This document shows, one piece after another, positions 1 to 64,000 of a DNA stretch of 64,000 nucleotides; position 1 is the first letter of the stretch, and every line of letters starts with the position of its first letter. The DNA lies in assembly GCF_038051925.1 (NCBI RefSeq), contig NZ_CP150634.1, forward strand, positions 186,001 through 250,000, in the 5' to 3' direction. The position numbers and the translations under genes are program-made. The notes under the pieces were generated by a model. The model was given only the letters and a program-made list of their open reading frames with translations, was not told where the DNA came from and searched no databases. The DNA is from Methylotuvimicrobium sp. KM2. Its GTDB lineage: Bacteria; Pseudomonadota; Gammaproteobacteria; Methylococcales; Methylomonadaceae.

Positions 1-225
1 CAAGATTTAACGCGTGTGGAAACTGAAGTCAATGTTGATAACAATGGCGCTCTGTTAGTGGGTGCGGGTTTAGCTGTAGCATCCATGATAGTGTTGCCGG
101 CTTTGGCAATGCGGTTAGGCTTGGGGGCAAGCTTAACCGGTGCATTAAGAATCGCGTTAATGAAAGCATCAAATCGTGCCGCGAGCGGCGCTTATCGATC
201 ATCGACAAAAACGGCCGCTTCGTAA
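1..225 (+). CDS. C-terminal part of small glycine-rich membrane protein (5'-truncated by window edge)
   Basis: The reading frame is open from base 1 and stops at TAA 223-225. A GTG at 16 could serve as a start, but the frame continues upstream, so I treat it as partial. The visible 74 residues hold one hydrophobic stretch rich in Gly/Ala/Leu (about residues 20-48) and a Ser/Thr/Lys-rich tail. I do not recognise the family. It lies upstream of a copper/heavy-metal gene group that contains another small membrane protein (1176-1466), so a related role is possible but only inferred. A strong hairpin follows at 244-292. Confidence 0.5.
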   Translation, partial: QDLTRVETEVNVDNNGALLVGAGLAVASMIVLPALAMRLGLGASLTGALRIALMKASNRAASGAYRSSTKTAAS

Positions 226-243
226 TTATTCCCTTTGCTAGTC

Positions 244-292
244 AAACTTCGGCGCCGGAGCTTTTTTTAACGGGCTTCCGGCGCCGAAGTTT
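244..292. terminator. Perfect inverted repeat, probable bidirectional terminator
   Basis: A 16-bp arm at 244-259 (AAACTTCGGCGCCGGA) is exactly complementary to 277-292, with a T-rich loop and a short T run after the right arm. It sits 18 bp after the stop of the first gene, which fits a rho-independent terminator. Confidence 0.6.
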
Positions 293-346
293 GTTTTATG
301 ATTGTAACTATTCAGCCCCCGGCAATTATCGATCCCACGCTCTGCA

Positions 347-748
347 CTCGCCGTTATACACAAGTACCGGTAAAGGTGCTGAACAGAGTTTATCGAATAC
401 CTGGGTACGGTACTGTTTGAAAAATCAGTGGATATTGAAAGTCAATGGCTTTCCCTCACCTAGCGTTAGGTGAGGGACGACGAAGGCGTCGCTCCCACAA
501 AGGGCGGATGCTCTGTGGGAGCGATCCCCAGATCGCGATTTCGAAACCTAGTGTGTTAAGCGACAATCAATGGTATCGAGGCCTCATTAGCTAAGATTGT
601 AAAACAGTAATTTTTTTCTGGTTCCCACGGTCCTCCGTGGGAACCCATACCTTGTCAGCCGAGGCAAGATCGGTATGCGTTCCCACGCTGGAGCGGTGGG
701 AACGAGGAAAACGGTAATTTTTGACTTATGTATAACGATGAGCGCTCT
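347..748 (+). repeat. Dispersed repeat, copy 1 (second copy at 45885-46180)
   Basis: The stretch shares its left part (CTCGCCGTTATACACAAGTA) and right part (TGGTATCGAGGCCTCATT) with 45885-46180 in the same orientation. Inside lie a 24-bp palindrome (453-476) and a hairpin with 11-bp arms (489-499/514-524). The order of these two inner parts differs between the copies. This copy also carries an extra 92-bp REP-like block (616-707). No convincing coding frame covers the 226-961 interval. Confidence 0.7.
616..707. repeat. REP/BIME-like block inserted in the dispersed repeat
   Basis: Two imperfect GTTCCCACG/CGTGGGAAC hairpins lie between 15-bp direct repeats AAAACRGTAATTTTT at 601-615 and 708-722. 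The second copy of the host repeat (near 46141-46156) has this 15-mer only once and lacks the block, so it looks like a clean insertion. Confidence 0.6.
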
Positions 749-961
749 GCGTGTGAACGATAGGGGGTATTAATAATTGCTTATGATTAGTTCCCTGCCT
801 TTTTCGGGCCGTTCTATACTTTTCTTATCAAGCAACAACCTTTGTTAAATTAAATTGTTATTAGTTCTCATGAACTTGCTTTAGCCCTTACAGTAAGCGC
901 TTGTTGTGTAAAATTTATTTTGCTAATATCGGCCGATAGGAAATGAAATCAAGAATTCAGA

Positions 962-1132
962 ATGAACGATACCAAAAAAGCTTGTGATTTATGTGGTTTA
1001 ACGGTGGAGACGCCGGGGTTCACGTTGAAAACCAATGAAGGTGATAAAGATTTTTGTTGTGAAGGGTGCAAAGGAATCTATCAAATGCTGCACGAGGATC
1101 AAATTCTACCTGAACCCGAAAAGTCCGAGTAA
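962..1132 (+). CDS. Stand-alone heavy-metal P-type ATPase metal-binding domain protein (56 aa)
   Basis: ATG at 962, TAA at 1130-1132, 56 residues. It has CxxC at residues 8-11 (CDLC) and a second cluster FCCEGC at about 31-36, followed by KGIY. This is the pattern of the cysteine-rich N-terminal domain (ATPase-cat_bd family) usually fused to FixI/CcoI-type copper ATPases. Here it is a free protein about 1.5 kb upstream of a copper ATPase that lacks this domain, so it may deliver or sense Cu/Zn for that pump (inference). It is too short for default gene callers and easily missed. A moderate purine-rich stretch (AGGAAATGAAATC) lies about 15 bp upstream, so the start is acceptable rather than strong. 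Confidence 0.75.
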   Translation: MNDTKKACDLCGLTVETPGFTLKTNEGDKDFCCEGCKGIYQMLHEDQILPEPEKSE

Positions 1133-1175
1133 GCCAACTTCTATCATCAATTTAAATAATTAAGGAAAAGATTAA

Positions 1176-1466
1176 ATGAAACATGTGCACGGCAAAACCG
1201 CACAACAGGGGATGAATTCCATGTCTAAAGAAATTGTTAAAGGTTCGATGGCCTCCGCCACGGTTCAAGGCGGAAGCAAATTGCTCGGTAAAGCAGCCAA
1301 GCATCCGTTATTGGTTTTTGGCTTAGGTGTAGCCGCCGGTTACGTGATCTATAAATACCGTAAGGAAATTATTTCGGGAACCACGAAAGTGGTCGATGCC
1401 GGAAAAGATTTTGTTTTGCAACAAAAAGAAAATTTAGAAGATATCGTTGCAGAAACAAAAGAATAA
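1176..1466 (+). CDS. Small membrane protein of metal-transport cluster (96 aa)
   Basis: ATG at 1176 is preceded by AAGGAAAAG, a good ribosome site. Residues about 45-62 form one hydrophobic, Gly-rich segment (VFGLGVAAGYVIYKYRK), followed by a charged amphipathic C-terminal helix of about 30 residues. The shape (short basic N-terminus, glycine-rich membrane helix, charged tail) resembles YtxH/DUF5132-like proteins found next to HMA-type ATPases. I do not assign a function. Its place between a Cys-rich metal-binding protein and HMA-type genes suggests an accessory role in metal efflux. An internal ATG (MSKEIVKG) is an alternative start. Confidence 0.7.
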   Translation: MKHVHGKTAQQGMNSMSKEIVKGSMASATVQGGSKLLGKAAKHPLLVFGLGVAAGYVIYKYRKEIISGTTKVVDAGKDFVLQQKENLEDIVAETKE

Positions 1467-1475
1467 TAGCGTATA

Positions 1476-1545
1476 TATACCTTTCGCACTTCAAATTTCG
1501 GCAGTGCCCGAGGAGGCGCCGAATTTTTATCTACGATGGGTATAC
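1476..1545. repeat. MITE family 1, short copy (TA target)
   Basis: The ends TATACCTTTCGCACTTC and CTACGATGGGTATA form imperfect terminal inverted repeats around TTCGGCAGTGCC...GGCGCCGAA. Related copies are at 46431-46621, at 53342-55034 (interrupted), and at the window end (63983 on). The termini sit on TA dinucleotides as in IS630/mariner-type MITEs. Confidence 0.65.
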
Positions 1546-1735
1546 TTCGGCCATATTTTGTTATGGCAAGATTATTTTATTCGACGCTGATAAAGATATA
1601 AGCGATAGTGACTGCATTAATCGATAAAAGGGTCGAATAGATCCGCGAATTTGTTTATGCGGAGTATTTAACGGGTGTTCTGTACTGATTTGTCGGAACG
1701 CCCGTTTTTGTTTCTACTAAGGCAATGTTTGAATT

Positions 1736-2344
1736 ATGGCTATCCAAAGAAGTTTTGTGATGCGTTATCGGGAGAACGGGCACGTCAGGTTTCAAATCCC
1801 CTCGGCAGCCTGCGATTCCGCAGCGGCTAAAGCGTTGACCGAAAAATTGCTTGAACTCGAAGGAGTTTATCGGGTCGTGCTATATCGGCGGCAACAAAAA
1901 TTATCGATACGTTTTCAAGAAACGATTTGCGAGTTCGAATCACTGGTCAAGCAGTTGTATAAAATCCTGGACGAAATTGAGAAAGCGAGGCTTTTTAATC
2001 CGAAGCCAATAGCCAAACCGAGGCTCTGGAAAGAACGGGCTAATCGTAATAAAGCCAAGTCGGAACCCCTCAATTGGTTTAAACAAAAATACACCGATGC
2101 CAAAGATACGGTACATGCCGCTCAAGTCGTCGGAAAAATCGGCTTGAAAAAACCCAAAGCTTTTTTAAACGATCCTGAAAAAGCCGTCATCGACTTTTTG
2201 AACGATATTTTAGTGCTGTTTCTGATCAAGTTGCATTGGCAGCACATTACCCAGCAATGGATCGTGAAGCCATTCAAATATCGTTATGAATGGATGGCGA
2301 TCTTCTATATGTTTTATTTATTGATACGGTCACGTAAAAAATAA
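1736..2344 (+). CDS. HMA_2-like domain protein (202 aa)
   Basis: The N-terminal about 85 residues show the betaalphabeta pattern of heavy-metal-associated-like (HMA_2) domains: a GHVRFQIP start, a helix with LLELEGVYRVV, then a LSIRF strand, without the metal-binding CxxC. The middle (about 90-150) is basic and looks flexible. The C-terminus has a hydrophobic stretch (about 183-197) that could anchor it to the membrane. The following ATPase begins with a domain of the same style, so the two proteins may interact or share ancestry (inference). No catalytic motif is visible. The ATG at 1736 has only a weak upstream ribosome site (AAGGCAATG about 15 bp earlier). Confidence 0.7.
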   Translation: MAIQRSFVMRYRENGHVRFQIPSAACDSAAAKALTEKLLELEGVYRVVLYRRQQKLSIRFQETICEFESLVKQLYKILDEIEKARLFNPKPIAKPRLWKERANRNKAKSEPLNWFKQKYTDAKDTVHAAQVVGKIGLKKPKAFLNDPEKAVIDFLNDILVLFLIKLHWQHITQQWIVKPFKYRYEWMAIFYMFYLLIRSRKK

Positions 2345-2379
2345 ATTCGTAATTATTCAGTATAAGTCATGTATGAGAA

Positions 2380-2479
2380 GGTGTCAGGCATTGATTTATA
2401 AGGCTGTCTGCAACAGGACGTTGCAGTCAGAGCTTACAGGGATGTATTCACGCGTCCTTAGAAATCAATGCCTGACACC
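2380..2479. repeat. 100-bp MITE-like element with perfect 18-bp ends
   Basis: GGTGTCAGGCATTGATTT at 2380-2397 is exactly repeated in inverse at 2462-2479. The 64-bp interior has no coding potential. The ends resemble other GGGTCAGG-ended hairpins at 30356-30402 and 35675-35748. Confidence 0.75.
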
Positions 2480-2602
2480 AACCTACCGCATGAGCTGAAT
2501 AGTTACATAAATTCTTTATTTCTATGCCGCCTTGTGCGACATATTTTTCAAATCGCAGCGTTTGTTGTTATTCACTGGCTTGATATTACTGTCTAAATCG
2601 AT

Positions 2603-5053
2603 ATGGATTCCCAAAGCGTGACTTTTAAAAACTTTCGGCTTGTTCATCAATTATCCCGGCGCATTCGGATCGAATCTCCAATACTAAAAAAAGACCAAGA
2701 GCGGGGTTACATTTTTGAAATCCTGCTAAAAAAGCGACCGGAAATTAAAGCGGTACGTTCAGTTTTTTCGCTGGGTTCGGTTGTGATTGAATTCGACCCG
2801 GCCAGTCTACCGAAAAAGAATTTACTGATTTTGATCGATGCGGTCCTGGGCAACATCGCCCATAAACAAAGCATCGACCATCAAGCAAGAAAGAAAGACT
2901 TTGACGGTCCCCTGCAAGAAGTCGATCTTGCCGTCGAAGGCATGACTTGCGCGTCGTGCGCTTTGCTAATCGAAATGGTTCTGAAACGCGATCCGGCGAT
3001 CAAGCAAGCCAGCGTCAATTTCGGTACCGAAACTTTAACCGTCCATGGGCAGCTCGATAAGGATGAAGTCGGTGTAAGAGTGGCGTCGCTTGGTTACAAA
3101 ACCTATGCGATGGATACCTTGTCGCAACGCAAAATTCTGATTGAAAAAGAACAGCAACGTATTTTGACGGCACGAAGCCGTTTCGTTTGGTCGGGAATAT
3201 TGAGTCTGCCCGTTGTTGCGGTCGGCATGAGCATGCCGTCGTCGCGCTGGCTGCATTGGCTGCAATTCGGTTTGACGACACCGGTCGTATTTTGGTCCGG
3301 CCGGCAGTTTTTCAGCAAGGCTTTTCGTTTGGCGAAACACCGAGCGGCCAACATGGATTCATTGATAGCATTGGGCGTCGGTTCCGCCTACGGTTATAGT
3401 TTGCCGGCGTTGTTTCGAAACAGAGGTCACATTTATTTCGAAGCGGCCGCCGCGATCATTACCTTTGTCTTGTTGGGGCGCTATCTCGAAGAAAATGCGA
3501 AGGGCAAGGCCGGAGAGGCGATCCGAAAATTAGTCGATTTGCAGCCGCAAACCGCGACGTTGTTGCGCGACGGCGAAGAAGTCACGATCGATGTCGACGA
3601 TATCGCAATCGACGATATTTTATTGGTGCGTCCAGGTGAAAAAATACCGACCGACGGCCAAGTGATTCATGGCGTTTCGACGGTCGACGAAGCGATGGTG
3701 ACAGGCGAAAGTTTACCGGTCGTCAAGGAAGTCGGTCAAAAAGTGATAGGAGGCTGCGTCAACGGCAGCGGCGTATTGAAGATACGTGCGACTGCGGTCG
3801 GCATGGACACCGTGCTGGCCGGTATCGTACACATGGTCGATCAGGCTCAGGCAGCCAAATTGCCGATTCAGAAACAGGTCGATAGAATCTCGGCGGTGTT
3901 CGTGCCCTCGGTCATGGTTTTTTCAGGCTTGACGATGGGCGGGTGGTTGCTGGTTGGTGCGCCGTTCGCGCATGCCTTCGGTAATGCGATTACCGTGTTA
4001 TTGATCGCTTGCCCTTGTGCATTAGGCTTGGCGACTCCGGCGGCAATCATGGTGGGTACCGGCCGCGCGGCGCGCGAAGGTGTTTATATCCGCAACGGCG
4101 AAAGTCTGGAACTGGCGGCCAAGCTCGATGCGATCGTGTTCGATAAGACCGGCACGATTACCGAAGGTAAACCGAAAGTCAGCGAGTGGCTCAATATTTC
4201 CGGAATAGACGATGTGGAAGTCTTGTTGTTGGCTGCGTCGGCAGAAAACAATTCGGAGCATTTCCTCGGTAAAGCGATCGTAGACTATGCCAAAGAGCAT
4301 TCGATGGTCCTACAGGAATGCAGTCATTTCAAGAGCGAAACCGGACGCGGGATTTTAGCCGAAGTTGGGGGAAAAAATTTATTATTGGGCAATAGAGGGT
4401 GGTTGATTGACCAAGGTGTTTCGGTTGACGCCTTATCGAAAGAAGCCGGCGAATATGCCGGGCAGGGTAAGACGCCCGTGTTTATGGCGATAAACGGCAA
4501 GGAGTCGGCTGTTTTCGGTATTGCCGATAAGCCGCGGCCACAAGCGGGTAAAGCGATCGCAAGATTGAATAAAATGGGTGTGCATACGCTGATGGTGACC
4601 GGTGATACCGAAAAAACGGCTAATTATATTGCCGCGAAAGTCGGTATCGAAACGGTTATCGCGAACGCGAAGCCCGAGGATAAATTGGCGATTATTCACG
4701 AATTCCAACAACAAGGTCGTCATGTCGGCATGATCGGCGACGGTATCAATGATGCCCCGGCACTGGCGGCGGCCGATGTCGGTTTTGCGATAGGCAGCGG
4801 CACCGATATCGCGATCGAATCGGCCGATATGACGCTAGTCAGCGGCGATATTACCAAAGTGACCGATGCAATCGAGCTCAGTACCGATACGATTCGTATC
4901 ATCAAGGAAAATTTGTTTTGGGCGTTCGGTTATAACACGGTCGCGATTCCGGTCGCGGCCTTGGGTAAGCTTAATCCGATGATCGCCTCGGCGGCGATGG
5001 CGCTGAGTTCGGTGTCCGTGATCGTCAATTCGTTGCGCTTGGGTAAAAAATAG
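2603..5053 (+). CDS. copA: Copper-translocating P-type ATPase (CopA type, P1B-1)
   Basis: 816 residues. Order: HMA_2-like N-terminus without CxxC (1-100), a true HMA domain with GMTCASC (C116, C119), membrane helices, actuator with TGES, the CPC ion-binding motif (C470-P-C472), phosphorylation site DKTGT (D514), hinge GDGINDAP, and final helices with YN and the MA..SS signature. YN plus CPC plus MxxxS is the established pattern for Cu(I) pumps, so it should export Cu(I) from the cytoplasm. The Cys-rich ATPase-cat_bd domain often present in CcoI-like pumps is absent but encoded separately at 962-1132. The TauE-type gene follows after only 8 bp, indicating co-transcription. The role may be copper homeostasis or supply of periplasmic cuproenzymes (inference). 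Confidence 0.93.
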
Positions 5054-5061
5054 GATTTCAA

Positions 5062-5889
5062 ATGGATCATTCGACAATGGATCACGGCATGCATCATATT
5101 GCTGCAGCCGGCGGTTTCGACTACAGTCTGGCTTTTATGGCCGGATTGTTGGGCAGCGGACATTGTTTGGGAATGTGCGGCGCATTGGTTTCCGGTTACT
5201 TCATGAAATCAGGACCGTCCAGAAGCTATCTCCCATATTTCGCCTATCAACTCGCGCGCATTTTCGTTTATACGATGGTCGGCTTCGCCGCCGCCTCGCT
5301 CGGAGTCGTTTTGGTTTCGAGCGGTCTGTTCGGCAAGCTGCAAAGTCTGCTGCAAATGGTGATCGGCGCAGTCGTGATCCTTTTGGCTTTGGGTATTCTC
5401 GGTTGGATACCGTTTCAAGGCTCGATTCGATTGATTCCGATGAATGTGTTACGCAAGGGCTATGCATCTGCGAGCACCAAAGGTCCGGTCATCGGCGCGC
5501 TGATTGCCGGTTTTTTGAACGGTTTGATGCCGTGCCCGTTGACGTTCGCAATGGCTGTCAAGGCTACCTCCGCGACAACCATTGCCGAGGGCGGATTGTT
5601 GATGCTGACTTTCGGTGCCGGAACGCTGCCGATGATGCTGTTCATCAGTGTCGCGTTCGGTAAGATGAGCGCGCATTTCAGAGGCTTGATGTTGAAAACG
5701 GCGGCCTTGATCATGATCGTAATGGGTTCGAATACGATCTATATGGGACTGTCTTTCTATGTCGAGGAGCATCATCATCACCGCGATTTCCTGCATGATT
5801 TGAAAGATAGAATTGATGAATTGATTGTATTTTTAACCGAATTCGTCGACTATCTCGGCACCATGGTTAATAATGTGCCGGGAACGTAA
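5062..5889 (+). CDS. TauE/SafE-type (COG2836) membrane protein, copper/cbb3-assembly associated
   Basis: 275 residues, about six to seven hydrophobic segments. It has the COG2836 hallmarks GSGHCLGMCGALV (about residues 31-44) and GFLNGLMPCPLTFAM (about 150-165). The N-terminus is rich in His and Met (MDHSTMDHGMHH) and the C-terminal part has EEHHHHRD, both plausible metal ligands. Families of this type sit in cytochrome cbb3 oxidase assembly clusters next to the CcoI copper ATPase. Here the gene follows the Cu ATPase by 8 bp, supporting a joint role in copper handling. The substrate is not established from sequence. Confidence 0.85.
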   Translation: MDHSTMDHGMHHIAAAGGFDYSLAFMAGLLGSGHCLGMCGALVSGYFMKSGPSRSYLPYFAYQLARIFVYTMVGFAAASLGVVLVSSGLFGKLQSLLQMVIGAVVILLALGILGWIPFQGSIRLIPMNVLRKGYASASTKGPVIGALIAGFLNGLMPCPLTFAMAVKATSATTIAEGGLLMLTFGAGTLPMMLFISVAFGKMSAHFRGLMLKTAALIMIVMGSNTIYMGLSFYVEEHHHHRDFLHDLKDRIDELIVFLTEFVDYLGTMVNNVPGT

Positions 5890-6158
5890 ATATACCCATT
5901 ACTAGTCGCATTTCGGCGCCTGGGTGAATGTAAGTATTTAGTCTCTCTTTGAAAAAGAGGGGTTAGGGCAGACTATTTTAATAAATCCCCTCAATCCGTA
6001 TTTTTCAAGTTTTGGCGCGATATCTTAAACATCGTCTCCGATGATTTAAATTATGCCTTGTTTCGAAATACGTCTCAACCGAGCCGGCTCTTAGAAGCAA
6101 CCTAAACCGCGGGCGCTTCGGCACCGAATTTTCGGACATAAAAATAACCCGTTTGATA

Positions 6159-6995
6159 ATGATTCAAAGCGTCAGCCGAACATTAAACCGAATAACGAAA
6201 AGCCATCAGCCTCAGATAAAGCGGCTGAATTATTATTGGCGTTTGTTTGGTACCGGGTTCAGTTTTTTTACCTTCGGCGCCGGCGGATTTTTATTATGGG
6301 TTTTGGTTTTTCCGGTGTTGTCGATCATTCCAGGAACTCACGAGAGTAAGATCCGCCGGGGCCAACAAGTCGTTCATTACAGTTTTTACGCGTTCATCGG
6401 CCTGATGCATCGAATCGGCGTGATGACCTACGAGATCGAAGGGCTGGAAAAACTCAATAGGCCCGGGCAATTGATCGTCGCCAATCATCCGACATTGGTC
6501 GACATCGTCTTTCTAATCAGCCGAATCAGCCAAGCCAGTTGCATCGTCAAGGCCAGTCTTTGGCGCAATCCGTTCATGCGAGGGCCGATCCTCAATGCCG
6601 GCTATATCAGCAACGGCGACCCTGAAATCATGATAGACGAATGCGTGCAAAGGCTGCAGTCGGGCGGCACAATGATCATCTTTCCGGAAGGCACCCGCTC
6701 GGTGCCCGGCAAGCCTTACCGGTTTCAACGCGGCGCGGCTAGCATCGCAATACAAGCGCATGCGATCGTAACGCCTGTGACGATGTCCTGTTATCCCAGT
6801 ACGCTGACCAAGGCCGAAAAGTGGTATCAAATACCCCGCCGGCGCTTTCATCTTGCAATGCACGTCGGCGAGGATATCCCGATGCAAGAATTCAACTCGC
6901 TGCAGCCACGGTCGATTGCAGTGCGTCGCTTCAACAGTTATTTGCAGGATTATTTCACGCGTCAACGAGTGCTCTACGAGAAACATGGAAAATGA
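6159..6995 (+). CDS. 1-acyl-sn-glycerol-3-phosphate acyltransferase family protein
   Basis: A PlsC-type acyltransferase with the two diagnostic motifs NHPTLVD (the HX4D catalytic pair, about H110 and D115) and FPEGTRS (about residue 175). An N-terminal hydrophobic helix (about 35-58) anchors it to the inner membrane. It should transfer an acyl chain to a lysophospholipid or related acceptor. The length fits the family (278 aa). I chose ATG 6159; a TTG two codons earlier (6153) is also in frame, and no strong ribosome site separates them. Confidence 0.85.
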   Translation: MIQSVSRTLNRITKSHQPQIKRLNYYWRLFGTGFSFFTFGAGGFLLWVLVFPVLSIIPGTHESKIRRGQQVVHYSFYAFIGLMHRIGVMTYEIEGLEKLNRPGQLIVANHPTLVDIVFLISRISQASCIVKASLWRNPFMRGPILNAGYISNGDPEIMIDECVQRLQSGGTMIIFPEGTRSVPGKPYRFQRGAASIAIQAHAIVTPVTMSCYPSTLTKAEKWYQIPRRRFHLAMHVGEDIPMQEFNSLQPRSIAVRRFNSYLQDYFTRQRVLYEKHGK

Positions 6996-7064
6996 TGATT
7001 GATGTTGCGGTCATGAAATGATCCCTTTCGCATTTTTCGCCAATCGCTATTCCAATCGATATCC

Positions 7065-7907
7065 ATGAAAAAATTACTGATCATCATCCTTCTATTAACA
7101 ATTGCGACGCTTGCCGCAGCAAATCCTCCATTACAGAAATGGGCCAAAGTAACAGAACCTGCGCCGGCCCGCGATATTGCGCAAAGCATTGGCAACTATA
7201 CGGCCGGGTGTATTCGTGGAGCGGTATCGTTGCCGTTCAGAGGCGAGGGTTATCAAGTGATGCGTTTGTCGCGCAAACGCTATTACGGCCATCCCGATTT
7301 GATTCAATTCATCGAAAACATGGGTCGTGAAGCGATGGCGCAAGGCTGGGGAACTCTGTTGATCGGTGATTTGGGACAGCCTCGCGGCGGCCCGACTTTG
7401 ACCGGACACCGCAGCCATCAAACCGGTCTCGATGTCGATATCTGGTATTTAATATCGCATAAGGCTACCTTGCGATCATTGACGATGGAAGAACGGGAAA
7501 AATGGAGCGCTCCGTCAGTGGTAAGGACTGCCATCGACCGCATCGATGATTCCCAGTGGACGCAGCGCCATGATCGTATACTCGAAACGGCGGCGCGCAT
7601 GCCTGAAGTCGAACGGATATTCGTCAATGCCGCGATTAAACGTCATCTGTGCGAAGATTCGGCCGAACGCGATTGGCTCGGAAAGATTCGCCCGTGGTGG
7701 GGGCATCACGATCATTTTCATGTGCGCTTGAAATGCCCGCAAAACAATCTCGATTGCCGAAGCCAAGAGCCTATCCCTGAAGGCGACGGCTGCGATGCAT
7801 CGCTCGATTGGTGGTTTACCGCCGAAGCGAAAACGCCCGCAGCACCGACCGCCCCGGCCAAAGCGCCGGAGTTGCCCGCGTTATGCGAAGCTGTGTTGAA
7901 TGATTGA
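7065..7907 (+). CDS. mepA: Penicillin-insensitive murein endopeptidase MepA
   Basis: 280 residues, with a signal peptide (MKKLLIIILLLTIATLAAA). Zinc-peptidase motifs of the MepA (M74/LAS) family are visible: GHRSHQTGLDVDIWY around residue 110-124 and WWGHHDHFHVRLKCP around 211-225, supplying the His and Asp zinc ligands. It should cleave D-Ala-meso-DAP cross-links of peptidoglycan in the periplasm. The C-terminal about 25 residues are Pro/Ala rich. It is separated by 69 bp from the upstream acyltransferase and 32 bp from tpm, so the three could form a transcription unit. Confidence 0.93.
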   Translation: MKKLLIIILLLTIATLAAANPPLQKWAKVTEPAPARDIAQSIGNYTAGCIRGAVSLPFRGEGYQVMRLSRKRYYGHPDLIQFIENMGREAMAQGWGTLLIGDLGQPRGGPTLTGHRSHQTGLDVDIWYLISHKATLRSLTMEEREKWSAPSVVRTAIDRIDDSQWTQRHDRILETAARMPEVERIFVNAAIKRHLCEDSAERDWLGKIRPWWGHHDHFHVRLKCPQNNLDCRSQEPIPEGDGCDASLDWWFTAEAKTPAAPTAPAKAPELPALCEAVLND

Positions 7908-7939
7908 AACCAATGAACGGCTAAATAGAACGAGAAACT

Positions 7940-8596
7940 ATGCATCAAGAATTCTGGCTGGAACGCTGGCAACAAAATCAGATCGGTTTTCATAGTGAAA
8001 GCATCAATCCGCATTTAGAACAATATTGGCCGGCATTGCATATCGAAGCGGGATGCCGGGTCTTCGTGCCGTTGTGCGGAAAGAGTAACGATATGCTGTG
8101 GTTGCTCGCGCAAAACTATCGAGTTATCGGCGTCGAATTGAGTCCCTTGGCGGTCAACGCGTTTTTCACCGAGAACAAGGTACCGGCAACCGCAGGGCGT
8201 AAAGACAAATTCGAAGTGTGGGAAAACGATGATCTATGCATTTATTGCGGCGATTTTTTTCACCTGATAGAGGACGATTTAACGGGGATTGATGCCGTTT
8301 ATGATCGGGCCTCGCTCGTTGCGCTGCCGCCGGAGATGCGCGCGGATTATGCGGCGCATATGAAGCGCTTCCTTAAAACCGGAACGAAAATATTATTGGT
8401 GGCATTCGATTATCCGCAGCAAGAAATGGATGGGCCGCCGTTCAGCGTGCAATGCCAAGAAGTAGAAATACTATATCGAGATTGGTGTCGGATCGATTTG
8501 CTGCACACCGAGGATATATTGTCTAAAGAGCCTCGTTTTCGGGAAAGAGGCTTAAGTCGTTTGCAAGAACAGGTCTATATCTTGACGGTTTTATAA
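7940..8596 (+). CDS. tpm: Thiopurine S-methyltransferase
   Basis: 218 residues, the usual bacterial TPMT length. It starts with the family's typical FWLERWQQNQIGFH and contains the SAM-binding stretch RVFVPLCGKSNDMLWL (about 43-58) and YDRASLVALPPEMR (about 120-133). Bacterial TPMTs methylate thiopurines and also tellurite/selenite species. The last 91 bp of the gene recur nearly unchanged at 16140-16230, next to the intact beta-helix gene. This marks a duplication boundary around the dab-cys module. Confidence 0.93.
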   Translation: MHQEFWLERWQQNQIGFHSESINPHLEQYWPALHIEAGCRVFVPLCGKSNDMLWLLAQNYRVIGVELSPLAVNAFFTENKVPATAGRKDKFEVWENDDLCIYCGDFFHLIEDDLTGIDAVYDRASLVALPPEMRADYAAHMKRFLKTGTKILLVAFDYPQQEMDGPPFSVQCQEVEILYRDWCRIDLLHTEDILSKEPRFRERGLSRLQEQVYILTVL

Positions 8597-8602
8597 TCCA
8601 TC

Positions 8603-8862
8603 GTCAAATGCGTTCTTTCAAAGCGTATGCCTCCCCATTCAAACTTGCCACAGCCGCGTCGGAAAATTCGATATTCTCGACAACGACATTATTACCTTTG
8701 ATGACCCAAATGGCTTTGCCTTCGGCGGATTTTCCAAAAGCCTGAAGATGCGCCCGCCCGCCGGAGCCGCGTAATGTCAAACGATGCTGCCGCCAAACCG
8801 TGACATCGCCCGAATAGATACCGGCATCGATGTTTACTGTATCGCCGTTCTTGGCGATTCTT
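8603..8862 (-). pseudogene. Internal fragment of beta-helix gene (duplicate of 17003-17263)
   Basis: This stretch matches 17003-17263 inside the intact beta-helix gene with only a few substitutions and one missing G (near 8632). It corresponds to about residues 39-125 of that 384-aa protein and has neither start nor 3' end. The join to the tpm tail occurs at the shared word GTCAAATGC, which is also present at both edges of the missing segment in the intact copy (16237-16245 and 17003-17011). A deletion by short-repeat recombination is therefore the simplest origin. Confidence 0.85.
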
Positions 8863-9408
8863 CGTTGGTTTTGAAAATTGTATTCGCATAAATGAAAGCG
8901 ATATGGGCTTGAAATGGCTATGTTCGCGGTAACAATTGGCGCCGCCTCGACATGGACTACATCGGGGCCTCGCGGTCGTGGATTCCTCGTTCCTAGGTTC
9001 TGGATCCTGGCAATTGCTGTCGGGATGGCGATACTGATTTTTTATCCATTAGCGCACACAAGTAATCGAAAAAACAATCGCTTGTGATCTATTTAAAGTA
9101 AGTATTCTCCCAACTCAAATTTAGGATTGCAAAACACTCGTTCGCTCAAGTCCGATTGTGAATATGCATATTTTTAGCGGCACTAGTCAGAGTGTCTTCG
9201 TTAGCGATCATCCAAAAATAATAATGCAGAAATCATATATATAAAAGAACGTTTATTTTAATTATATATATTTGATGAAACTGTTATGGGTTGCTAGTAT
9301 GCCTGCAATTCAATCATTGGGGGTGCTCATGATGCGTTGTATCAGATTTCAAAGTGGTTTATATCCGATCGAAAACTTCCTTTAGATTGCCTACGGAGAT
9401 TTCTTTAA
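8863..9408. other. Intergenic region upstream of dabB
   Basis: No convincing gene. A 57-codon frame (8914-9087) with one hydrophobic segment exists but lacks a ribosome site and recognisable similarity. The part 9220-9290 is very AT rich (TATATATAAAAGAACG... TTATATATATTTG) and is the likely promoter area of the dab-cys operon, but no boxes can be assigned with confidence. Confidence 0.4.
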
Positions 9409-10994
9409 ATGATGACCTTGCTGACTTTTCTTGTAATCGCTGGACCTTTATTGCTGTTTTTACTCGGACTGGCGCCATCAGGGTGGGCCGAACGTAATCC
9501 TTTGAAGTTCGTTCGATTAGCCGAGTCGGTCGCTATAGTGGGTTTAGTTTCTGCAGTACTAGCAACATGGGGTTACTCTGAACACGGACTGATCGAACAA
9601 GGGTTTGCCGGAATCGATATTTACTTCGATGCACTCTCGGCGACGATGTTGATATTGGTTTCCTTCGTGAGCGTCATCGTCATTCGATATTCGCGTAATT
9701 ATTTGGCTGGCGATCCCGGACAGGGACGCTTCATGAAGTGGTTGGCGCTGACGATCGGTGCCGTACTAACGCTGATCGTGTCGGGTAACTTGGTGTTATT
9801 CACGCTGGCCTGGATGGCGACCAGCCTCAAACTCCATCAATTGCTCACTTTTTACTCAGACCGTCCGACAGCACTGATCGTCGCGCGCAAGAAATTCGTG
9901 ATCAGTAGGATCGGCGATCTGTGTCTGATTCTGGCGATGGCGTTAATCTATCAGCGCTTCGGCAGCCTTCGTTTCGGAGAAATTTTCGCGGCGGCCGATA
10001 TCGTATCGACAACTTCTCAGTCTGTCGATGCCGGCAGCGAGTTATCGTGGATCGGCATCTTACTCGTGTTGGGGGCCTTGTTGAAATCCGCACAATTCCC
10101 ATTCCACAGCTGGCTGCCTGAAGTCATGGAGACGCCGACGCCGGTATCGGCATTGATGCACGCAGGCATCATCAACGCCGGCGGTTTTCTGATCGTCCGC
10201 ATGAGCCATGTAATGATACTCGCGCCGTCCGCCTTAGATCTACTTGCAGTCTTCGGAGCAATAACAGCCTTGTTTGGCTCTCTGTGTATGCTGACGCAAA
10301 CCAGTGTCAAAAAGTCGTTGGCCTTCTCGACAGTCGGACAAATGGGCTTCATGATGCTGCAATGCGGTCTGGGAGCCTTCTCATCGGCGATACTGCATAT
10401 CGTCGCGCATTCCTTATACAAAGCGCATGCCTTCCTTTCCAGCGGCAGCATCGTCGATATCGCAAAGGCGTCGTGGGTTCCCTCGTGCGCAAAAAACGCG
10501 ATTCATGGCACTTGTTTAGCGGTTTCGTACTCGCACTGGTGTTGACATTTTCAGTGTCCACGTTGTTCGGCTTCACTTTTTCGAATCACCCGGGTGTCTT
10601 GATTCTGGGCGCCATTCTGCAGATCGCATTGACTTATCTACTCTGGAACGCGATCGAAATTCATATCGGCAAGCGCCTGTTCATACGCGTCGGCATCATT
10701 GCCGGACTCGTATCGGTCGTTTACTTCGCTCTGCAAGCCGCGTTCATCGGGTTATTGCAAAATGCACTGCCGACTGCAGAGCTGGCGAGCGGGCCTTTCG
10801 ACATCGGGCTGTTATTGTTCATATTGATGTCGTTCATGTCGGTGTTATGGCTGCAAGTACGCTTCTCCAGCGGCGATATTGGTTCAGGTTGGCAATCGGC
10901 TTACGTTCATTTTTATAACGGCCTTTATATCAGTAGTTTCGCGAACTTGTTGATTCGCCGCTATTGGCCAGCCAAGTCCCCTCGTCATTCTTGA
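9409..10994 (+). pseudogene. dabB: DabB-type proton-conducting subunit (NuoL/MrpA-like), frameshifted
   Basis: The first frame (9409 to about 10465) encodes the proton-channel core of a NuoL/MrpA-like protein: FPFHSWLPEVMETPTPVSALMHAG, a TSVKKSLAFSTVGQMGFM segment and HSLYKAHAFLSSGS. After SIVDIAK the sequence turns into an unrelated tail and stops at 10545. The natural continuation (GSLVRKKRDSWHLFSGFVLAL and further helices) lies in the frame one base back and ends at 10994. Joined, they give about 527 residues, the usual DabB length, so one base is missing near 10460-10480. It is either a genuine inactivating mutation or a sequencing/assembly error. It precedes dabA by 12 bp. DabB should pass H+ (or Na+) to drive DabA. 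Confidence 0.85.
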
Positions 10995-11006
10995 TCGGAG
11001 CATGCT

Positions 11007-13592
11007 GTGATGAAAAATATAAACGTGTTATCCCAAAGTGCCGATTTCGCCCTGAACGAATCCTTTAACGGGAAACAAGCGGCCGTTCGTCCGCAAATTC
11101 TATCGGCGGCGGCAACCGCGTGCTCTTATGTGCCGCCCCTCTGGCCTTTGAAGCAATTCGTTGCGGTCAATCCATTCCTCGGCTTGTTGCCGCAACATTT
11201 TTCTCAGGCCAATGCCTTCATGAGCCGGGCGGCGCACAAGGATTTACTGATGCCGGCGGATTTTTACGTGAATCAACTCGCCGCCGGGCGTATCGCCGAT
11301 GCCGATCTGGCTAAAGCGTTGGCCCTATTCGACAAGAACGGTGAATTCGGGTCGGTCGATGACGTCAAGGCCCGCTTATGTTCGATGCCGAACGAGGCGC
11401 ACGCCGGCAAGCATGCCATACATACGGTTGCCGATTTGATCGATTCGGAACTGGGGACCGACTGGACTGCATTCGTCATCGATGAAATTTCGAAATGGTG
11501 TGCGGCCTATTTCGACGAGGGTCAATCGTCCTGGCGCATGCCTTGGTCTTCGCTGCCGTTATTCGAAGCTTGGAAGCAAGCCGCGAGCATTGATCGCAAT
11601 GCGGAAATTCACGGCATCAAAGGATTTCGCGACTTCGTTCGCACGTTGCCGGACGAGCCATTGCAGGCAATTGATTTCGTATTGCGGAGTATTCACGTTT
11701 CCGAAGCGAACCTGACGGATTTTTTTCACCGGCAATTGCTGACGGTCGGCGGCTGGAGCGCCTATATTCAATACCGAGTTCGGGAATCCGGCATGCAAGG
11801 TCATGACGACGATACGCTGCTGCATTTGCTTGCGATCAGACTGGTTTGGGACCGGGCTCTCCAAATGAACTACTACGAAAAATTACCGGCCTTGGATAAT
11901 GTCATCGAGATCGAGCCGACCGAACCGGGCGTTTCGGAAAAATTGAGACTGCTGATGCAACAAGCTTATGAAATCGGTATTCAACGAAAGCTTGTCGACA
12001 AATTAACGTCGCCCGACAAGCTTAAAGCGCAACCTCTCCCTAAAGCCATTAAGAACAAAGCGGTTCAAGCCGTTTTCTGTATCGATGTCCGCTCCGAGGT
12101 TTACCGCAGAGCTCTGGAGACCGCATCGCCAAGAATCGAAACCTTCGGCTTTGCAGGCTTTTTCGGCTTCCCAATCGAATATATACGCTTAGGCCATCAA
12201 CACGGTGCCGCGCATTGCCCGGTCTTGTTAACGCCGAAATACCGCATCCGCGAAAGCCTTATCAATGCGACGGTCGAAGAGTTAAGCGATGCTCTTAATA
12301 AGCGTTGGTCCATTAAACGCTTCAATAAAATATGGAAATCGTTCAAGACATCGGCCGTATCATGCTATTCCTATGTCGAAATCGCAGGCTTGGCATTCGG
12401 CGTCAAACTGCTGACCGACAGTTTCGGTCTGACCCGGACCGTCACGAAGCCGGGCACCGAAGGCTTGAACGCAACTTCGGTGCTCCGTCTCGGCCCTCAA
12501 ATCACTCGCCAACGCGGACGCCTGGTAGCGACCGGCAAAGTCGTCGAAACCGGTCTACGTTTGACCGATAAGGTCGAATTAGCCAAAAACGCCTTGCGCG
12601 GCATGGGTTTGACTTCGGATTTCGCTCGACTGGTTTTGCTGTGCGGACATGGCAGTACGACAGTCAACAATCCCTATGCCGCAGGCCTCGATTGCGGAGC
12701 ATGCGGCGGTCATAGCGGCGAAGCGAATGCCCGTGTTGCAGCGGCGATACTCAATGATGTATCGGTCAGAGCGGGCTTGGCAAGCCAAGGCATCGACATT
12801 CCGCCCGATACTTGGTTTCTGGCAGGGCTTCATGACACGACGACCGACGAACTGCGTCTGTTCGATCTCGATTATCTGCCTTCCGGATACGAAAAAGACA
12901 TTGCCTGCCTTCAAGAATGGTTGTCCGACGCATCCGAATTGGCGAGAACCGAACGTTCCGTTCTACTGGGCATTGGCGAGACTCATTCCCAAAAGATCGA
13001 AAAGCATATTACGGCGCGCAGCCGGGATTGGTCGCAGGTGCGTCCGGAATGGGGCCTGGCCGGTAATGCGGCCTTCATCGCCGCACCCAGGGAAAGAACC
13101 CGTCAGGTAAAGCTTAACGGAAGAGTCTTTTTGCATAATTACGATTTCAAACAAGACTCGGATGGTTCTATTTTAGAATTGATCATGACGGCGCCTTTGG
13201 TCGTCGCGAGCTGGATCAACCTGCAGTATTACGCATCGACGGTCGATAACCGTCTGTTCGGCAGCGGCAACAAGGTCCTTCATAACGTGGTCGGCACGAT
13301 CGGCGTACTCGAAGGTAACGGCGGCGATCTACGGGCCGGCTTGCCCTGGCAATCGCTGCATGACGGCTGCAAATTCGTGCACGAACCGGTCCGCTTGAGT
13401 GTCTTCATCGAAGCGCCCAGATCGGCAATAGATTCGGTCATAGTCAAACACGAAACCGTCAGACAATTGACCGATAATCAATGGCTTCATTTGTTCAGTA
13501 TCGAAAACGACGGTGACTGTTACTTCAGATACCTGGGGCAAAACCGTTGGGAACAGGAAAACGAAAGCAGCGAAGAGGTTTGTCATGTTTAA
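11007..13592 (+). CDS. dabA: DabA (DUF2309/UPF0753), inorganic-carbon transporter subunit
   Basis: 861 residues. It carries the beta-carbonic-anhydrase-like zinc site of DabA: C358 and D360 in VFCIDVRSE, H548 in LLCGHGS and C563 in GLDCGACGG. The C-x-D pair and the 15-residue spacing between His and Cys match the arrangement described for Halothiobacillus DabA. Together with DabB it is thought to convert CO2 vectorially into cytosolic bicarbonate using an ion gradient. The start is GTG 11007 or ATG 11010, with GGAG 8-11 bp upstream. Its last 8 bases overlap cysD, so translation is probably coupled. Function here depends on whether the dabB frameshift is real. Confidence 0.92.
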   Translation: MMKNINVLSQSADFALNESFNGKQAAVRPQILSAAATACSYVPPLWPLKQFVAVNPFLGLLPQHFSQANAFMSRAAHKDLLMPADFYVNQLAAGRIADADLAKALALFDKNGEFGSVDDVKARLCSMPNEAHAGKHAIHTVADLIDSELGTDWTAFVIDEISKWCAAYFDEGQSSWRMPWSSLPLFEAWKQAASIDRNAEIHGIKGFRDFVRTLPDEPLQAIDFVLRSIHVSEANLTDFFHRQLLTVGGWSAYIQYRVRESGMQGHDDDTLLHLLAIRLVWDRALQMNYYEKLPALDNVIEIEPTEPGVSEKLRLLMQQAYEIGIQRKLVDKLTSPDKLKAQPLPKAIKNKAVQAVFCIDVRSEVYRRALETASPRIETFGFAGFFGFPIEYIRLGHQHGAAHCPVLLTPKYRIRESLINATVEELSDALNKRWSIKRFNKIWKSFKTSAVSCYSYVEIAGLAFGVKLLTDSFGLTRTVTKPGTEGLNATSVLRLGPQITRQRGRLVATGKVVETGLRLTDKVELAKNALRGMGLTSDFARLVLLCGHGSTTVNNPYAAGLDCGACGGHSGEANARVAAAILNDVSVRAGLASQGIDIPPDTWFLAGLHDTTTDELRLFDLDYLPSGYEKDIACLQEWLSDASELARTERSVLLGIGETHSQKIEKHITARSRDWSQVRPEWGLAGNAAFIAAPRERTRQVKLNGRVFLHNYDFKQDSDGSILELIMTAPLVVASWINLQYYASTVDNRLFGSGNKVLHNVVGTIGVLEGNGGDLRAGLPWQSLHDGCKFVHEPVRLSVFIEAPRSAIDSVIVKHETVRQLTDNQWLHLFSIENDGDCYFRYLGQNRWEQENESSEEVCHV

Positions 13593-14538
13593 ATCGAATC
13601 GATATGAAAGAGCAGACGCAGGATGCGTACAAACGACTTCGGATGCACAGCGCCATTTGGACTGGCTCGAATCGGAAGCGATGTTCATTTTGCGGGAGGT
13701 CGCGGCCGAATTCAAAAACCCCGTCTTGCTTTTCTCCGGCGGCAAGGATTCGGCGGTACTGTTGCATCTGGCTTACAAAGCTTTTCATCCCGAAAAGATC
13801 GGATTCGTATTGCTGCACATCGATACCGGCCATAATTACGGCGAAGTCATCGAATACCGCGACCGCATCGCAGAGCACTACGCCTGTTCGCTGCACGTCC
13901 GCAGCGTCGAGGATTCGATCCGGCGCGGTACCGTGCGTTTGCGTGATCCCCTCGAATCGCGTAACGCCCATCAATCGGTGACGCTGCTCGAAGCGATCGA
14001 AGAACTGGCGTTCGACGTTTGTTTGGGCGGAGCGAGACGCGACGAGGAAAAAGCCAGGGCCAAAGAGCGCATCTTCAGTCTGCGCGACGAATTCGGTCAA
14101 TGGGACCCGAAAAATCAACGCCCGGAACTTTGGATGTTGTTCAATACGCGGATTCGCCCCGGCGAGCACATGAGAGTCTTTCCCCTTTCGAATTGGACCG
14201 AGCTCGATATCTGGCAATATATCGAGCGTGAAGGCGTCGAATTACCGCCGCTCTATTTCGCTCACGACCGCACCGTGGTCCGGCGCGGCGAGATCTTGGC
14301 TCCGGTGACCGAAATCACACCGGCGAAACCGGGTGAGACAACCGAAACGGTACGCTGCCGGTTCAGAACCGTCGGAGACATTTCATGCACCGCGCCGGTC
14401 GAATCGACAGCGGTCACGATAGACGAAATCATCGCCGAAATCCGATCGTGCCGAATCACCGAACGCGGCGCGACGCGGCTCGACGATCGGGCCTCGGAGG
14501 CTGCGATGGAACAACGTAAAAAAGAAGGGTATTTCTGA
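13585..14538 (+). CDS. cysD: Sulfate adenylyltransferase subunit 2
   Basis: 317 residues from ATG 13585, preceded by AGAGG and overlapping the dabA end by 8 bp. The frame is open further upstream, but that part only shadows dabA. PP-loop motif SGGKDS at residues 51-56. Later CLGGARRDEEKARAKER and FPLSNWTELDIWQYI are typical CysD stretches. With CysN it makes adenosine 5'-phosphosulfate from ATP and sulfate, driven by GTP hydrolysis. The stop overlaps the cysN start (TGATG). No kinase or reductase gene of the pathway is nearby. Confidence 0.95.
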   Translation: MFKSNRYERADAGCVQTTSDAQRHLDWLESEAMFILREVAAEFKNPVLLFSGGKDSAVLLHLAYKAFHPEKIGFVLLHIDTGHNYGEVIEYRDRIAEHYACSLHVRSVEDSIRRGTVRLRDPLESRNAHQSVTLLEAIEELAFDVCLGGARRDEEKARAKERIFSLRDEFGQWDPKNQRPELWMLFNTRIRPGEHMRVFPLSNWTELDIWQYIEREGVELPPLYFAHDRTVVRRGEILAPVTEITPAKPGETTETVRCRFRTVGDISCTAPVESTAVTIDEIIAEIRSCRITERGATRLDDRASEAAMEQRKKEGYF

Positions 14539-15860
14539 TGAACGCGCCACTGACTCAAAACCCGACTGCATCGGCAAGCGGCAACACCGCGAAAAACTCA
14601 CTACGTTTCATTACCGCGGGCAGCGTCGACGACGGCAAGAGCTCGCTGATCGGACGGCTGCTTTACGACACGCAAAGCATTCATAGCGACCAAATAACAG
14701 CGATACAACAAACATCCGCTAAGCGCGGTTTGAGCGAACTGGATTTATCGTTGCTGACCGACGGTCTGCAAGCCGAACGCGAACAAGGCATCACGATCGA
14801 TATCGCTTACCGTTATTTCAACACCGAACAGCGTAAATTCATCATCGGCGATGCGCCTGGACACGAGCAATATACGCGGAACATGGTCACGGCGGCATCG
14901 ACGGCGGACCTAGCGATATTGTTGGTCGACGCGCGTAAAGGCGTCGTGACGCAAACGCGTCGTCACACATATCTGGCTCATCTGTTGGGCGTCAACGAGA
15001 TCGTGCTGGCCGTCAATAAAATGGATCTGGTCGACTGGCGTCAAGGCGTCTATGAGGCGATTCGGGACGATTATCTGGCATTCGCCGCCTCCCTTGGCAT
15101 CGAGCAAATTTGCACACTGCCGATCTGCGCATTGAAAGGCGACAACATCGTGCAGGCTAGCCGATCGATGAATTGGTACGATGGGCCGACATTGATCGAC
15201 TATTTGAATCGTGTTTCCGCACACCGCGATAGGTCAGAAAATCCGTTGCGTTTTCCGGTGCAGCGGGTCGCACGAGTGAAGCTCGGAAACGGTTCATCAA
15301 TAGAAAACGATGACTTCAACACAGAGTTTCGCGGTTATCAAGGCACATTGGCATCAGGAATGCTGGTAGTTGGCGATGAAGTACTAGCATTGCCGTCCGG
15401 ACTCGCGGCAAAAATAAAATCGGTTAAGCTGGCCAACCAATCTCTACCGCACGCGACTCCCGATCTCTCTATTGTCGTTGAATTAGATAGAGAGATCGAT
15501 ATATCGCGAGGAGACATGCTGGTCGCTAAGAACGATCTGCCGGAGACGGTGCGTGAAATTCATGCCGATATTTGCTGGCTTTCCGAAGAACCGCTGAACA
15601 CTCGGCGCAAATATCTTATCAAGCATACGACGCGCACGGTCCGTTGTCTGTTTTCAGGCTTGCAATATCGAGTGGATGTGAATACGTTGCAAAAACATCT
15701 AAAACCGAGCGACATCGTGATGAATGATATCGTCAGAGTCGAACTGAAGCTACAACAACCGCTGTTTGTCGATCATTATGCGGAAAACCGCGTTACCGGC
15801 AGTTTCATTATCATCGACGAAGCCACTCATGCTACTGTCGCGGCAGGCGTGATCGCCTAA
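14538..15860 (+). CDS. cysN: Sulfate adenylyltransferase subunit 1 (GTPase)
   Basis: 440 residues, slightly short for CysN (usually about 470) and without a fused APS kinase domain. GTPase motifs: P-loop GSVDDGKS (28-35), switch-II DAPGHE (105-110), NKMD (160-163). The EF-Tu-like beta-barrel domains follow and end in FIIIDEATHATVAAGVI. It forms the regulatory partner of CysD. Start and cysD stop overlap in TGATG. It is the last gene of the dabB-dabA-cysD-cysN unit; relics of other genes begin 40 bp downstream. Confidence 0.95.
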   Translation: MNAPLTQNPTASASGNTAKNSLRFITAGSVDDGKSSLIGRLLYDTQSIHSDQITAIQQTSAKRGLSELDLSLLTDGLQAEREQGITIDIAYRYFNTEQRKFIIGDAPGHEQYTRNMVTAASTADLAILLVDARKGVVTQTRRHTYLAHLLGVNEIVLAVNKMDLVDWRQGVYEAIRDDYLAFAASLGIEQICTLPICALKGDNIVQASRSMNWYDGPTLIDYLNRVSAHRDRSENPLRFPVQRVARVKLGNGSSIENDDFNTEFRGYQGTLASGMLVVGDEVLALPSGLAAKIKSVKLANQSLPHATPDLSIVVELDREIDISRGDMLVAKNDLPETVREIHADICWLSEEPLNTRRKYLIKHTTRTVRCLFSGLQYRVDVNTLQKHLKPSDIVMNDIVRVELKLQQPLFVDHYAENRVTGSFIIIDEATHATVAAGVIA

Positions 15861-15900
15861 AGGGACGAGAGTATTTTGGAAGTATTCCGTTCAGTTTTAA

Positions 15901-16020
15901 TTAGCTCATCAATAGTGCTAGTAATCCTGTAGGTAGTTCTATTGTCTCTAGTTGATTATGTTTAGTAATTTTGACGCGAGTGTCTTGCTTTAGTGACCAG
16001 CCATCTTTAAGTCGGTTCTT
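15901..16020 (-). pseudogene. 39-codon 3' tail of an unidentified gene
   Basis: A minus-strand frame runs open from 16020 to TAA at 15901-15903 and reads KNRLKDGWSLKQDTRVKITK followed by HNQLETIELPTGLLALLMS. Composition and a clean stop suggest the C-terminus of a real protein. There is an in-frame stop just upstream and no start. I cannot name the family; a transposase tail is possible. It lies in the scar between cysN and the duplicated tpm tail. Confidence 0.35.
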
Positions 16021-16023
16021 TTA

Positions 16024-16119
16024 GGAGTTTTATTAGACGATTTGGCCTATACCGCAGGTAGCGACGGTTTTCGCGATCTTCGTGTTAAGGATCGAAACGG
16101 CGCCGGGTTGAATTATTAA
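16024..16119 (+). pseudogene. Relic of a DUF3999-type gene
   Basis: The frame reads GVLLDDLAYTAGSDGFRDLR then VKDRNGAG. It aligns with GVTLDESIYNAAGDDYRDLR and IKDRNGVE in the intact DUF3999 protein at 25472-26839. Nucleotides are similar but not identical, so it stems from a diverged paralogue. Only about 27 codons survive. The frame runs into TTGAATTATTAAT, a word also present at about 22790 next to an ISL3 relic. Confidence 0.6.
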
Positions 16120-16139
16120 TTAAACCTGAATCCTTTTTG

Positions 16140-16230
16140 CACCGAGGATATATTGTCTAAAGAGCCTCGTTTTCGGGAAAGAGGCTTAAGTCGTTTGCAA
16201 GAACAGGTCTATGTCTTGACGGTTCTATAA
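16140..16230 (+). pseudogene. Duplicated 3' end of tpm
   Basis: Nearly identical to 8506-8596 (about two differences), including the TAA stop. Only the last about 30 codons are present. It directly precedes the 3' end of the intact beta-helix gene, so the ancestral order tpm > < beta-helix is preserved here. Confidence 0.85.
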
Positions 16231-17379
16231 TCCACCGTCAAATGCAAAAGCGCCGATATCGATCGGGTCTCGTTTCCGCCGCGCTTCTCGATTCAGCGGA
16301 TGGCGATATTGAAATTCCGGATGAAGCGAAACGCCGCTAGAACTCATGCCCGGAGCGGTGCCTCTTCTTATCGCCGGAGAGCCGGGCAAAAGACGATAAT
16401 CGAAAGCGTCACGATCGACAAAACCGCCATCCTTAATCGTCAGGTTGTGGCGTTGCCGCCCGGAGCCTTGCAACGGAATAACGTTATCGACCAGTAAATT
16501 ATTGATCGAGACCACTTCGACGTTTGCGTGATTATGAATGAACACGCCGCGGCTGCGATCGTTGACGAAAGTGTTGTTCACCGCATAGAGATTTTGATCT
16601 GAATTGCCCCGGCTGTATTCTCCGGCATAGGCAATGGCCGTCCAATTATCAGAGCGGGGGCTTTGCCGCAGCACATTGCCGATAATGAAAGCATCGCCGC
16701 CGTTCGGTAGGTCGATCAAATAACTCGACGCGCCGTGCTCGTCGGAAATGCGGTTGTAAAGCAGATAATTTTCCCGCGCCCGCGATTTAACGTTATGACC
16801 GGTTACGGCATCATGGATGTAACAATTACGCAGCGTAAAGCGTCGAATAGCGCCGATATAAATGTTGTGCCCCAACTTGCCGTGACGACGAAAATCGACC
16901 GTATTGTCATTGAACTCGGAACCTTCGATCAAAATATCGCTAAGCGGATTCGAGCCGGTCAAAATCCCCATTTGGTTATCATGAAAATGCGCATTGCGAA
17001 CCGTCAAATGCGTTCCTTCAAAGCGTATGCCTGCCCCATTCAAACTCGCCACAGCCGCGCCGGAAAATTCGATATTCTCGACAACGACATTATTACCTTT
17101 GATGACCCAAATGGCTTTGCCTTCGGCGGATTTTCCAAAAGCCTGAAGATGCGCCCGCCCGCCGGAGCTGCGTAATGTCAAACGATGCTGCCGCCAAACC
17201 GTGACATCGCCCGAATAGATGCCGGCATCGATGTTTACGGTATCTCCGTTCTTGGCGATTCTTGCCGCATCGCTGGGTTGCTTCAAGATTCGCTCGGGGC
17301 CGACCGACAACGTGGCGCTCACGCTTTTGGCTGGGCAACTGAGCAGTAAGGCAGAGATGGCCGGAATAAATATTTTCAT
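16225..17379 (-). CDS. Secreted right-handed beta-helix repeat protein
   Basis: 384 residues with a signal peptide (MKIFIPAISALLLSC..., cleavage near SVSA). The body is a series of parallel-beta-helix rungs with recurring NxxxxN/VENIEF/LRNCYIHD patterns, as in pectate-lyase-like/PbH1 and NosD-type proteins. No catalytic triad can be assigned. It may act on, or bind, polysaccharide at the cell surface (inference). The end overlaps the duplicated tpm tail. A near-identical internal fragment lies at 8603-8862. The aquaporin gene starts divergently 324 bp away. Confidence 0.75.
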   Translation of the reverse strand: MKIFIPAISALLLSCPAKSVSATLSVGPERILKQPSDAARIAKNGDTVNIDAGIYSGDVTVWRQHRLTLRSSGGRAHLQAFGKSAEGKAIWVIKGNNVVVENIEFSGAAVASLNGAGIRFEGTHLTVRNAHFHDNQMGILTGSNPLSDILIEGSEFNDNTVDFRRHGKLGHNIYIGAIRRFTLRNCYIHDAVTGHNVKSRARENYLLYNRISDEHGASSYLIDLPNGGDAFIIGNVLRQSPRSDNWTAIAYAGEYSRGNSDQNLYAVNNTFVNDRSRGVFIHNHANVEVVSINNLLVDNVIPLQGSGRQRHNLTIKDGGFVDRDAFDYRLLPGSPAIRRGTAPGMSSSGVSLHPEFQYRHPLNREARRKRDPIDIGAFAFDGGL

Positions 17380-17703
17380 AATGTTTTCAATTTGGTAAAT
17401 GACGGCGCGTCCGTCCGCTGTGATTGAAGTTTAATCCAAGAACTTAAAGAACGTAGTAAACCCACGAACGTGCGAAATCGATCTGTCGATTTATCCGAAG
17501 AAGAGTTGAGCATAGGAGCATCATCAATGATATTACTCGGGTATGTTTCAATACAATTTGCTACCTCTCTAACATAAACTTTGCTATATTTCTTCTAACC
17601 AGTTCACAGAGGAGAGCATTCCGCGCCCAGTATCTTACATGTAGCATTTGGACTTATAACAATACCAACAATAAGCTTTTAAGCAGTCCGGGGAGATTTA
17701 ATC
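17380..17703. promoter_or_regulatory. Divergent intergenic region beta-helix / aquaporin
   Basis: 324 bp between two divergent starts. It ends in GGGGAGATTTAATC, a strong ribosome site for the aquaporin ATG at 17704. No repeats or clear promoter boxes can be named, but both promoters must lie here. Confidence 0.4.
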
Positions 17704-18444
17704 ATGACACTATCAAAAAAATTAGGCGCCGAATTTATCGGTACATTTTGGCTGGTTCTCGGCGGTTGCGGGAGCGCCGTACTTGCCGCGGCTTTTCCCG
17801 AAGTAGGCATCGGTCTTACCGGCGTTTCCTTTGCTTTCGGTTTAACAGTATTGACCATGGCCTATGCCATCGGTCATATTTCAGGCTGTCACCTAAATCC
17901 CGCCGTTTCGATCGGCCTGTGGTCCGGCGGACGCTTCTCGGCTGGCGAACTCGGGCCTTATATAGCCGCGCAAGTGTTAGGCGGCATTACCGGAGCGGTC
18001 GTGCTTTATATTATCGCGACAGGTAAAGCGGGATTCGATGTAAGCGGCGGATTTGCATCGAACGGGTATGGAGAGCATTCGCCCGGAGGTTATAGTTTGA
18101 CGTCTGCATTGACTACAGAAGTAGTCATGACTTTCATGTTTTTGATCATCATTCTCGGTGCAACCGATAAACGGGCGCCGGCTGGTTTTGCTCCGATAGC
18201 CATCGGGCTGGGTCTCACGCTCATCCATCTAATCAGCATTCCGGTTACGAATACCTCGGTTAATCCGGCTCGTAGTACCGCAGTCGCTATTTTCGTAGGC
18301 GACTGGGCGGTCGCACAACTCTGGTTGTTCTGGATTGCTCCTATCGTTGGCGCCAGTCTTGCGGGATTGTTCTACCGCTGGCTCGGGAGCGAAAAAACCG
18401 CCGATTCTGAAGATAAGTCGTGGGTTGAATTGCCGGAAGTTTGA
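17704..18444 (+). CDS. aqpZ: Aquaporin Z-type water channel
   Basis: 246 residues, six membrane helices, with the two NPA boxes at N65-A67 and N187-A189. Selectivity-filter residues fit AqpZ: H175 in TLIHLIS and R190 after the second NPA, which indicates a narrow water-selective pore. The start has a strong GGGGAG ribosome site 8-9 bp upstream. Rapid osmotic water flux is the expected role. Confidence 0.94.
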
Positions 18445-18657
18445 ATCAATACATAAAACAAAAAGGTTCCGTAAAGGACATGGAGTGCCAAGGATGGCAG
18501 AGTTTCTATCACATGTCGATGCCGGCAACGCTGTTCCCTCCTTCTAACAGGCGATCTATTGTCAGTCATCAAGGCGACATTTCCGCCGTTTCGTAAATAC
18601 TCGAAGTGAGCGAAAAAAGAGCGAAGAAGGTCATGTGCGTGATCAGTCGCACCGTGA

Positions 18658-18897
18658 TTGCCCCGCTTATCGACACCTCAATTTAAAAATGCCGTGCGGG
18701 AATTGGCGAGTGAGGTCGTGGTGTTTACCGCAGCTGATCCGGAGATCGCACGCAACGTATTTCGAGAGCTTTTGATGGAAATCGCGCGGGTTCAGTATTA
18801 CCATCCGAAGAAGCCCAGAAAATGCTATCCTCGTGTATTCCGTAAACCCATCAATAAATGGCAGCAGGGTAAATCAAAACGGATCGCTGATGCTTAA
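18658..18897 (+). pseudogene. IS4-family transposase C-terminal relic
   Basis: About 79 codons with the C-terminal pattern of IS4-type DDE transposases: ARNVFRELLMEIARVQYYHP followed by KKPRKCYPRVFRKPINKW. The catalytic residues and the N-terminus are missing; the preceding 200 bp are degenerate. It marks the left border of an accessory island (18.5-22.8 kb). Confidence 0.65.
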
Positions 18898-19199
18898 GTC
18901 AACAGCAAGGGCGTAGGGCCTCCGCCGTGAGATAGAAACAGGGCTTTGGGTTTTTGTTTGATCATTTCTCCAGAATGAATGGGCATTAAATTATCTCAAT
19001 ACGGCAGTTGGTTTAGTGCATGGAGAGGTAAGGCGGCTCATCCTAACATTTCGACTGTATCAAAAGTGCATTGAAACCTTCGGGGCGGTTTGATTGATCT
19101 CCCCCGAATCAGCTGTCGAAGATGATCTGGTTCGCCTTGAAGCATGCATCAATGAAGTATTGCGAATTCTCAACGGTTGACCGGCGTAAGGATTTTTTT
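18898..19199. other. Non-coding scar sequence
   Basis: No gene or clear repeat is visible. Short GC-rich blocks alternate with AT-rich ones and probably represent eroded insertion-sequence DNA. Confidence 0.3.
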
Positions 19200-19388
19200 A
19201 TGAAGGAAATAAACCGAGAATCCAACACGTTCGGCTCGCAGTCGGCCGACGAGGAACTGACCGCCACTTCGATCGCGCCCAAAGTACTGATGGAGCAAAT
19301 GCACGAGCGAGTGCAGAATTATGAAAACTGTTTTTGCCGCACATTTGGATATTCGTACCAATATTTTTTACTCTGGCTTGGGCAATAG
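19200..19388 (+). CDS. Hypothetical short protein (62 aa)
   Basis: The ATG at 19200 follows AAGGATTTTTTT, an acceptable ribosome site. The first about 45 residues are polar and helix-like (NRESNTFGSQSADEELTATS...), the last 18 aromatic. I recognise no family. It lies among relics and may itself be a truncated gene; its end abuts the convergent broken PEP-CTERM gene. Confidence 0.25.
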   Translation: MKEINRESNTFGSQSADEELTATSIAPKVLMEQMHERVQNYENCFCRTFGYSYQYFLLWLGQ

Positions 19389-19956
19389 TTAAGTGCTTTT
19401 AATGCGATATTTTTTCCGTAAGGCGCCCATTCCCGCGAGGCTGAAGCCTAATAATGTTAGCGTTGCCGGCTCATGCACGTCGGTAAAGGTTACCTGCAAT
19501 GATTGAAGATCCACCGAATATTCGATCCAATAGATAATTTGGACCTGATGTGTAGTCGCCTGTTTCAATACGCCCCGTCATTAAGGTTATTTGAGAAATA
19601 TCAAAAAAAGCGGGCAGTAGCGTATTTGATAAAAAATCCAATGGCTCAGAGCCGTCTTTGATAGACAGCCAGTGATAAGCCTTGCTGTCTTCGTATGGAA
19701 AAGACAAGCCACGCCTAATCTCAAATAAGATTTCATCTACATTTGAGCCGCCGGATTCAGGTCGATCATTCCGAACTTTGATAAAATCAGGCTGTTCATC
19801 TCCGGATATCCAAGCCCAGGCGCCAATCTGCGCGGTCAACAAATCAGTGCTGGGGACTTCATAAAGAGTTTCGTAAGGGGGAAAAGCGTCATAGCTCCAT
19901 ACTGCTTGGTTAGGAATATGCACAAAATAACTTCTACAATTAGCAGGCTTTGCGGA
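19389..19956 (-). pseudogene. PEP-CTERM secreted protein, broken by a frameshift and a MITE
   Basis: The main minus-strand frame (down to a stop near 19471) encodes a secreted-type protein body. Its natural end lies in the neighbouring frame: after YWIEYSVDLQSLQVTFTDV comes HEPATLTLLGFSLAGMGALR and RKKYRIKST, stop at 19389-19391. That tail is a textbook PEP-CTERM sorting signal (EPA box, hydrophobic helix, basic end). The shift must be near 19530-19545. Upstream the gene is cut at 19957 by a 167-bp MITE, and no signal peptide remains. It was a substrate of the exosortase system, which is not in this window. Confidence 0.75.
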
Positions 19957-20123
19957 GGTTCGGTGACTCGCTTGACAAGACACCGTGAACCCAGCACCTA
20001 AATTATTCGAGATAGTTATCATAGCCAAAGGGCTATGGAATTTAGGTGCTGGGTGAATACGTCCGTGTAGGCTTGACGGCGGCTATCCCTGCCTCCGACA
20101 CCTGCCAATCGAGCCACCGAACC
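19957..20123. repeat. MITE family 2 (GGTTCGG ends) inserted in the PEP-CTERM gene
   Basis: The ends GGTTCGGTGACTCGCTTGAC and CAATCGAGCCACCGAACC are imperfect inverted repeats. The centre contains an inner inverted repeat (CAGCACCTAAATT ... ATTTAGGTGCTG) that also appears inside MITE family 1 copies at 46431-46621 and 54813-55034. A longer family-2 relative lies at 41173-41555. Confidence 0.7.
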
Positions 20124-20489
20124 CCCTCAACAGTTGTCTAAATTGTTTCATGCTCGTTCATTAGTATCGCAACGAAATGTTCCCGTAACGCTATTGCCTA
20201 CATCCAGGTTAAATTCTTCGGTGCGGCTGCTCCACGATGGATTGTAATATACGCCAGTCGCAGTGCAGGTATAAGTCGCTGAAATAATTGCGCGTTTGAC
20301 TGGCCATTCGGTTGCTAAGGATGCTAAGTCGGGGGAGACGTTCGAGCAGGCGCTGCAGTGGAAGCCGCGTTTGGCTAAGATTAAACGGAAGTTGAAGCAA
20401 TTGGACTTATATATTATAAATTGTGCAATAAAATAAAATATTTTTTATAGCTAATGAAAATTAGCATTTCATGTCCTCCGGGGTCGGGG
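20124..20489. other. Unresolved open frames, probable gene relics
   Basis: Both strands are open here. The minus strand has a >80-codon frame ending at TGA 20148-20150 (reads ...TYTCTATGVYYNPSW... EFNLDVGNSVTGTFRCDTN) without a credible start. The plus strand has a frame ending near 20437 (ARLTGHSVAKDAKSGETFEQ...). I cannot decide which, if either, was real. Neither is called as a gene. Confidence 0.3.
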
Positions 20490-20493
20490 TTTG

Positions 20494-20600
20494 TTCAACA
20501 TCCGATTGGATGAGCCTCGGCGGCTTTCTTAATTGAAAGCCAAATTTAGGCGGGTTGGTTAGGCCAACTCGCCTTCTTCGCTTTAGCGAGTTTGTTTCCT
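20494..20600 (+). promoter_or_regulatory. Hairpin-rich leader of the TIR gene
   Basis: Four hairpins in 91 bp, directly upstream of the TIR gene: CATCC-GATT-GGATG (20499-20512), GGCTTTC/GAAAGCC (20522-20541), a 10-bp stem GGCGGGTTGG/CCAACTCGCC (20549-20573), and TCGC-TTTA-GCGA (20578-20589). The third could terminate or attenuate transcription, though no T tract follows. It may be a regulatory leader or a small structured RNA (inference). Confidence 0.45.
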
Positions 20601-20620
20601 TACCGAGAGGTAATAATAAA

Positions 20621-22285
20621 ATGTTTATTACGTTGCAGTTGCCTTTCGTTGATTTAAGAAGATTTCTTCAATACCCTCCAGAATTTGTACCTGTTAGATT
20701 TCTTGATCAGGAACCGTCTAGAGATGATTTCGAGAAGATAGCAAAGGAAAATTACGTTCGTTGCTTTGGTTCTTTTCAATTGAGAGGTTTTTTTCCAAAA
20801 TTCAAGCAAGCTAGCAACACAGAATGCGAAAACGAAAAAATATTACCTCCAGACGAAGAGCAATGGGGTTCGCTTTTGAATTTATGGCAGGATGAATATC
20901 TTTATGCATCCACCCGCAAAGGTTTACGCTTTGATAGACTTGAAAAACAAGAGCTTCTTGGTGGGAAGTTGCGTTATCCGCGGGCGAAAATAAGGGCTTT
21001 ACGTTTTTCCCCATTTAAACCATCGCATAGTTTATGGTCTCCATGCATGCGCATTGAAATAGGGATTTTATACTCCGTACCTAGTTCAATAACTGGAGAT
21101 GAATTGGTTGATGCCCTTAGTGAGTTTGTGAAGTTGAAAGTCAAGGTGCCTACTTATAAAAGGGATGGTGCCGGTCGCAATGCTAAAATTGAAGGTCCAA
21201 TATTTCAAAATAAGCCGCTGGTTGAGCAACAGGAAGCATTAGCAAGGCTAATAGTTAATGGAACTACTGCACAACATGTGTTGAGAGTCCATGAAAAGAT
21301 GGTAAGTTCAGGAAGCCCATTGCTTACAGTACATTATTTTCCTGACGAACTTTCAAGCTTGCCTAAAAGCTTTAATTCTTTGCCCAAACGCTTAACGAGA
21401 AATGTGGGTATTGGGTATCACTCACTCAAGGAGCCTCGAATTGGTGCTTGGTTGTTTGAGCTTCCGTATGATGGTATGAAGAAAAAAACGGCATCAAAAA
21501 AAAGGGAGATTATTCGGAATAATACTATTGCAATTATGCGATATTGGTCTGAATTGCAAGCGGTTATTGCATTGCGAAGTTCCGTTTTAAAAGGTGATTT
21601 TAGCTTTAGCTTAAAAGAAAATGATCAGTTAAACAATTACGTCAATAAGGCAACAAAGTTTCTTCTATCGAAGGATTGGCACGGAGGACAATTAGATATT
21701 ATCCGTAATATTATGAGAGCACACCAATTAGCTCTTCCAGAGGACAAACAAGCTGATATAAACGATTCTCTTAGACATTTCAAAAGACAAATAGCTATAA
21801 AGCTTGAAAATATTTCAGCAGCTAGCCCTCCAAAAGTATTTGTCTGCTACAGCCATGTTGATAGCCAGTTTTTGAGTGTTATACAAAGCGCATTTTCTCC
21901 ATTTTTGAAAGAGGAGATGGTATCTTATTTCGATGATACTTATATAAGTCCTAGTGATGAATGGGAGGCAAGAATAAGATATGCCATCAAGAACGCCTCG
22001 GTTGTTGTGCTGATGGTGAGTGAGCATTTTTTTAGTTCTGATTATATTCAGATAATCGAAATGTCCAATATTATTGATCTTCATAAAAGGCAAAAGCTTA
22101 AAATTATTCCTGTTTTGGTTAAAGGGGCTGTGCCAGAGAAGGGATACCTTAGTAATATTCAGTTTGTAAATCCAAAACATCCGCTATTTACAGCCTCTCA
22201 AGAAGATATTCAAGAAATAATGAAATCTCTCGTAAAAGAAGTGTTCTACGACTCAAATAGGGATAAGTTCAATAATATAGAATAA
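20621..22285 (+). CDS. TIR-domain protein with unrecognised N-terminal region, candidate defence effector
   Basis: 554 residues from ATG 20621, chosen for GAGAGG 9-14 bp upstream; a TTG at 20555 is in frame but lies inside the hairpin leader. Residues about 404-525 form a TIR domain: VFVCYSHVDSQF (strand A/box 1), YFDDTYISPSDEWEARIRYA (alpha/BB region), VVVLMVSEHFFSSDYI, then IIEMSNII with E480 at the position of the catalytic glutamate of TIR NADases. Residues 1-400 match no family I recognise; they are predicted soluble, mixed alpha/beta, with basic patches. The gene is clearly more AT rich than its neighbours and is surrounded by IS relics, which implies transfer. Bacterial TIR proteins commonly degrade NAD+ or make signalling nucleotides upon phage sensing; that role here is inference. 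Confidence 0.8.
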   Translation: MFITLQLPFVDLRRFLQYPPEFVPVRFLDQEPSRDDFEKIAKENYVRCFGSFQLRGFFPKFKQASNTECENEKILPPDEEQWGSLLNLWQDEYLYASTRKGLRFDRLEKQELLGGKLRYPRAKIRALRFSPFKPSHSLWSPCMRIEIGILYSVPSSITGDELVDALSEFVKLKVKVPTYKRDGAGRNAKIEGPIFQNKPLVEQQEALARLIVNGTTAQHVLRVHEKMVSSGSPLLTVHYFPDELSSLPKSFNSLPKRLTRNVGIGYHSLKEPRIGAWLFELPYDGMKKKTASKKREIIRNNTIAIMRYWSELQAVIALRSSVLKGDFSFSLKENDQLNNYVNKATKFLLSKDWHGGQLDIIRNIMRAHQLALPEDKQADINDSLRHFKRQIAIKLENISAASPPKVFVCYSHVDSQFLSVIQSAFSPFLKEEMVSYFDDTYISPSDEWEARIRYAIKNASVVVLMVSEHFFSSDYIQIIEMSNIIDLHKRQKLKIIPVLVKGAVPEKGYLSNIQFVNPKHPLFTASQEDIQEIMKSLVKEVFYDSNRDKFNNIE

Positions 22286-22315
22286 AATTGGCTCTTCCGT
22301 ATTTCTTCCCAATAT

Positions 22316-22747
22316 CTAGTGTTCCGGAAAGGAGGTCCGGCGCCCCTGAACATCCAGCCAAATATGCTGGAACAATCGGCCCAGGTTATAGATACCGTAG
22401 CAGCGACGCTTTATCACTTTGATCTTATTGTTCAGCCCTTCAACAAAGCCGCTGGTTTCACGCCGGATGAAATAGTTGGTGATGTGATCACGCCAGTTGC
22501 TCAAGGTAGTCACAAAGGGCGAGAAACAATCCAGTCCCAATTCCGTAATCCTGTCCAGCCACTGCGTTAACGCCTGTTCGGCCTGTGCTTGGGTCAGGTC
22601 CTTTTCAAAAATACCGGTCAGGACTTCCCGTTGTACATAGACTTCTTTCAGTATCGGCGCCTGCCGGAATAACGATAATAAAACGACTTGCTGTTCTTCA
22701 CCCAGGTTGTTCCAAGGCTTTCGAAAAGCCCACATGGCGCCTTTCAA
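22316..22747 (-). pseudogene. ISL3-family transposase, C-terminal fragment
   Basis: 143 codons ending in the ISL3 signature region: ETSGFVEGLNNKIKVIKRRC then YGIYNLGRLFQHIWLD. The N-terminal half with zinc finger and first catalytic Asp is missing. It marks the right border of the accessory island. Flanking GGGGTCAGGTTGAATTATTAATT (22783-22805 region) resembles other GGGTCAGG repeats. Confidence 0.8.
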
Positions 22748-22946
22748 TTGGGAGGAAAAGGGGTCGAAAAAAGGGGAAAAAAGGGGTCAGGTTGAATTAT
22801 TAATTTATCTTAACCCCATTTACTATTTTTACTGATCCCTTTTAAACCTTCAGGATGTTAACATCATTCTTGTTTGATCCAATGTCGTTAACGGCTATGC
22901 TTTAGCGATTAACCCATTTTAATGTCGGTTTATCGGGAGCTTTAGC

Positions 22947-25475
22947 GTGGACGATTTTTTTGGATTTATCGTACTGGTTTTGATACTGGTGCCGGGAGCT
23001 ATGCTGCTCATGCTTGTGGTGCTGATGACGCGGCAAAATCGTTACCGGGATGAAATCGGCCGGTCGCTCGATCAATTGGCGGATAAGCTGGACGAGCAGG
23101 GCGTTAGGCTCGATAAATTGCTGCAGCGTTTTGCCGAGCCGGTCGGGCGAGTACCGCAAGCCGATCGTATCGAGCCGGAGGTGGCAGCAGTGCCGGCCCC
23201 CGAGTCTTTCGGTTCGAGGCTTACCGAAACCGTTCAGGCAACAGATGAACCGGAGGCGGTAATAATCTCCGAGCCGGCTCCGGAAACGGCTTCAATAGAT
23301 CCTTGGCGGGGTAGCGTTCGGCAAGCTACAGAACCCAGCCGCTTCGAACTGGCCGCGAAGCAAATCCTCCGGGAAATCTGGAATTGGATCATCGTCGGCG
23401 AAGGGAATCGGCCGCAGGGCGTGTCGGTCGAGTATGCGGTTGCCAGTAATTGGTTGTTGCGCATCGGCATTATCATTTTGGTAACCGGCATCGGCTTTTT
23501 TCTTAAATATTCTATCGATAACGAATTGCTCGGCGAACATGCGCGAGTCGGTCTGGCGGTTTTGGCCGGTGTTGGGATGATCGTTGGGGGCGTGCGTCTG
23601 GCCTTCGGTAAGTATCATTTGTTCAGCCAAGGTCTACTCGGCGGTGGAATCGCAGTACTGTATTTCAGCGTGTTCGCCGCGTTCAGTTTTTACCGGTTAG
23701 TGGAGATGTATCCGGCATTCGCGTTGATGATCTTGGTGACCTCGTGTGCCGCGACGTTGGCGATTCGCTTGAACTCTGTGCTGGTAGCGATTTTCGCGAT
23801 CGTCGGCGGTTATTGTACGCCGATTCTGCTGTCTACCGGCGAGGTCAATTTTGTCGGATTGTTTAGTTACATGCTGTTGCTGGGTATCGGTCTGCTTGCG
23901 ATCAACGGCTATAAGCAGTGGCATTTACTGAACTTTTTGTGCTTTTTCTTCAATTATTTGATGTTCTTCAGTGCATTGAATCAATACGAGACGGCTTATT
24001 TTCCGCAAGTCATGCCGTTTCTGATCGCATTTTTCGTTTTGTTTTCGACGATGGTCTTTTTGTTCTGCCTGGTCCGCCGGGTCAAGTCGACGCTATTGGA
24101 TGTGTTGGCCTTGATCGTCAATGTCGCGATTTTTTTTCTGACCGCGCGTTATCTCATTCTCGATGCCTACGGCAATCTCGAAGTGGCCTGGGTTACGATT
24201 GCGCTGGCGGCTTTTTATATCGGCCATGTCTATTACTGCCTGGCGCGCGATGTGCGAGATCGGGAGTTGATGCTCGGTTTTATAGGACTTGCGGCGTTTT
24301 TTGTCACGATTACCTTGCCGCTGCTGCTCTCCGATCAATGGATTACCGTCAGTTGGTCGGTGCAGGCCCTGATTATGCTGTGGATGGCGGGCAAGATGCG
24401 TACCGCGTTTTTGCGGCAGGTCGCATTTTTGCTGTATTTCATCGTGTTGGGACGCTTTTGTTTCATCGACTTGCCCGGTCAATACGGCGCGCCTATCGGG
24501 CGTGAGCAAGTCTTCGGCGATTTCTTGCGCGGCTTGCTGGAGCGGTTAATCAGCTTCGGTATTCCGATCGGCTCGCTGGCTTTGGCCTTCAAGCTGATTG
24601 AAAAACCGGCACCGGCACCGGCACCGGCATCGGCGCTGACTTGCCGCGAAGAAAATGATGTGCCGCTGTGGTTAAAGGATAACCGGTCGATGCAAGCCTT
24701 CGTGATAATGGCTGTCGCTCTGCTTTTTATCGTGCTGCAATTGGAGTTATACCGCAGTTTCGGCTATTTATATCCGCCGCTGCAATTGCCGGTGCTGACG
24801 CTGGTGTGGTTGGCCTTGGGTTTGCTGTTGCTGCTGAGGTATTTATCCGAATCCGGCGCCTGGTTGCTGAATGGCTTGAAGCTATGCTTGGCCGCGGTTT
24901 TGGCTAAACTGCTGCTGTTCGATTTGCCGTCGTGGGGATTGGCTCTGGATTATGTCGCCACCGACGACAAGGTATGGACTATGCGTTACGGCGGGGCTTA
25001 TTCGTTTCAATCGGCGTTGATGCGGTTGTTGGATTTTGCCGCGATCATCGGTTTTTTCGCGTTTGCATTCCGGCGGCTGTCGGCGAACGGAGAAACCGGG
25101 GATATTCGGCGATGGTCGGTCGGTGCGGCGCTGGTGCTGTTGTTCGTGTTTCTGAGTCTGGAAATCAATTCGGCGCTGCATCAATACATTCCCGGTTTGC
25201 GATCCGGGGGCGTGTCGATTCTCTGGTCGCTGTTTGCACTGACGCTGGTCATTACCGGTATCAAGCGTCGTATTTCGGTGTTCCGGCTGATTGGCTTGGC
25301 TTTGTTCGCGCTGGTGGCTTGGAAAGTCTTTTTTATCGATCTGGCCCGGCTGGAGCAGATTTACCGAATCATTGCCTTTATCGTATTGGGCCTGCTGGCC
25401 TTGAGCGGCGCGTTTGCCTATATGCGCTATCAGCAAGCTTTCACCGCTAATACTTCGGACGAGAAAACGACATGA
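22947..25475 (+). CDS. DUF2339 multi-pass membrane protein
   Basis: 842 residues. GTG start at 22947 with GGGAG 9-13 bp upstream. An N-terminal membrane helix is followed by a coiled region and a Pro/Glu-rich linker (about 40-125), then some 20 or more hydrophobic helices. The pattern EYAVASNWLLRIGIIILVTG and NELLGEHARVGLAVLAGVG is characteristic of DUF2339. An (AP)n stretch is at about 552-560. Function is unknown. It overlaps the next gene by 4 bp (ATGA), and DUF2339-DUF3999 pairs occur together, suggesting a joint envelope function. Confidence 0.85.
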   Translation: MDDFFGFIVLVLILVPGAMLLMLVVLMTRQNRYRDEIGRSLDQLADKLDEQGVRLDKLLQRFAEPVGRVPQADRIEPEVAAVPAPESFGSRLTETVQATDEPEAVIISEPAPETASIDPWRGSVRQATEPSRFELAAKQILREIWNWIIVGEGNRPQGVSVEYAVASNWLLRIGIIILVTGIGFFLKYSIDNELLGEHARVGLAVLAGVGMIVGGVRLAFGKYHLFSQGLLGGGIAVLYFSVFAAFSFYRLVEMYPAFALMILVTSCAATLAIRLNSVLVAIFAIVGGYCTPILLSTGEVNFVGLFSYMLLLGIGLLAINGYKQWHLLNFLCFFFNYLMFFSALNQYETAYFPQVMPFLIAFFVLFSTMVFLFCLVRRVKSTLLDVLALIVNVAIFFLTARYLILDAYGNLEVAWVTIALAAFYIGHVYYCLARDVRDRELMLGFIGLAAFFVTITLPLLLSDQWITVSWSVQALIMLWMAGKMRTAFLRQVAFLLYFIVLGRFCFIDLPGQYGAPIGREQVFGDFLRGLLERLISFGIPIGSLALAFKLIEKPAPAPAPASALTCREENDVPLWLKDNRSMQAFVIMAVALLFIVLQLELYRSFGYLYPPLQLPVLTLVWLALGLLLLLRYLSESGAWLLNGLKLCLAAVLAKLLLFDLPSWGLALDYVATDDKVWTMRYGGAYSFQSALMRLLDFAAIIGFFAFAFRRLSANGETGDIRRWSVGAALVLLFVFLSLEINSALHQYIPGLRSGGVSILWSLFALTLVITGIKRRISVFRLIGLALFALVAWKVFFIDLARLEQIYRIIAFIVLGLLALSGAFAYMRYQQAFTANTSDEKTT

Positions 25476-26839
25476 TCGCAAAAATTTTGTTATTCGCTGG
25501 ACTATTGAGCGCCACGGCATGGGCATCCGATCTCACGGATTACCGGTTCAGCCGTTCGGTTATTTGGCAGGATGGCGACCAACAAAGCCTGCTCGGCGTG
25601 ACTTTGGACGAATCGATCTATAACGCAGCCGGCGACGATTATCGAGACCTTCGCATCAAGGATCGAAACGGCGTCGAAATACCTTATTTAGTGCAAAAAA
25701 TCGCCGGCAGTAAGACAGTCGTCAGTCGGCATGCCATCGACAGTGCAATCGAGTCCTTCAACAAAATCGGCGAAGAGGGTATTATCGTTACGGCTAAATT
25801 GGACAAGGGCGCAGTCAACGCCGACGGTTTGACGATCGTGACCCAGCAGCGGGATTTCGAATACGCGCTACAAATTCACGGCTCCGCCGACGGCCTCGAG
25901 TGGCACCTGTTGGTCGAGAATGCGCCGATCTACGATTATTCGCGTTATATCGCGGTCGATCAGCGGGACGTCGAATTACCGGCCAATCAGTATCGGCATT
26001 TTAAAATTACCGTGGACAAGGCGGCTCAAACTCATCTTGCCAATCTGACGGAACTGACTCGATTGCTGGAAGACGGCGAAGAGCTGCAACGATCTGAACG
26101 GCGCGGTCTGCATTATGAAGCGTTGCGTATCGAGCGCATCGATTTTTGGCATAAACAGACCGAAACCGTACCGGAAGACGCAAAATCGTTCGATTATGCG
26201 GTCGAGGATTTTACGGTCCGACAAGACGACGAGCTTAAAGCGACAGTGATCGACATCCAAACGCGGCGCCAACCGTTGACCGGTTTTGCGGTTAAAACCG
26301 GTACGCTCAATTTCAGCCGTAGCGCGGAAGTGCAAATTTCTCTGCAACACGGCATCGAATGCCGCTGGCAAACGATCGGCAGCGCCATACTGGAAGCGTT
26401 GAATTTTCAGGATATCAGCCACGAGCAAAGCCAAATCGGTTTTTCCGAACAGCGTCGGGCGAATTACCGCATCGTGATTCATAATCAAGACAGTCCGCCA
26501 CTGGGTATTACCGGTGTCAACGGTGTTGGCAACGGTTATCGTTTGCTATTACTTAGCGAGCCCGGTAACCGCTATCGACTCTACTATGGGAATGACAAGG
26601 CCGAATCGGCCCGTTATGATACCGCGCCGATTCGGGAGTTGTTGCGCCGAGGTTACCCGGGCATCGCCGCCGAACTGGACGCGGAAGTCGCCTCCGAAGC
26701 GATTGATCTGCCGCCGGATATGAGCGAGTTATTGAACAGCCGATGGTTTCTAGTCGGAGCGATAGGCATCATGTTGGCGGTACTAGCCTGGAGCTTGTAC
26801 CGTGTTGGTAAACGGGTCGGCGAGTTGCCGAAATCATAA
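25472..26839 (+). CDS. DUF3999 family periplasmic/membrane protein
   Basis: 455 residues with a signal peptide (MIAKILLFAGLLSATAWA), a large extracytoplasmic part rich in beta strands, and one C-terminal membrane helix (about 423-443, FLVGAIGIMLAVLAWSLY). The DUF3999 landmark YNAAGDDYRDLRIKDRNGVE lies near residues 50-69. Start overlaps the DUF2339 stop (ATGA), so they are translationally coupled. A short relic of a paralogue is at 16024-16119. Confidence 0.85.
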   Translation: MIAKILLFAGLLSATAWASDLTDYRFSRSVIWQDGDQQSLLGVTLDESIYNAAGDDYRDLRIKDRNGVEIPYLVQKIAGSKTVVSRHAIDSAIESFNKIGEEGIIVTAKLDKGAVNADGLTIVTQQRDFEYALQIHGSADGLEWHLLVENAPIYDYSRYIAVDQRDVELPANQYRHFKITVDKAAQTHLANLTELTRLLEDGEELQRSERRGLHYEALRIERIDFWHKQTETVPEDAKSFDYAVEDFTVRQDDELKATVIDIQTRRQPLTGFAVKTGTLNFSRSAEVQISLQHGIECRWQTIGSAILEALNFQDISHEQSQIGFSEQRRANYRIVIHNQDSPPLGITGVNGVGNGYRLLLLSEPGNRYRLYYGNDKAESARYDTAPIRELLRRGYPGIAAELDAEVASEAIDLPPDMSELLNSRWFLVGAIGIMLAVLAWSLYRVGKRVGELPKS

Positions 26840-27043
26840 GCGCGCTTCCGCTGCCTCTTTCAATCCGTGCCGGAATTTAGAGTTAGCGGAGAGCGTTACT
26901 TTGAAAGTTCGTAGATTTGGACTCTTTATCTAGTTTTTCAATATGCTACAAAATGCCGGCACCCTCCGACACTCCTCTCACTTTCATTTGCCGGGGCGAT
27001 GGCCAGACCATAATGATCGTTAGGTTGAAACTTCGTAGAATCT

Positions 27044-29665
27044 TTACAACAACTCCTTATCTTGCGGGCTCTCGATGGCTTGTGTTTCCGATCCGGGATA
27101 ATAATTGGGTGCGATACTGAATAACAAGGTCATAAGTGTCGCTATATAGGGCACCGTTTGCACCGAGAGTACGGCAACCCAGAGCCGTCCGCTCAAATTG
27201 TCGAAGTGATCGATTGATGACATCGCATAAATCGCTAAACCGAGTAATGATAGCAATAAGAGCTCTTGCCAGATCGTCGCGAGACCCGCGATGAAAGGGC
27301 CTTGTTTTTCGAGTTTCGGCGTGCGCATGAACGGTTTGCCGGAGGTGAATAAGCCCTGAAGCGTGCCTTTAGCGACGGTATGCGTCAGGGATAAGCCGGA
27401 CAATGCGGCTCCGAGCGATTGTAGAGTTGAACAGTTAACGCGTGCCTTGTACAACCATAACGTACGGAAAATTTTAAAGCAGAATAAGCCGATGGTCGGC
27501 AACAGCAATGCATTGACCGGTAATTCGCTTCGTAGTGGGTCGGCGACCAGCAATGTCGTCATGATCAAGCTGGCAATCGTCAAAAGCATCGCCAACGCAT
27601 CGGAAAACCAAGGCAACCAACCGGCGATGAAATAATAGCGTTGCGCGGTGGTCAGTGTGGATTGTTTGCCGGGCAAAAATTGCCGCCAATGATGTTTGAT
27701 GATTTGCATCGCTCCGTACACCCAGCGGAATCGCTGTGTCATGTAACCCGAAAACGTATCCGGCATGAGCCCCTGCCCGAACGAGTCCTTGCAATAGACC
27801 GAATCGTACCCGGCTTCGTAAAGGCGTAAGCCTAATTCGCTGTCCTCGCAAATGCACCATTCTCCCCAGCGGCCTACTTGGAGCAACGCGGATTTGCGGA
27901 TCATCGTCATGGTGCCGTGCTGAATGATCGCGTTGTACTCGTTACGTTGTACCATGCCGATATTGAAAAAACCGGCATATTCCCAATAACACATCGATTT
28001 GAATGTACTGAGACCGTGATCACGATAATCTTGTGGCGACTGCACGAAACCGACTTTGTCGTCCGCGAAATAAGGCACCATCGATTTCAACCAATTGGGC
28101 GAAATGATGTAATCGCTATCGATCACGGCGACAATCTCGGCATCGGGTGCGGTGTGTTCCAGTCCGAAGTTGATCGCGCCTGCCTTGAAGCCGGGCCAGT
28201 TTTCCAGGTGGAAAAATCTGAATACATCGCCAAGCCGTTCGCAATCTTTTTGTACCGGTTCCCAAACGGCCGGGTCTTTGGTGTTGTTGTCGAGCACCAA
28301 TACCTCAAGATTCGGATAATCGACGCGTGCCAATGCCTCAAGCGTTTCACGTACCATTTCCGGCGGTTCGTTATGAATCGGCAGGTGCACCGACACTTTA
28401 GGAAATGTGAAGCCGGCCGGCGTTTGTAGCGGTTTAAACGTGCGCTTTCCTTTGCGGTGCCACAAGACCTCGGCGATTTCCATACTTTCGGTCAGTAGTA
28501 TGACGACGGCCATTGCTTGCATTAGCAACAGCAGTGTCCAGAATACCAACGAGATGCCGGTTTGGTATTGTTGGGCCGCTACTGCCGCGGACCATAGAAT
28601 GACCGAGGCGGCCAAATTTGCGACGATGCCGAAGAAAATCTTGCCGGGCAACTTCAATCTTCGGTGGCGGCTGAATAGAAACAAAGCCATCAAAAAGATG
28701 CTTAAAACAGCGGCGCCGGTCGCCCAGGCTTGCCAATCCGGCATCGGCGTGACATCGCCTTTCATCGGAAATTTTAATTCTCGATCGGCGTTGAATATTC
28801 CCCAATAGGCCCCGGCCGAGCCTTCAAGTTCCACTTTCCAGGGTTGGTCGAAGGCTTCAATGATGTAGTAGGTGATTTTTTGCTCGGTCGCGCGGTTGAG
28901 AAATTGTCTTAAAAACTGGGCTTGATTCGCCAGCGATGCGGTGGCGTTTTTAAAAGGTTGTCCGTCGGAAGGCCAGCCGACTTCGGTTATGATAATAGGT
29001 TTATTCGGAAATGCTTCGCGCATCGCATTGAAGCGGTAGAACACGTAATCGACAGCTGCATCGATCGACAAGCCTTCCCAGTACGGCAATATATGCAGAG
29101 CGATGAAATCGACTTCTTCGGCCAGTTCGGGATGCGCCAACCACATGTCCCACGTTTCCGATGTGCTGACCGGACGCCAAGTGCGTGCTTTCACTTCGCG
29201 GATATAAGCGATCAATTGATCGGGTGCGATATCTTTACGCAACAACACCTCATTACCGACCAATAAGCGTACGATTGTCGGCGAATTTTGGTTGCTGAGC
29301 TCGATCAAGCTTTCAATTTCGCGCCGGTTTTTGTCGAGATCGGCGTCGATCCATGCGCCCATTGTTACGTTCAGGTCGTATTTTTCCGCCAGTTCGGGAA
29401 CGAATTCCAACCCTTCCAGAGCGCTATAGGTTCTTACCGCATGAACTTTGCCGGCAAACAGCTTTAGGTCGTCCTCGATTTGATCTTGGGTAGGAGGGCT
29501 GCTGTTCCCGGGGTCGAAATCCCTCCGCATCGAGCTGTAAGTTATCCCTTTCATGACTTTATCCCAAGATTGCATCTTGAGTGGATAATTCAGATAGTTC
29601 CAGATGCTTAAATTGACCCAAACCAATAAAGGTAAAATCAATAAAGTGAGGATTTTAGTTTTCAT
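27044..29665 (-). CDS. GH17-GT2 fusion, putative beta-glucan synthase (NdvB/cellulose synthase-like)
   Basis: 873 residues. After an N-terminal membrane helix (1-28) comes a glycoside-hydrolase-17-like domain (about 35-300) with VGNEVL and IITEVGWPSDG carrying the two expected glutamates. Then several membrane helices, a GT2 domain (about 420-660) with VIDSDY (DxD), CEDSELGLRL and TQRFRWVYGA (QxxRW-type), and more helices. This layout is known from beta-1,3-/1,6-glucan synthases making cyclic or extracellular glucans, where the GH17-like part acts as a transglycosylase. UDP-glucose is the likely donor (family knowledge). No cyclic-glucan partner genes are nearby. The tRNA-Thr gene is on the same strand just upstream. 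Confidence 0.85.
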   Translation of the reverse strand: MKTKILTLLILPLLVWVNLSIWNYLNYPLKMQSWDKVMKGITYSSMRRDFDPGNSSPPTQDQIEDDLKLFAGKVHAVRTYSALEGLEFVPELAEKYDLNVTMGAWIDADLDKNRREIESLIELSNQNSPTIVRLLVGNEVLLRKDIAPDQLIAYIREVKARTWRPVSTSETWDMWLAHPELAEEVDFIALHILPYWEGLSIDAAVDYVFYRFNAMREAFPNKPIIITEVGWPSDGQPFKNATASLANQAQFLRQFLNRATEQKITYYIIEAFDQPWKVELEGSAGAYWGIFNADRELKFPMKGDVTPMPDWQAWATGAAVLSIFLMALFLFSRHRRLKLPGKIFFGIVANLAASVILWSAAVAAQQYQTGISLVFWTLLLLMQAMAVVILLTESMEIAEVLWHRKGKRTFKPLQTPAGFTFPKVSVHLPIHNEPPEMVRETLEALARVDYPNLEVLVLDNNTKDPAVWEPVQKDCERLGDVFRFFHLENWPGFKAGAINFGLEHTAPDAEIVAVIDSDYIISPNWLKSMVPYFADDKVGFVQSPQDYRDHGLSTFKSMCYWEYAGFFNIGMVQRNEYNAIIQHGTMTMIRKSALLQVGRWGEWCICEDSELGLRLYEAGYDSVYCKDSFGQGLMPDTFSGYMTQRFRWVYGAMQIIKHHWRQFLPGKQSTLTTAQRYYFIAGWLPWFSDALAMLLTIASLIMTTLLVADPLRSELPVNALLLPTIGLFCFKIFRTLWLYKARVNCSTLQSLGAALSGLSLTHTVAKGTLQGLFTSGKPFMRTPKLEKQGPFIAGLATIWQELLLLSLLGLAIYAMSSIDHFDNLSGRLWVAVLSVQTVPYIATLMTLLFSIAPNYYPGSETQAIESPQDKELL

Positions 29666-29723
29666 TCAGTGATAAGCTCCGGGACAAGCAAGAATTGGAA
29701 AGTATTGGATGGATACATCGGAA

Positions 29724-29764
29724 TAAAAAAAGGGCCCGGTCAAAGACGACCAAACCCTTTTTTT
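29724..29764 (-). terminator. Rho-independent terminator of tRNA-Thr
   Basis: On the minus strand an A-rich stretch, a 10-bp stem (29748-29757 with 29732-29741, three G-U pairs), a 6-base loop and a T run follow the tRNA 3' end directly. Confidence 0.75.
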
Positions 29765-29767
29765 AAT

Positions 29768-29843
<76 letters not shown>

Positions 29844-29958
29844 GATTTCGCGGCGGATTTTAATCAATTTCATGATCTTCTGGCAAGGAACTGAATTTAT
29901 TTAAAAAATATTCGGTTACATCGACTGAGCATTTGCTTGGAATGCAAACAGATCTTTG

Positions 29959-30116
29959 AACCTAAAAAGAGCAGTTGAAAGCTTCAAACTACCGTTCGCC
30001 CTGAGCCCTGTCGAAGGGTGAACGGTAGTTTGAGGCTTCACCAATCAGACCGTTCATGCTTCGACTTGGCTCAGCACGAACGGTCTACAACACTTATCAA
30101 CTGCTCTTTTTAGGTT
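29959..30116. repeat. 158-bp MITE with perfect 20-bp terminal inverted repeats
   Basis: AACCTAAAAAGAGCAGTTGA at 29959-29978 recurs inverted without mismatch at 30097-30116. The inside holds two REP-like blocks (CCGTTCGCCCTGAGCCCTGT and an inverted partner). No coding capacity. It lies in the 29844-30811 interval, which has no gene. Confidence 0.8.
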
Positions 30117-30355
30117 GAAACTAACGGATAAAATTTTCGGCATTGTCGCAGTCATCGAATGCAGATAAGACCTTATCGAGAACCCATTGTTCAGATTTGA
30201 AATGCTTCTATCTGATCGAAAAGACGTCTAATAAGGGCCTCGACAGACATACTTCGCACCTAGGCTGCCGAAATTAACCGATTTTCAGGTCAGAAAAAAT
30301 GACATATACCGAGGTGTGCATCGCGCACCTTTCCACTGTGCCGAATCGACGAGAT

Positions 30356-30402
30356 AAAAAAGGGGTCAGGATGAAGTTATAATTCAACCTGACCCCTTTT
30401 TT
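30356..30402. repeat. GGGGTCAGG hairpin repeat
   Basis: AAAAAAGGGGTCAGG (30356-30370) pairs perfectly with 30388-30402. Ends resemble those at 35675-35748 and a half copy near 22783. With T tract it could also act as a terminator. Confidence 0.65.
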
Positions 30403-30420
30403 ACCTTTTTTACGCTAATA

Positions 30421-30561
30421 GCTTTACGCCGTGTCGCGATGCCTTGTATTTTGCCTCCTCCAACGCTATTCGCGCAGACTCCGGCAAAACACCCGGAGCT
30501 ACGGCTATCGGGGTCTAAAAATCTTCACTTCGCTAACGCTCCGTTTCCACGATTTTCAGCG
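30421..30561 (+). repeat. 141-bp direct repeat, left copy
   Basis: Near-identical to 31953-32093 (a handful of substitutions, no gaps). The pair brackets the two lipoprotein genes. It contains a GCTTTACGCCGTGTCGCGAT start and ends at GATTTTCAGCG. Confidence 0.8.
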
Positions 30562-30811
30562 TTGGCTTAAGGTATTATTTTGGCTTATTGACCACGACAA
30601 GCTAATGGGTGATCCCAGGGCAAACGCATTAAAATAAATGCCATATCAATATGTTATGACTATTCAACCTAAGCTTGCAGAATATTTTATTTGTTAGTTT
30701 TTTATTTTGTGGAAATAAAGGCTGCCGCTATGAAAATACTACGCATCATAACCATTTATTTTATATGTAGTTTTAATGCGTTTACCCTGGTGATCCTGAT
30801 ATCCCTTTTGA

Positions 30812-31231
30812 TTACTTGCCAAACATGCTTGAGATTATTTTGTTGATTACCACGCCCTCATTTTCTCTTGCCAGGGATGTTTGATAAGAGCTACCGGTCC
30901 CCAGCAAGACATTTGTTTCAGGATCACGAAGGTCGATACGCATGTGAATGAGGTAATTTGACATATCCCACTGCCACCTGTCATCGTAGGTAATCAAAAT
31001 ATCAGCGTTAACTGGTCGTTCGCTTTTGTAGCCTGACGAAACGTCATATCCTTTATCCTTCAACTCTGAGGCGATGATTTTCTCTAATTGACGTCTATCT
31101 TTACCATGATTTTCTACATAATATTTTAGAGAAAGATTGTTATATTCCGATGCGATAGGATCAACTTTTAAAGCTGTTGAACAAGATGCAATGGATAGTA
31201 ATGCAAAGGCTATAAAAATAAAACGGAACAC
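30812..31231 (-). CDS. Lipoprotein, DUF4136-like (139 aa)
   Basis: I chose GTG 31231 because AAGGAG lies 6-7 bp upstream and the stop of the preceding gene ends 1 bp before it. A signal sequence FRFIFIAFALLSIASC with lipobox (IASC) precedes the mature Cys. The body contains LEKIIASELKDKGYDV and ITYDDRWQWDM, which resembles DUF4136/LPS-assembly-type periplasmic lipoproteins. It should be outer-membrane attached. It forms an operon with the similar lipoprotein upstream. Confidence 0.7.
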   Translation of the reverse strand: MFRFIFIAFALLSIASCSTALKVDPIASEYNNLSLKYYVENHGKDRRQLEKIIASELKDKGYDVSSGYKSERPVNADILITYDDRWQWDMSNYLIHMRIDLRDPETNVLLGTGSSYQTSLARENEGVVINKIISSMFGK

Positions 31232-31232
31232 G

Positions 31233-31745
31233 TCATTCTCCTTGAAAATAGTCACTGACACTTTGTGAACTCAAAATTTCATTCGCGGCTTGTTGCAATG
31301 CCATCTCACAGGCGGTTTTAAAATTCCAGTTTGTGGCGCTCGTCTGGTAACCGTAAAATTTGCCGTCACCTAACTTTTGGTTATAGTCAATGACACAATG
31401 AATCCTCGCTGTGGGCTGTAAAGAAACTCTGCCTACCTGAACTTCAATCACCAAGTCAGAATCAGTAACAACCGAATAGCCTTTATCTTTTAATGCCGAC
31501 TCTATTTTATCAGCAAGTACTTTTGTAAATTCGTCTTCATTAACAATAATACTGGCACCATGCAAAGGCTGCTCTCTTTTTTTTGTGCCGATGAGATGGG
31601 CTTTAACTGCAATGGGTTTAGAAATTTTAATATATGGAGCTACAACCTCATCCATATCAAAATCACTGGGTTCTAGATACGTTGTGCAAGATGTGCAGAA
31701 AACCATGATGCACAATATAGTGATTGGTAGTGTTAAATTTTTCAT
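31233..31745 (-). CDS. Lipoprotein (170 aa)
   Basis: Start at ATG 31745: the following LPITILCIMVFCTSC is a lipoprotein signal with a Cys after TS. The frame is open further upstream but without signal-peptide logic. The mature part has IESALKDKGYSVVTDSDLVI and a C-terminal helix with ACEMALQQAANEIL; the KGYxV stretch is shared with the downstream lipoprotein, suggesting old paralogues. Function unknown. Stop and next start are 1 bp apart. Confidence 0.7.
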   Translation of the reverse strand: MKNLTLPITILCIMVFCTSCTTYLEPSDFDMDEVVAPYIKISKPIAVKAHLIGTKKREQPLHGASIIVNEDEFTKVLADKIESALKDKGYSVVTDSDLVIEVQVGRVSLQPTARIHCVIDYNQKLGDGKFYGYQTSATNWNFKTACEMALQQAANEILSSQSVSDYFQGE

Positions 31746-31952
31746 CTTTGTTGTTAATACTAAAGTTTTGGAAAAAAGGATCATCAAGCGCGCCAAGATT
31801 TTTCGCGAAAGCTGAAATGGGGTCCGTCCGATTTCAGCAGCGAAAAATGACTTGGCGATTATTGCCTTCGGCGGCCCCGATTCGCCCTGCGTCCGTGCCA
31901 CTACGCCACATCATCGTATACTCGATGCGGCTCCGTAGCACTCCCACAAATG

Positions 31953-32093
31953 GCTTTACGCCGTGTCGCGATGCCTTGTATTTTGCCTCCGCCTACGCTA
32001 TTCGCGCAGACTCCGGCAAAACACCCGGCGCTACGGCTATCGGGGACTAAAAATCTTCACTTCGCTAACGCTCCGTTTCCACGATTTTCAGCG
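31953..32093 (+). repeat. 141-bp direct repeat, right copy
   Basis: Counterpart of 30421-30561. The interval 31746-32368 otherwise holds no recognisable gene. Confidence 0.8.
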
Positions 32094-32368
32094 ACGGAAA
32101 AAGGAGGTGTTGCATTTCTCATTTTGCTATTTTTAGCGTGCAGATCTTTGGAGTATAGCTCACACCAAAATAATGATCGAATATACATTGCTAGGTCGCG
32201 AATCAAAAAAAGGTCGATCACCGGATTAGTCTATTGATTGCCAACTCGACAATTGAATTCCGATGGGATACTCTAGGTTCGCCCCTGATTACAGCGCAAG
32301 CTATAAAGCCCCGCTTTCAATGCTCGTTGATAGGCTTTAAATACAACGTCATGTGTAAGGAATTATTG

Positions 32369-34348
32369 ATGACTGCATTAGAAAAATCACAACAACAGGC
32401 CGGAAACCGAGGCAGCGACTCCTATTTTAGATACAGCCCCCAGTCACAGTTATTGATTAACTTATTGCTTGCCTTTATCACACTGGCACTGCCATTTACT
32501 GTTGAAGCCGCCAGGCCCAAGGTTAGAATCGACAAGATTGCACCAGTTGATGAAGGCACGGTTGTCACTTTGAATGGTAGCAATACCTTTGATGTTGATG
32601 GTAAAGAATTGACATATATGTGGCGACAAGTTCAAGGCCCGGATGTCGTCATCAATAATCCCAATGCTCCTATCGCCACATTTACTGCGCCGACTATTGA
32701 AAAAACCAACAGTCGTACCAAACCGGTTAGTTTACGCTTTGAATTGGAAGCCGATAATGGAAATGACAAACAAGCAACTGCGAGTAGACGCGTACCAGTC
32801 AGGGTTCTACCGGTCAATAATCCGCCTATCGCGAATGCCGGACCAAACCGGTCGGTAACTTGGGAAGCGGCTTCATCAGGAATTGATCTCGATGCCTCCG
32901 CCAGTACCGATGACGGGCAAATCATTCAATACCGCTGGAAGCTCCTGACTAGAAATAACCAATTGCCGAGAGGCGCAAAAGTCAGCTTGTCAAACCCCAG
33001 GGCCGAGCGTGCTGCATTTATATTTACCAGTCCCGAGCAAAATACTCCGGTAACATTGGATTTTGAACTGTTCGTTAGGGATAACGATAGATCCGTAGAT
33101 AGCGCTACAGTTTCCATAACTGTAACCGAAAACATCACTCCACCTATCGCTAATGCAGGAAGCGATAAAATCGTGATAGCGGGATCACCAGTGACCCTGA
33201 GCGGCGAGGCAAGTACAGGTAATCGTAACAGCTATACCTGGGAACAAATTTCTGGACCGCCCGTTACAATATCTAGTCCAAATAGTGCAACAACCGGATT
33301 TACCACGCCGACGGTTACCGAAACAACCGTTTTGGTATTCAAACTGATCACGGCAAATAGTGGAGGCTCTTCGGAAGACACAGTAAGCGTCACAGTGAAT
33401 CCAGTGCCTATAATAACTGAAATTACACCTATCAGCGGTACCTTCGGTGAAACAGTGGAAATTAGCGTGACAGGAGTTCATTTGCCGTTAACCATGGTGC
33501 TGGGCATTGATGGTCAAAATCAACCGTGTAGTATAGTCCAGCGCTCGTCGACACAGGCTGAGTTCGATTGTTGGCTAGATACAGTTGGAATATGGGATTT
33601 ACTGATTCAAAGCAACTCAACCATAAATGGCGGCGTACCGATTATAACCGGCGTTACTCATTTTACGGTTAACAATATCAAACAACTCAACGACACCGGA
33701 ATCACCAGGTGTTCGAATGCGAATTCCCCCACCAATCTTATCTGTCCCGTCACTGGATTTCCTGGGCAGGATGCCGAGTTCGGTCGCGATGCACAGGCCA
33801 TGGCCGGGACGCTACAAAAAATCGGTGGCGGTGACGCCGGATTCGACTTTACCAAGCTGGATAATGACGGCAGGCCGTTGCCTGCCAGTGCAACAGAGTG
33901 GGATTGCGTTAAGGACAACGTTACTGGTTTGATCTGGGAGGTGAAAACCAAGAGTGGCTTGCGAAGCATGTATAACACTTACACTTGGTACGACGGTTTT
34001 TTTGGTTATCAAGGATCGAATAATAGCTGTATAGGATCGAGTTGCAATACTTATAGCTATGTGCAGGTTGTCAATGAACAAGGTTTATGCGGGGCTAACG
34101 ATTGGCGCATGCCGGATGTGAATGAGTTGTTATGGTTTGCGAATAATGGTAGGGGCTTTCCTTCAGTCGATACTAGCTATTTCCCGAATACGCCGTCCAA
34201 TGCGTATTTTTGGTCTTCGTCGCAGCATCCTTACCCGCCTAATGTTATTGATTGGGCGATGTACGTTCATTTTGTATATGGGGGGCTAGATGGAGCGACA
34301 ACGAAGAATAATACAATGCATGTTCGTTTGGTGCGTGGTGTAAAGTGA
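32369..34348 (+). CDS. Surface protein with PKD/Ig-like repeats, IPT/TIG domain and C-terminal DUF1566
   Basis: 659 residues from ATG 32369, chosen for AAGGAA 7-12 bp upstream. An N-terminal hydrophobic export signal lies at about 27-50. Then three PKD/REJ-like domains follow, each with the recurring ANAGxxxxV...LDGSxS-type and YxWxQ pattern (first near 52-135, second near 150-250, third near 253-345), then an IPT/TIG-like domain (PISGTFGETVEISVTG, about 350-430). The C-terminal about 150 residues are a DUF1566 (Lcl_C) domain with DNVTGLIWEVKT, DWRMPDVNELLW and HVRLVRG. It is likely a secreted or surface adhesin/sugar-binding protein. A smaller DUF1566 protein follows downstream. Confidence 0.8.
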   Translation: MTALEKSQQQAGNRGSDSYFRYSPQSQLLINLLLAFITLALPFTVEAARPKVRIDKIAPVDEGTVVTLNGSNTFDVDGKELTYMWRQVQGPDVVINNPNAPIATFTAPTIEKTNSRTKPVSLRFELEADNGNDKQATASRRVPVRVLPVNNPPIANAGPNRSVTWEAASSGIDLDASASTDDGQIIQYRWKLLTRNNQLPRGAKVSLSNPRAERAAFIFTSPEQNTPVTLDFELFVRDNDRSVDSATVSITVTENITPPIANAGSDKIVIAGSPVTLSGEASTGNRNSYTWEQISGPPVTISSPNSATTGFTTPTVTETTVLVFKLITANSGGSSEDTVSVTVNPVPIITEITPISGTFGETVEISVTGVHLPLTMVLGIDGQNQPCSIVQRSSTQAEFDCWLDTVGIWDLLIQSNSTINGGVPIITGVTHFTVNNIKQLNDTGITRCSNANSPTNLICPVTGFPGQDAEFGRDAQAMAGTLQKIGGGDAGFDFTKLDNDGRPLPASATEWDCVKDNVTGLIWEVKTKSGLRSMYNTYTWYDGFFGYQGSNNSCIGSSCNTYSYVQVVNEQGLCGANDWRMPDVNELLWFANNGRGFPSVDTSYFPNTPSNAYFWSSSQHPYPPNVIDWAMYVHFVYGGLDGATTKNNTMHVRLVRGVK

Positions 34349-34735
34349 TTTTTAGTATTGCATAACATACCAGTATGGCATCAATAGCAAAGACGAATTA
34401 CATAACATCGCGCAAAATTGTATCTGTTGATCAAAAGCAAACACCACTAAGATAGCTTGGGTTTATACCCATAAGCGCTACCTTAGTTCCCGCGTTATGA
34501 TGTATTGCCCTATAACACATATCGGACAATCAAAGATACATGGATGTGGCGCTAAGTAATCCTATCCCTTGTAATTGGATTTCGATAACCCTTACCGAAG
34601 CTGCGTGTTTTTCTTAAATTGGCGTTACCCATCTATGAGAAGCTGGTATTGGAATATGTTTATTTTTTTAAGCAGTTATAATCTTAGCTGTTCTCGTAGC
34701 CCCAATCATCGATTAATTAACGCGAGGAATACTCC
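34349..34735. other. Intergenic, nothing recognisable
   Basis: 387 bp, AT rich. A short frame (from 34575) overlaps the next gene start and has no supporting signal. The next gene's promoter must lie here. Confidence 0.4.
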
Positions 34736-35293
34736 ATGTCAATCAGTCCCTACTATCTAATATTTGATAAAACGATCATAGGTTTCCGGTTAATAGCCCT
34801 CATGTTCCTCATGTTAGGCTTGAGCACTCATGCGCTGGCGAATTGCAACGACGCGCGTAATCCCAGAACCACACCAAATCAAATGTTTATCATTCATGAC
34901 GATGGTACAGTAACTCATAACGCAACCACTTTAATGTGGATGCGTTGTCTGCTGGGCCAAGTCTGGGACGGCAATGCTTGTAGCGGTTCTGCACAAATCT
35001 ATATTTGGCAGGACGCACTCCAAGCGGCGAATGGTTATTCGTTTGCCGGTTATAACGACTGGCGGCTGCCAAATAAAAACGAATTAATCAGTATCGTCGA
35101 GCGGGCTTGTATCGGACCAGCTATCAATAGCACTGTGTTTCCGTATACATCAAATTTGTCTACTGTTTGGTCTTCATCCCAGCCGCCCGACCTTTCTAGC
35201 TACGCTTTTATCGTGGAATTTGATTCTGGTCATACTAAAATACCCTTTAAGACTAGCTACAGCCACGTTCGTTTGGTTCGCGGAGGATTGTGA
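34736..35293 (+). CDS. Secreted DUF1566 (Lcl_C) domain protein
   Basis: 185 residues. A hydrophobic export signal (about 18-36, ending THALA-N) precedes a single DUF1566 domain: HNATTLMWMRC, WQDALQAANGYSFAGYNDWR, LPNKNELISIVE, TVWSSSQ and HVRLVRGGL. These are the same landmarks as the C-terminal domain of the 659-aa protein upstream, so both probably work at the cell surface. Six cysteines suggest disulfides. DUF1566 is related to C-type-lectin-like folds; ligand unknown. Confidence 0.75.
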   Translation: MSISPYYLIFDKTIIGFRLIALMFLMLGLSTHALANCNDARNPRTTPNQMFIIHDDGTVTHNATTLMWMRCLLGQVWDGNACSGSAQIYIWQDALQAANGYSFAGYNDWRLPNKNELISIVERACIGPAINSTVFPYTSNLSTVWSSSQPPDLSSYAFIVEFDSGHTKIPFKTSYSHVRLVRGGL

Positions 35294-35674
35294 TTTTTGT
35301 TTTAGCGGGCTTCAATTGGCGGAAAAGTATAAAGACATTCAAATATCAGTAACTATACGAACATCGAAAAATGCTTTGTTTGCTATTAGTATCTTACGGC
35401 ATGAACAAAGCCTTTAACCAAAACACCGGTGATGCTGCCTGGGTGGAGCGTTGTAAATTTCATATCTAACAAACACTCTCTTTCAAAAAGATTTATGAAA
35501 ACAAAAATCCTAATATATCTCTGCTTATTGGGGGCATTTAAACAAACGACACCATAGTCCCATAGGTTTTTTCAACGCCACAGCTGGCATAGCTTTGAAC
35601 CGATTTAGAGCTTCCCAATTTTAGTCTAATTCCCAGTCCGGATTTCAATATCGGTGGCACCAATATCATTCTTA

Positions 35675-35748
35675 AATAACTGGGGTCAGGTACGAGTTAA
35701 ATGATACTGAATTGACCTGTGTTTAATTTGTACCTGACCCCAGTTATT
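35675..35748. repeat. 74-bp MITE-like hairpin with perfect 18-bp ends
   Basis: AATAACTGGGGTCAGGTA at 35675-35692 is exactly inverted at 35731-35748. Related by GGGGTCAGG ends to 30356-30402. The surrounding interval 35294-35805 has no other feature. Confidence 0.75.
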
Positions 35749-35805
35749 CCGCAGTTACCGGGCACGGGCACATTAACAACAAACCTTTAAACGTGGAGAG
35801 CCGCT

Positions 35806-35949
35806 ATGCAAAGCAAAATTCACATCCAGGATCAGGTCAGAAACCAGGTAGCCGAGATTATGGACGATCGCCGGTCGGATTGCGTGATTGCTTGGGGTAT
35901 GAAGGTGTTGGTGGTATCGGCGATTATGCTGGTGGGGGTGGTTTGGTGA
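35806..35949 (+). CDS. Small membrane protein (47 aa), hypothetical
   Basis: ATG at 35806 with GGAG 8-11 bp upstream, stop TGA 35947-35949. The N-terminal half is polar (QSKIHIQDQVRNQVAEIMDD), the C-terminal half is one membrane helix (VIAWGMKVLVVSAIMLVGVV). Below usual gene-calling length. It precedes the convergent toxin-antitoxin pair. No family recognised. Confidence 0.45.
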   Translation: MQSKIHIQDQVRNQVAEIMDDRRSDCVIAWGMKVLVVSAIMLVGVVW

Positions 35950-36000
35950 GTTTTATGCTGGAGCCGAGTGGGGCACAAACAGGCCTCTTCAGAAAGACGC

Positions 36001-36309
36001 TCAGTTAAGCCGATTTGCGATTCGGCTTAACAGATCCATTCTTTCATGCAAGACCGCGATAATCCGGGGCGGTTTGCTTTCCGGATGAACATAAAAAATG
36101 TAGTGATGCTCACAGCGGCTTACTTGAATTTGCGGAAAGCGCTCTGAGAGGGGACGGGAATGGACGGCTCTTTCAGCGATTGCGCAGAATTTCTTTTGCA
36201 ACGCATTTTTATAGCGAAGGGCTTGCTTTTCGCCATGCCGCTCCACGGTATAACGAATAATGTCGCGGATATCGGATTCCGCCTGTAAGGTAAGCTCGTA
36301 AATCGGCAT
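36001..36309 (-). CDS. parE: ParE/RelE-family toxin
   Basis: 102 residues with the ParE pattern: YELTLQAESDIRDIIRYTVE at the start, LSERFPQIQVSRCEHHYIFY in the middle and IIAVLHERMDLL at the end. It starts 4 bp after the antitoxin stop, the usual antitoxin-first operon. ParE toxins poison gyrase; RelE toxins cleave mRNA at ribosomes. The sequence looks more ParE-like. Confidence 0.85.
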   Translation of the reverse strand: MPIYELTLQAESDIRDIIRYTVERHGEKQALRYKNALQKKFCAIAERAVHSRPLSERFPQIQVSRCEHHYIFYVHPESKPPRIIAVLHERMDLLSRIANRLN

Positions 36310-36313
36310 TCCT

Positions 36314-36553
36314 TTATCGTGTTTCCTGTAAAACTTCTTCGTAAATTTGATCGATCGTTTTATTCGAGAATACCCCGTTTTCTGCTTCCGCGAGACGAGG
36401 TTGCAAGAATGCCTCTAGTTGACGCAGCGCTTCGTTATCTTCATCCGGCAATACCCGTTCCAAGACATAATCCTTGATGCTCTGGCCATGCAAAGCGGCG
36501 ACGGCTTTTAATCGTTGGTGTTGTTCGGGGGTGACTTCAATGGACAAACGCAT
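36314..36553 (-). CDS. Antitoxin of ParE-type toxin-antitoxin pair
   Basis: 79 residues. The N-terminus RLSIEVTPEQHQRLKAVAAL then HGQSIKDYVLERVLP matches a ribbon-helix-helix DNA-binding domain (about 1-37). The rest is an acidic toxin-binding tail. It probably represses its own operon. Upstream, 36554-36650 should contain the promoter/operator; no clear palindrome was found. Confidence 0.8.
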   Translation of the reverse strand: MRLSIEVTPEQHQRLKAVAALHGQSIKDYVLERVLPDEDNEALRQLEAFLQPRLAEAENGVFSNKTIDQIYEEVLQETR

Positions 36554-36689
36554 GACCGTATCCTCAAAGTGATGGCTTCAAAGAAAACATCCTATCATCG
36601 AAAACAACATGAGTACAAATGTACATTTGTTGTTTTTTTCCCTCTCAAAAACGACCGTTTTTTGGGAGATCAGGAAAGGACCTGTATAT

Positions 36690-37015
36690 TCAGGCCTTTT
36701 TATTGGCCGCTAAAATTCCATAAACACTGGCCTCACCAATGTTAAGCTGCCGGGCAATCTGCGTTTTGGTTACGCCATTGGCCGCGAGTTCAACGACTTC
36801 CCGCTGCTTCTCCAACATGATTTCCCGTTCGAACTGAGCGACACCGCCAAGACATCGCCTTCTCGGGTAAACTCCAAGGCAGCTTCTAGCTGAGCCCGAA
36901 CGGGAACCGAGGAGACTTGCTCCTGAAAGATTTTTTGGCACTGTGCCGCTTCAAGCCCGGCAATTTGTTCAGTCGTCGACGTTCTGGCGTAACCGAATCG
37001 CGGTGTCGGTTCGCG
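36690..37015 (-). pseudogene. Serine resolvase/invertase relic
   Basis: One frame (37015 to about 36845) reads FGYARTSTTEQIAGLEA...CQKIFQEQVSS...LEAALEFTREGD, the N-terminal catalytic part with the active serine. The sequence then jumps into another frame with FEREIMLEKQREVVELAANG and TKTQIARQLNIGEASVYGIL, the C-terminal helix-turn-helix. The part in between (the KLDRLARS region) is deleted. It is therefore an internally deleted, frameshifted resolvase. Confidence 0.75.
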
Positions 37016-37094
37016 AACCTACTTCGGACTTCAATAGACTGAAGCTTATATGTAATCGGGTAGGCTTTTAAGCGGGTTTTTCTCCCCTTTTTTT

Positions 37095-40019
37095 CTAAGA
37101 AGCGAGTAGTTTGGCGCCCGCCAGGTCGATAAATGGCTCGGTATGGTTACAGGAAAATTCAGCGTTCTTGCGGAAATGCGAGCAGCCCCAAAATTGTCCG
37201 TATGGGCCTTTACGCAAGCTGAGCTTGCCGCCGCACTTAGGACAAATCGGCTCGACATGATCGCAGCGCTGGTTTTCGCAGATCCGAAACCGGCCTTCTT
37301 GGCGTAAACCGCCGCCGCATTCGGGGCAGGCCGGTTCGGTATGCGTGCATAGCGGATATTGGTTGCATCCGAAAAAGCTGCCATGCCGGCTATCTTTCGG
37401 CACTAGGTAACCGGTTTCGCATGCGCGGCAGGGAATATCGGCCACTTTCTCTTGAAAACCCTCGCCGGTAAATTCGTCAATGCGAATTTCATAGCGTTGA
37501 TCAATCAGTTCGCGGATAAAATCGGACGCCTTATCGGCATTGCTGACCAGATAGACATGATGCCGGGCGCGGGTCAGCGCGACATAAAACAAACGTCTTT
37601 CCTCGGCATGATCGAATGCTTCGGCTTTCGGCAGTAAGAGCTCCACTAACGGATGGGTCTTTTTTTCCGACGGAAAACCGTTTTTGCCTTTTTCCAACCC
37701 AAGTACGATCACATAATCGGCTTCCTTGCCTTTCGATGCGTGTACCGTCATGAATTGAATGGCAAGTTTGGGATACTGCCTCTTAAAGCTCGACAAATCC
37801 GGTTTTCTAAAATTGAACCGGGCTAAGATCAACACACTGGCATGCGCCGCGGTCTTGGCATTAATTGCCGATAATGCCGCATTCAGGCCGACCGGATCGA
37901 GCCGGGCTCGGATGAGCGAGACGGCCGCTTGTTCGATGACGGCATGGCTTTCGATTCGCTTGGCGATTTGCGTTGGGTTTTGCATGACAAAACGGGACGC
38001 CACCGCACCGATTTGATTATTGAAACGAAAGGTTTGATCCAGAATGCTCAAGGCCGTATCGCCGAAATGTTCCTCGAATTCCTGGGTGATCGTGACATCG
38101 CTGCCGGTAAAACGGTAAATCGATTGCCAGTCGTCGCCGACGCAAAACAGGCTGTGGTTCTGGTTATGAGTTAGCAAAGCCTTGATCAGTCGGGCGCGGC
38201 TGGCCGATATGTCTTGGAATTCATCGACCAGAATATGCGTGTACGGCGACCGGAAGCGTCCGGCTTCGACATAGTCGATCGCACGACCGATCATATCTTC
38301 GAAGTCAATCGTATCGGTGTCGCGCAAATACTGTTGATAGGCTTCGTAAATAGGCTCAAACAAAAAAGCCGCCGCGTGCATGCGTTCATGATCTTCATGT
38401 TGCTTAGTCAGCGCGACCAGGCTTTTGATATTCAAATAGGCGGCTTTAAACAGCGCCAGCATCTGAGCCAACAATTGACCCAGTTGCGAAATATGGCCGA
38501 ATTGATGCAATTGCTGAAGCAGTTCATTGTTGGGCAGCGGGTCGAAAACCACACCCGCTTGTTTCAGTTGCAGTTCCAGCGATTGCGTCAAAATACCTTG
38601 TTGCTTCTGATAGCTGTAGGTTTCGATCAGGGTGGTCCGATGTTTTCGATGCAAGGCCCGTTTCCATGCCATTGCCTCTAAATAGCTTTGCCGGTCGATA
38701 AACGGCGGCGTTTGCTGATGTTCGTTGATGGCGAAATGTTCGATATAAATACCGTAATCGGGCAAGTAAAAATTGGGCTGATAAACGCGATAATCCGGTC
38801 CCGAGGTGTTGATCCGATAATTCGCCTCATAGCGGTAAACAATGCGCTGCCGATAGAGAAAGTTGGCGATTTCGCATTCTTCGTAGCTTTTGACCAATTC
38901 GCCCTGTATCGTGCGGATGTCGTTTTCGAGAATGTAACGGTTATATTCGCCGAGACTTCTGAACTTGAAGGCGCTTCGATAGGGATGGCTGAAGTGCAAG
39001 AAATAAGTCACCAATCGAGACTTGTACTGATCGTCTTGCAGTAATCGTTGGATTTGTTCGTCGACAAACCGGGTGCGAAGATGCTCGTCCTCGGCCATTT
39101 TGTCGATGGTCGGCGCAACGCCTTCAACCTGGGCGATGATATGTTTGCCGAGGCTGTGAAAGGTTTTTACGGTCAGCGTATCGATGCGAAGTTTGGCTTG
39201 TATTCGCTGTTCCATTTCCTCGGCCGCTTTGCGGGCAAAGGCCAACATCAGGATTTGTTCCGGCTTTGCTAGTCCTGCGTTGATTAAATATCCGGCACGC
39301 CCGATCATTGTACTGGTTTTGCCGGTGCCTGCGCCGGCCAATATTAGATTGTGCTGTTCGTCGATCACGCAGGCGCGGCGCTGATTGGCTGTTAACGGAT
39401 TGCTCTCCACTCCGTCAAAAAAGGGTTTGAAGGTCTCGATTTGGCGTTCGACATAGGTTTCATTCAAACGCTCGACCGCATCATATCCATGGTTTAACAA
39501 AGGCCGTATGAATTGCAAGGCTTGTGCCGCATCAGGCGGCAAAAAACGTTGTATATTTTTACGCTGAATGCCTTTGACCAAGTCTCGATGCGTCTTCAGC
39601 CATTGCCGGACGGCAATTCGACGCACATAGCGATCTCCGGAAAACCATGAGCGCGCCTGTTGATAAGCGTTTTCTATTTCCGGAACCAGGCGTTGATAAA
39701 AATCGTGGAGATATTGGCGGTTGGCTTGCTGCAATTCGGTTTGCAAGCTTTTCGATCGTTTTTTAGCGATGCCGCCCATGCGCACGGTCTCGCTGTTCTC
39801 CAGATGAAATGCCAGTACATCCCAGAAGTAGCCTGTTTCCAAGACGATGCCGCTGCCGATCGCCAGATGAGCAATTCGGATATGTGTTTCGTCTTTATGC
39901 AAGATTATGCCATCTTCGGCTAAAGACAACTGGTCATGATTGGCATGCGAGGCGAATACTGAGGCCAAGCGGCCGATTCGGTAAAGGAATGATGTTTTCA
40001 ACGAAGTATTCAAGGACAA
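37095..40019 (-). CDS. UvrD/Rep superfamily helicase (helicase IV-like) with topoisomerase-type zinc ribbons
   Basis: 974 residues. The N-terminal 1-200 resembles helicase IV (HelD). Walker A AGAGTGKT at 228-235; later ILVDEFQDIS (Walker B), VGDDWQSIYRFTGS, FMTVHASKGKEADYVIV and VALTRARHHVYLV are superfamily-1A motifs. Between motifs lies an insert (about 385-490) with YQPNFYLPDYGIYIEHFAIN, similar to restriction-endonuclease-like inserts of such helicases. The C-terminus (about 860-974) has three Cys4 zinc ribbons as in topoisomerase I (CRACETGYLVPK, CPECGGG, CPKCGGKL). It should unwind DNA 3'-5'. The combination makes it larger than E. coli HelD (684 aa). Confidence 0.88.
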   Translation of the reverse strand: MSLNTSLKTSFLYRIGRLASVFASHANHDQLSLAEDGIILHKDETHIRIAHLAIGSGIVLETGYFWDVLAFHLENSETVRMGGIAKKRSKSLQTELQQANRQYLHDFYQRLVPEIENAYQQARSWFSGDRYVRRIAVRQWLKTHRDLVKGIQRKNIQRFLPPDAAQALQFIRPLLNHGYDAVERLNETYVERQIETFKPFFDGVESNPLTANQRRACVIDEQHNLILAGAGTGKTSTMIGRAGYLINAGLAKPEQILMLAFARKAAEEMEQRIQAKLRIDTLTVKTFHSLGKHIIAQVEGVAPTIDKMAEDEHLRTRFVDEQIQRLLQDDQYKSRLVTYFLHFSHPYRSAFKFRSLGEYNRYILENDIRTIQGELVKSYEECEIANFLYRQRIVYRYEANYRINTSGPDYRVYQPNFYLPDYGIYIEHFAINEHQQTPPFIDRQSYLEAMAWKRALHRKHRTTLIETYSYQKQQGILTQSLELQLKQAGVVFDPLPNNELLQQLHQFGHISQLGQLLAQMLALFKAAYLNIKSLVALTKQHEDHERMHAAAFLFEPIYEAYQQYLRDTDTIDFEDMIGRAIDYVEAGRFRSPYTHILVDEFQDISASRARLIKALLTHNQNHSLFCVGDDWQSIYRFTGSDVTITQEFEEHFGDTALSILDQTFRFNNQIGAVASRFVMQNPTQIAKRIESHAVIEQAAVSLIRARLDPVGLNAALSAINAKTAAHASVLILARFNFRKPDLSSFKRQYPKLAIQFMTVHASKGKEADYVIVLGLEKGKNGFPSEKKTHPLVELLLPKAEAFDHAEERRLFYVALTRARHHVYLVSNADKASDFIRELIDQRYEIRIDEFTGEGFQEKVADIPCRACETGYLVPKDSRHGSFFGCNQYPLCTHTEPACPECGGGLRQEGRFRICENQRCDHVEPICPKCGGKLSLRKGPYGQFWGCSHFRKNAEFSCNHTEPFIDLAGAKLLAS

Positions 40020-40043
40020 TCCTTTGCCTGTGCCTTCGTGCTC

Positions 40044-40286
40044 TTATGCGACGATATGCAAGGCAATATAAGGCACGAGATTAAACAGAATGATGCCGAT
40101 TTTGTAAAGCGCCATGCCTGCGTAATGTATGGCGTCGAATTGTTCGACCGACAAGCGAAACCAACGCCCGTGCAATCGATACATCCATTCGTGAGCGGAG
40201 ATAAAGAGCAGTCCCCACAAAAGCAGCACGCTGAAGTTGATTACTGAGCACCATAAAAGGATGTCTCGTATCAGTTCAATGTTCAT
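40044..40286 (-). CDS. DUF6868-like small membrane protein
   Basis: 80 residues with two membrane helices (about 5-29 and 53-78) linked by HEWMYRLHGRWFRLSVEQFD. Proteins of this exact layout are grouped as DUF6868. Function unknown. It sits 24 bp upstream of the helicase on the same strand. Confidence 0.65.
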   Translation of the reverse strand: MNIELIRDILLWCSVINFSVLLLWGLLFISAHEWMYRLHGRWFRLSVEQFDAIHYAGMALYKIGIILFNLVPYIALHIVA

Positions 40287-40438
40287 GGGCGAGTCTCCTG
40301 TGATGGTTAAGGGGAAATAATAACAACTCGATAACTCTTTTTGCCGACATTCTTGCCAATCACCAAGCTATTTTTAGACTTTTTCGAACTCAGTAATAAT
40401 CGAATAAAGCATGAGCGTGCCCGAATCTTGAGATGAAA

Positions 40439-40951
40439 TTAAAGTTCCATAACGAGCATCGGAATACCGTAACTGGCAATAAAGTAGGAAATCGCTGAAA
40501 TAACGCTTGGCGTTGCAGTGTACAGAAAGACTTGCCGGAAAATATAACTGATAACTGAAATATACCAAATGACTAAAAATACGCCGATCCCTATTGATAT
40601 TTCTTCTTGATATTCAACATGTTTCATTACCATAACAACATCCAGCACTTCAGCGGCAATCGCCAAGGTGATGATAAAGTTTTCGCAGACAAAGATGGCA
40701 GTGAATACTTGTTTAAAATATTGCCATTTCTTCATCGTCAGCAAAAAAACAGTAATAAATGAAAAAGCCATTATGGTCCTCATCAATACTTCCAAAGTAC
40801 CGCTGACAGGATCGGAAATAAGCCCCTCGACGATCATGCCGGAAACAAGATAGAACCCCAAATTCTTCGCTACAAACGATGGTCCGGGAATTAAATTTAT
40901 AGGATTATTTCGGAACAAACAAAGCCAAAGATAATTGAGTAATAAGTTCAT
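40439..40951 (-). CDS. Hypothetical multi-pass membrane protein
   Basis: 170 residues from ATG 40951 (an upstream TTG-type extension to 40990 is less likely). Five hydrophobic segments, a Pro-containing loop LIPGPSFVAKNLGFYLVSG, layout reminiscent of Yip1-type proteins, but no firm assignment. AT-richer than neighbours. Confidence 0.55.
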   Translation of the reverse strand: MNLLLNYLWLCLFRNNPINLIPGPSFVAKNLGFYLVSGMIVEGLISDPVSGTLEVLMRTIMAFSFITVFLLTMKKWQYFKQVFTAIFVCENFIITLAIAAEVLDVVMVMKHVEYQEEISIGIGVFLVIWYISVISYIFRQVFLYTATPSVISAISYFIASYGIPMLVMEL

Positions 40952-41172
40952 CGAGAGTTTATTGAGGTTAAAAAAAATAGGGCAGGCCAACTAAAAATAA
41001 CCGATTTTTTTGTTTTTGACTTTCTGCTTTTGCTATTTGGTTAATTAAAGAAAGATCAAAAAGGCTCATTTTCCCACGGATTACAGTAAATGTAAGTATT
41101 CAATCCTCCTCTTTTTCATAGAGGGGAATGAATGCTTAGGATTTGGGCATAAATAACGCCCCTATTTTTGGA

Positions 41173-41555
41173 GGGTTCGGTAACTCGATTGGCAGGTGTC
41201 GGCGGCAGGGCAGATTTTTGCTCCTGCAAAATCTGCATTCACGCCATCCATGGCGTTTGCAGATTTTTGCTCCTCGGCAACTGCTGAGTTACAGGGATGT
41301 AATGAATGCAGAAAATGCAGGAGCATTTTTCTGCCCTGCATCGCCAAAGCGCCTATTGTTGGTGCTCTAATACACGCCATCCATGGCGTAATGCAAAATC
41401 TGCATTCATGCCATCTTTGGAAATTAGGCACAGCCTTCAAGTCAAGGATGTATTCACCCAGTACCTAAATAAGCCATGGTAGTGAATCATTGCCAATGAC
41501 CTATAGAATTTAGGTGTTGTGTTCATGGCGTCTTGCCAGGCGAGTTGCCGAACCC
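41173..41555. repeat. Composite MITE family 2 copy (383 bp)
   Basis: Ends GGGTTCGGTAACTCGATTGG and CCAGGCGAGTTGCCGAACCC are imperfect inverted repeats matching the element at 19957-20123. Inside are repeated words (CAGATTTTTGCTCCT twice; CGCCATCCATGGCGT twice) and the inner CACCTAAAT hairpin. The interval 40952-41691 holds no gene. Confidence 0.65.
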
Positions 41556-41691
41556 CGACAAAGGTCATCACTCCAGGAAGTTATTTTTCGCGAAACCCTT
41601 ACTTCCTTTCAGAAAACCGAAAATGTGGCCGCGCGAAGGATGTGATAAGTTATGAGCGCCAAAGGGTATTTTTTAACGATGCGACTTGAGT

Positions 41692-42498
41692 ATGGTCATT
41701 AAACGAATGCTTTCGATATTGTTACCTTATTTGTTGTTTCTTCTAGCTTTATTTATATGGCAACGAAACCTGATTTATTTTCCCGGGAAGCAGACATTAG
41801 CAAGGCAGCAAGAGCTGGCTGAACGTCTAAATCTGGAACTTTGGCCGGCAAAGGAAAGTTATCTTGGCTTGATGTCAAAATCGACCATGAGAAGCAGTAA
41901 AGGAACGGTTATCGTTTTTCACGGTAATGCGGGAAGCGCGATCAATCGAGTTTATTACTTCAATGCATTGGAAAGGTTGGGGTACCGGGTTATTGTTGCG
42001 GAATATCCGGGTTACGGCGCAAGATCGGATTCACCATCGGAATCGGTATTGATCAGTGACGGCATTGCCATCGCAACAAAAGCGAGGGAAGATTTCGGCG
42101 AGCCAATTTTTCTTTGGGGCGAGTCGCTGGGCAGCGGTGTTGTCGGGGGAATCGTGCATTCCAGACAAGTCCCGATTAAAGGCATTGTACTGATGACGCC
42201 TTTCGATAGCATGGCTAACGTTGCGCAACACCATTATTGGTTGTTTCTGGCTAAATGGCTGATTCGCGACCGCTTCGATAATCTCAAGTTCTTGAATGAC
42301 TATAGCGGCAATACGGCCATGGTGATTGCTGAAGACGACCAAATCATTCCGAATCGCTATAGCTTGAATTTATATGACTCGCTTCAATGTCATAAAAGGC
42401 TGTGGTTGTTTAAAAATGCAGATCACAACAGCTTGCCGCTGGCTTCGGAACTGCCATGGTGGCAGGAAGTGATGCACTTTATCGACGAACAAAATTAA
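41692..42498 (+). CDS. Alpha/beta hydrolase (BEM46/ABHD13-like), membrane-anchored
   Basis: 268 residues from ATG 41692 (TTG 41686 also in frame). An N-terminal membrane helix (about 6-24) precedes the fold: oxyanion FHGNAGSA (about 72), nucleophile elbow GESLGSG with S145, later AEDDQIIP with the acid and NADHNSLP with the His. All triad parts are present. BEM46-like enzymes are probably esterases/lipases; substrate unknown. The downstream repeat 42501-42677 starts right after the stop. Confidence 0.85.
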   Translation: MVIKRMLSILLPYLLFLLALFIWQRNLIYFPGKQTLARQQELAERLNLELWPAKESYLGLMSKSTMRSSKGTVIVFHGNAGSAINRVYYFNALERLGYRVIVAEYPGYGARSDSPSESVLISDGIAIATKAREDFGEPIFLWGESLGSGVVGGIVHSRQVPIKGIVLMTPFDSMANVAQHHYWLFLAKWLIRDRFDNLKFLNDYSGNTAMVIAEDDQIIPNRYSLNLYDSLQCHKRLWLFKNADHNSLPLASELPWWQEVMHFIDEQN

Positions 42499-42500
42499 TC

Positions 42501-42677
42501 CTAAATTCGGCAGTACAACCATGAAGTACATGAAGTTCATAAAGTATTTCAGGAGATTACCTAAACATTCTCGCTAACCTTTTGGGTGAACGAAAGATCT
42601 ATACAAACTCATAAGAAGTTATTGAATTAACTTCCTATTCTTCATGATCTTCATGGTGAAATGCTTTTTCTAGGTTA
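42501..42677 (+). repeat. Dispersed repeat family 3, copy 1
   Basis: Matches 58253-58506 in inverse orientation: CTAAATTCGGCAGT...CATGAAGT at one end, AACCTAGAAAAAGCATT (inverse) at the other. This copy lacks about 75 bp of the centre. Its right end supplies the stop codon of the retropepsin gene. Confidence 0.7.
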
Positions 42678-43391
42678 ATAGGGTTTTAAAATGATTTGAT
42701 TGCTCGCATCGTCGAACGTCATTTGGAAGCGTCCTAAAAAGCTCATACCCAGCAAGCCGCTCGATTGTAATTTATCGTCTGCAATGAAACTCACATCTAC
42801 GTTATCGGCTTGAGCTTTGCCGATAACGACCGATTTAAGCTTGCCTTGCATAATTTCGACTCTGCCGTTCGCAGTTTCGCTGTATCCGGGTTGTAAGTTT
42901 CTGTCGGTAAAACCTAATGCGGATTGAAGCGAGGCGGGTAACACTAGAGTGGTTGCGCCGGTATCGATCAGCATATTGGCTTTCAGTTTAGTGCCGTAAG
43001 GTCCTGATAATTCGGCCTTTACCAAATGATGCGAACCGCTACGGGTGGTTTTTATGGCATAACTGGCGTCGGTCTTAGGCTTTTCAACAACTGCGGGAGG
43101 CGGCGTGTTGTCATAGCGCTTGATGCTGGTGATAATGACTTTTTCTATATCTCCTTGCTTGTTGGATAATTGAACAAAGTTATAATCACTTAGCAATCGT
43201 TTTAATTGTTGATCCGGTGTGCCGCTAAGACGAAGGGGAGGACCGTCTTGGACTAAGTGTAAATTCTTGATTGATATGCCCTGCGCATGAATGAGATGTT
43301 CGAGTTGGGTTTTAAGGCTATCGGCTTGTGCGATGCCGATCGTTAACATCAACGCTAACAGGGTGGCAATGATCGAGTTTTTTCCGGACAT
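42675..43391 (-). CDS. Retropepsin-like aspartic protease (TIGR02281-type)
   Basis: 238 residues with a signal peptide (about 1-23, ending IAQA). The catalytic motif LIDTGATTLVLP has D143-T-G, followed by GLLGMSFLGRF, the second conserved block of retropepsin-like bacterial proteases. Such single-domain proteins act as dimers in the periplasm. The N-terminal part (25-110) is a separate, unassigned domain. Stop TAA overlaps a dispersed repeat end. Confidence 0.82.
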   Translation of the reverse strand: MSGKNSIIATLLALMLTIGIAQADSLKTQLEHLIHAQGISIKNLHLVQDGPPLRLSGTPDQQLKRLLSDYNFVQLSNKQGDIEKVIITSIKRYDNTPPPAVVEKPKTDASYAIKTTRSGSHHLVKAELSGPYGTKLKANMLIDTGATTLVLPASLQSALGFTDRNLQPGYSETANGRVEIMQGKLKSVVIGKAQADNVDVSFIADDKLQSSGLLGMSFLGRFQMTFDDASNQIILKPY

Positions 43392-43609
43392 AGAGTGCCG
43401 CCAGTAAGGTGCTTAAAAAAGTTTGAGCCTAAAAGCCGCGTCCGGGTTTCACAAATAACCAATTTTAATAAGACAAGTGTTGACAGGCGCGGCAAAACAA
43501 CGTTGGATTGTAAGGGTTCGTCTCAAAAAAATCATTAAGTCGCTTTTTATGCCCTATCAAAAAGCGTCGATGTCATAAACCATTAATAACTAAAATAAGG
43601 CAAACATCG

Positions 43610-45778
43610 ATGAATACAGGACAGTTAATTACTTATTTCACCCCGGTTTTCGGGTTATTAGCGCTATTTTTTATTATTAAACGTTCGGCATGGGTTAATA
43701 AACAGGATGCCGGTAATGAACGAATGACACGGATCGCAGGCTTCATCGAAGATGGCGCCATGGCCTTTCTCAAGGCGGAATACCGGGTTTTATCTATTTT
43801 TGTCGTTCTAGTCGCTATTTTGTTGGGCTGGATGGGCTCTTTGTCTGACGATTCATCTTGGATGATTGCATTGTCATTCATATTAGGCGCGTTTTGTTCC
43901 GGATTTGCCGGTTTTTTAGGCATGCGTATTGCCACCAAAGCTAATGTCAGAACGACGCACGCGGCCAGAACGAATATCGGTAGCGCATTGCGGGTGGCCT
44001 TTGCCGGCGGTTCGGTGATGGGCATGTGCGTTGTCGGCCTCGGCGTGTTGGGGCTCAGTTTGTTGCTAATCGTGTTTTCTTCGTTGGGATGGGAAATGGG
44101 CCGCATTGTCACGGTGATTACCGGCTTTTCGTTCGGTGCGTCTTCGATTGCTTTGTTTGCCAGGGTCGGCGGTGGCATATACACCAAAGCGGCCGATGTC
44201 GGCGCGGACTTGGTCGGAAAGGTCGAGGCCGGCATTCCCGAGGATCATCCGCTGAATCCTGCGACGATCGCCGATAATGTCGGCGATAATGTCGGCGATG
44301 TTGCCGGAATGGGTGCCGATCTTTTCGAATCCTATGTCGGCTCGATTATCGGCACCATGGTGCTGGGCGCGGTATTGATCGGAACAGCCGGATTCGAGGC
44401 AGATAACGAATTCGGCGGATTAAATGCCGTTTTGTTGCCTTTGGTGCTAGCTGCTGTGGGTATCGTGACATCGATCATCGGGACATGGTTCGTGCGCATC
44501 AAAGAGGGCGGCAATCCGCAAAAAGCATTGAATCGCGGCGAACTGGTCTCGGCAGTATTCATGCTTTTGGCAACCTATGGCATCACTCAATGGATGTTGC
44601 CGGAATCCTGGCAAACCGGCTCGGGTGTTTTCACGTCGATGGGCGTGTTCATCGCGATTATTATCGGCTTGGCCTCAGGGTTGGCGATAGGCGCGATTAC
44701 CGAATTTTATACCGGAACCGGAACTCGTCCGGTAAAAGGCATCGTCGAGCAATCGCTGACCGGGTCCGCAACCAATATTATTGCCGGGGTCGGAGTCGGC
44801 ATGCAGTCGACCGCAGTGCCGATTATTATTATTGCCGCCGCTATTATAGGTGCTTATGAATTCGCCGGTTTATATGGCATCGCAATCGCGGCGGTGGGGA
44901 TGTTGTCCAATACCGGTATTCAATTGGCAGTCGATGCTTATGGGCCCATCTCCGATAATGCCGGCGGTATCGCCGAAATGGCGGCCTTACCGAAAGACGT
45001 GCGGGAACGGACCGATAAGCTTGACGCCGTCGGTAATACCACCGCTGCAATCGGGAAGGGGTTTGCGATCGGTTCGGCCGCACTGACCGCGCTCGCATTG
45101 TTTGCCGCCTTCATGACCACAGCCAACATTTCCAGTATCGATATTTCCAAGCCGTATGTGATGGGCGGTTTATTTTTGGGCGGCATGCTGCCGTTTCTAT
45201 TTTCATCGCTGGCGATGGCGGCTGTCGGAAGGGCTGCAATGGATATGATTCAAGAAGTGAGGCGACAATTTGCTTCTATCCCCGAGTTGAAGGCGGCGCT
45301 CGAAGTCATGCGTCACAACGAAGGGAAGGAATTGGATCAATGGAGCGAGGCCGATCAACTGGTTTTCAATAATGCGGACGGCAAAGCGGAATACAGTCAA
45401 TGCGTCGCAATTTCAACACGGGCTTCACTCCGGGAAATGGTGTTTCCCGGGGTGCTGGCCGTCGTTTCTCCTGTTGCGGTCGGTTTTGGCGGTGGCGCTG
45501 AAATGTTAGGCGGTTTACTGGCCGGCGTTACGGTAAGCGGGGTGTTGATGGCGATTTTTCAATCCAATGCCGGCGGTGCTTGGGACAATGCCAAGAAAAT
45601 GATCGAAGCCGGTGTGGAAATTCAAGGGCGTACCCATCATAAAGGTTCGGAGGCTCATAAAGCGGCGGTAGTCGGCGACACGGTCGGCGACCCGTTCAAA
45701 GATACTTCGGGGCCTTCGCTGAATATCCTGTTGAAATTAATGTCCGTGGTGGCATTGGTGATTGCGTCGATGTTGTGA
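43610..45778 (+). CDS. hppA: K+-dependent membrane-bound pyrophosphatase (H+ or Na+ pump)
   Basis: 722 residues, 15-16 helices. Pyrophosphate-binding motifs: [50 protein letters not shown], and the C-terminal [20 protein letters not shown]. At the K+ switch the protein has NTTAAIGKG, i.e. A479 and G482, the pair found in K+-dependent enzymes (K and A/T in independent ones). Such enzymes pump H+ or Na+; the sequence alone does not let me decide. The ATG has AAGG about 10 bp upstream. In methanotrophs it conserves energy from pyrophosphate of biosynthesis and of PPi-dependent glycolysis. Confidence 0.95.
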
Positions 45779-45884
45779 TGGGCCTAAGACGATTTCGGGC
45801 AAAAAATACAGGTCTACATGTTTTGTTGATGTCATAAAGACCGTTCGAGCCTCAATAGATTATGCTGTTACCCAAGCTTCAGCT

Positions 45885-46180
45885 CTCGCCGTTATACACA
45901 AGTATCGGTAAACTTCCTAAACAGAGGTCATCGTATACCTGGAAACGGTGCTGTTTGATAAATCTTGGGGTATTGAACATCAGTGGCTTCGAAATCGCGA
46001 CGAAGGCGTCGCTCCCACATGGGGCCGGATGCTCTGTGGGAGCGATCCCCAGATCATCCCTCACCTAACGCTAGGTGAGGGAAAGTCGGGAACGTTGGGT
46101 GACAAAAAATGGTATCGAGGCCTCATTGGCTAAGATTGCAAAACGGTAATTTTTGACTGATGTATAACGATGAGAGCTCT
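45885..46180 (+). repeat. Dispersed repeat, copy 2 (see 347-748)
   Basis: Outer parts align with 347-748 in the same direction, but the block between has its palindrome (46058-46081) after, not before, the GCTCCCAC hairpin. It lacks the REP block. Interval 45779-46644 has no gene; between 46180 and 46430 short palindromes (AAGCTCTAGCTTCC) occur. Confidence 0.7.
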
Positions 46181-46430
46181 AGCTTGGGTAATCTGTTCAG
46201 GAAGCTCTAGCTTCCCGATAATCAAGGAAGATAGAAGGAGTAAGTCGGGGTTGATTTAGAATGTGCGGAGGTTGTGTCGGTCTCAGGATGCTGGAGCTTC
46301 CGGAGGGGCTTTCCCAAGCTGGTGCCTTGGGAAATAGCGTGAAAATATTCCGTTCTAAGTATCTTGTTGATACCGTAAACGACCGTTCAGCTTACAACAG
46401 ATCTTAGGCGAACGGTCTTTTATACCTATC

Positions 46431-46621
46431 GGAGATCAAAATTCGGCACCGGGGTGCCTGTCAAAGGACGCCGTGACCCCAGCACCTAAATTCCATAGGT
46501 CTTTGGCAATGATTCAAAATCATGGCTTATTTAGGTGCTGGGTGAATACGTCCATGTAGGCTTTGCCTGGCAACCCGGTGCCTTCTTAGGCACTGCCGAA
46601 ATTTAAAGTGCGAAAGGTATA
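46431..46621. repeat. MITE family 1, composite copy (191 bp)
   Basis: Ends TATACCTATCGGAGATC and GTGCGAAAGGTATA on TA dinucleotides. The centre carries the CAGCACCTAAATT hairpin element also found in MITE family 2, so it is an element inside an element. Confidence 0.7.
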
Positions 46622-46644
46622 CCAGGCTCAAGTGCCTTTTAGAG

Positions 46645-46857
46645 TTAGACTTCTAATTTCAGAACGGCCTGCTTGACCGGCTCGGCCAGACCGTTCCCGT
46701 CTTTGCGGCAATAATCGATGATTTCGCGGCGCATCCGGGGTTCCCAAGCGCGTAGTAGATGATTTTTGATGCTCTCGACGGCGGCTTCCTTATCAGGGTC
46801 CGCATTGAAGAATTCGCCGATCGCGTTGGCCATTTTGATGAGTTTTTCTATCTGCAT
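46645..46857 (-). CDS. fdsD: Formate dehydrogenase delta subunit
   Basis: 70 residues with the FdsD pattern: KLIKMANAIGEFFNADPDKE, ESIKNHLLRAWEPRMRREII and LAEPVKQAVLKL. FdsD is a small subunit of NAD-dependent Mo/W formate dehydrogenase that helps cofactor insertion/maturation. It is last in the fds operon, 161 bp after fdhD. Confidence 0.9.
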   Translation of the reverse strand: MQIEKLIKMANAIGEFFNADPDKEAAVESIKNHLLRAWEPRMRREIIDYCRKDGNGLAEPVKQAVLKLEV

Positions 46858-47018
46858 TATTGTTTGCCTCTGTACGCGACAAAAATTTCTTGAAGGGTAA
46901 GTATTTGATTGATAAGATTTATAGACTAGCAGTTACAACGGAGGTATAGCGAAAACCTTTAGCTTTTGCACTCCTTGCCTACGCCCGATTTTTTCGTGAA
47001 ACCAATTAAAGAGTCATT

Positions 47019-47876
47019 TCAAGCCAAATCGGTTTCTCGGTGGATTAGCCGATGCGAATGACTGTAGACGACATGTCTGTCTTCCCGGGCGAAGCCTATC
47101 AGAGTTAGTCCCGTTTCCTCGGCTAATCGTATCGCAAGTCCGGTCGGTGCGGAAATCGCGGCCAACAAGCCAATGCCGGCCACGGCGGTTTTTTGGACCA
47201 TTTCGAAACTGGCTCGGCTCGTGACGATCACAAAACCGTCGGCAGGATTTCGGGCCGTCCTTAACAATGCCCCGATCAATTTATCGAGCGCATTATGCCG
47301 GCCGACATCCTCGCGAATGGTTTGAATGCCCTGAAACGGCAAGACCCATGCCGCAGCATGGACCGCGCCAGTCAAACGGTTCAATTTTTGATGTTGCTTG
47401 ATATCGTTCAATGCTGACAACAGCTCGGTTGCTTTCACCTTGAGTTCAGCAGTAACCGGTGCTGGATGGCGCACGGCTTGCTGTAGCGTACTCGAACCGC
47501 ACAGCCCGCAACCGGTCCGCCCGGTAAGATTGCGGCCTTTGTCCGCCAAGCAAACGAAGCGCTCCTCGGGAATCTTGACACGCACTTCGATGCCGTCCTT
47601 GCGGTTGTAAACGCGCGTAGACAGGATCTCGGCTGGATGATTGACAATTCCCTCGGTGATGCTGAAGCCCAGCGCGAAATCCTCGAGATCCGTCGGCGTC
47701 GCGAGCATCACGACATGCGGTACGCCGTTATAGACTAAAGATACCGGCACCTCCTCGGCGATGTAATCTTGTTGAATGGTCGGATGCCCGTCTTTCCAGC
47801 GTTCCACCGGGCTTTGCCGATAACTCGGCCAGCCCAGCTCCCACGCGGTCGACTCGGAATCCGCCAAATCAAGCAT
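47019..47876 (-). CDS. fdhD: Formate dehydrogenase accessory sulfurtransferase FdhD/FdsC
   Basis: 285 residues. The conserved C-x-x-C loop GRTGCGLCGSS has C123 and C126, used to pass sulfur from IscS-type desulfurase to the molybdenum cofactor. Other family blocks: FALGFSITEGIV, AAWVLPFQG, REDVGRHNALDKLIGALL, SRASFEMVQKTA. Start overlaps the fdsA stop by 8 bp, so the two are coupled. Confidence 0.94.
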   Translation of the reverse strand: MLDLADSESTAWELGWPSYRQSPVERWKDGHPTIQQDYIAEEVPVSLVYNGVPHVVMLATPTDLEDFALGFSITEGIVNHPAEILSTRVYNRKDGIEVRVKIPEERFVCLADKGRNLTGRTGCGLCGSSTLQQAVRHPAPVTAELKVKATELLSALNDIKQHQKLNRLTGAVHAAAWVLPFQGIQTIREDVGRHNALDKLIGALLRTARNPADGFVIVTSRASFEMVQKTAVAGIGLLAAISAPTGLAIRLAEETGLTLIGFAREDRHVVYSHSHRLIHRETDLA

Positions 47877-50724
47877 GATGTGTGCCTTGCTCCAACAGTT
47901 CCAATTGCTGCTTCGAGAAGTCGCTGTACTGTTTTTGCCACTCCGAAGGCTGCGTGACTTTCGATACTTGCACTGCGGTGACTTTGTATTCCGGACAGTT
48001 GGTCGCCCAGTCGGAATTGTCGGTCGTGATCACGTTCGCGCCAGATTCCGGGAAATGGAATGTCGTATAGACGACGCCCGGCTGTACGCGTTCGCTGATC
48101 AATGCCCGCAATACCGTCTCGCCGGAACGGCTCTTGATGCCGACCCAATCGCCGTCGACGATGCCGCGATCCTCAGCGTCATGCGGATGAATTTCAAGCC
48201 TGTCCTCGGTATGCCACGCGACATTGTCGGTCCTCCGCGTCTGCGCACCGACATTGTACTGCGAAAGGATGCGACCGGTGGTCAGGATCAATGGGAACAT
48301 CCGCGTCGTGCGTTCCTCGGTCGCTACATATTCGGTCAGCATGAACAGACCTTTGCCGTTCGGGCGCATGAACTCATGTGCATGCATCGTGGGAGTACCC
48401 ACAGGATTTTCTTCGTTACACGGCCATTGGATACTGCCAAGTTGATCGATTTTTTCGTAGCTGACGCCGGCGAATGTCGGCGTCAGGCGCGCGATTTCGT
48501 CCATGATCTCGGACGGATGGCGGTAATTCATCGAATAGCCCATCGCATTCGCGAGCAATTGTGTGACTTCCCAGTCTTCGTATCCGGCCAATGGCTTCAT
48601 GACCTTGCGTACCGGCGAGATACGGCGTTCGGCGTTCGTGAACGTGCCGTTTTTCTCGAGAAACGACGAGCCCGGCAGGAATACATGCGCGAACTTGGCC
48701 GTTTCGTTCAGGAACAGATCCTGCACGATCACGCATTCCATCGATCTCAAGGCATGATGCACATGCTGAATGTCGGGATCCGATTGCGCGATGTCTTCAC
48801 CTTCGACGTAGAGCCCCATGAAAGTGCCGTCGGATGCGGCGTCGAACATGTTCGGAATGCGCAGGCCAGGTTCGGATTCGAGAATCACGTTCCAGTCTTT
48901 CTCGAACAGCTGGCGCGTTTCGTTATCGGAGACATGGCGGTAGCCCGGAAATTCGTGCGGGAACGATCCCATGTCGCACGAACCTTGCACGTTGTTTTGA
49001 CCACGCAACGGATTGACGCCGACACCTTCGCGTCCGAGATTGCCGGTCGCCATCGCCAGATTCGCGATGCCGATCACGGTCGTCGAGCCTTGACTGTGCT
49101 CGGTCACTCCCAATCCGTAGTAGATCGCGCCATTGCCTGCGGAGGCATAGAGACGCGCCGCGGAGCGGATATCGGCGGCCGGGACTCCTGTGATCGTTTC
49201 GGTTTGCTCGGGCGCATGACGCGGATCGGCGATGAACGTTTTCCATTTTGCGAACGCGTTGATATCGCAGCGCTCTTCAATGAAGGCTTCGTCGAGCAGG
49301 TTTTCGGTCACGACGACATGACCGAGCGCATTGATCAGCGCGACGTTAGTACCCGGGCGCAGCTTCAAATGGTAATCGGCTTTGACATGCGGCGAGTTCT
49401 TGACTAGATCGATTTCGCGGGGATCGACGACTATCAATTTCGCGCCTTGACGCAGCCTTTTTTTCATCAACGAGCCGAAAACCGGATGACCGTCGGTCGG
49501 ATTCGCGCCGATGACCATGATCACGTCGGACTTCATGACCGAATCGAAGTTCTGCGTGCCGGACGATTCGCCGAAGGTCTGCTTGAGTCCGTAACCGGTC
49601 GGCGAATGACAGACGCGCGCGCAGGTATCGACATTGTTGTTGCCGAAGCCCGCGCGAACCAGTTTTTGCACCAGATAAGTCTCTTCGTTCGTGCAGCGTG
49701 ACGACGTGATGCCGCCAATCGAGCCTTTGCCGTATTTGGCTTGAATGCGTTTCAACTCGGAAGCGGCATAGTTAATCGCCTCTTCCCAGCTGACTTTTTG
49801 CCACGGGTCGCTGATGCTTTTGCGGATCATTGGCGTCGTGATGCGATCCTTGTGTGTCGCGTAACCGAACGCGAAACGACCTTTTACGCAGGAATGACCG
49901 TGATTGGCCTTGCCGTCCTTGTGAGGAACCATGCGAATCAATTGATCGCCTTTCATTTCGGCGCGGAACGAACAGCCGACGCCGCAATACGCGCAGGTCG
50001 TCACGGTGGCATGTTCGGGCGTGCCATGGTCGATGACTGATTTTTCCATCAAGGTCGCAGTCGGGCAGGCTTGCACGCAAGCGCCGCACGAAACGCACTC
50101 GGAATCCATGAATGCCTCGTTTTGACCGGGAGAGACTTTGGAATCGAAGCCGCGTCCGTCGATCGTCAAGGCGAAAGTGCCTTGCGTTTCTTCGCAGGCT
50201 CTGACGCAACGCGAGCATACGATGCACTTGGACGGATCGAAACTGAAGTAAGGATTGCTTTCATCCTTGACCGCTTGCAAGTGGTTTTTGCCTTGCGGAT
50301 TGTAGCGTACTTCACGCAAGCCGACCGCGCCGGCCATATCCTGCAGTTCGCAGTCGCCGTTCGCCGAACAGGTCAAGCAATCAAGCGGATGGTCGGAAAT
50401 ATAGAGCTCCATGACGCCTCGGCGTACGTCGGCCAGACGCGGGTTCTGCGTAACGACCTTCATGCCTTCGGCGACCGGAGTCGTGCAGGAGGCCGGCATG
50501 CCGCGCGCGCCCTCGATCTGCACGACACATAAACGGCAAGAACCGAACGGTTCGATGCTGTCGGTCGCGCACAATTTAGGAATGTCGATGCCGATGCCGG
50601 CCGCAGCGCGCATTACCGACGTGCCGGCCGGTGCGGTCACCTGAAATCCGTCGATTTCCAGTGTGACCAGTGTATCTGCCTCCTTGGCGGGGGTTCCAAA
50701 GTCTTTTTCTTTATTCAGGGACAT
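47869..50724 (-). CDS. fdsA: NAD-dependent formate dehydrogenase alpha (Mo/W catalytic) subunit
   Basis: 951 residues. N-terminal [2Fe-2S] domain with C52, C63, C66, C80; His/Cys cluster H112, C116, C119, C125; two ferredoxin-type [4Fe-4S] sets C167-C170-C173-C177 and C210-C213-C216-C220; then C244, C247, C251, C279 before the bis-MGD domain. The Mo ligand is C372 next to H373 (RVCHSPTGYG). It oxidises formate to CO2 and passes electrons through the clusters to FdsB. A later UDP-type dinucleotide-binding C-terminal domain is complete. 19 bp separate it from fdsB. Confidence 0.96.
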   Translation of the reverse strand: MSLNKEKDFGTPAKEADTLVTLEIDGFQVTAPAGTSVMRAAAGIGIDIPKLCATDSIEPFGSCRLCVVQIEGARGMPASCTTPVAEGMKVVTQNPRLADVRRGVMELYISDHPLDCLTCSANGDCELQDMAGAVGLREVRYNPQGKNHLQAVKDESNPYFSFDPSKCIVCSRCVRACEETQGTFALTIDGRGFDSKVSPGQNEAFMDSECVSCGACVQACPTATLMEKSVIDHGTPEHATVTTCAYCGVGCSFRAEMKGDQLIRMVPHKDGKANHGHSCVKGRFAFGYATHKDRITTPMIRKSISDPWQKVSWEEAINYAASELKRIQAKYGKGSIGGITSSRCTNEETYLVQKLVRAGFGNNNVDTCARVCHSPTGYGLKQTFGESSGTQNFDSVMKSDVIMVIGANPTDGHPVFGSLMKKRLRQGAKLIVVDPREIDLVKNSPHVKADYHLKLRPGTNVALINALGHVVVTENLLDEAFIEERCDINAFAKWKTFIADPRHAPEQTETITGVPAADIRSAARLYASAGNGAIYYGLGVTEHSQGSTTVIGIANLAMATGNLGREGVGVNPLRGQNNVQGSCDMGSFPHEFPGYRHVSDNETRQLFEKDWNVILESEPGLRIPNMFDAASDGTFMGLYVEGEDIAQSDPDIQHVHHALRSMECVIVQDLFLNETAKFAHVFLPGSSFLEKNGTFTNAERRISPVRKVMKPLAGYEDWEVTQLLANAMGYSMNYRHPSEIMDEIARLTPTFAGVSYEKIDQLGSIQWPCNEENPVGTPTMHAHEFMRPNGKGLFMLTEYVATEERTTRMFPLILTTGRILSQYNVGAQTRRTDNVAWHTEDRLEIHPHDAEDRGIVDGDWVGIKSRSGETVLRALISERVQPGVVYTTFHFPESGANVITTDNSDWATNCPEYKVTAVQVSKVTQPSEWQKQYSDFSKQQLELLEQGTHHA

Positions 50725-50743
50725 ATCAGTACCTCCGGTGGGG

Positions 50744-52297
50744 TCAAGCCGCGCTGGCCTGTTCGGTTATCCCGAAGTCTTCGGGAAAATGATTCAATGC
50801 GCTCAGCACGGGATAGGGCGTCATGCCGCCGAGCGCGCACAACGAACCGTTCAACAGGGTGTCGCACAGGTCGCGTAATAATGGTATGTTTTTATGAAGA
50901 TCGCGGCCCGCGATGATGTCTTTGATGACTTCTTCGCCGCGCGTCGAGCCGATCCGGCACGGCGTGCATTTGCCGCAGGATTCGATCGCGCAAAACTCCA
51001 TGCTGTAACGCGCCATTTCGGCCATGTCGACGGTGTCGTCGAAAACGACGATGCCGCCGTGGCCGACGACTGCCCAAATCGCCGCAAAGGCTTCATAATC
51101 GAGCGGCGTATCGAATTGCGATTCGGGCAGATACGCGCCCAGTGGGCCTCCGACTTGCACCGCCTTGATCGGACGTCCCGATGCCGAACCGCCGCCGTAA
51201 TCATAGAGCAGTTCGCGCAGGGTCAAGCCGAACGCGAGTTCGACGAGGCCCGGATATTTAATGTTGCCGGCCAATTGAATCGGCAGCGTGCCGCGGGAAC
51301 GGCCCATGCCGAAATCGCGGTAATAGTCGCCGCCCTTGTCGAGAATAATCGGCACCGAGGCCAGTGAAATCACGTTGTTGACGACAGTCGGTTGGCCGAA
51401 CAAGCCGCTGATCGCCGGCAGCGGCGGCTTGAAGCGGACCAGTCCTCGCTTGCCTTCGAGACTTTCCATCAATGAAGTTTCTTCGCCGCAAACATAGGCA
51501 CCGGCGCCCAGGCGAACTTCGAGATCGAATTTTTTACCGCTGCCTTGAATGTTGTCGCCGAGATAGCCGGCCGCATAGGCTTTTTCAATCGCGGTATTCA
51601 AAGCCTTGTGCGCATGCGGATATTCGACGCGCAGATAGATGTAACCTTGTGTCGCGCCGACCGCGATTCCGGCGATCGTCATGCCTTCGATCAATACGAA
51701 AGGGTCGTCTTCCATGACCATGCGGTCGGAAAATGTGCCCGAGTCGCCTTCGTCGGCATTGCAGATGATGTATTTTTGCTCGCTCGGCGTGTTGAGTACG
51801 GTGTTCCATTTGATGCCGGTCGGAAACGCGGCGCCGCCACGACCGCGCAGTCCCGAGTCAGTCACCTGTTTGACGATGTCGGCGCCGCTCATCGCCAGCG
51901 CGTTTTTCAGGCCGCGATAACCATCATGCGCGAGATAGTCGTCGAGACTTACCGGGTCGGTGATGCCGATGCGGGCGAAAGTCAGTCGTTGCTGTTTTTT
52001 GAAATAAGGAATTTCGTCGATCGGGCCGACTTTTAGCGTATGCGCGCCTCCATTCAAGAAATCGGCATCGAACAGACCGGGGATGTCTTTTAATTGCACC
52101 GGCCCATAACCGATGCGGCCTTCGGAGCTCTCTACCTCGACTAACGGCTCCAGCCAGAACATGCCTCGAGATCCATTTCGAACCAGCTTGATGTCCAGCC
52201 CGCGTTGCCGCGCTTCCTTCTCGATCGCCGCGGCAATTCGGCCTGCGCCTAATGCCAGCGCGCCGGAATCGTTTGGAACATATACGATCACTGTCAT
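50744..52297 (-). CDS. fdsB: Formate dehydrogenase beta (NADH/FMN) subunit
   Basis: 517 residues, homologous to NuoF: N-terminal thioredoxin-like extension (1-120), NADH/FMN region with GLRGRGGAAFPTGIKW, CNADEGDSGTFSDR and GAGAYVCGEETSLMESLEG, and the [4Fe-4S] set ESCGKCTPCRIG plus C in GSLCALGG. It transfers electrons from the alpha subunit to NAD+. The start overlaps fdsG by 4 bp. Confidence 0.96.
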   Translation of the reverse strand: MTVIVYVPNDSGALALGAGRIAAAIEKEARQRGLDIKLVRNGSRGMFWLEPLVEVESSEGRIGYGPVQLKDIPGLFDADFLNGGAHTLKVGPIDEIPYFKKQQRLTFARIGITDPVSLDDYLAHDGYRGLKNALAMSGADIVKQVTDSGLRGRGGAAFPTGIKWNTVLNTPSEQKYIICNADEGDSGTFSDRMVMEDDPFVLIEGMTIAGIAVGATQGYIYLRVEYPHAHKALNTAIEKAYAAGYLGDNIQGSGKKFDLEVRLGAGAYVCGEETSLMESLEGKRGLVRFKPPLPAISGLFGQPTVVNNVISLASVPIILDKGGDYYRDFGMGRSRGTLPIQLAGNIKYPGLVELAFGLTLRELLYDYGGGSASGRPIKAVQVGGPLGAYLPESQFDTPLDYEAFAAIWAVVGHGGIVVFDDTVDMAEMARYSMEFCAIESCGKCTPCRIGSTRGEEVIKDIIAGRDLHKNIPLLRDLCDTLLNGSLCALGGMTPYPVLSALNHFPEDFGITEQASAA

Positions 52298-52770
52298 GAG
52301 AGGGTCTCCATTTCGTTGATGATGCTGTCGAACGATTCGTTCGATACGCGTCCGTATACTTCAGTACCAATCTGCATACCCGGCGAGCATGAGCACAATC
52401 CCAAGCAATATGCCGGCTCCAGCGAAAATCTGCCATCCGCCGTCGTTTCATGATAGTCGATGCCTAGTTTGTCCTTGACATGCTCTTCGAGTTTCTTAGA
52501 ACCCATCGCCTGACAGGATTCGGCTCGACACAAATGAATCGTCTGTTTGCCCGGCGGCGTTTCGCGGAAATAATGGTAAAAACTGATCACGCCATGAACT
52601 TCGGCGCGGGATAGACGCAATTCGGAAGCGATGATGGGAATACTGTCTGCGGGGATATACCCCAAAGCGTTTTGAATATCGTGCAAAATTGGCAGCAGCG
52701 CGCCGGGCTTATCTTTAAGTGCGCTGGTGATTTCCTTGACGATGCTGAACATGGAAACGGTCTCGGTCAT
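52294..52770 (-). CDS. fdsG: Formate dehydrogenase gamma subunit (NuoE-like)
   Basis: 158 residues with the thioredoxin-like [2Fe-2S] fold of NuoE: GYIPADSIPIIASELRLSRA, then C in HLCRAESCQAMG (two Cys) and later YCLGLCSCSPG (the other two). It is the first gene of the fdsGBA-fdhD-fdsD operon; the promoter should be within 52771-53075. Confidence 0.95.
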   Translation of the reverse strand: MTETVSMFSIVKEITSALKDKPGALLPILHDIQNALGYIPADSIPIIASELRLSRAEVHGVISFYHYFRETPPGKQTIHLCRAESCQAMGSKKLEEHVKDKLGIDYHETTADGRFSLEPAYCLGLCSCSPGMQIGTEVYGRVSNESFDSIINEMETLS

Positions 52771-53075
52771 GGGGCCTCACTTTCCGGTTCGAAAGCCGTT
52801 GAGTGGCGCTTCGAAATTGAAGTTGGTAGGTTTCAGAGAATATCATGTAATTTTTATTTATCAAAAAACACATAAAAAAACATATTTATGCATAAATTGT
52901 ATACTTTGTAATTATAAGCCTAATATCATTATCGTAAAAATCACATTTTTTTGACCTTAAATCAGATTTTCTGATGCAGCTCGGTCCAGTCCTACCAGCC
53001 CATACCCTCATTGCGGAACATCGTTAAGCGCGCTATATTGCTGAGCCCTTTAGTTTTCCAGCAAGGCTCTTCCCT
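52771..53075. promoter_or_regulatory. AT-rich upstream region of fds operon
   Basis: The stretch 52850-52960 is strongly AT rich (runs such as CATAAAAAAACATATTTATG) and precedes the minus-strand fdsG. It is the probable promoter region; precise boxes are not assigned. Confidence 0.4.
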
Positions 53076-53340
53076 TTGTCCGACATGATGACCATGCACT
53101 CGCGTGACCGGTCCGATAATGAAGAATGCGACGAATTACAATACCGTCCGCAGCACAAGCTGGCATTCGAGACCGATTATCTGTTCGGTTACGGGTTTTC
53201 CGATTATTTTAACGTGATGCATGTCGCCGACGAATATTTCTATTCGCGCAATTTACCGCTGCAAAAAGCGAGGCTTGAGGCATACACTTTATTGAATATG
53301 AAATTGAATTACAGTTTTTTTAATGATCAAGCCGCTATCT
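53076..53340 (+). pseudogene. TonB-dependent receptor C-terminal relic, upstream part
   Basis: The frame reads ELQYRPQHKLAFETDYLFGY, then MKLNYSFFNDQAAIY, the last beta strands of a TonB-dependent receptor. The 5' 80-90 % of the gene is missing. The coding sense ends at GCTATCTA (53333-53340) where the MITE begins. The true end of the gene is at 55035-55134. Confidence 0.8.
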
Positions 53341-53341
53341 A

Positions 53342-53348
53342 TACTCAT
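53342..53348. repeat. Left end of interrupted MITE family 1 copy
   Basis: TACTCAT matches the TACCCAT end of family 1. The IS begins right after, and the MITE continues at 54813. Confidence 0.55.
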
Positions 53349-53499
53349 ATATGGACTCCTCGTTTATTGCAAGCCAAGTTTTCAAAAAATGATGTCAAAA
53401 CAGAGATCAAGATTGCTGCCATATATCCGGTCTCTCAACAGAGGCTTTATTGCCTCAGGACTCCTGATGAATCTATCCGCGCGCTTATTCCTCAACCAT

Positions 53500-53722
53500 C
53501 GTAACGGTTTCTTAAGAACCTATGGGTATAACGGGTTGTAAAAGCACCGGTCTGACCTGTTGTTGTCATCACTGATTATCTACTTGCCTCCGCAATCTTG
53601 TGTACTCGGTTAAATCAATCTCACTCATCAGGGTTATCCACGCTTTGTCCACGGGCTCCGAGCTCTCTTCTCTAGCTGGGAGCCGGTGGGCAAAGGGTGG
53701 ATAACCCGGCCCAATGCCCGCG
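53500..53722 (-). ncRNA. Candidate guide (seekRNA/bridge-like) RNA region of the IS1111 element
   Basis: The non-coding 3' flank of the transposase holds a very stable hairpin: 29-base arms at 53631-53659 and 53679-53707 with two mismatches and one G-U. In IS1111-type elements a guide RNA that selects target and donor is encoded in this flank. The precise RNA ends are not visible, and the hairpin could alternatively be a terminator or part of the RNA. Confidence 0.45.
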
Positions 53723-54739
53723 TTAGGCAGGCGCCCCTTGATAAGCTTCGTTTTTCATGGTCATCGCCCACAGTATCCGGGCGTTTTTGTTGGCTAGGGC
53801 AACCGCAGCCTTGTTAAAGCCGCGCCGCTCGACCAGCGCCTGCAGCCACCGGCTGAGTTGGTCGGTTTTGCCAGCGCAGTTTCTGACCACCGCTCGGGCA
53901 CCATGAATTAAGTTGGTTCGGATATAACGATTACCCCGCTTACTGATCCCCAGATAGCGGGGTTTATCGCCGCTGCTATGCTGCCCGGGAACCAGGCCCA
54001 GACTCGCTGCATAATCTCGGCTACTGGCATAGCCTTTGCCGTCCCCGATATCAGATGCCACAATCGTGGCGGTGATCGGACCCACCCCGGGAACATCCAG
54101 CATACGTCGGCTTAATGCATCGGCTTGACTGAGCCGGCCAAGCCGTTTGTCCTGCTCCTTAATCGCCTTATCCAATTCTCTTAACCGTTCGGCTTGCTCA
54201 GCAATCAGCTCTCGACACAGCGCCGTCAGTCCGTTCTCGGCATCTTCTAAAATATCAGGCCATTGTTTTCTGACTTGATCGACCCCTTTGTGAATGGCAA
54301 TGCCGCGCTCCAGCAAGGCTCCACGAATCTGATTCACTACAGCAGTTCGTCGTTTGACCAGATCCTGGCGTAGATTATGAAGCAGTTGCATATCTTGCTG
54401 TACTTCGGTTTTGATCGACACCACCCGCTTATTGGGCCGGCCGACCGCATCAAAAATCGCTTGGGCATCGTTAAAATCATTCTTGTTGCCGACCACGAAG
54501 CTCTTGACAAACTTCGCGTTCAATAACATCACTTCATGGCCCAGTTTAGTTAATTCTCTAGCCCAATAATGGCTACTGCCGCACGCCTCGATACCAATCG
54601 TGCTGACCGGATAATTGGCGAAGAAGGTCAAGACTTGCGCCCGTTTGAGTTTTTTCTTGATGACTTTATTATCCGCATTCAACGTATACAGATGAAAAAT
54701 GTTCTTTGCGATATCTAAACCAATTACGCTAGTATTCAT
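53723..54739 (-). CDS. IS110/IS1111-family transposase (DEDD)
   Basis: 338 residues. The RuvC-like DEDD domain shows GLDIAKNIFH (first Asp), IGIEACGSSHYW (Glu), and KNDFNDAQAI (the Asp pair). The C-terminal transposase_20 domain has MLDVPGVGPITATIVASDIG and conserved Ser-containing stretch AASLGLVPGQHSS. Intact and full length, so the element may be active. Confidence 0.93.
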   Translation of the reverse strand: MNTSVIGLDIAKNIFHLYTLNADNKVIKKKLKRAQVLTFFANYPVSTIGIEACGSSHYWARELTKLGHEVMLLNAKFVKSFVVGNKNDFNDAQAIFDAVGRPNKRVVSIKTEVQQDMQLLHNLRQDLVKRRTAVVNQIRGALLERGIAIHKGVDQVRKQWPDILEDAENGLTALCRELIAEQAERLRELDKAIKEQDKRLGRLSQADALSRRMLDVPGVGPITATIVASDIGDGKGYASSRDYAASLGLVPGQHSSGDKPRYLGISKRGNRYIRTNLIHGARAVVRNCAGKTDQLSRWLQALVERRGFNKAAVALANKNARILWAMTMKNEAYQGAPA

Positions 54740-54812
54740 CTCGGACTCCTCTTGTTTTGTTTTTTACTAAGGTGCTATTTGACACCAACAGAGTGAGAGG
54801 AGTCCATATCAT

Positions 54813-55034
54813 CATCGTAGATGAAAATTCGGCCTCGGGGTGCCCGTTAAAGGACGCCGTAAACCCAGCACCTAAATTCCATAGCCTATTGGCCATGATT
54901 GATTACATAGATAATTTAGGTGCTGGGTAAATACGTCCATGTAGGCTCTATGCCAGCTCCATGCTGGCAAAGTCTTTATCGAGCACCCCGAGGCCTCCTC
55001 CGGCACTGCCGAAATTTGAAGTACGAAAGGTATA
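54813..55034. repeat. MITE family 1, remainder of the interrupted copy
   Basis: Starts CATCGTAGATGAAAATTCGG and ends GTACGAAAGGTATA. It contains the CAGCACCTAAATT inner element. With 53342-53348 it forms one MITE of about 229 bp inserted at TA in the TonB-receptor gene. Confidence 0.75.
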
Positions 55035-55134
55035 TGTCGGTGCCGACAACATTCTCGATGCGGACTATCAGGAAACCTATGCGTTACCGCAAGCCGGGCG
55101 CTTCGTCTATACCGGCGCGCGGTTGAGTTTTTAA
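55035..55134 (+). pseudogene. TonB-dependent receptor relic, final part
   Basis: Reads VGADNILDADYQETYALPQA then GRFVYTGARLSF and stops at TAA 55132-55134, the typical last strand with terminal Phe of a TonB-dependent receptor. Removing 53341-55034 joins it in frame with 53333-53340 (AAIY|VGADN). Confidence 0.8.
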
Positions 55135-55307
55135 ACTTATTCATCGGCAAGCTACCCGTTAACAACTATTATGCAAACTGATAATCGTCCAAAATCTAGC
55201 CCACCTTTAACATTTTCTAGTAAATATCTATCATTCGCAAAAATTATTAATTTTTTAACTAATTGATATCATTGGGCTATAAAAATCGACTTCCTCGAAA
55301 ATGGCTA

Positions 55308-57305
55308 ATGTAGTGCCATAAAATGCCTTAGGCATCTTGCGCCGCCTCGCGGTTTGCGCTAAGTTGACGGCATGTTTATTCGACGCACTCAAACCCGCTG
55401 CAGAGCCACCGGCGAACCTCATGAGACTTATCGACTGGTTCATTCCGAACGCATCGGTCAAAAAGTTAAACAGGTCACACTGCTGAATCTAGGCCGGCAT
55501 TTTTCGATCCAGCCCACTTTTTGGCCGGCCTTATGTCGCCGTGTCCTGGAGTTGTTATCGTTGCAAACGAGTTTATTCGATCCGGACTTACCTCAGACGG
55601 TGGCCTTGGCCGCGGAACATATCGCCGCGCGCTTGTTGGCGGAAAGCGCGCCATTGCTCGTGAGGCTTTCGTTGATCCCGACCCCAGCCATGAGTGTCGT
55701 CAATGAAGCCGCACAGGCGGCTTCGGAATCGGTCTCGTCGGAGCCACCGGAGTCCCGGACTCCCGCTGAAATATATACCATTGATGCGAACTCGCTGGAA
55801 TTAGCGAGGCCCCGTTCGATCGGTGTCGAGCAGGTCGGTTTGGCGGCGATGGACTTGGTCAATTTTACCTCGCTGCTGATGGGACTGGGTCTCTCCGGGC
55901 CGATACGGGCGGCGGTCGTGGGTTCGATCATCGGGCGCATGGCAGCGCCGGCTTCTGAGGCCGCCACGCACCGTTGGCTAGGTCAGCGCAGCGGTTTGGG
56001 CGAGCTGTTGGACGTCGATTTCGAACGCATGAAGCCGATCACGTTGTATCGGGCTTCAGACGCTTTGATGAAGCACCGGGACGTCATCGAACGCACGCTG
56101 TTCAACCGGGTGCACGATCTGTTCGGTTTCGAGACCACGGTTACCTTATACGACTTGACCAATACCTACTTCGAAGGCACGGCGGCCGCCAATCCGAAAG
56201 CGCAACGGGGCCGCTCCAAAGAAAAGCGCCGCGACTGTCCACTGGTCACGCTGGGCTTGGTGCTCGATGGCAGCGGCTTCGTCCGCCGTTCCCAGACCTT
56301 CGACGGCAATGCCTCGGAAGGCAAGACCTTGGCCGAGATGCTCAAAGACCTCGGTGCACCACCCGGCGCCTTGGTGGTCATGGACGCAGGCATCGCCACG
56401 GAAGCCAATCTCACCTGGCTGCGCGAACACGGTTACCGCTATCTGGTCGTCAGCCGCGAACGCGCTCGGCAATTCGAAGCCGACACCGCGATCCCGATCG
56501 AAACCGCCGCCGGCTCCGCCGTCCACATCCAGCGCATCGACGACAGCGAACACCAAGAAGTGCGCTTGTATTGCTACTCCGAACAGCGCGAACAAAAAGA
56601 GCGCGGCATCAATCAACACCTGTGCGAGCGCTTCGAAGCCGGATTACAAAAAATCGCCGACGGCCTCCACAAGCCTCGCGCCGAAAAGCGCCTCGACAAA
56701 CTGCAACAGCGCATCGGTCGGCTCCAAGAAAAATACCACGGTATCGGCCAGCATTACACGATCGAACTGACCCCGGATGAGACCGGCGAAAAAGTCATCG
56801 GCCTGACCTGGTCGAAACAGCCCAAAGCCGGCAGCCGCCTGAGCCATCCCGGCGTCTATTGCCTCCGCAGTAACGAAACGCAATGGGATGCTGAAAAACT
56901 GTGGCGCACCTATATCATGCTCACCGACCTGGAAGCGGTGTTTCGTAGCCTTAAATCCGAACTCGGGCTTCGTCCGGTCTACCATCACAAAGAAGTCCGC
57001 GTCGACGGCCATTTGTTCATCACCGTCCTGGCCTATCAGTTCGTGCAAATCATCCGCCGGCAACTGAAAGAACACGGCATTCACGACCGCTGGTCCACAC
57101 TGCGCGACATCTTGTCCGTTCAGCAGCGCGTCACCGCCTCCTTCCGGCGCGCCGACGGCGGTATTCTGCACATCCGCAAAAGCACACAACCGGAAGCGGA
57201 ATTAGCACGGATTTACCACACATTGGGCCTTGACCCGCTTCCTGGAGGTGTACAAAAAACTCTACTATAGATCGAATTACGCTTAAAAAACGCCTATGTA
57301 GTGCC
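55308..57305 (+). mobile_element. IS1634-family insertion sequence
   Basis: About 2 kb including a full transposase gene. ATGTAGTGCC occurs directly repeated at 55308-55317 and 57296-57305, near the probable ends. Clear terminal inverted repeats were not found, so the borders are approximate. Confidence 0.6.
55372..57270 (+). CDS. IS1634-family (IS4-like DDE) transposase
   Basis: 632 residues. N-terminal ETYRLVHSERIGQKVKQVTL and TLYDLTNTYFEG (first catalytic Asp in the DLTNTYFEG box), LVVMDAGIATEANL (second Asp), and the Y-(2)-R-(3)-E-type region YIMLTDLEAVFRSLKSELGL near the end supply the DDE set. Uniform GC-rich codon use and no internal stop suggest an active, recent element. Confidence 0.93.
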   Translation: MFIRRTQTRCRATGEPHETYRLVHSERIGQKVKQVTLLNLGRHFSIQPTFWPALCRRVLELLSLQTSLFDPDLPQTVALAAEHIAARLLAESAPLLVRLSLIPTPAMSVVNEAAQAASESVSSEPPESRTPAEIYTIDANSLELARPRSIGVEQVGLAAMDLVNFTSLLMGLGLSGPIRAAVVGSIIGRMAAPASEAATHRWLGQRSGLGELLDVDFERMKPITLYRASDALMKHRDVIERTLFNRVHDLFGFETTVTLYDLTNTYFEGTAAANPKAQRGRSKEKRRDCPLVTLGLVLDGSGFVRRSQTFDGNASEGKTLAEMLKDLGAPPGALVVMDAGIATEANLTWLREHGYRYLVVSRERARQFEADTAIPIETAAGSAVHIQRIDDSEHQEVRLYCYSEQREQKERGINQHLCERFEAGLQKIADGLHKPRAEKRLDKLQQRIGRLQEKYHGIGQHYTIELTPDETGEKVIGLTWSKQPKAGSRLSHPGVYCLRSNETQWDAEKLWRTYIMLTDLEAVFRSLKSELGLRPVYHHKEVRVDGHLFITVLAYQFVQIIRRQLKEHGIHDRWSTLRDILSVQQRVTASFRRADGGILHIRKSTQPEAELARIYHTLGLDPLPGGVQKTLL

Positions 57306-57397
57306 TTACGGTCATTTATGATCCAATAAAATATTGATTCATAAAGAGTTTTAAAGTTAGGTGTCAAACATGGGCTAGGAAAATACTGTTCATCGGC

Positions 57398-58201
57398 TTG
57401 GTCTCTACGCTAGCGGGGATTGGCTTAGCCGTCTTTTTTTCGATGGATCGGAAAGCTGTCGACCCGGAATACGAAGCCGCGACCGAAACGAGTCGCCGCT
57501 TTTCGAAGCCGACTCCTTCCTCCGCATTGCAAGAATTATACGGTAGCGAATTCTCCGGCGAATCGATTAAAACCGAATCCGGGGAATTGGCCGGTTTTTG
57601 GTTCGAGCAAGGTTTTTCGATCGGCGATCGCGATTATCATGTGATATTCGGCAAGGCTCAGAAAATAGACCTGGTAACGGGAGCTCCGTTGGATAGTCAT
57701 GTGCAGGGCGTTAAGGTCGGTGCGGCGACTTACCGGTTGGATTCGGACGGCTGGCGCGCAATCGGCATGCAAACCGGAATCGGCGAAATCGGTTCCTGGG
57801 GCGAAGCGCCCGATATTAAGCAGGCGGAAATTTTGGCTTTATCGCCCAAGCGGATCGCGTTCATGCTCGACTTCGGCTACGGCATGGGCGGCTATTTCGA
57901 TGACGGTAAGGTGCTGTTCGGCTTCGACGGCGCGACCTGGGTAGATTTAGGTTTTGTGCAGACCGGAGGCAATAATGCGGGTGCATGCGACGATGAGCCG
58001 CTGCCTTCCGGGATTACGATTCCTTGTTGGTCTTATACCGGCGTTATTTCGGTATTAAGCGACATTTATCACGGCTATCCGGATTTATTAGTCGCGCGAA
58101 CCGGCACCCAAAGCGGCGATGAGCAACATCCGATTAAACCGGCCGAAGACGCCGTATATCGCTTCGACGGCGATAAGTATGCGGATACGGGCAGTGACTG
58201 A
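57398..58201 (+). CDS. Hypothetical exported/membrane-anchored protein
   Basis: 267 residues from TTG 57398. The frame is open upstream to the IS border (reading RKILFIGLV before the TTG), and no ATG or GTG is found in frame, so the natural start may have been removed by the neighbouring insertion. A membrane helix or signal lies at the start (LAGIGLAVFFSM). The body has a repeated Gly/aromatic beta pattern (FGYGMGGYFDDGKVLFGFDG) and four cysteines late. Function unknown. Followed by a dispersed repeat. Confidence 0.6.
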   Translation: MVSTLAGIGLAVFFSMDRKAVDPEYEAATETSRRFSKPTPSSALQELYGSEFSGESIKTESGELAGFWFEQGFSIGDRDYHVIFGKAQKIDLVTGAPLDSHVQGVKVGAATYRLDSDGWRAIGMQTGIGEIGSWGEAPDIKQAEILALSPKRIAFMLDFGYGMGGYFDDGKVLFGFDGATWVDLGFVQTGGNNAGACDDEPLPSGITIPCWSYTGVISVLSDIYHGYPDLLVARTGTQSGDEQHPIKPAEDAVYRFDGDKYADTGSD

Positions 58202-58252
58202 TCCGAGATTGGCCGGGCAATTTTCATAAACACGCATTATTTCGTATGCGTT

Positions 58253-58506
58253 TAACCTAGAAAAAGCATTCCACCATGAAGATCATGAAGAAGAATAAGA
58301 GGTTAATTCAATAACTTGCCCTGCCTTAACAAATGAAGCACCACCCATGACCTGAAGACCGAAAAATGTTAAAGCTGGGCTTGTCATTCGTTTTTGTACA
58401 ACTTTTGCTCACCCGAAAGATTAGTTGGAATGCTGGGATGTTTAGGTAATCTCTTGAAATACTTCATTAACTTCATGTGCTTCATGGTTGAACTGCCGAA
58501 TTTGGG
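58253..58506 (-). repeat. Dispersed repeat family 3, copy 2
   Basis: Inverse match to 42501-42677 with an additional central segment of about 75 bp. Both copies lie just after stop codons. Confidence 0.7.
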
Positions 58507-58518
58507 TTTCAAGCTCCG

Positions 58519-60294
58519 TCATTTCGAAATCAATCCCGCCAGATCGACTTTGCTGTAACCGAGCAGGGTGCCGGTTGCATAAGCTAGATCAATCAGGCCG
58601 ACTTGGTAATCGGCGATTGCCCTGACTTCCTTCATTTGTGCATCGGCGAGTTTGGTGAGCATTTCCAATACTTCGGTCATCGTCCGCAAGCCTTCTTCAA
58701 ATTGCTTGAGTTCCGCGTCGTAGTTGGCCCCGGCCAGTACGACGTTTTGCCGGGCCGCGATGATACGTTGCCAATTTTGTGAAACAGTGTCCAGGGCATC
58801 ATAAATTTCCCTGCGTACGGTCAGTTCTTTTAAATCGCGCGTCGTCAGACGTTGCAGCCTTTGTTGCACGGCACGCGACAGGCGAGATTTGCGTAGCTCG
58901 TTGGTCAATGGAATTTCCAGTCTCAAGCCGACCGACCAATCGTCGTAGCGTCCGGCAAACGTATCGCCGTAGGCGCCGCCGAAATCGTCGTAATCGCGGC
59001 CTTGCGTGCCGTAGCTGTAGTCCAGCATGAACATCGGTAGCGTTTGATTTTCCAAATAGTCGATCTTGGTCGCGTCGGCAGCGAGTTTTAATTCCAATTC
59101 CAATAGTTCCAAGCGGCCATCCAATGCTTTTCGGGCCAGCGCTTCGCGGTCGAAATCGAAACTGACCAGCATCGGAGAGGTTTCGGGAATCATAATCGTG
59201 GATGTATCGATGCCGTAACGCTTGTCGTTGAGAAACTGCAATAATTGGCGTTGGCTTAGTTTGAGACGGGTATTTGCAATGATCAAAGACTCCATGCGTT
59301 CGGCTACGCCGATCTCGGCCCGATTGATTTCGATCGCGGCGGTGAGTCCTTCTTCGACGCGGCGTTTGACCATCGCTAGATTTTGCTGTGCGATTTCGTA
59401 TTGTTGACGGCGGATGTCCAATTCGCCCCAGGCGGCGTAAAGCGCCCAATAGGCCTTGTCGACCGTGGCCAATACGCGGATCGATTGCAGCCGGGTTTTG
59501 AGGTCGACGATTTGTTGTTCGTAGCGTGCGATTCGAATGCCGGCCACATTGGTCGAAATACCGGCATCGCGCAGTAGCGGCTGGCTCATCGAAAAACGCA
59601 GAGCGCTTCGGTATTGGTCGGAGGCCACGAAGCGGCTTTTGCTTTTGTTTTCGAGCGGGGTACTGAGTGTTACTGTTCCGCCGGTTCGTAGCGGAATCAT
59701 GATGCCGGCCTCGATATCCCATTGTTCGGCGCTTTGCGGCATGTAACCTAGCTTGGCGATTTCGTCATTCAACGGCGAGTTTTTGTCGACAGCCTTGAAG
59801 TTTACGACATCGCCGTCGAGAAAAGGCGTGTCTTTATTCGAATACTTGGCGCGTGCAAAGATCAGATCGTCAAACCGGGCCTCTTCTTCGCTGACGACCG
59901 TGGCGGCGATACTCGGGTCGATCAGAGCGATTTTCAAGTCGAGATTGTTGGTCAGCGCCATAGCCCGCGCATTTGCAATCGTCAGCGCATGGCTTTCTTC
60001 CGCGGCTTCGGTTGTATCTTTTTCCTCGAGCGCAACGGGGGGGGCGGTCAAATCCAGCTTTTTCGGGTCGGCTCTGAATTCGGCAATCGCGGTGTCGAGT
60101 GTTTTCGGCTCGGCTCTTGATAGATCCGGCAGCGTCAAATCTTCTTCACGTTGCATACGCTCTTCAACTTTTTGCGCCAGCTCCGGTTTCGGCCCGGTAT
60201 CGAAATAGAAAGAACAACCCGACAATAAAGCGAATGCACCGGAAACCGTCAAGTTTCGGTGAAGGCGTGCAACCGGGAAATGAGTTTTCAACAT
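58519..60294 (-). CDS. TolC-family outer-membrane efflux lipoprotein
   Basis: 591 residues. The N-terminus has a signal with lipobox ALLSGCS (about 23-29), then an acidic linker and the two TolC repeats: LDLKIALIDPSIAATVVSEE and later LELLELELKLAADATKIDYL, with LGLRLEIPLTNELRKSRL-type strand segments. Long coiled-coil helices are predicted. It should form the outer-membrane channel for the HlyD and ABC proteins encoded upstream (27 bp to hlyD-type gene). Confidence 0.85.
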   Translation of the reverse strand: MLKTHFPVARLHRNLTVSGAFALLSGCSFYFDTGPKPELAQKVEERMQREEDLTLPDLSRAEPKTLDTAIAEFRADPKKLDLTAPPVALEEKDTTEAAEESHALTIANARAMALTNNLDLKIALIDPSIAATVVSEEEARFDDLIFARAKYSNKDTPFLDGDVVNFKAVDKNSPLNDEIAKLGYMPQSAEQWDIEAGIMIPLRTGGTVTLSTPLENKSKSRFVASDQYRSALRFSMSQPLLRDAGISTNVAGIRIARYEQQIVDLKTRLQSIRVLATVDKAYWALYAAWGELDIRRQQYEIAQQNLAMVKRRVEEGLTAAIEINRAEIGVAERMESLIIANTRLKLSQRQLLQFLNDKRYGIDTSTIMIPETSPMLVSFDFDREALARKALDGRLELLELELKLAADATKIDYLENQTLPMFMLDYSYGTQGRDYDDFGGAYGDTFAGRYDDWSVGLRLEIPLTNELRKSRLSRAVQQRLQRLTTRDLKELTVRREIYDALDTVSQNWQRIIAARQNVVLAGANYDAELKQFEEGLRTMTEVLEMLTKLADAQMKEVRAIADYQVGLIDLAYATGTLLGYSKVDLAGLISK

Positions 60295-60320
60295 AAATCG
60301 TCTGTTCTCGTTAAATCGCG

Positions 60321-61652
60321 CTATTTATCGGATTTTCTGTGTGTTTGAATACGATCCAGATCGCGATATGGATGTTCCGGCGTCAACATCGGCGGGAAGC
60401 CGTTCAACTGCCGCCATATTTCGAAGCCGATACTGACTTGTTCCAGCAGAATCCAAGCCTTGACAGCGCCGCCTTGGCGTAAAAAACGTTCGGAAGGCCA
60501 CAAGTGATCGCTTTCGTCGGGTACGATCATTACGCGGAATTTACCTTGGCCATTGTCGCTCGCATCGACGAAGGCGACGGTGCCGCCGAACGTACCGACC
60601 GCGACTTCAGGCCAACCGACGAATTGAATCGCGGGCCAGCCTTCAAACATCAATCGAGCATGGTGTCCTGGTAAAATCAGAGGCGCATCGTTGCCGGAAA
60701 CCCAAACTTCGACCGCGCGCGAGTCGATATCCGGTACCAGAATCAATAGCGGATCGCCTTGTTTGACGATTTGGCCTTGCGGATTTAACAATAAGCGCAA
60801 GACGGTGCCGCTTCGAGGTGCGGTAATGCGTTGCGACTTTTGTCGGGCAATGCTGACATCGTTACTGACGAGGCTGTTACGGATATCCTCGATCTCGCCG
60901 AGTATTTTGTTCTTCGATGCGGTTGTCGAATCGATCTTGGCTTGTGCATCGGCGCGAATTTGATTGATATCGGCCTCCGCGGCATTTTGTTCGGCCTTTG
61001 CCGATTGCAGCGAGGCTTTCGCACTGTTTAGCGAGCGAATTCCGACGATTGCGTCGCGTTCGGCAACTTCGAAATCGCGCCGCGAAACCAGTCCGTCGCC
61101 CAACAGGCGTGAAAATCGTTTTTGCTGCAGTTGCGCCGTTTCGTATGACGCCTGTGCCGAAACCAAAGCTTCGGAAGCCGCGGCAACCTTTTGCCGAGCC
61201 ATGTCCAATTTGTATTGCGCGGCGGTGACTTTCATGTCGCGCACGGTCAACAGGCTGTCGATTTGGACTTCGTAAGCGGCGAGCTCCCGCTGTTTAGCAT
61301 CCAATTTGGCGATATTGGCTTCACGCTGCCGTTTCAAGCGTTCCGGCAATAACGGGTCGATATCGCTGACTTCGACCAACAAATCGCCTTCATTCACCTT
61401 CGATCCTTCCTTGACATGCCATTGCAAGATTCGCCCTGAGACCGTTGAATCGACTGTTTGTTGTCTTTCCAACGGAGCGAATGCCGAGACATATCCGGTA
61501 CCGTTGACATTTTGTTGCCAGGGCAGAAAAAGTGCGAATATCGGTATCAGAATGAACAGCCAGGCGAATATCGTCACGACCTGTCCTACAAAGCGGGGGG
61601 TCTGTGAAGCGCTTAATACCGATAATAATGGATGATGATCTTGTGTCTGCAT
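60321..61652 (-). CDS. HlyD-family membrane fusion protein
   Basis: 443 residues from ATG 61652 (a TTG at 61700 overlapping the ABC gene by 35 bp is also in frame). One membrane helix (about 20-42), lipoyl halves (YVSAFAPLERQQTVDSTVSG and APRSGTVLRLLLNPQGQIVK) enclosing a long coiled coil (about 85-250), then a beta-barrel domain. It links the inner-membrane ABC protein to the TolC-type channel. Confidence 0.88.
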   Translation of the reverse strand: MQTQDHHPLLSVLSASQTPRFVGQVVTIFAWLFILIPIFALFLPWQQNVNGTGYVSAFAPLERQQTVDSTVSGRILQWHVKEGSKVNEGDLLVEVSDIDPLLPERLKRQREANIAKLDAKQRELAAYEVQIDSLLTVRDMKVTAAQYKLDMARQKVAAASEALVSAQASYETAQLQQKRFSRLLGDGLVSRRDFEVAERDAIVGIRSLNSAKASLQSAKAEQNAAEADINQIRADAQAKIDSTTASKNKILGEIEDIRNSLVSNDVSIARQKSQRITAPRSGTVLRLLLNPQGQIVKQGDPLLILVPDIDSRAVEVWVSGNDAPLILPGHHARLMFEGWPAIQFVGWPEVAVGTFGGTVAFVDASDNGQGKFRVMIVPDESDHLWPSERFLRQGGAVKAWILLEQVSIGFEIWRQLNGFPPMLTPEHPYRDLDRIQTHRKSDK

Positions 61653-61665
61653 GAGGCCAATGAAT

Positions 61666-63735
61666 CTATAAATCGATGGTTCGTTGACAAAGTTGTGCAA
61701 TTGTTTTCGACCCGGTCAACACCAACAAAGTCCATGGCGCATCGTCCGCGAATAATACATCGCGGGCTGTGCTGTCGGCGAAATGTTTCCAGTCGTCGAG
61801 CAGTTCATCGAGAATCAATACACGCGGATTTCCGATGATCGAGCGGGCTAGCAACAATTTTTGTGCCTGGCTGGACGATAGCGGAGAACCGGCCGAGTTG
61901 AGCACGGTATAAAGACCTTCCGGCAATTGTTTTTGCTCGGGAAAGATTTCTAAACGATTCACTATATCTCGAACTTGGTGCACACTGATGTCGGGTCTGC
62001 CTAGGCGAACATTTTCGATGATGGTGTCCTCGATGATTTCAACGCGCCCGGCCACCGCGACCGATTGCCGGAGGCTTTCCAAGCGAATTTCGCGCATATC
62101 GATATGATTGATTTCGACATGGCCGTGACTGGGTAAGCGTAGTCCTGTCAACAATTCGGCGAGCGATGATTTGCCCGTTCCTGGGCCTCCGAATAGCGCA
62201 ACTTTTTCGCCGGGCATGATTTCGAAGGTCATGTTTTTAAACGCGGTATAGCGATTATGATAGGTCAACGTCAAATCATAGACGCCGACATGCGCCGGTT
62301 CCGAAAGTTTTAATACGTCTCCGGTTTCCCGTTCGACCGTCAGGTCGAGTAAATGTCCCAGTTTGTCGACTCCCGCCATTAAATCGTAATAACTTTCCAA
62401 TTTCTTTTTTAATTGAGCAAACGAAGCGAGTACGCCGGAAACGATCAATTCGGCCGCGACCAACTGCCCGAGGCTGAGCTGTCCTTCCATGACTAATAGC
62501 CCTCCAACGGCCAATAATGTCGTACTGGCCACGGCATATAGGGCGTAAAGGCTGTATTGTTGATTCAAAAGAATACGGTAATGGCTTTTACGTGTATTTA
62601 AGTATTCATAAGCCAATTCATCGGTGCGTTCCCTCGCTAGTTCGGGGCCGCCCGAAAACTTAAAAGTTTGGCCGTTACGCGCTAAAGTTTCCAGCCAGGC
62701 GACCACTGCGTATTTGGCATAGGATTCCTCTATCGAGGTATCAACGCCTTTGCGGCCCTGTACAAAGATAACGAAAGCAATCCATAACACCACAAGCAAA
62801 CCGAACAGTAACAGCAACGGATGATAGGCAGCCAATACCAGTAAGCCGATGATGCCCTGCAGGGCAATGGCGAAGCCGTCCAACAGCAAAAAGGCTCCGG
62901 CTTTTTGTACCGTGAGGATATCGAAAAAACGGTTAACCAATTCCTGACCGTTTTTATCGTCGTATTTCGACCAATCAACATTCGGTAGCCGATTGCCAAG
63001 ATCGGCAGCCATGCGGACAAACACGCGACGTTGAATCAACTCGACCAAATAAGACTGTACTATAGAAATCGCGCCGTAAAATACCAAAAAGATAAACAAT
63101 AGCGTCGACAGTACCGTCAACGGCTGCATCATGCCGCCCAAGGCCACCGTGTTGACGAGCGACTGTACCGCGGCAGGTGTTGCAAGGCTCAACAATCCGG
63201 AAGCGATGGCCAGCACAATGACATGCCACAGGTCTTTTTTCTCGACTTTGATCATTTCAAACAGCCGTTGCAAAGGCGGCATGTGTTCGTGGCCATGTTC
63301 ATCATGGGACGAAGCATCCATCGACGCCTTTAATTCCACCAAATGCCATTCGAGTAAACGGTCGCAGGGACAATTGAGCAACTCCATGAGTTCGTTGAGT
63401 TTGAATACTCGCGCCGTAACTATGTGACCATCGATCAATGTGGCTTTGATCCGGCCTCGGCTAAAGCCGGCTAACACCAGCCAGCGCCCGTCATCAAGGG
63501 GTTTGAGTAGTTGCGTTAAATGCCCGGAGGCGATCGCGGCTTGATCGATCGTCAGCATCAGCTCATGGCTAATCAATCCAAGCTTGTTGGCTGTTAAATG
63601 AAAGTTATCCGAAACGGCGCTGGACGGAACTTCATGTTGATGCAGGCCTTTATCATGTGCCGAACTGCCCATTTCCGACAGCAGGTAATCAAACAATGTC
63701 CTGAGTACGGTTTGACTGAATGCTTTTTGCGTCAT
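61666..63735 (-). CDS. ABC exporter (type-1-secretion-like) with atypical ATPase motifs
   Basis: 689 residues. Region 1-150 lacks an obvious C39 catalytic Cys. Membrane domain about 160-440 (six helices, ATPAAVQSLVNTVALGG, VNRFFDILTVQKAGAFLLLD). ATPase domain from about 470: Walker A GGPGTGKSS (about 515) is normal, Walker B LILDELLDDW keeps the Glu, but the signature is LSSSQ instead of LSGGQ, and the switch His is absent (LVLTGSKT). It might be a low-turnover or regulatory ATPase. The first of three genes ABC-HlyD-TolC. Substrate unknown; no adjacent RTX or bacteriocin gene. Confidence 0.85.
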   Translation of the reverse strand: MTQKAFSQTVLRTLFDYLLSEMGSSAHDKGLHQHEVPSSAVSDNFHLTANKLGLISHELMLTIDQAAIASGHLTQLLKPLDDGRWLVLAGFSRGRIKATLIDGHIVTARVFKLNELMELLNCPCDRLLEWHLVELKASMDASSHDEHGHEHMPPLQRLFEMIKVEKKDLWHVIVLAIASGLLSLATPAAVQSLVNTVALGGMMQPLTVLSTLLFIFLVFYGAISIVQSYLVELIQRRVFVRMAADLGNRLPNVDWSKYDDKNGQELVNRFFDILTVQKAGAFLLLDGFAIALQGIIGLLVLAAYHPLLLLFGLLVVLWIAFVIFVQGRKGVDTSIEESYAKYAVVAWLETLARNGQTFKFSGGPELARERTDELAYEYLNTRKSHYRILLNQQYSLYALYAVASTTLLAVGGLLVMEGQLSLGQLVAAELIVSGVLASFAQLKKKLESYYDLMAGVDKLGHLLDLTVERETGDVLKLSEPAHVGVYDLTLTYHNRYTAFKNMTFEIMPGEKVALFGGPGTGKSSLAELLTGLRLPSHGHVEINHIDMREIRLESLRQSVAVAGRVEIIEDTIIENVRLGRPDISVHQVRDIVNRLEIFPEQKQLPEGLYTVLNSAGSPLSSSQAQKLLLARSIIGNPRVLILDELLDDWKHFADSTARDVLFADDAPWTLLVLTGSKTIAQLCQRTIDL

Positions 63736-63982
63736 TGCGAAGAGAGTTGAATGAGTGAGCTGAAAATGGAAAGTGTAACGCTAAAACTTCAATAGCCTAA
63801 TAAAATCTGCTTACAAAATGCTTACTTGATTGATCCGGTTAAGATCCGGGTATGAATTGCATGCGCCATTTTAAAGATTCCGGCTGGTCCCCTTAATAAA
63901 AGTGAAGCCGAATTTTTACAAGTAAAAAATGGATTAACCCGAGTATTAAAATGCCAATTATTTTTTGTTAAAAATCGACAGT
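63736..63982. other. Intergenic, no gene
   Basis: Contains the probable promoter of the exporter operon; nothing else recognised. Confidence 0.4.
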
Positions 63983-64000
63983 TATACCTTTCGTACTTTG
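63983..64000. repeat. Start of a further MITE family 1 copy (cut by window end)
   Basis: TATACCTTTCGTACTTTG equals the terminal sequence of family 1 (compare 1476 and the complement of 55018-55034). Confidence 0.55.

Follow-up and report, generated by a model that had tools for sequence, protein, structure and literature searches.

How did a block of four genes, dabB-dabA-cysD-cysN, come to lie between two direct copies of a fragment of the tpm/beta-helix locus in Methylotuvimicrobium sp. KM2, and what does the arrangement imply for the fate of the block? The question was approached within a window of 64,000 nucleotides (positions 186,001 to 250,000 of contig NZ_CP150634.1, assembly GCF_038051925.1) taken from a genome of 5.0 Mb that is assembled as one contig; all coordinates below are those of the window. 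The comparison set comprised five other genomes of the genus (G001-G005), the KM2 genome itself being G000. The interest of the locus is that a whole operon appears to have been inserted together with a flanking duplication that can be dated relative to sister species, and that relatives show the site unbroken while scar and operon can both be seen to have decayed since.

Structure of the flanking repeat

Self-comparison of the window yields two pairs of direct repeats around the dab-cys genes, one of 106 nt and one of 230 nt (8633-8862 and 17034-17263), each 97 % identical; on alignment, the larger pair reaches further left, to 8602 and 17002, past a 1-bp indel. Both pairs belong to a single repeat, here called R, whose right copy is unbroken (16140-17263) and whose left copy (8506-8862) lacks 766 bp. 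In the right copy the missing segment is bounded by 12-bp direct repeats, ACCGTCAAATGC, at 16234 and 17000, and its loss is well explained as a deletion between them. The two blocks recognized by the initial annotation overlap at 8603-8611 because they are one repeat with a 766-bp gap in its left copy. That annotation also described the repeats as equal; they are real and in direct orientation, but they are only about 97 % alike, the left and right copies differing by 10 substitutions over 8506-8862 and a 1-bp indel in addition to the 766-bp deletion. When the segment 8300-8900 was searched against the whole genome, three places were found at E <= 0.001, namely the query and, to its right, the two blocks of the other copy.

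R is 1.12 kb long and consists of the last 91 bp of tpm and most of the beta-helix gene. The left side of the locus accordingly carries a whole tpm and a scrap of the beta-helix gene and the right side an entire beta-helix gene and a scrap of tpm, as had been proposed. The stretch between the copies, 8863-16139, measures 7,277 bp, in agreement with the earlier figure of about 7.3 kb for the bracketed dabB-dabA-cysD-cysN segment, and the whole has the form R-X-R, with a chromosomal segment repeated directly on either side of heterologous DNA (Table 1).

Table 1. Features of the dab-cys locus and its flanks, in window coordinates
Feature	Position	Strand	Evidence or remark
tpm, thiopurine methyltransferase, intact, 218 aa	7940..8596	+	PF05724, 1.1e-74
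R left copy, block 1 (last 91 bp of tpm and junction)	8506..8611	.	97 % to 16140-16245
Scar of 766-bp deletion between 12-bp direct repeats	8602..8611	.	Segment retained in all four sister loci
R left copy, block 2 (beta-helix scrap)	8603..8862	-	97 % to 17003-17263
Left end of insert	8863..9144	.	Single match in own genome
lysR-like scrap (N-terminal part, divergent gene)	9145..9220	-	82 % DNA match inside lysR of L154
dabB, frameshifted	9409..10994	+	ORFs 9409-10545 and 10284-10994; PF00361 on first ORF
dabA, intact, 861 aa	11007..13592	+	PF10070, 8.2e-276
cysD, start codon uncertain, ORF overlaps end of dabA	13513..14538	+	PF01507, 2e-45
cysN, 440 aa	14538..15860	+	PF00009, 3.1e-42
DUF3999-gene-like scrap	16033..16105	+	77 % to 25604-25676 inside ORF 25472-26839
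REP-like palindrome, right part only, usual left arm missing	16106..16138	.	Within 2 bp of right R
R right copy, block 1 (3' scrap of tpm)	16140..16245	.	Self-comparison
beta-helix gene, intact, 384 aa	16225..17379	-	PF13229, 6.2e-9; 88-90 % to genes of G002-G005
R right copy, block 2	17003..17263	-	Self-comparison and genome search

The same site in sister genomes

In four of the five other genomes of the genus (G002, G003, G004 and G005), tpm and the convergent beta-helix gene are adjacent and uninterrupted at a single locus, and no tandem R-R without an insert occurs at any of these four loci. The fifth genome, G001, gave no beta-helix match; its assembly is 79 % complete and is in 500 contigs. 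The site was thus probably without an insert ancestrally, to judge from the sister loci, and the earlier proposal of a convergent tpm/beta-helix ancestor is borne out by the four loci that could be read. The suggested comparison with sisters lacking dab-cys gives the same answer, in that G002-G004 have no dabA match and an unbroken tpm/beta-helix locus. The beta-helix gene of G002 has a frame break that leaves two overlapping pieces (L063, 6820-8054).

Age of the duplication

Over the 230-bp block, the two copies of R are identical at 224 of 230 positions, as against 197-203 of 230 to the four sisters; that is, they are 97 % identical to each other and 86-88 % to any sister. The 106-bp block hardly discriminates (103/106 between the copies, 98-102/106 to sisters), and the dating rests on the larger block because the smaller one barely separates copies from sisters. 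Since the copies are closer to each other over the 230-bp block than to any sister, the duplication is, on that block and among the genomes compared, specific to this lineage and later than its split from G002-G005. When the 10 substitutions were polarized, four proved to be clean left-only changes and two clean right-only changes, and four were ambiguous. The copies diverge by 2.8 %, compared with a dS of 0.10-0.22 to G005 for seven flanking genes, so that their divergence is about one-quarter to one-eighth of the flanking dS, barring gene conversion, which could make the copies seem younger than they are. The view that the event was recent holds in the sense that it is younger than the split from the sisters; this is a relative age only, and 2.8 % divergence with two indels is not that of an extremely recent event. 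The insertion could even predate this species, as in G001 the block lacks flanks and there is no beta-helix match. It is in G001 that the DNA just outside dabB and cysN finds its best match: 90 % upstream of dabB, compared with only 69 % in G005, and 84 % downstream of cysN, where G005 gives no match.

Genes and condition of the insert

Between the copies of R there are 14 ORFs of at least 80 aa, of which five represent dabB (two ORFs), dabA, cysD and cysN; the other nine overlap the dab-cys genes in other frames and match no Pfam family. DabA (PF10070) is accompanied by its proton-channel partner DabB (PF00361), as in a DAB inorganic carbon transporter, a kind of complex reported to work by vectorial CO2 hydration (PMC13144422). 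However, the two subunits are not both intact, dabB being split in this assembly. In alignment, it has one base fewer than its counterparts in G001 and G005 at about position 10481, and in G005 the gene is one ORF of 528 aa. The site does not lie in a homopolymer run; in a single assembly, a sequencing error is nevertheless possible. The reading frames of dabA, cysD and cysN are open. The frameshift, the reduction of lysR to a scrap and the different position of the block in a sister genome (see below) are observations beyond those of the initial annotation.

Relative to G005, dN/dS for dabB-dabA-cysD-cysN is 0.14-0.26 (dabB being represented by its first 357 codons, and cysD being inflated if its start is wrong). 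These values are like those of tpm, the M74 peptidase gene and the beta-helix gene (0.14-0.23) and above those of the aquaporin, P-type ATPase, DsbD-like and acyltransferase genes (0.03-0.07). Selection on the dab-cys genes thus appears to have been maintained for most of the time since the split from G005, and a real break in dabB would therefore be young.

Scraps lie at both ends of the insert. The left end, 8863-9144, has no match in the five other genomes of the genus, and a search for its source among 151 genomes of the family, with four candidates per genome scored, returned only matches of 29-71 nt at 73-90 % in five genomes. The adjoining lysR-like scrap also has shorter matches in L155-L160; only about 76 bp resemble lysR. 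With three LysR proteins as tblastn queries, no match came up in the window at E 0.01, and one of them matched in G005 over 32 residues. The occurrence of lysR-like, DUF3999-like and REP-like scraps at the ends suggests illegitimate joining. Other REP-like palindromes lie at 22777-22821 and 30356-30400.

Distribution of the dab-cys genes

Within the genus, dabA of this type (at least 93 % identity) is found in G000, G001 and G005, and no dabA match at E <= 0.001 was obtained in G002, G003 or G004; the block is therefore absent from some members of the genus and variable in position among others. In G005, it is not on the contig that carries the beta-helix gene; there, ABC-transporter (pstB-like) and phoU genes come first, then a 445-aa gene whose function is uncertain, and then the block. 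In the genome studied here, the distance from phoU to a downstream gene is about 16-17 kb (L100-L101); the two are close together in G002, G003, G004 and G005. The gap is apparently a large insertion at the locus in whose vicinity G005 holds dab-cys. KM2 has a second dabA, 30 % identical, at 4.23 Mb, and a distant cysN (approximately 50 % identity) occurs elsewhere in all six genomes of the genus, so that the block does not carry the sole cysN.

Gene by gene, the block is 93-94 % identical to that of G005 and 90-94 % to that of G001, which gives no near-identical donor among the genomes compared and speaks against recent transfer from a sampled relative. The dS of the dab-cys genes to G005 is 0.16-0.27, compared with 0.10-0.22 for the seven flanking genes. 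A conflict between the histories of module and core might be read from the pstB-phoU stretch, which is 98 % identical to G005 and 86 % to G001, set against the better match of the DNA outside dabB and cysN to G001. Core identities vary by locus, however, the stretch 47019-52297 being 93 % identical to G005 and 88-92 % over the parts found in G001, and no such conflict is claimed.

In wider samples, a cysD lies within the 1.5-kb flank of dabA at 4 of 30 loci from 41 relatives (the window, G001, G005 and G015) and, at E <= 1e-120, within the dabA flank at 2 of 30 loci from 369 genomes of the class (the window and L127), some of the dabA flanks in both counts being cut by contig ends. A divergent lysR together with dabB-dabA-cysD-cysN was seen in six genomes from two other genera of the family (L154 in one; L155-L158 and G015 in the other), the dabA match of L154 being in two separated pieces; a seventh genome (L159), from yet another genus, carries a partial lysR with cysD and cysN and no dab match in 14 kb. 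These are not estimates of frequency, as six of the seven stretches were chosen for matching the window's upstream DNA and that of G015 matches it too. Gene order and homologous genes in these clusters are as in the window; however, they keep lysR and dabB, whereas the window has a lysR scrap and a frameshifted dabB. Among plasmids, a protein search found distant dabA in 123 records, all below 60 % identity. In the three neighbourhoods viewed, a LysR gene is always upstream of dab; cysD directly follows dabA in Mesorhizobium (L137) and comes three genes after it in Methylocystis (L136), and in Thiodictyon no cysD was present in the stretch viewed, the gene tables being incomplete. No paper on the pairing of dab (CO2-uptake) and cys (sulfate-activation) genes was found in the open-access literature, subscription journals being outside the scope of that search.

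Origin of the arrangement

The reading given most weight, at a probability of roughly 60 %, is that the block was inserted additively in this lineage, with 1.12 kb of the target being duplicated. The dab-cys block, already present in the genus, would have been added to the tpm/beta-helix locus, leaving R on both sides as a small merodiploid; the left, non-coding R would then have been shortened by 766 bp through slippage or annealing at the 12-bp repeats, and both copies would afterwards have drifted to 97 % identity. Duplication and insertion would on this account be one event, the ends of the insert would have been joined illegitimately and R would have been copied from the same species. Neither a donor molecule nor an intermediate came to light. 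Precedent in another species comes from Streptococcus pneumoniae, for which a published account (PMC3784515) describes merodiploids with tandem duplications arising by natural transformation. There, DNA taken up leads to two direct copies of chromosomal sequence, an arrangement like the present one and in principle unstable through recombination. However, those duplications are approximately 100 to 900 kb and require repeats already in the chromosome, whereas R is 1.12 kb, ends inside two genes and has no known earlier repeat. Homology-facilitated illegitimate recombination likewise joins foreign DNA illegitimately at one end, but usually deletes a similar length of DNA instead of duplicating any (PMC3240628).

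Much of this evidence would also fit other routes. In Campbell-type integration, a circle enters by a single crossover and direct copies of the shared segment come to flank it as R-X-R. Were a circle bearing R and dab-cys to have come from a conspecific cell and crossed over within R, the product would be identical in structure to that seen, and the common lineage of the two R copies over the 230-bp block would be expected; in Escherichia coli, circularized DNA is reported to need RecA to integrate by a single crossover (PMC3240628). What makes this a possible but rather unlikely origin is the circle that it demands, one in which R, ending inside two genes, had been joined beforehand to the block at both its ends. 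No such circle was seen; when 72,556 plasmids were searched at DNA level with the segment 9100-15980, no record had one place covering 80 % of it, and the insert, unlike Campbell integrants, has no recognized vector or replicon gene and ends in scraps. A two-step history, with a tandem R-R formed first and dab-cys inserted later at the junction of the copies, predicts the same structure, yet the insertion would have had to hit precisely the junction newly created, and the sister loci without any R-R leave it quite improbable. A broader conception, in which lysR-dabB-dabA-cysD-cysN is a metabolic cassette roaming among methanotrophs, without a recombinase of its own, and travels from site to site and strain to strain through the host's homologous recombination on captured neighbour DNA, leaving as a circle and duplicating its flanks on reinsertion, is speculative and improbable.

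Carriage by a composite transposon or an integrase-type island would suit a block that is patchily distributed and stands elsewhere in G005. Target-site duplications and att sites are, however, much shorter than the 1.12 kb of R. The repeats on either side derive from tpm and the beta-helix gene and are not insertion sequences with a transposase, and none of the 14 ORFs scanned, those of at least 80 aa in 8863-16139 (12 others are of 60-79 aa), has an integrase or transposase Pfam match, so that a mobile element of either type is very improbable. Least credible is an artefact of assembly. The arrangement is known from a single assembly, in which the dabB frameshift may itself be a sequencing error, but the copies differ too much for assembly duplication, given their substitutions, indel and deletion, each of the two end stretches of the insert has one full-length match in the genome, and the genome is one contig.

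Consequences for the locus

Additive insertion would leave the block exposed to loss, as the initial annotation foresaw, in that RecA-type recombination across R could excise it. A crossover in the 230-bp blocks would take out 8.4 kb and yield a beta-helix gene 766 bp too short, whereas one in the 106-bp blocks would take out 7.6 kb and bring back the ancestral layout. Because the left scrap has the internal 766-bp deletion, only the latter would return an intact beta-helix gene. Neither excision product, nor any amplification, was seen at this locus. Should the break in dabB be real, losing the block would probably cost little, given that another cysN is present. The locus has the appearance of an ordinary insertion scar that arose once and is already breaking down.

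Other repeats occur in the window. A direct pair, 30417-30572 and 31949-32104 (94 % identity, spacing 1532), surrounds the ORF at 31233-31901. Dispersed repeats of approximately 40-200 bp lie at 1475-1521, 20039-20084, 41170-41532, 46418-46621 and 54813-55041, and stretches related to them are present in many copies in all six genomes of the genus.
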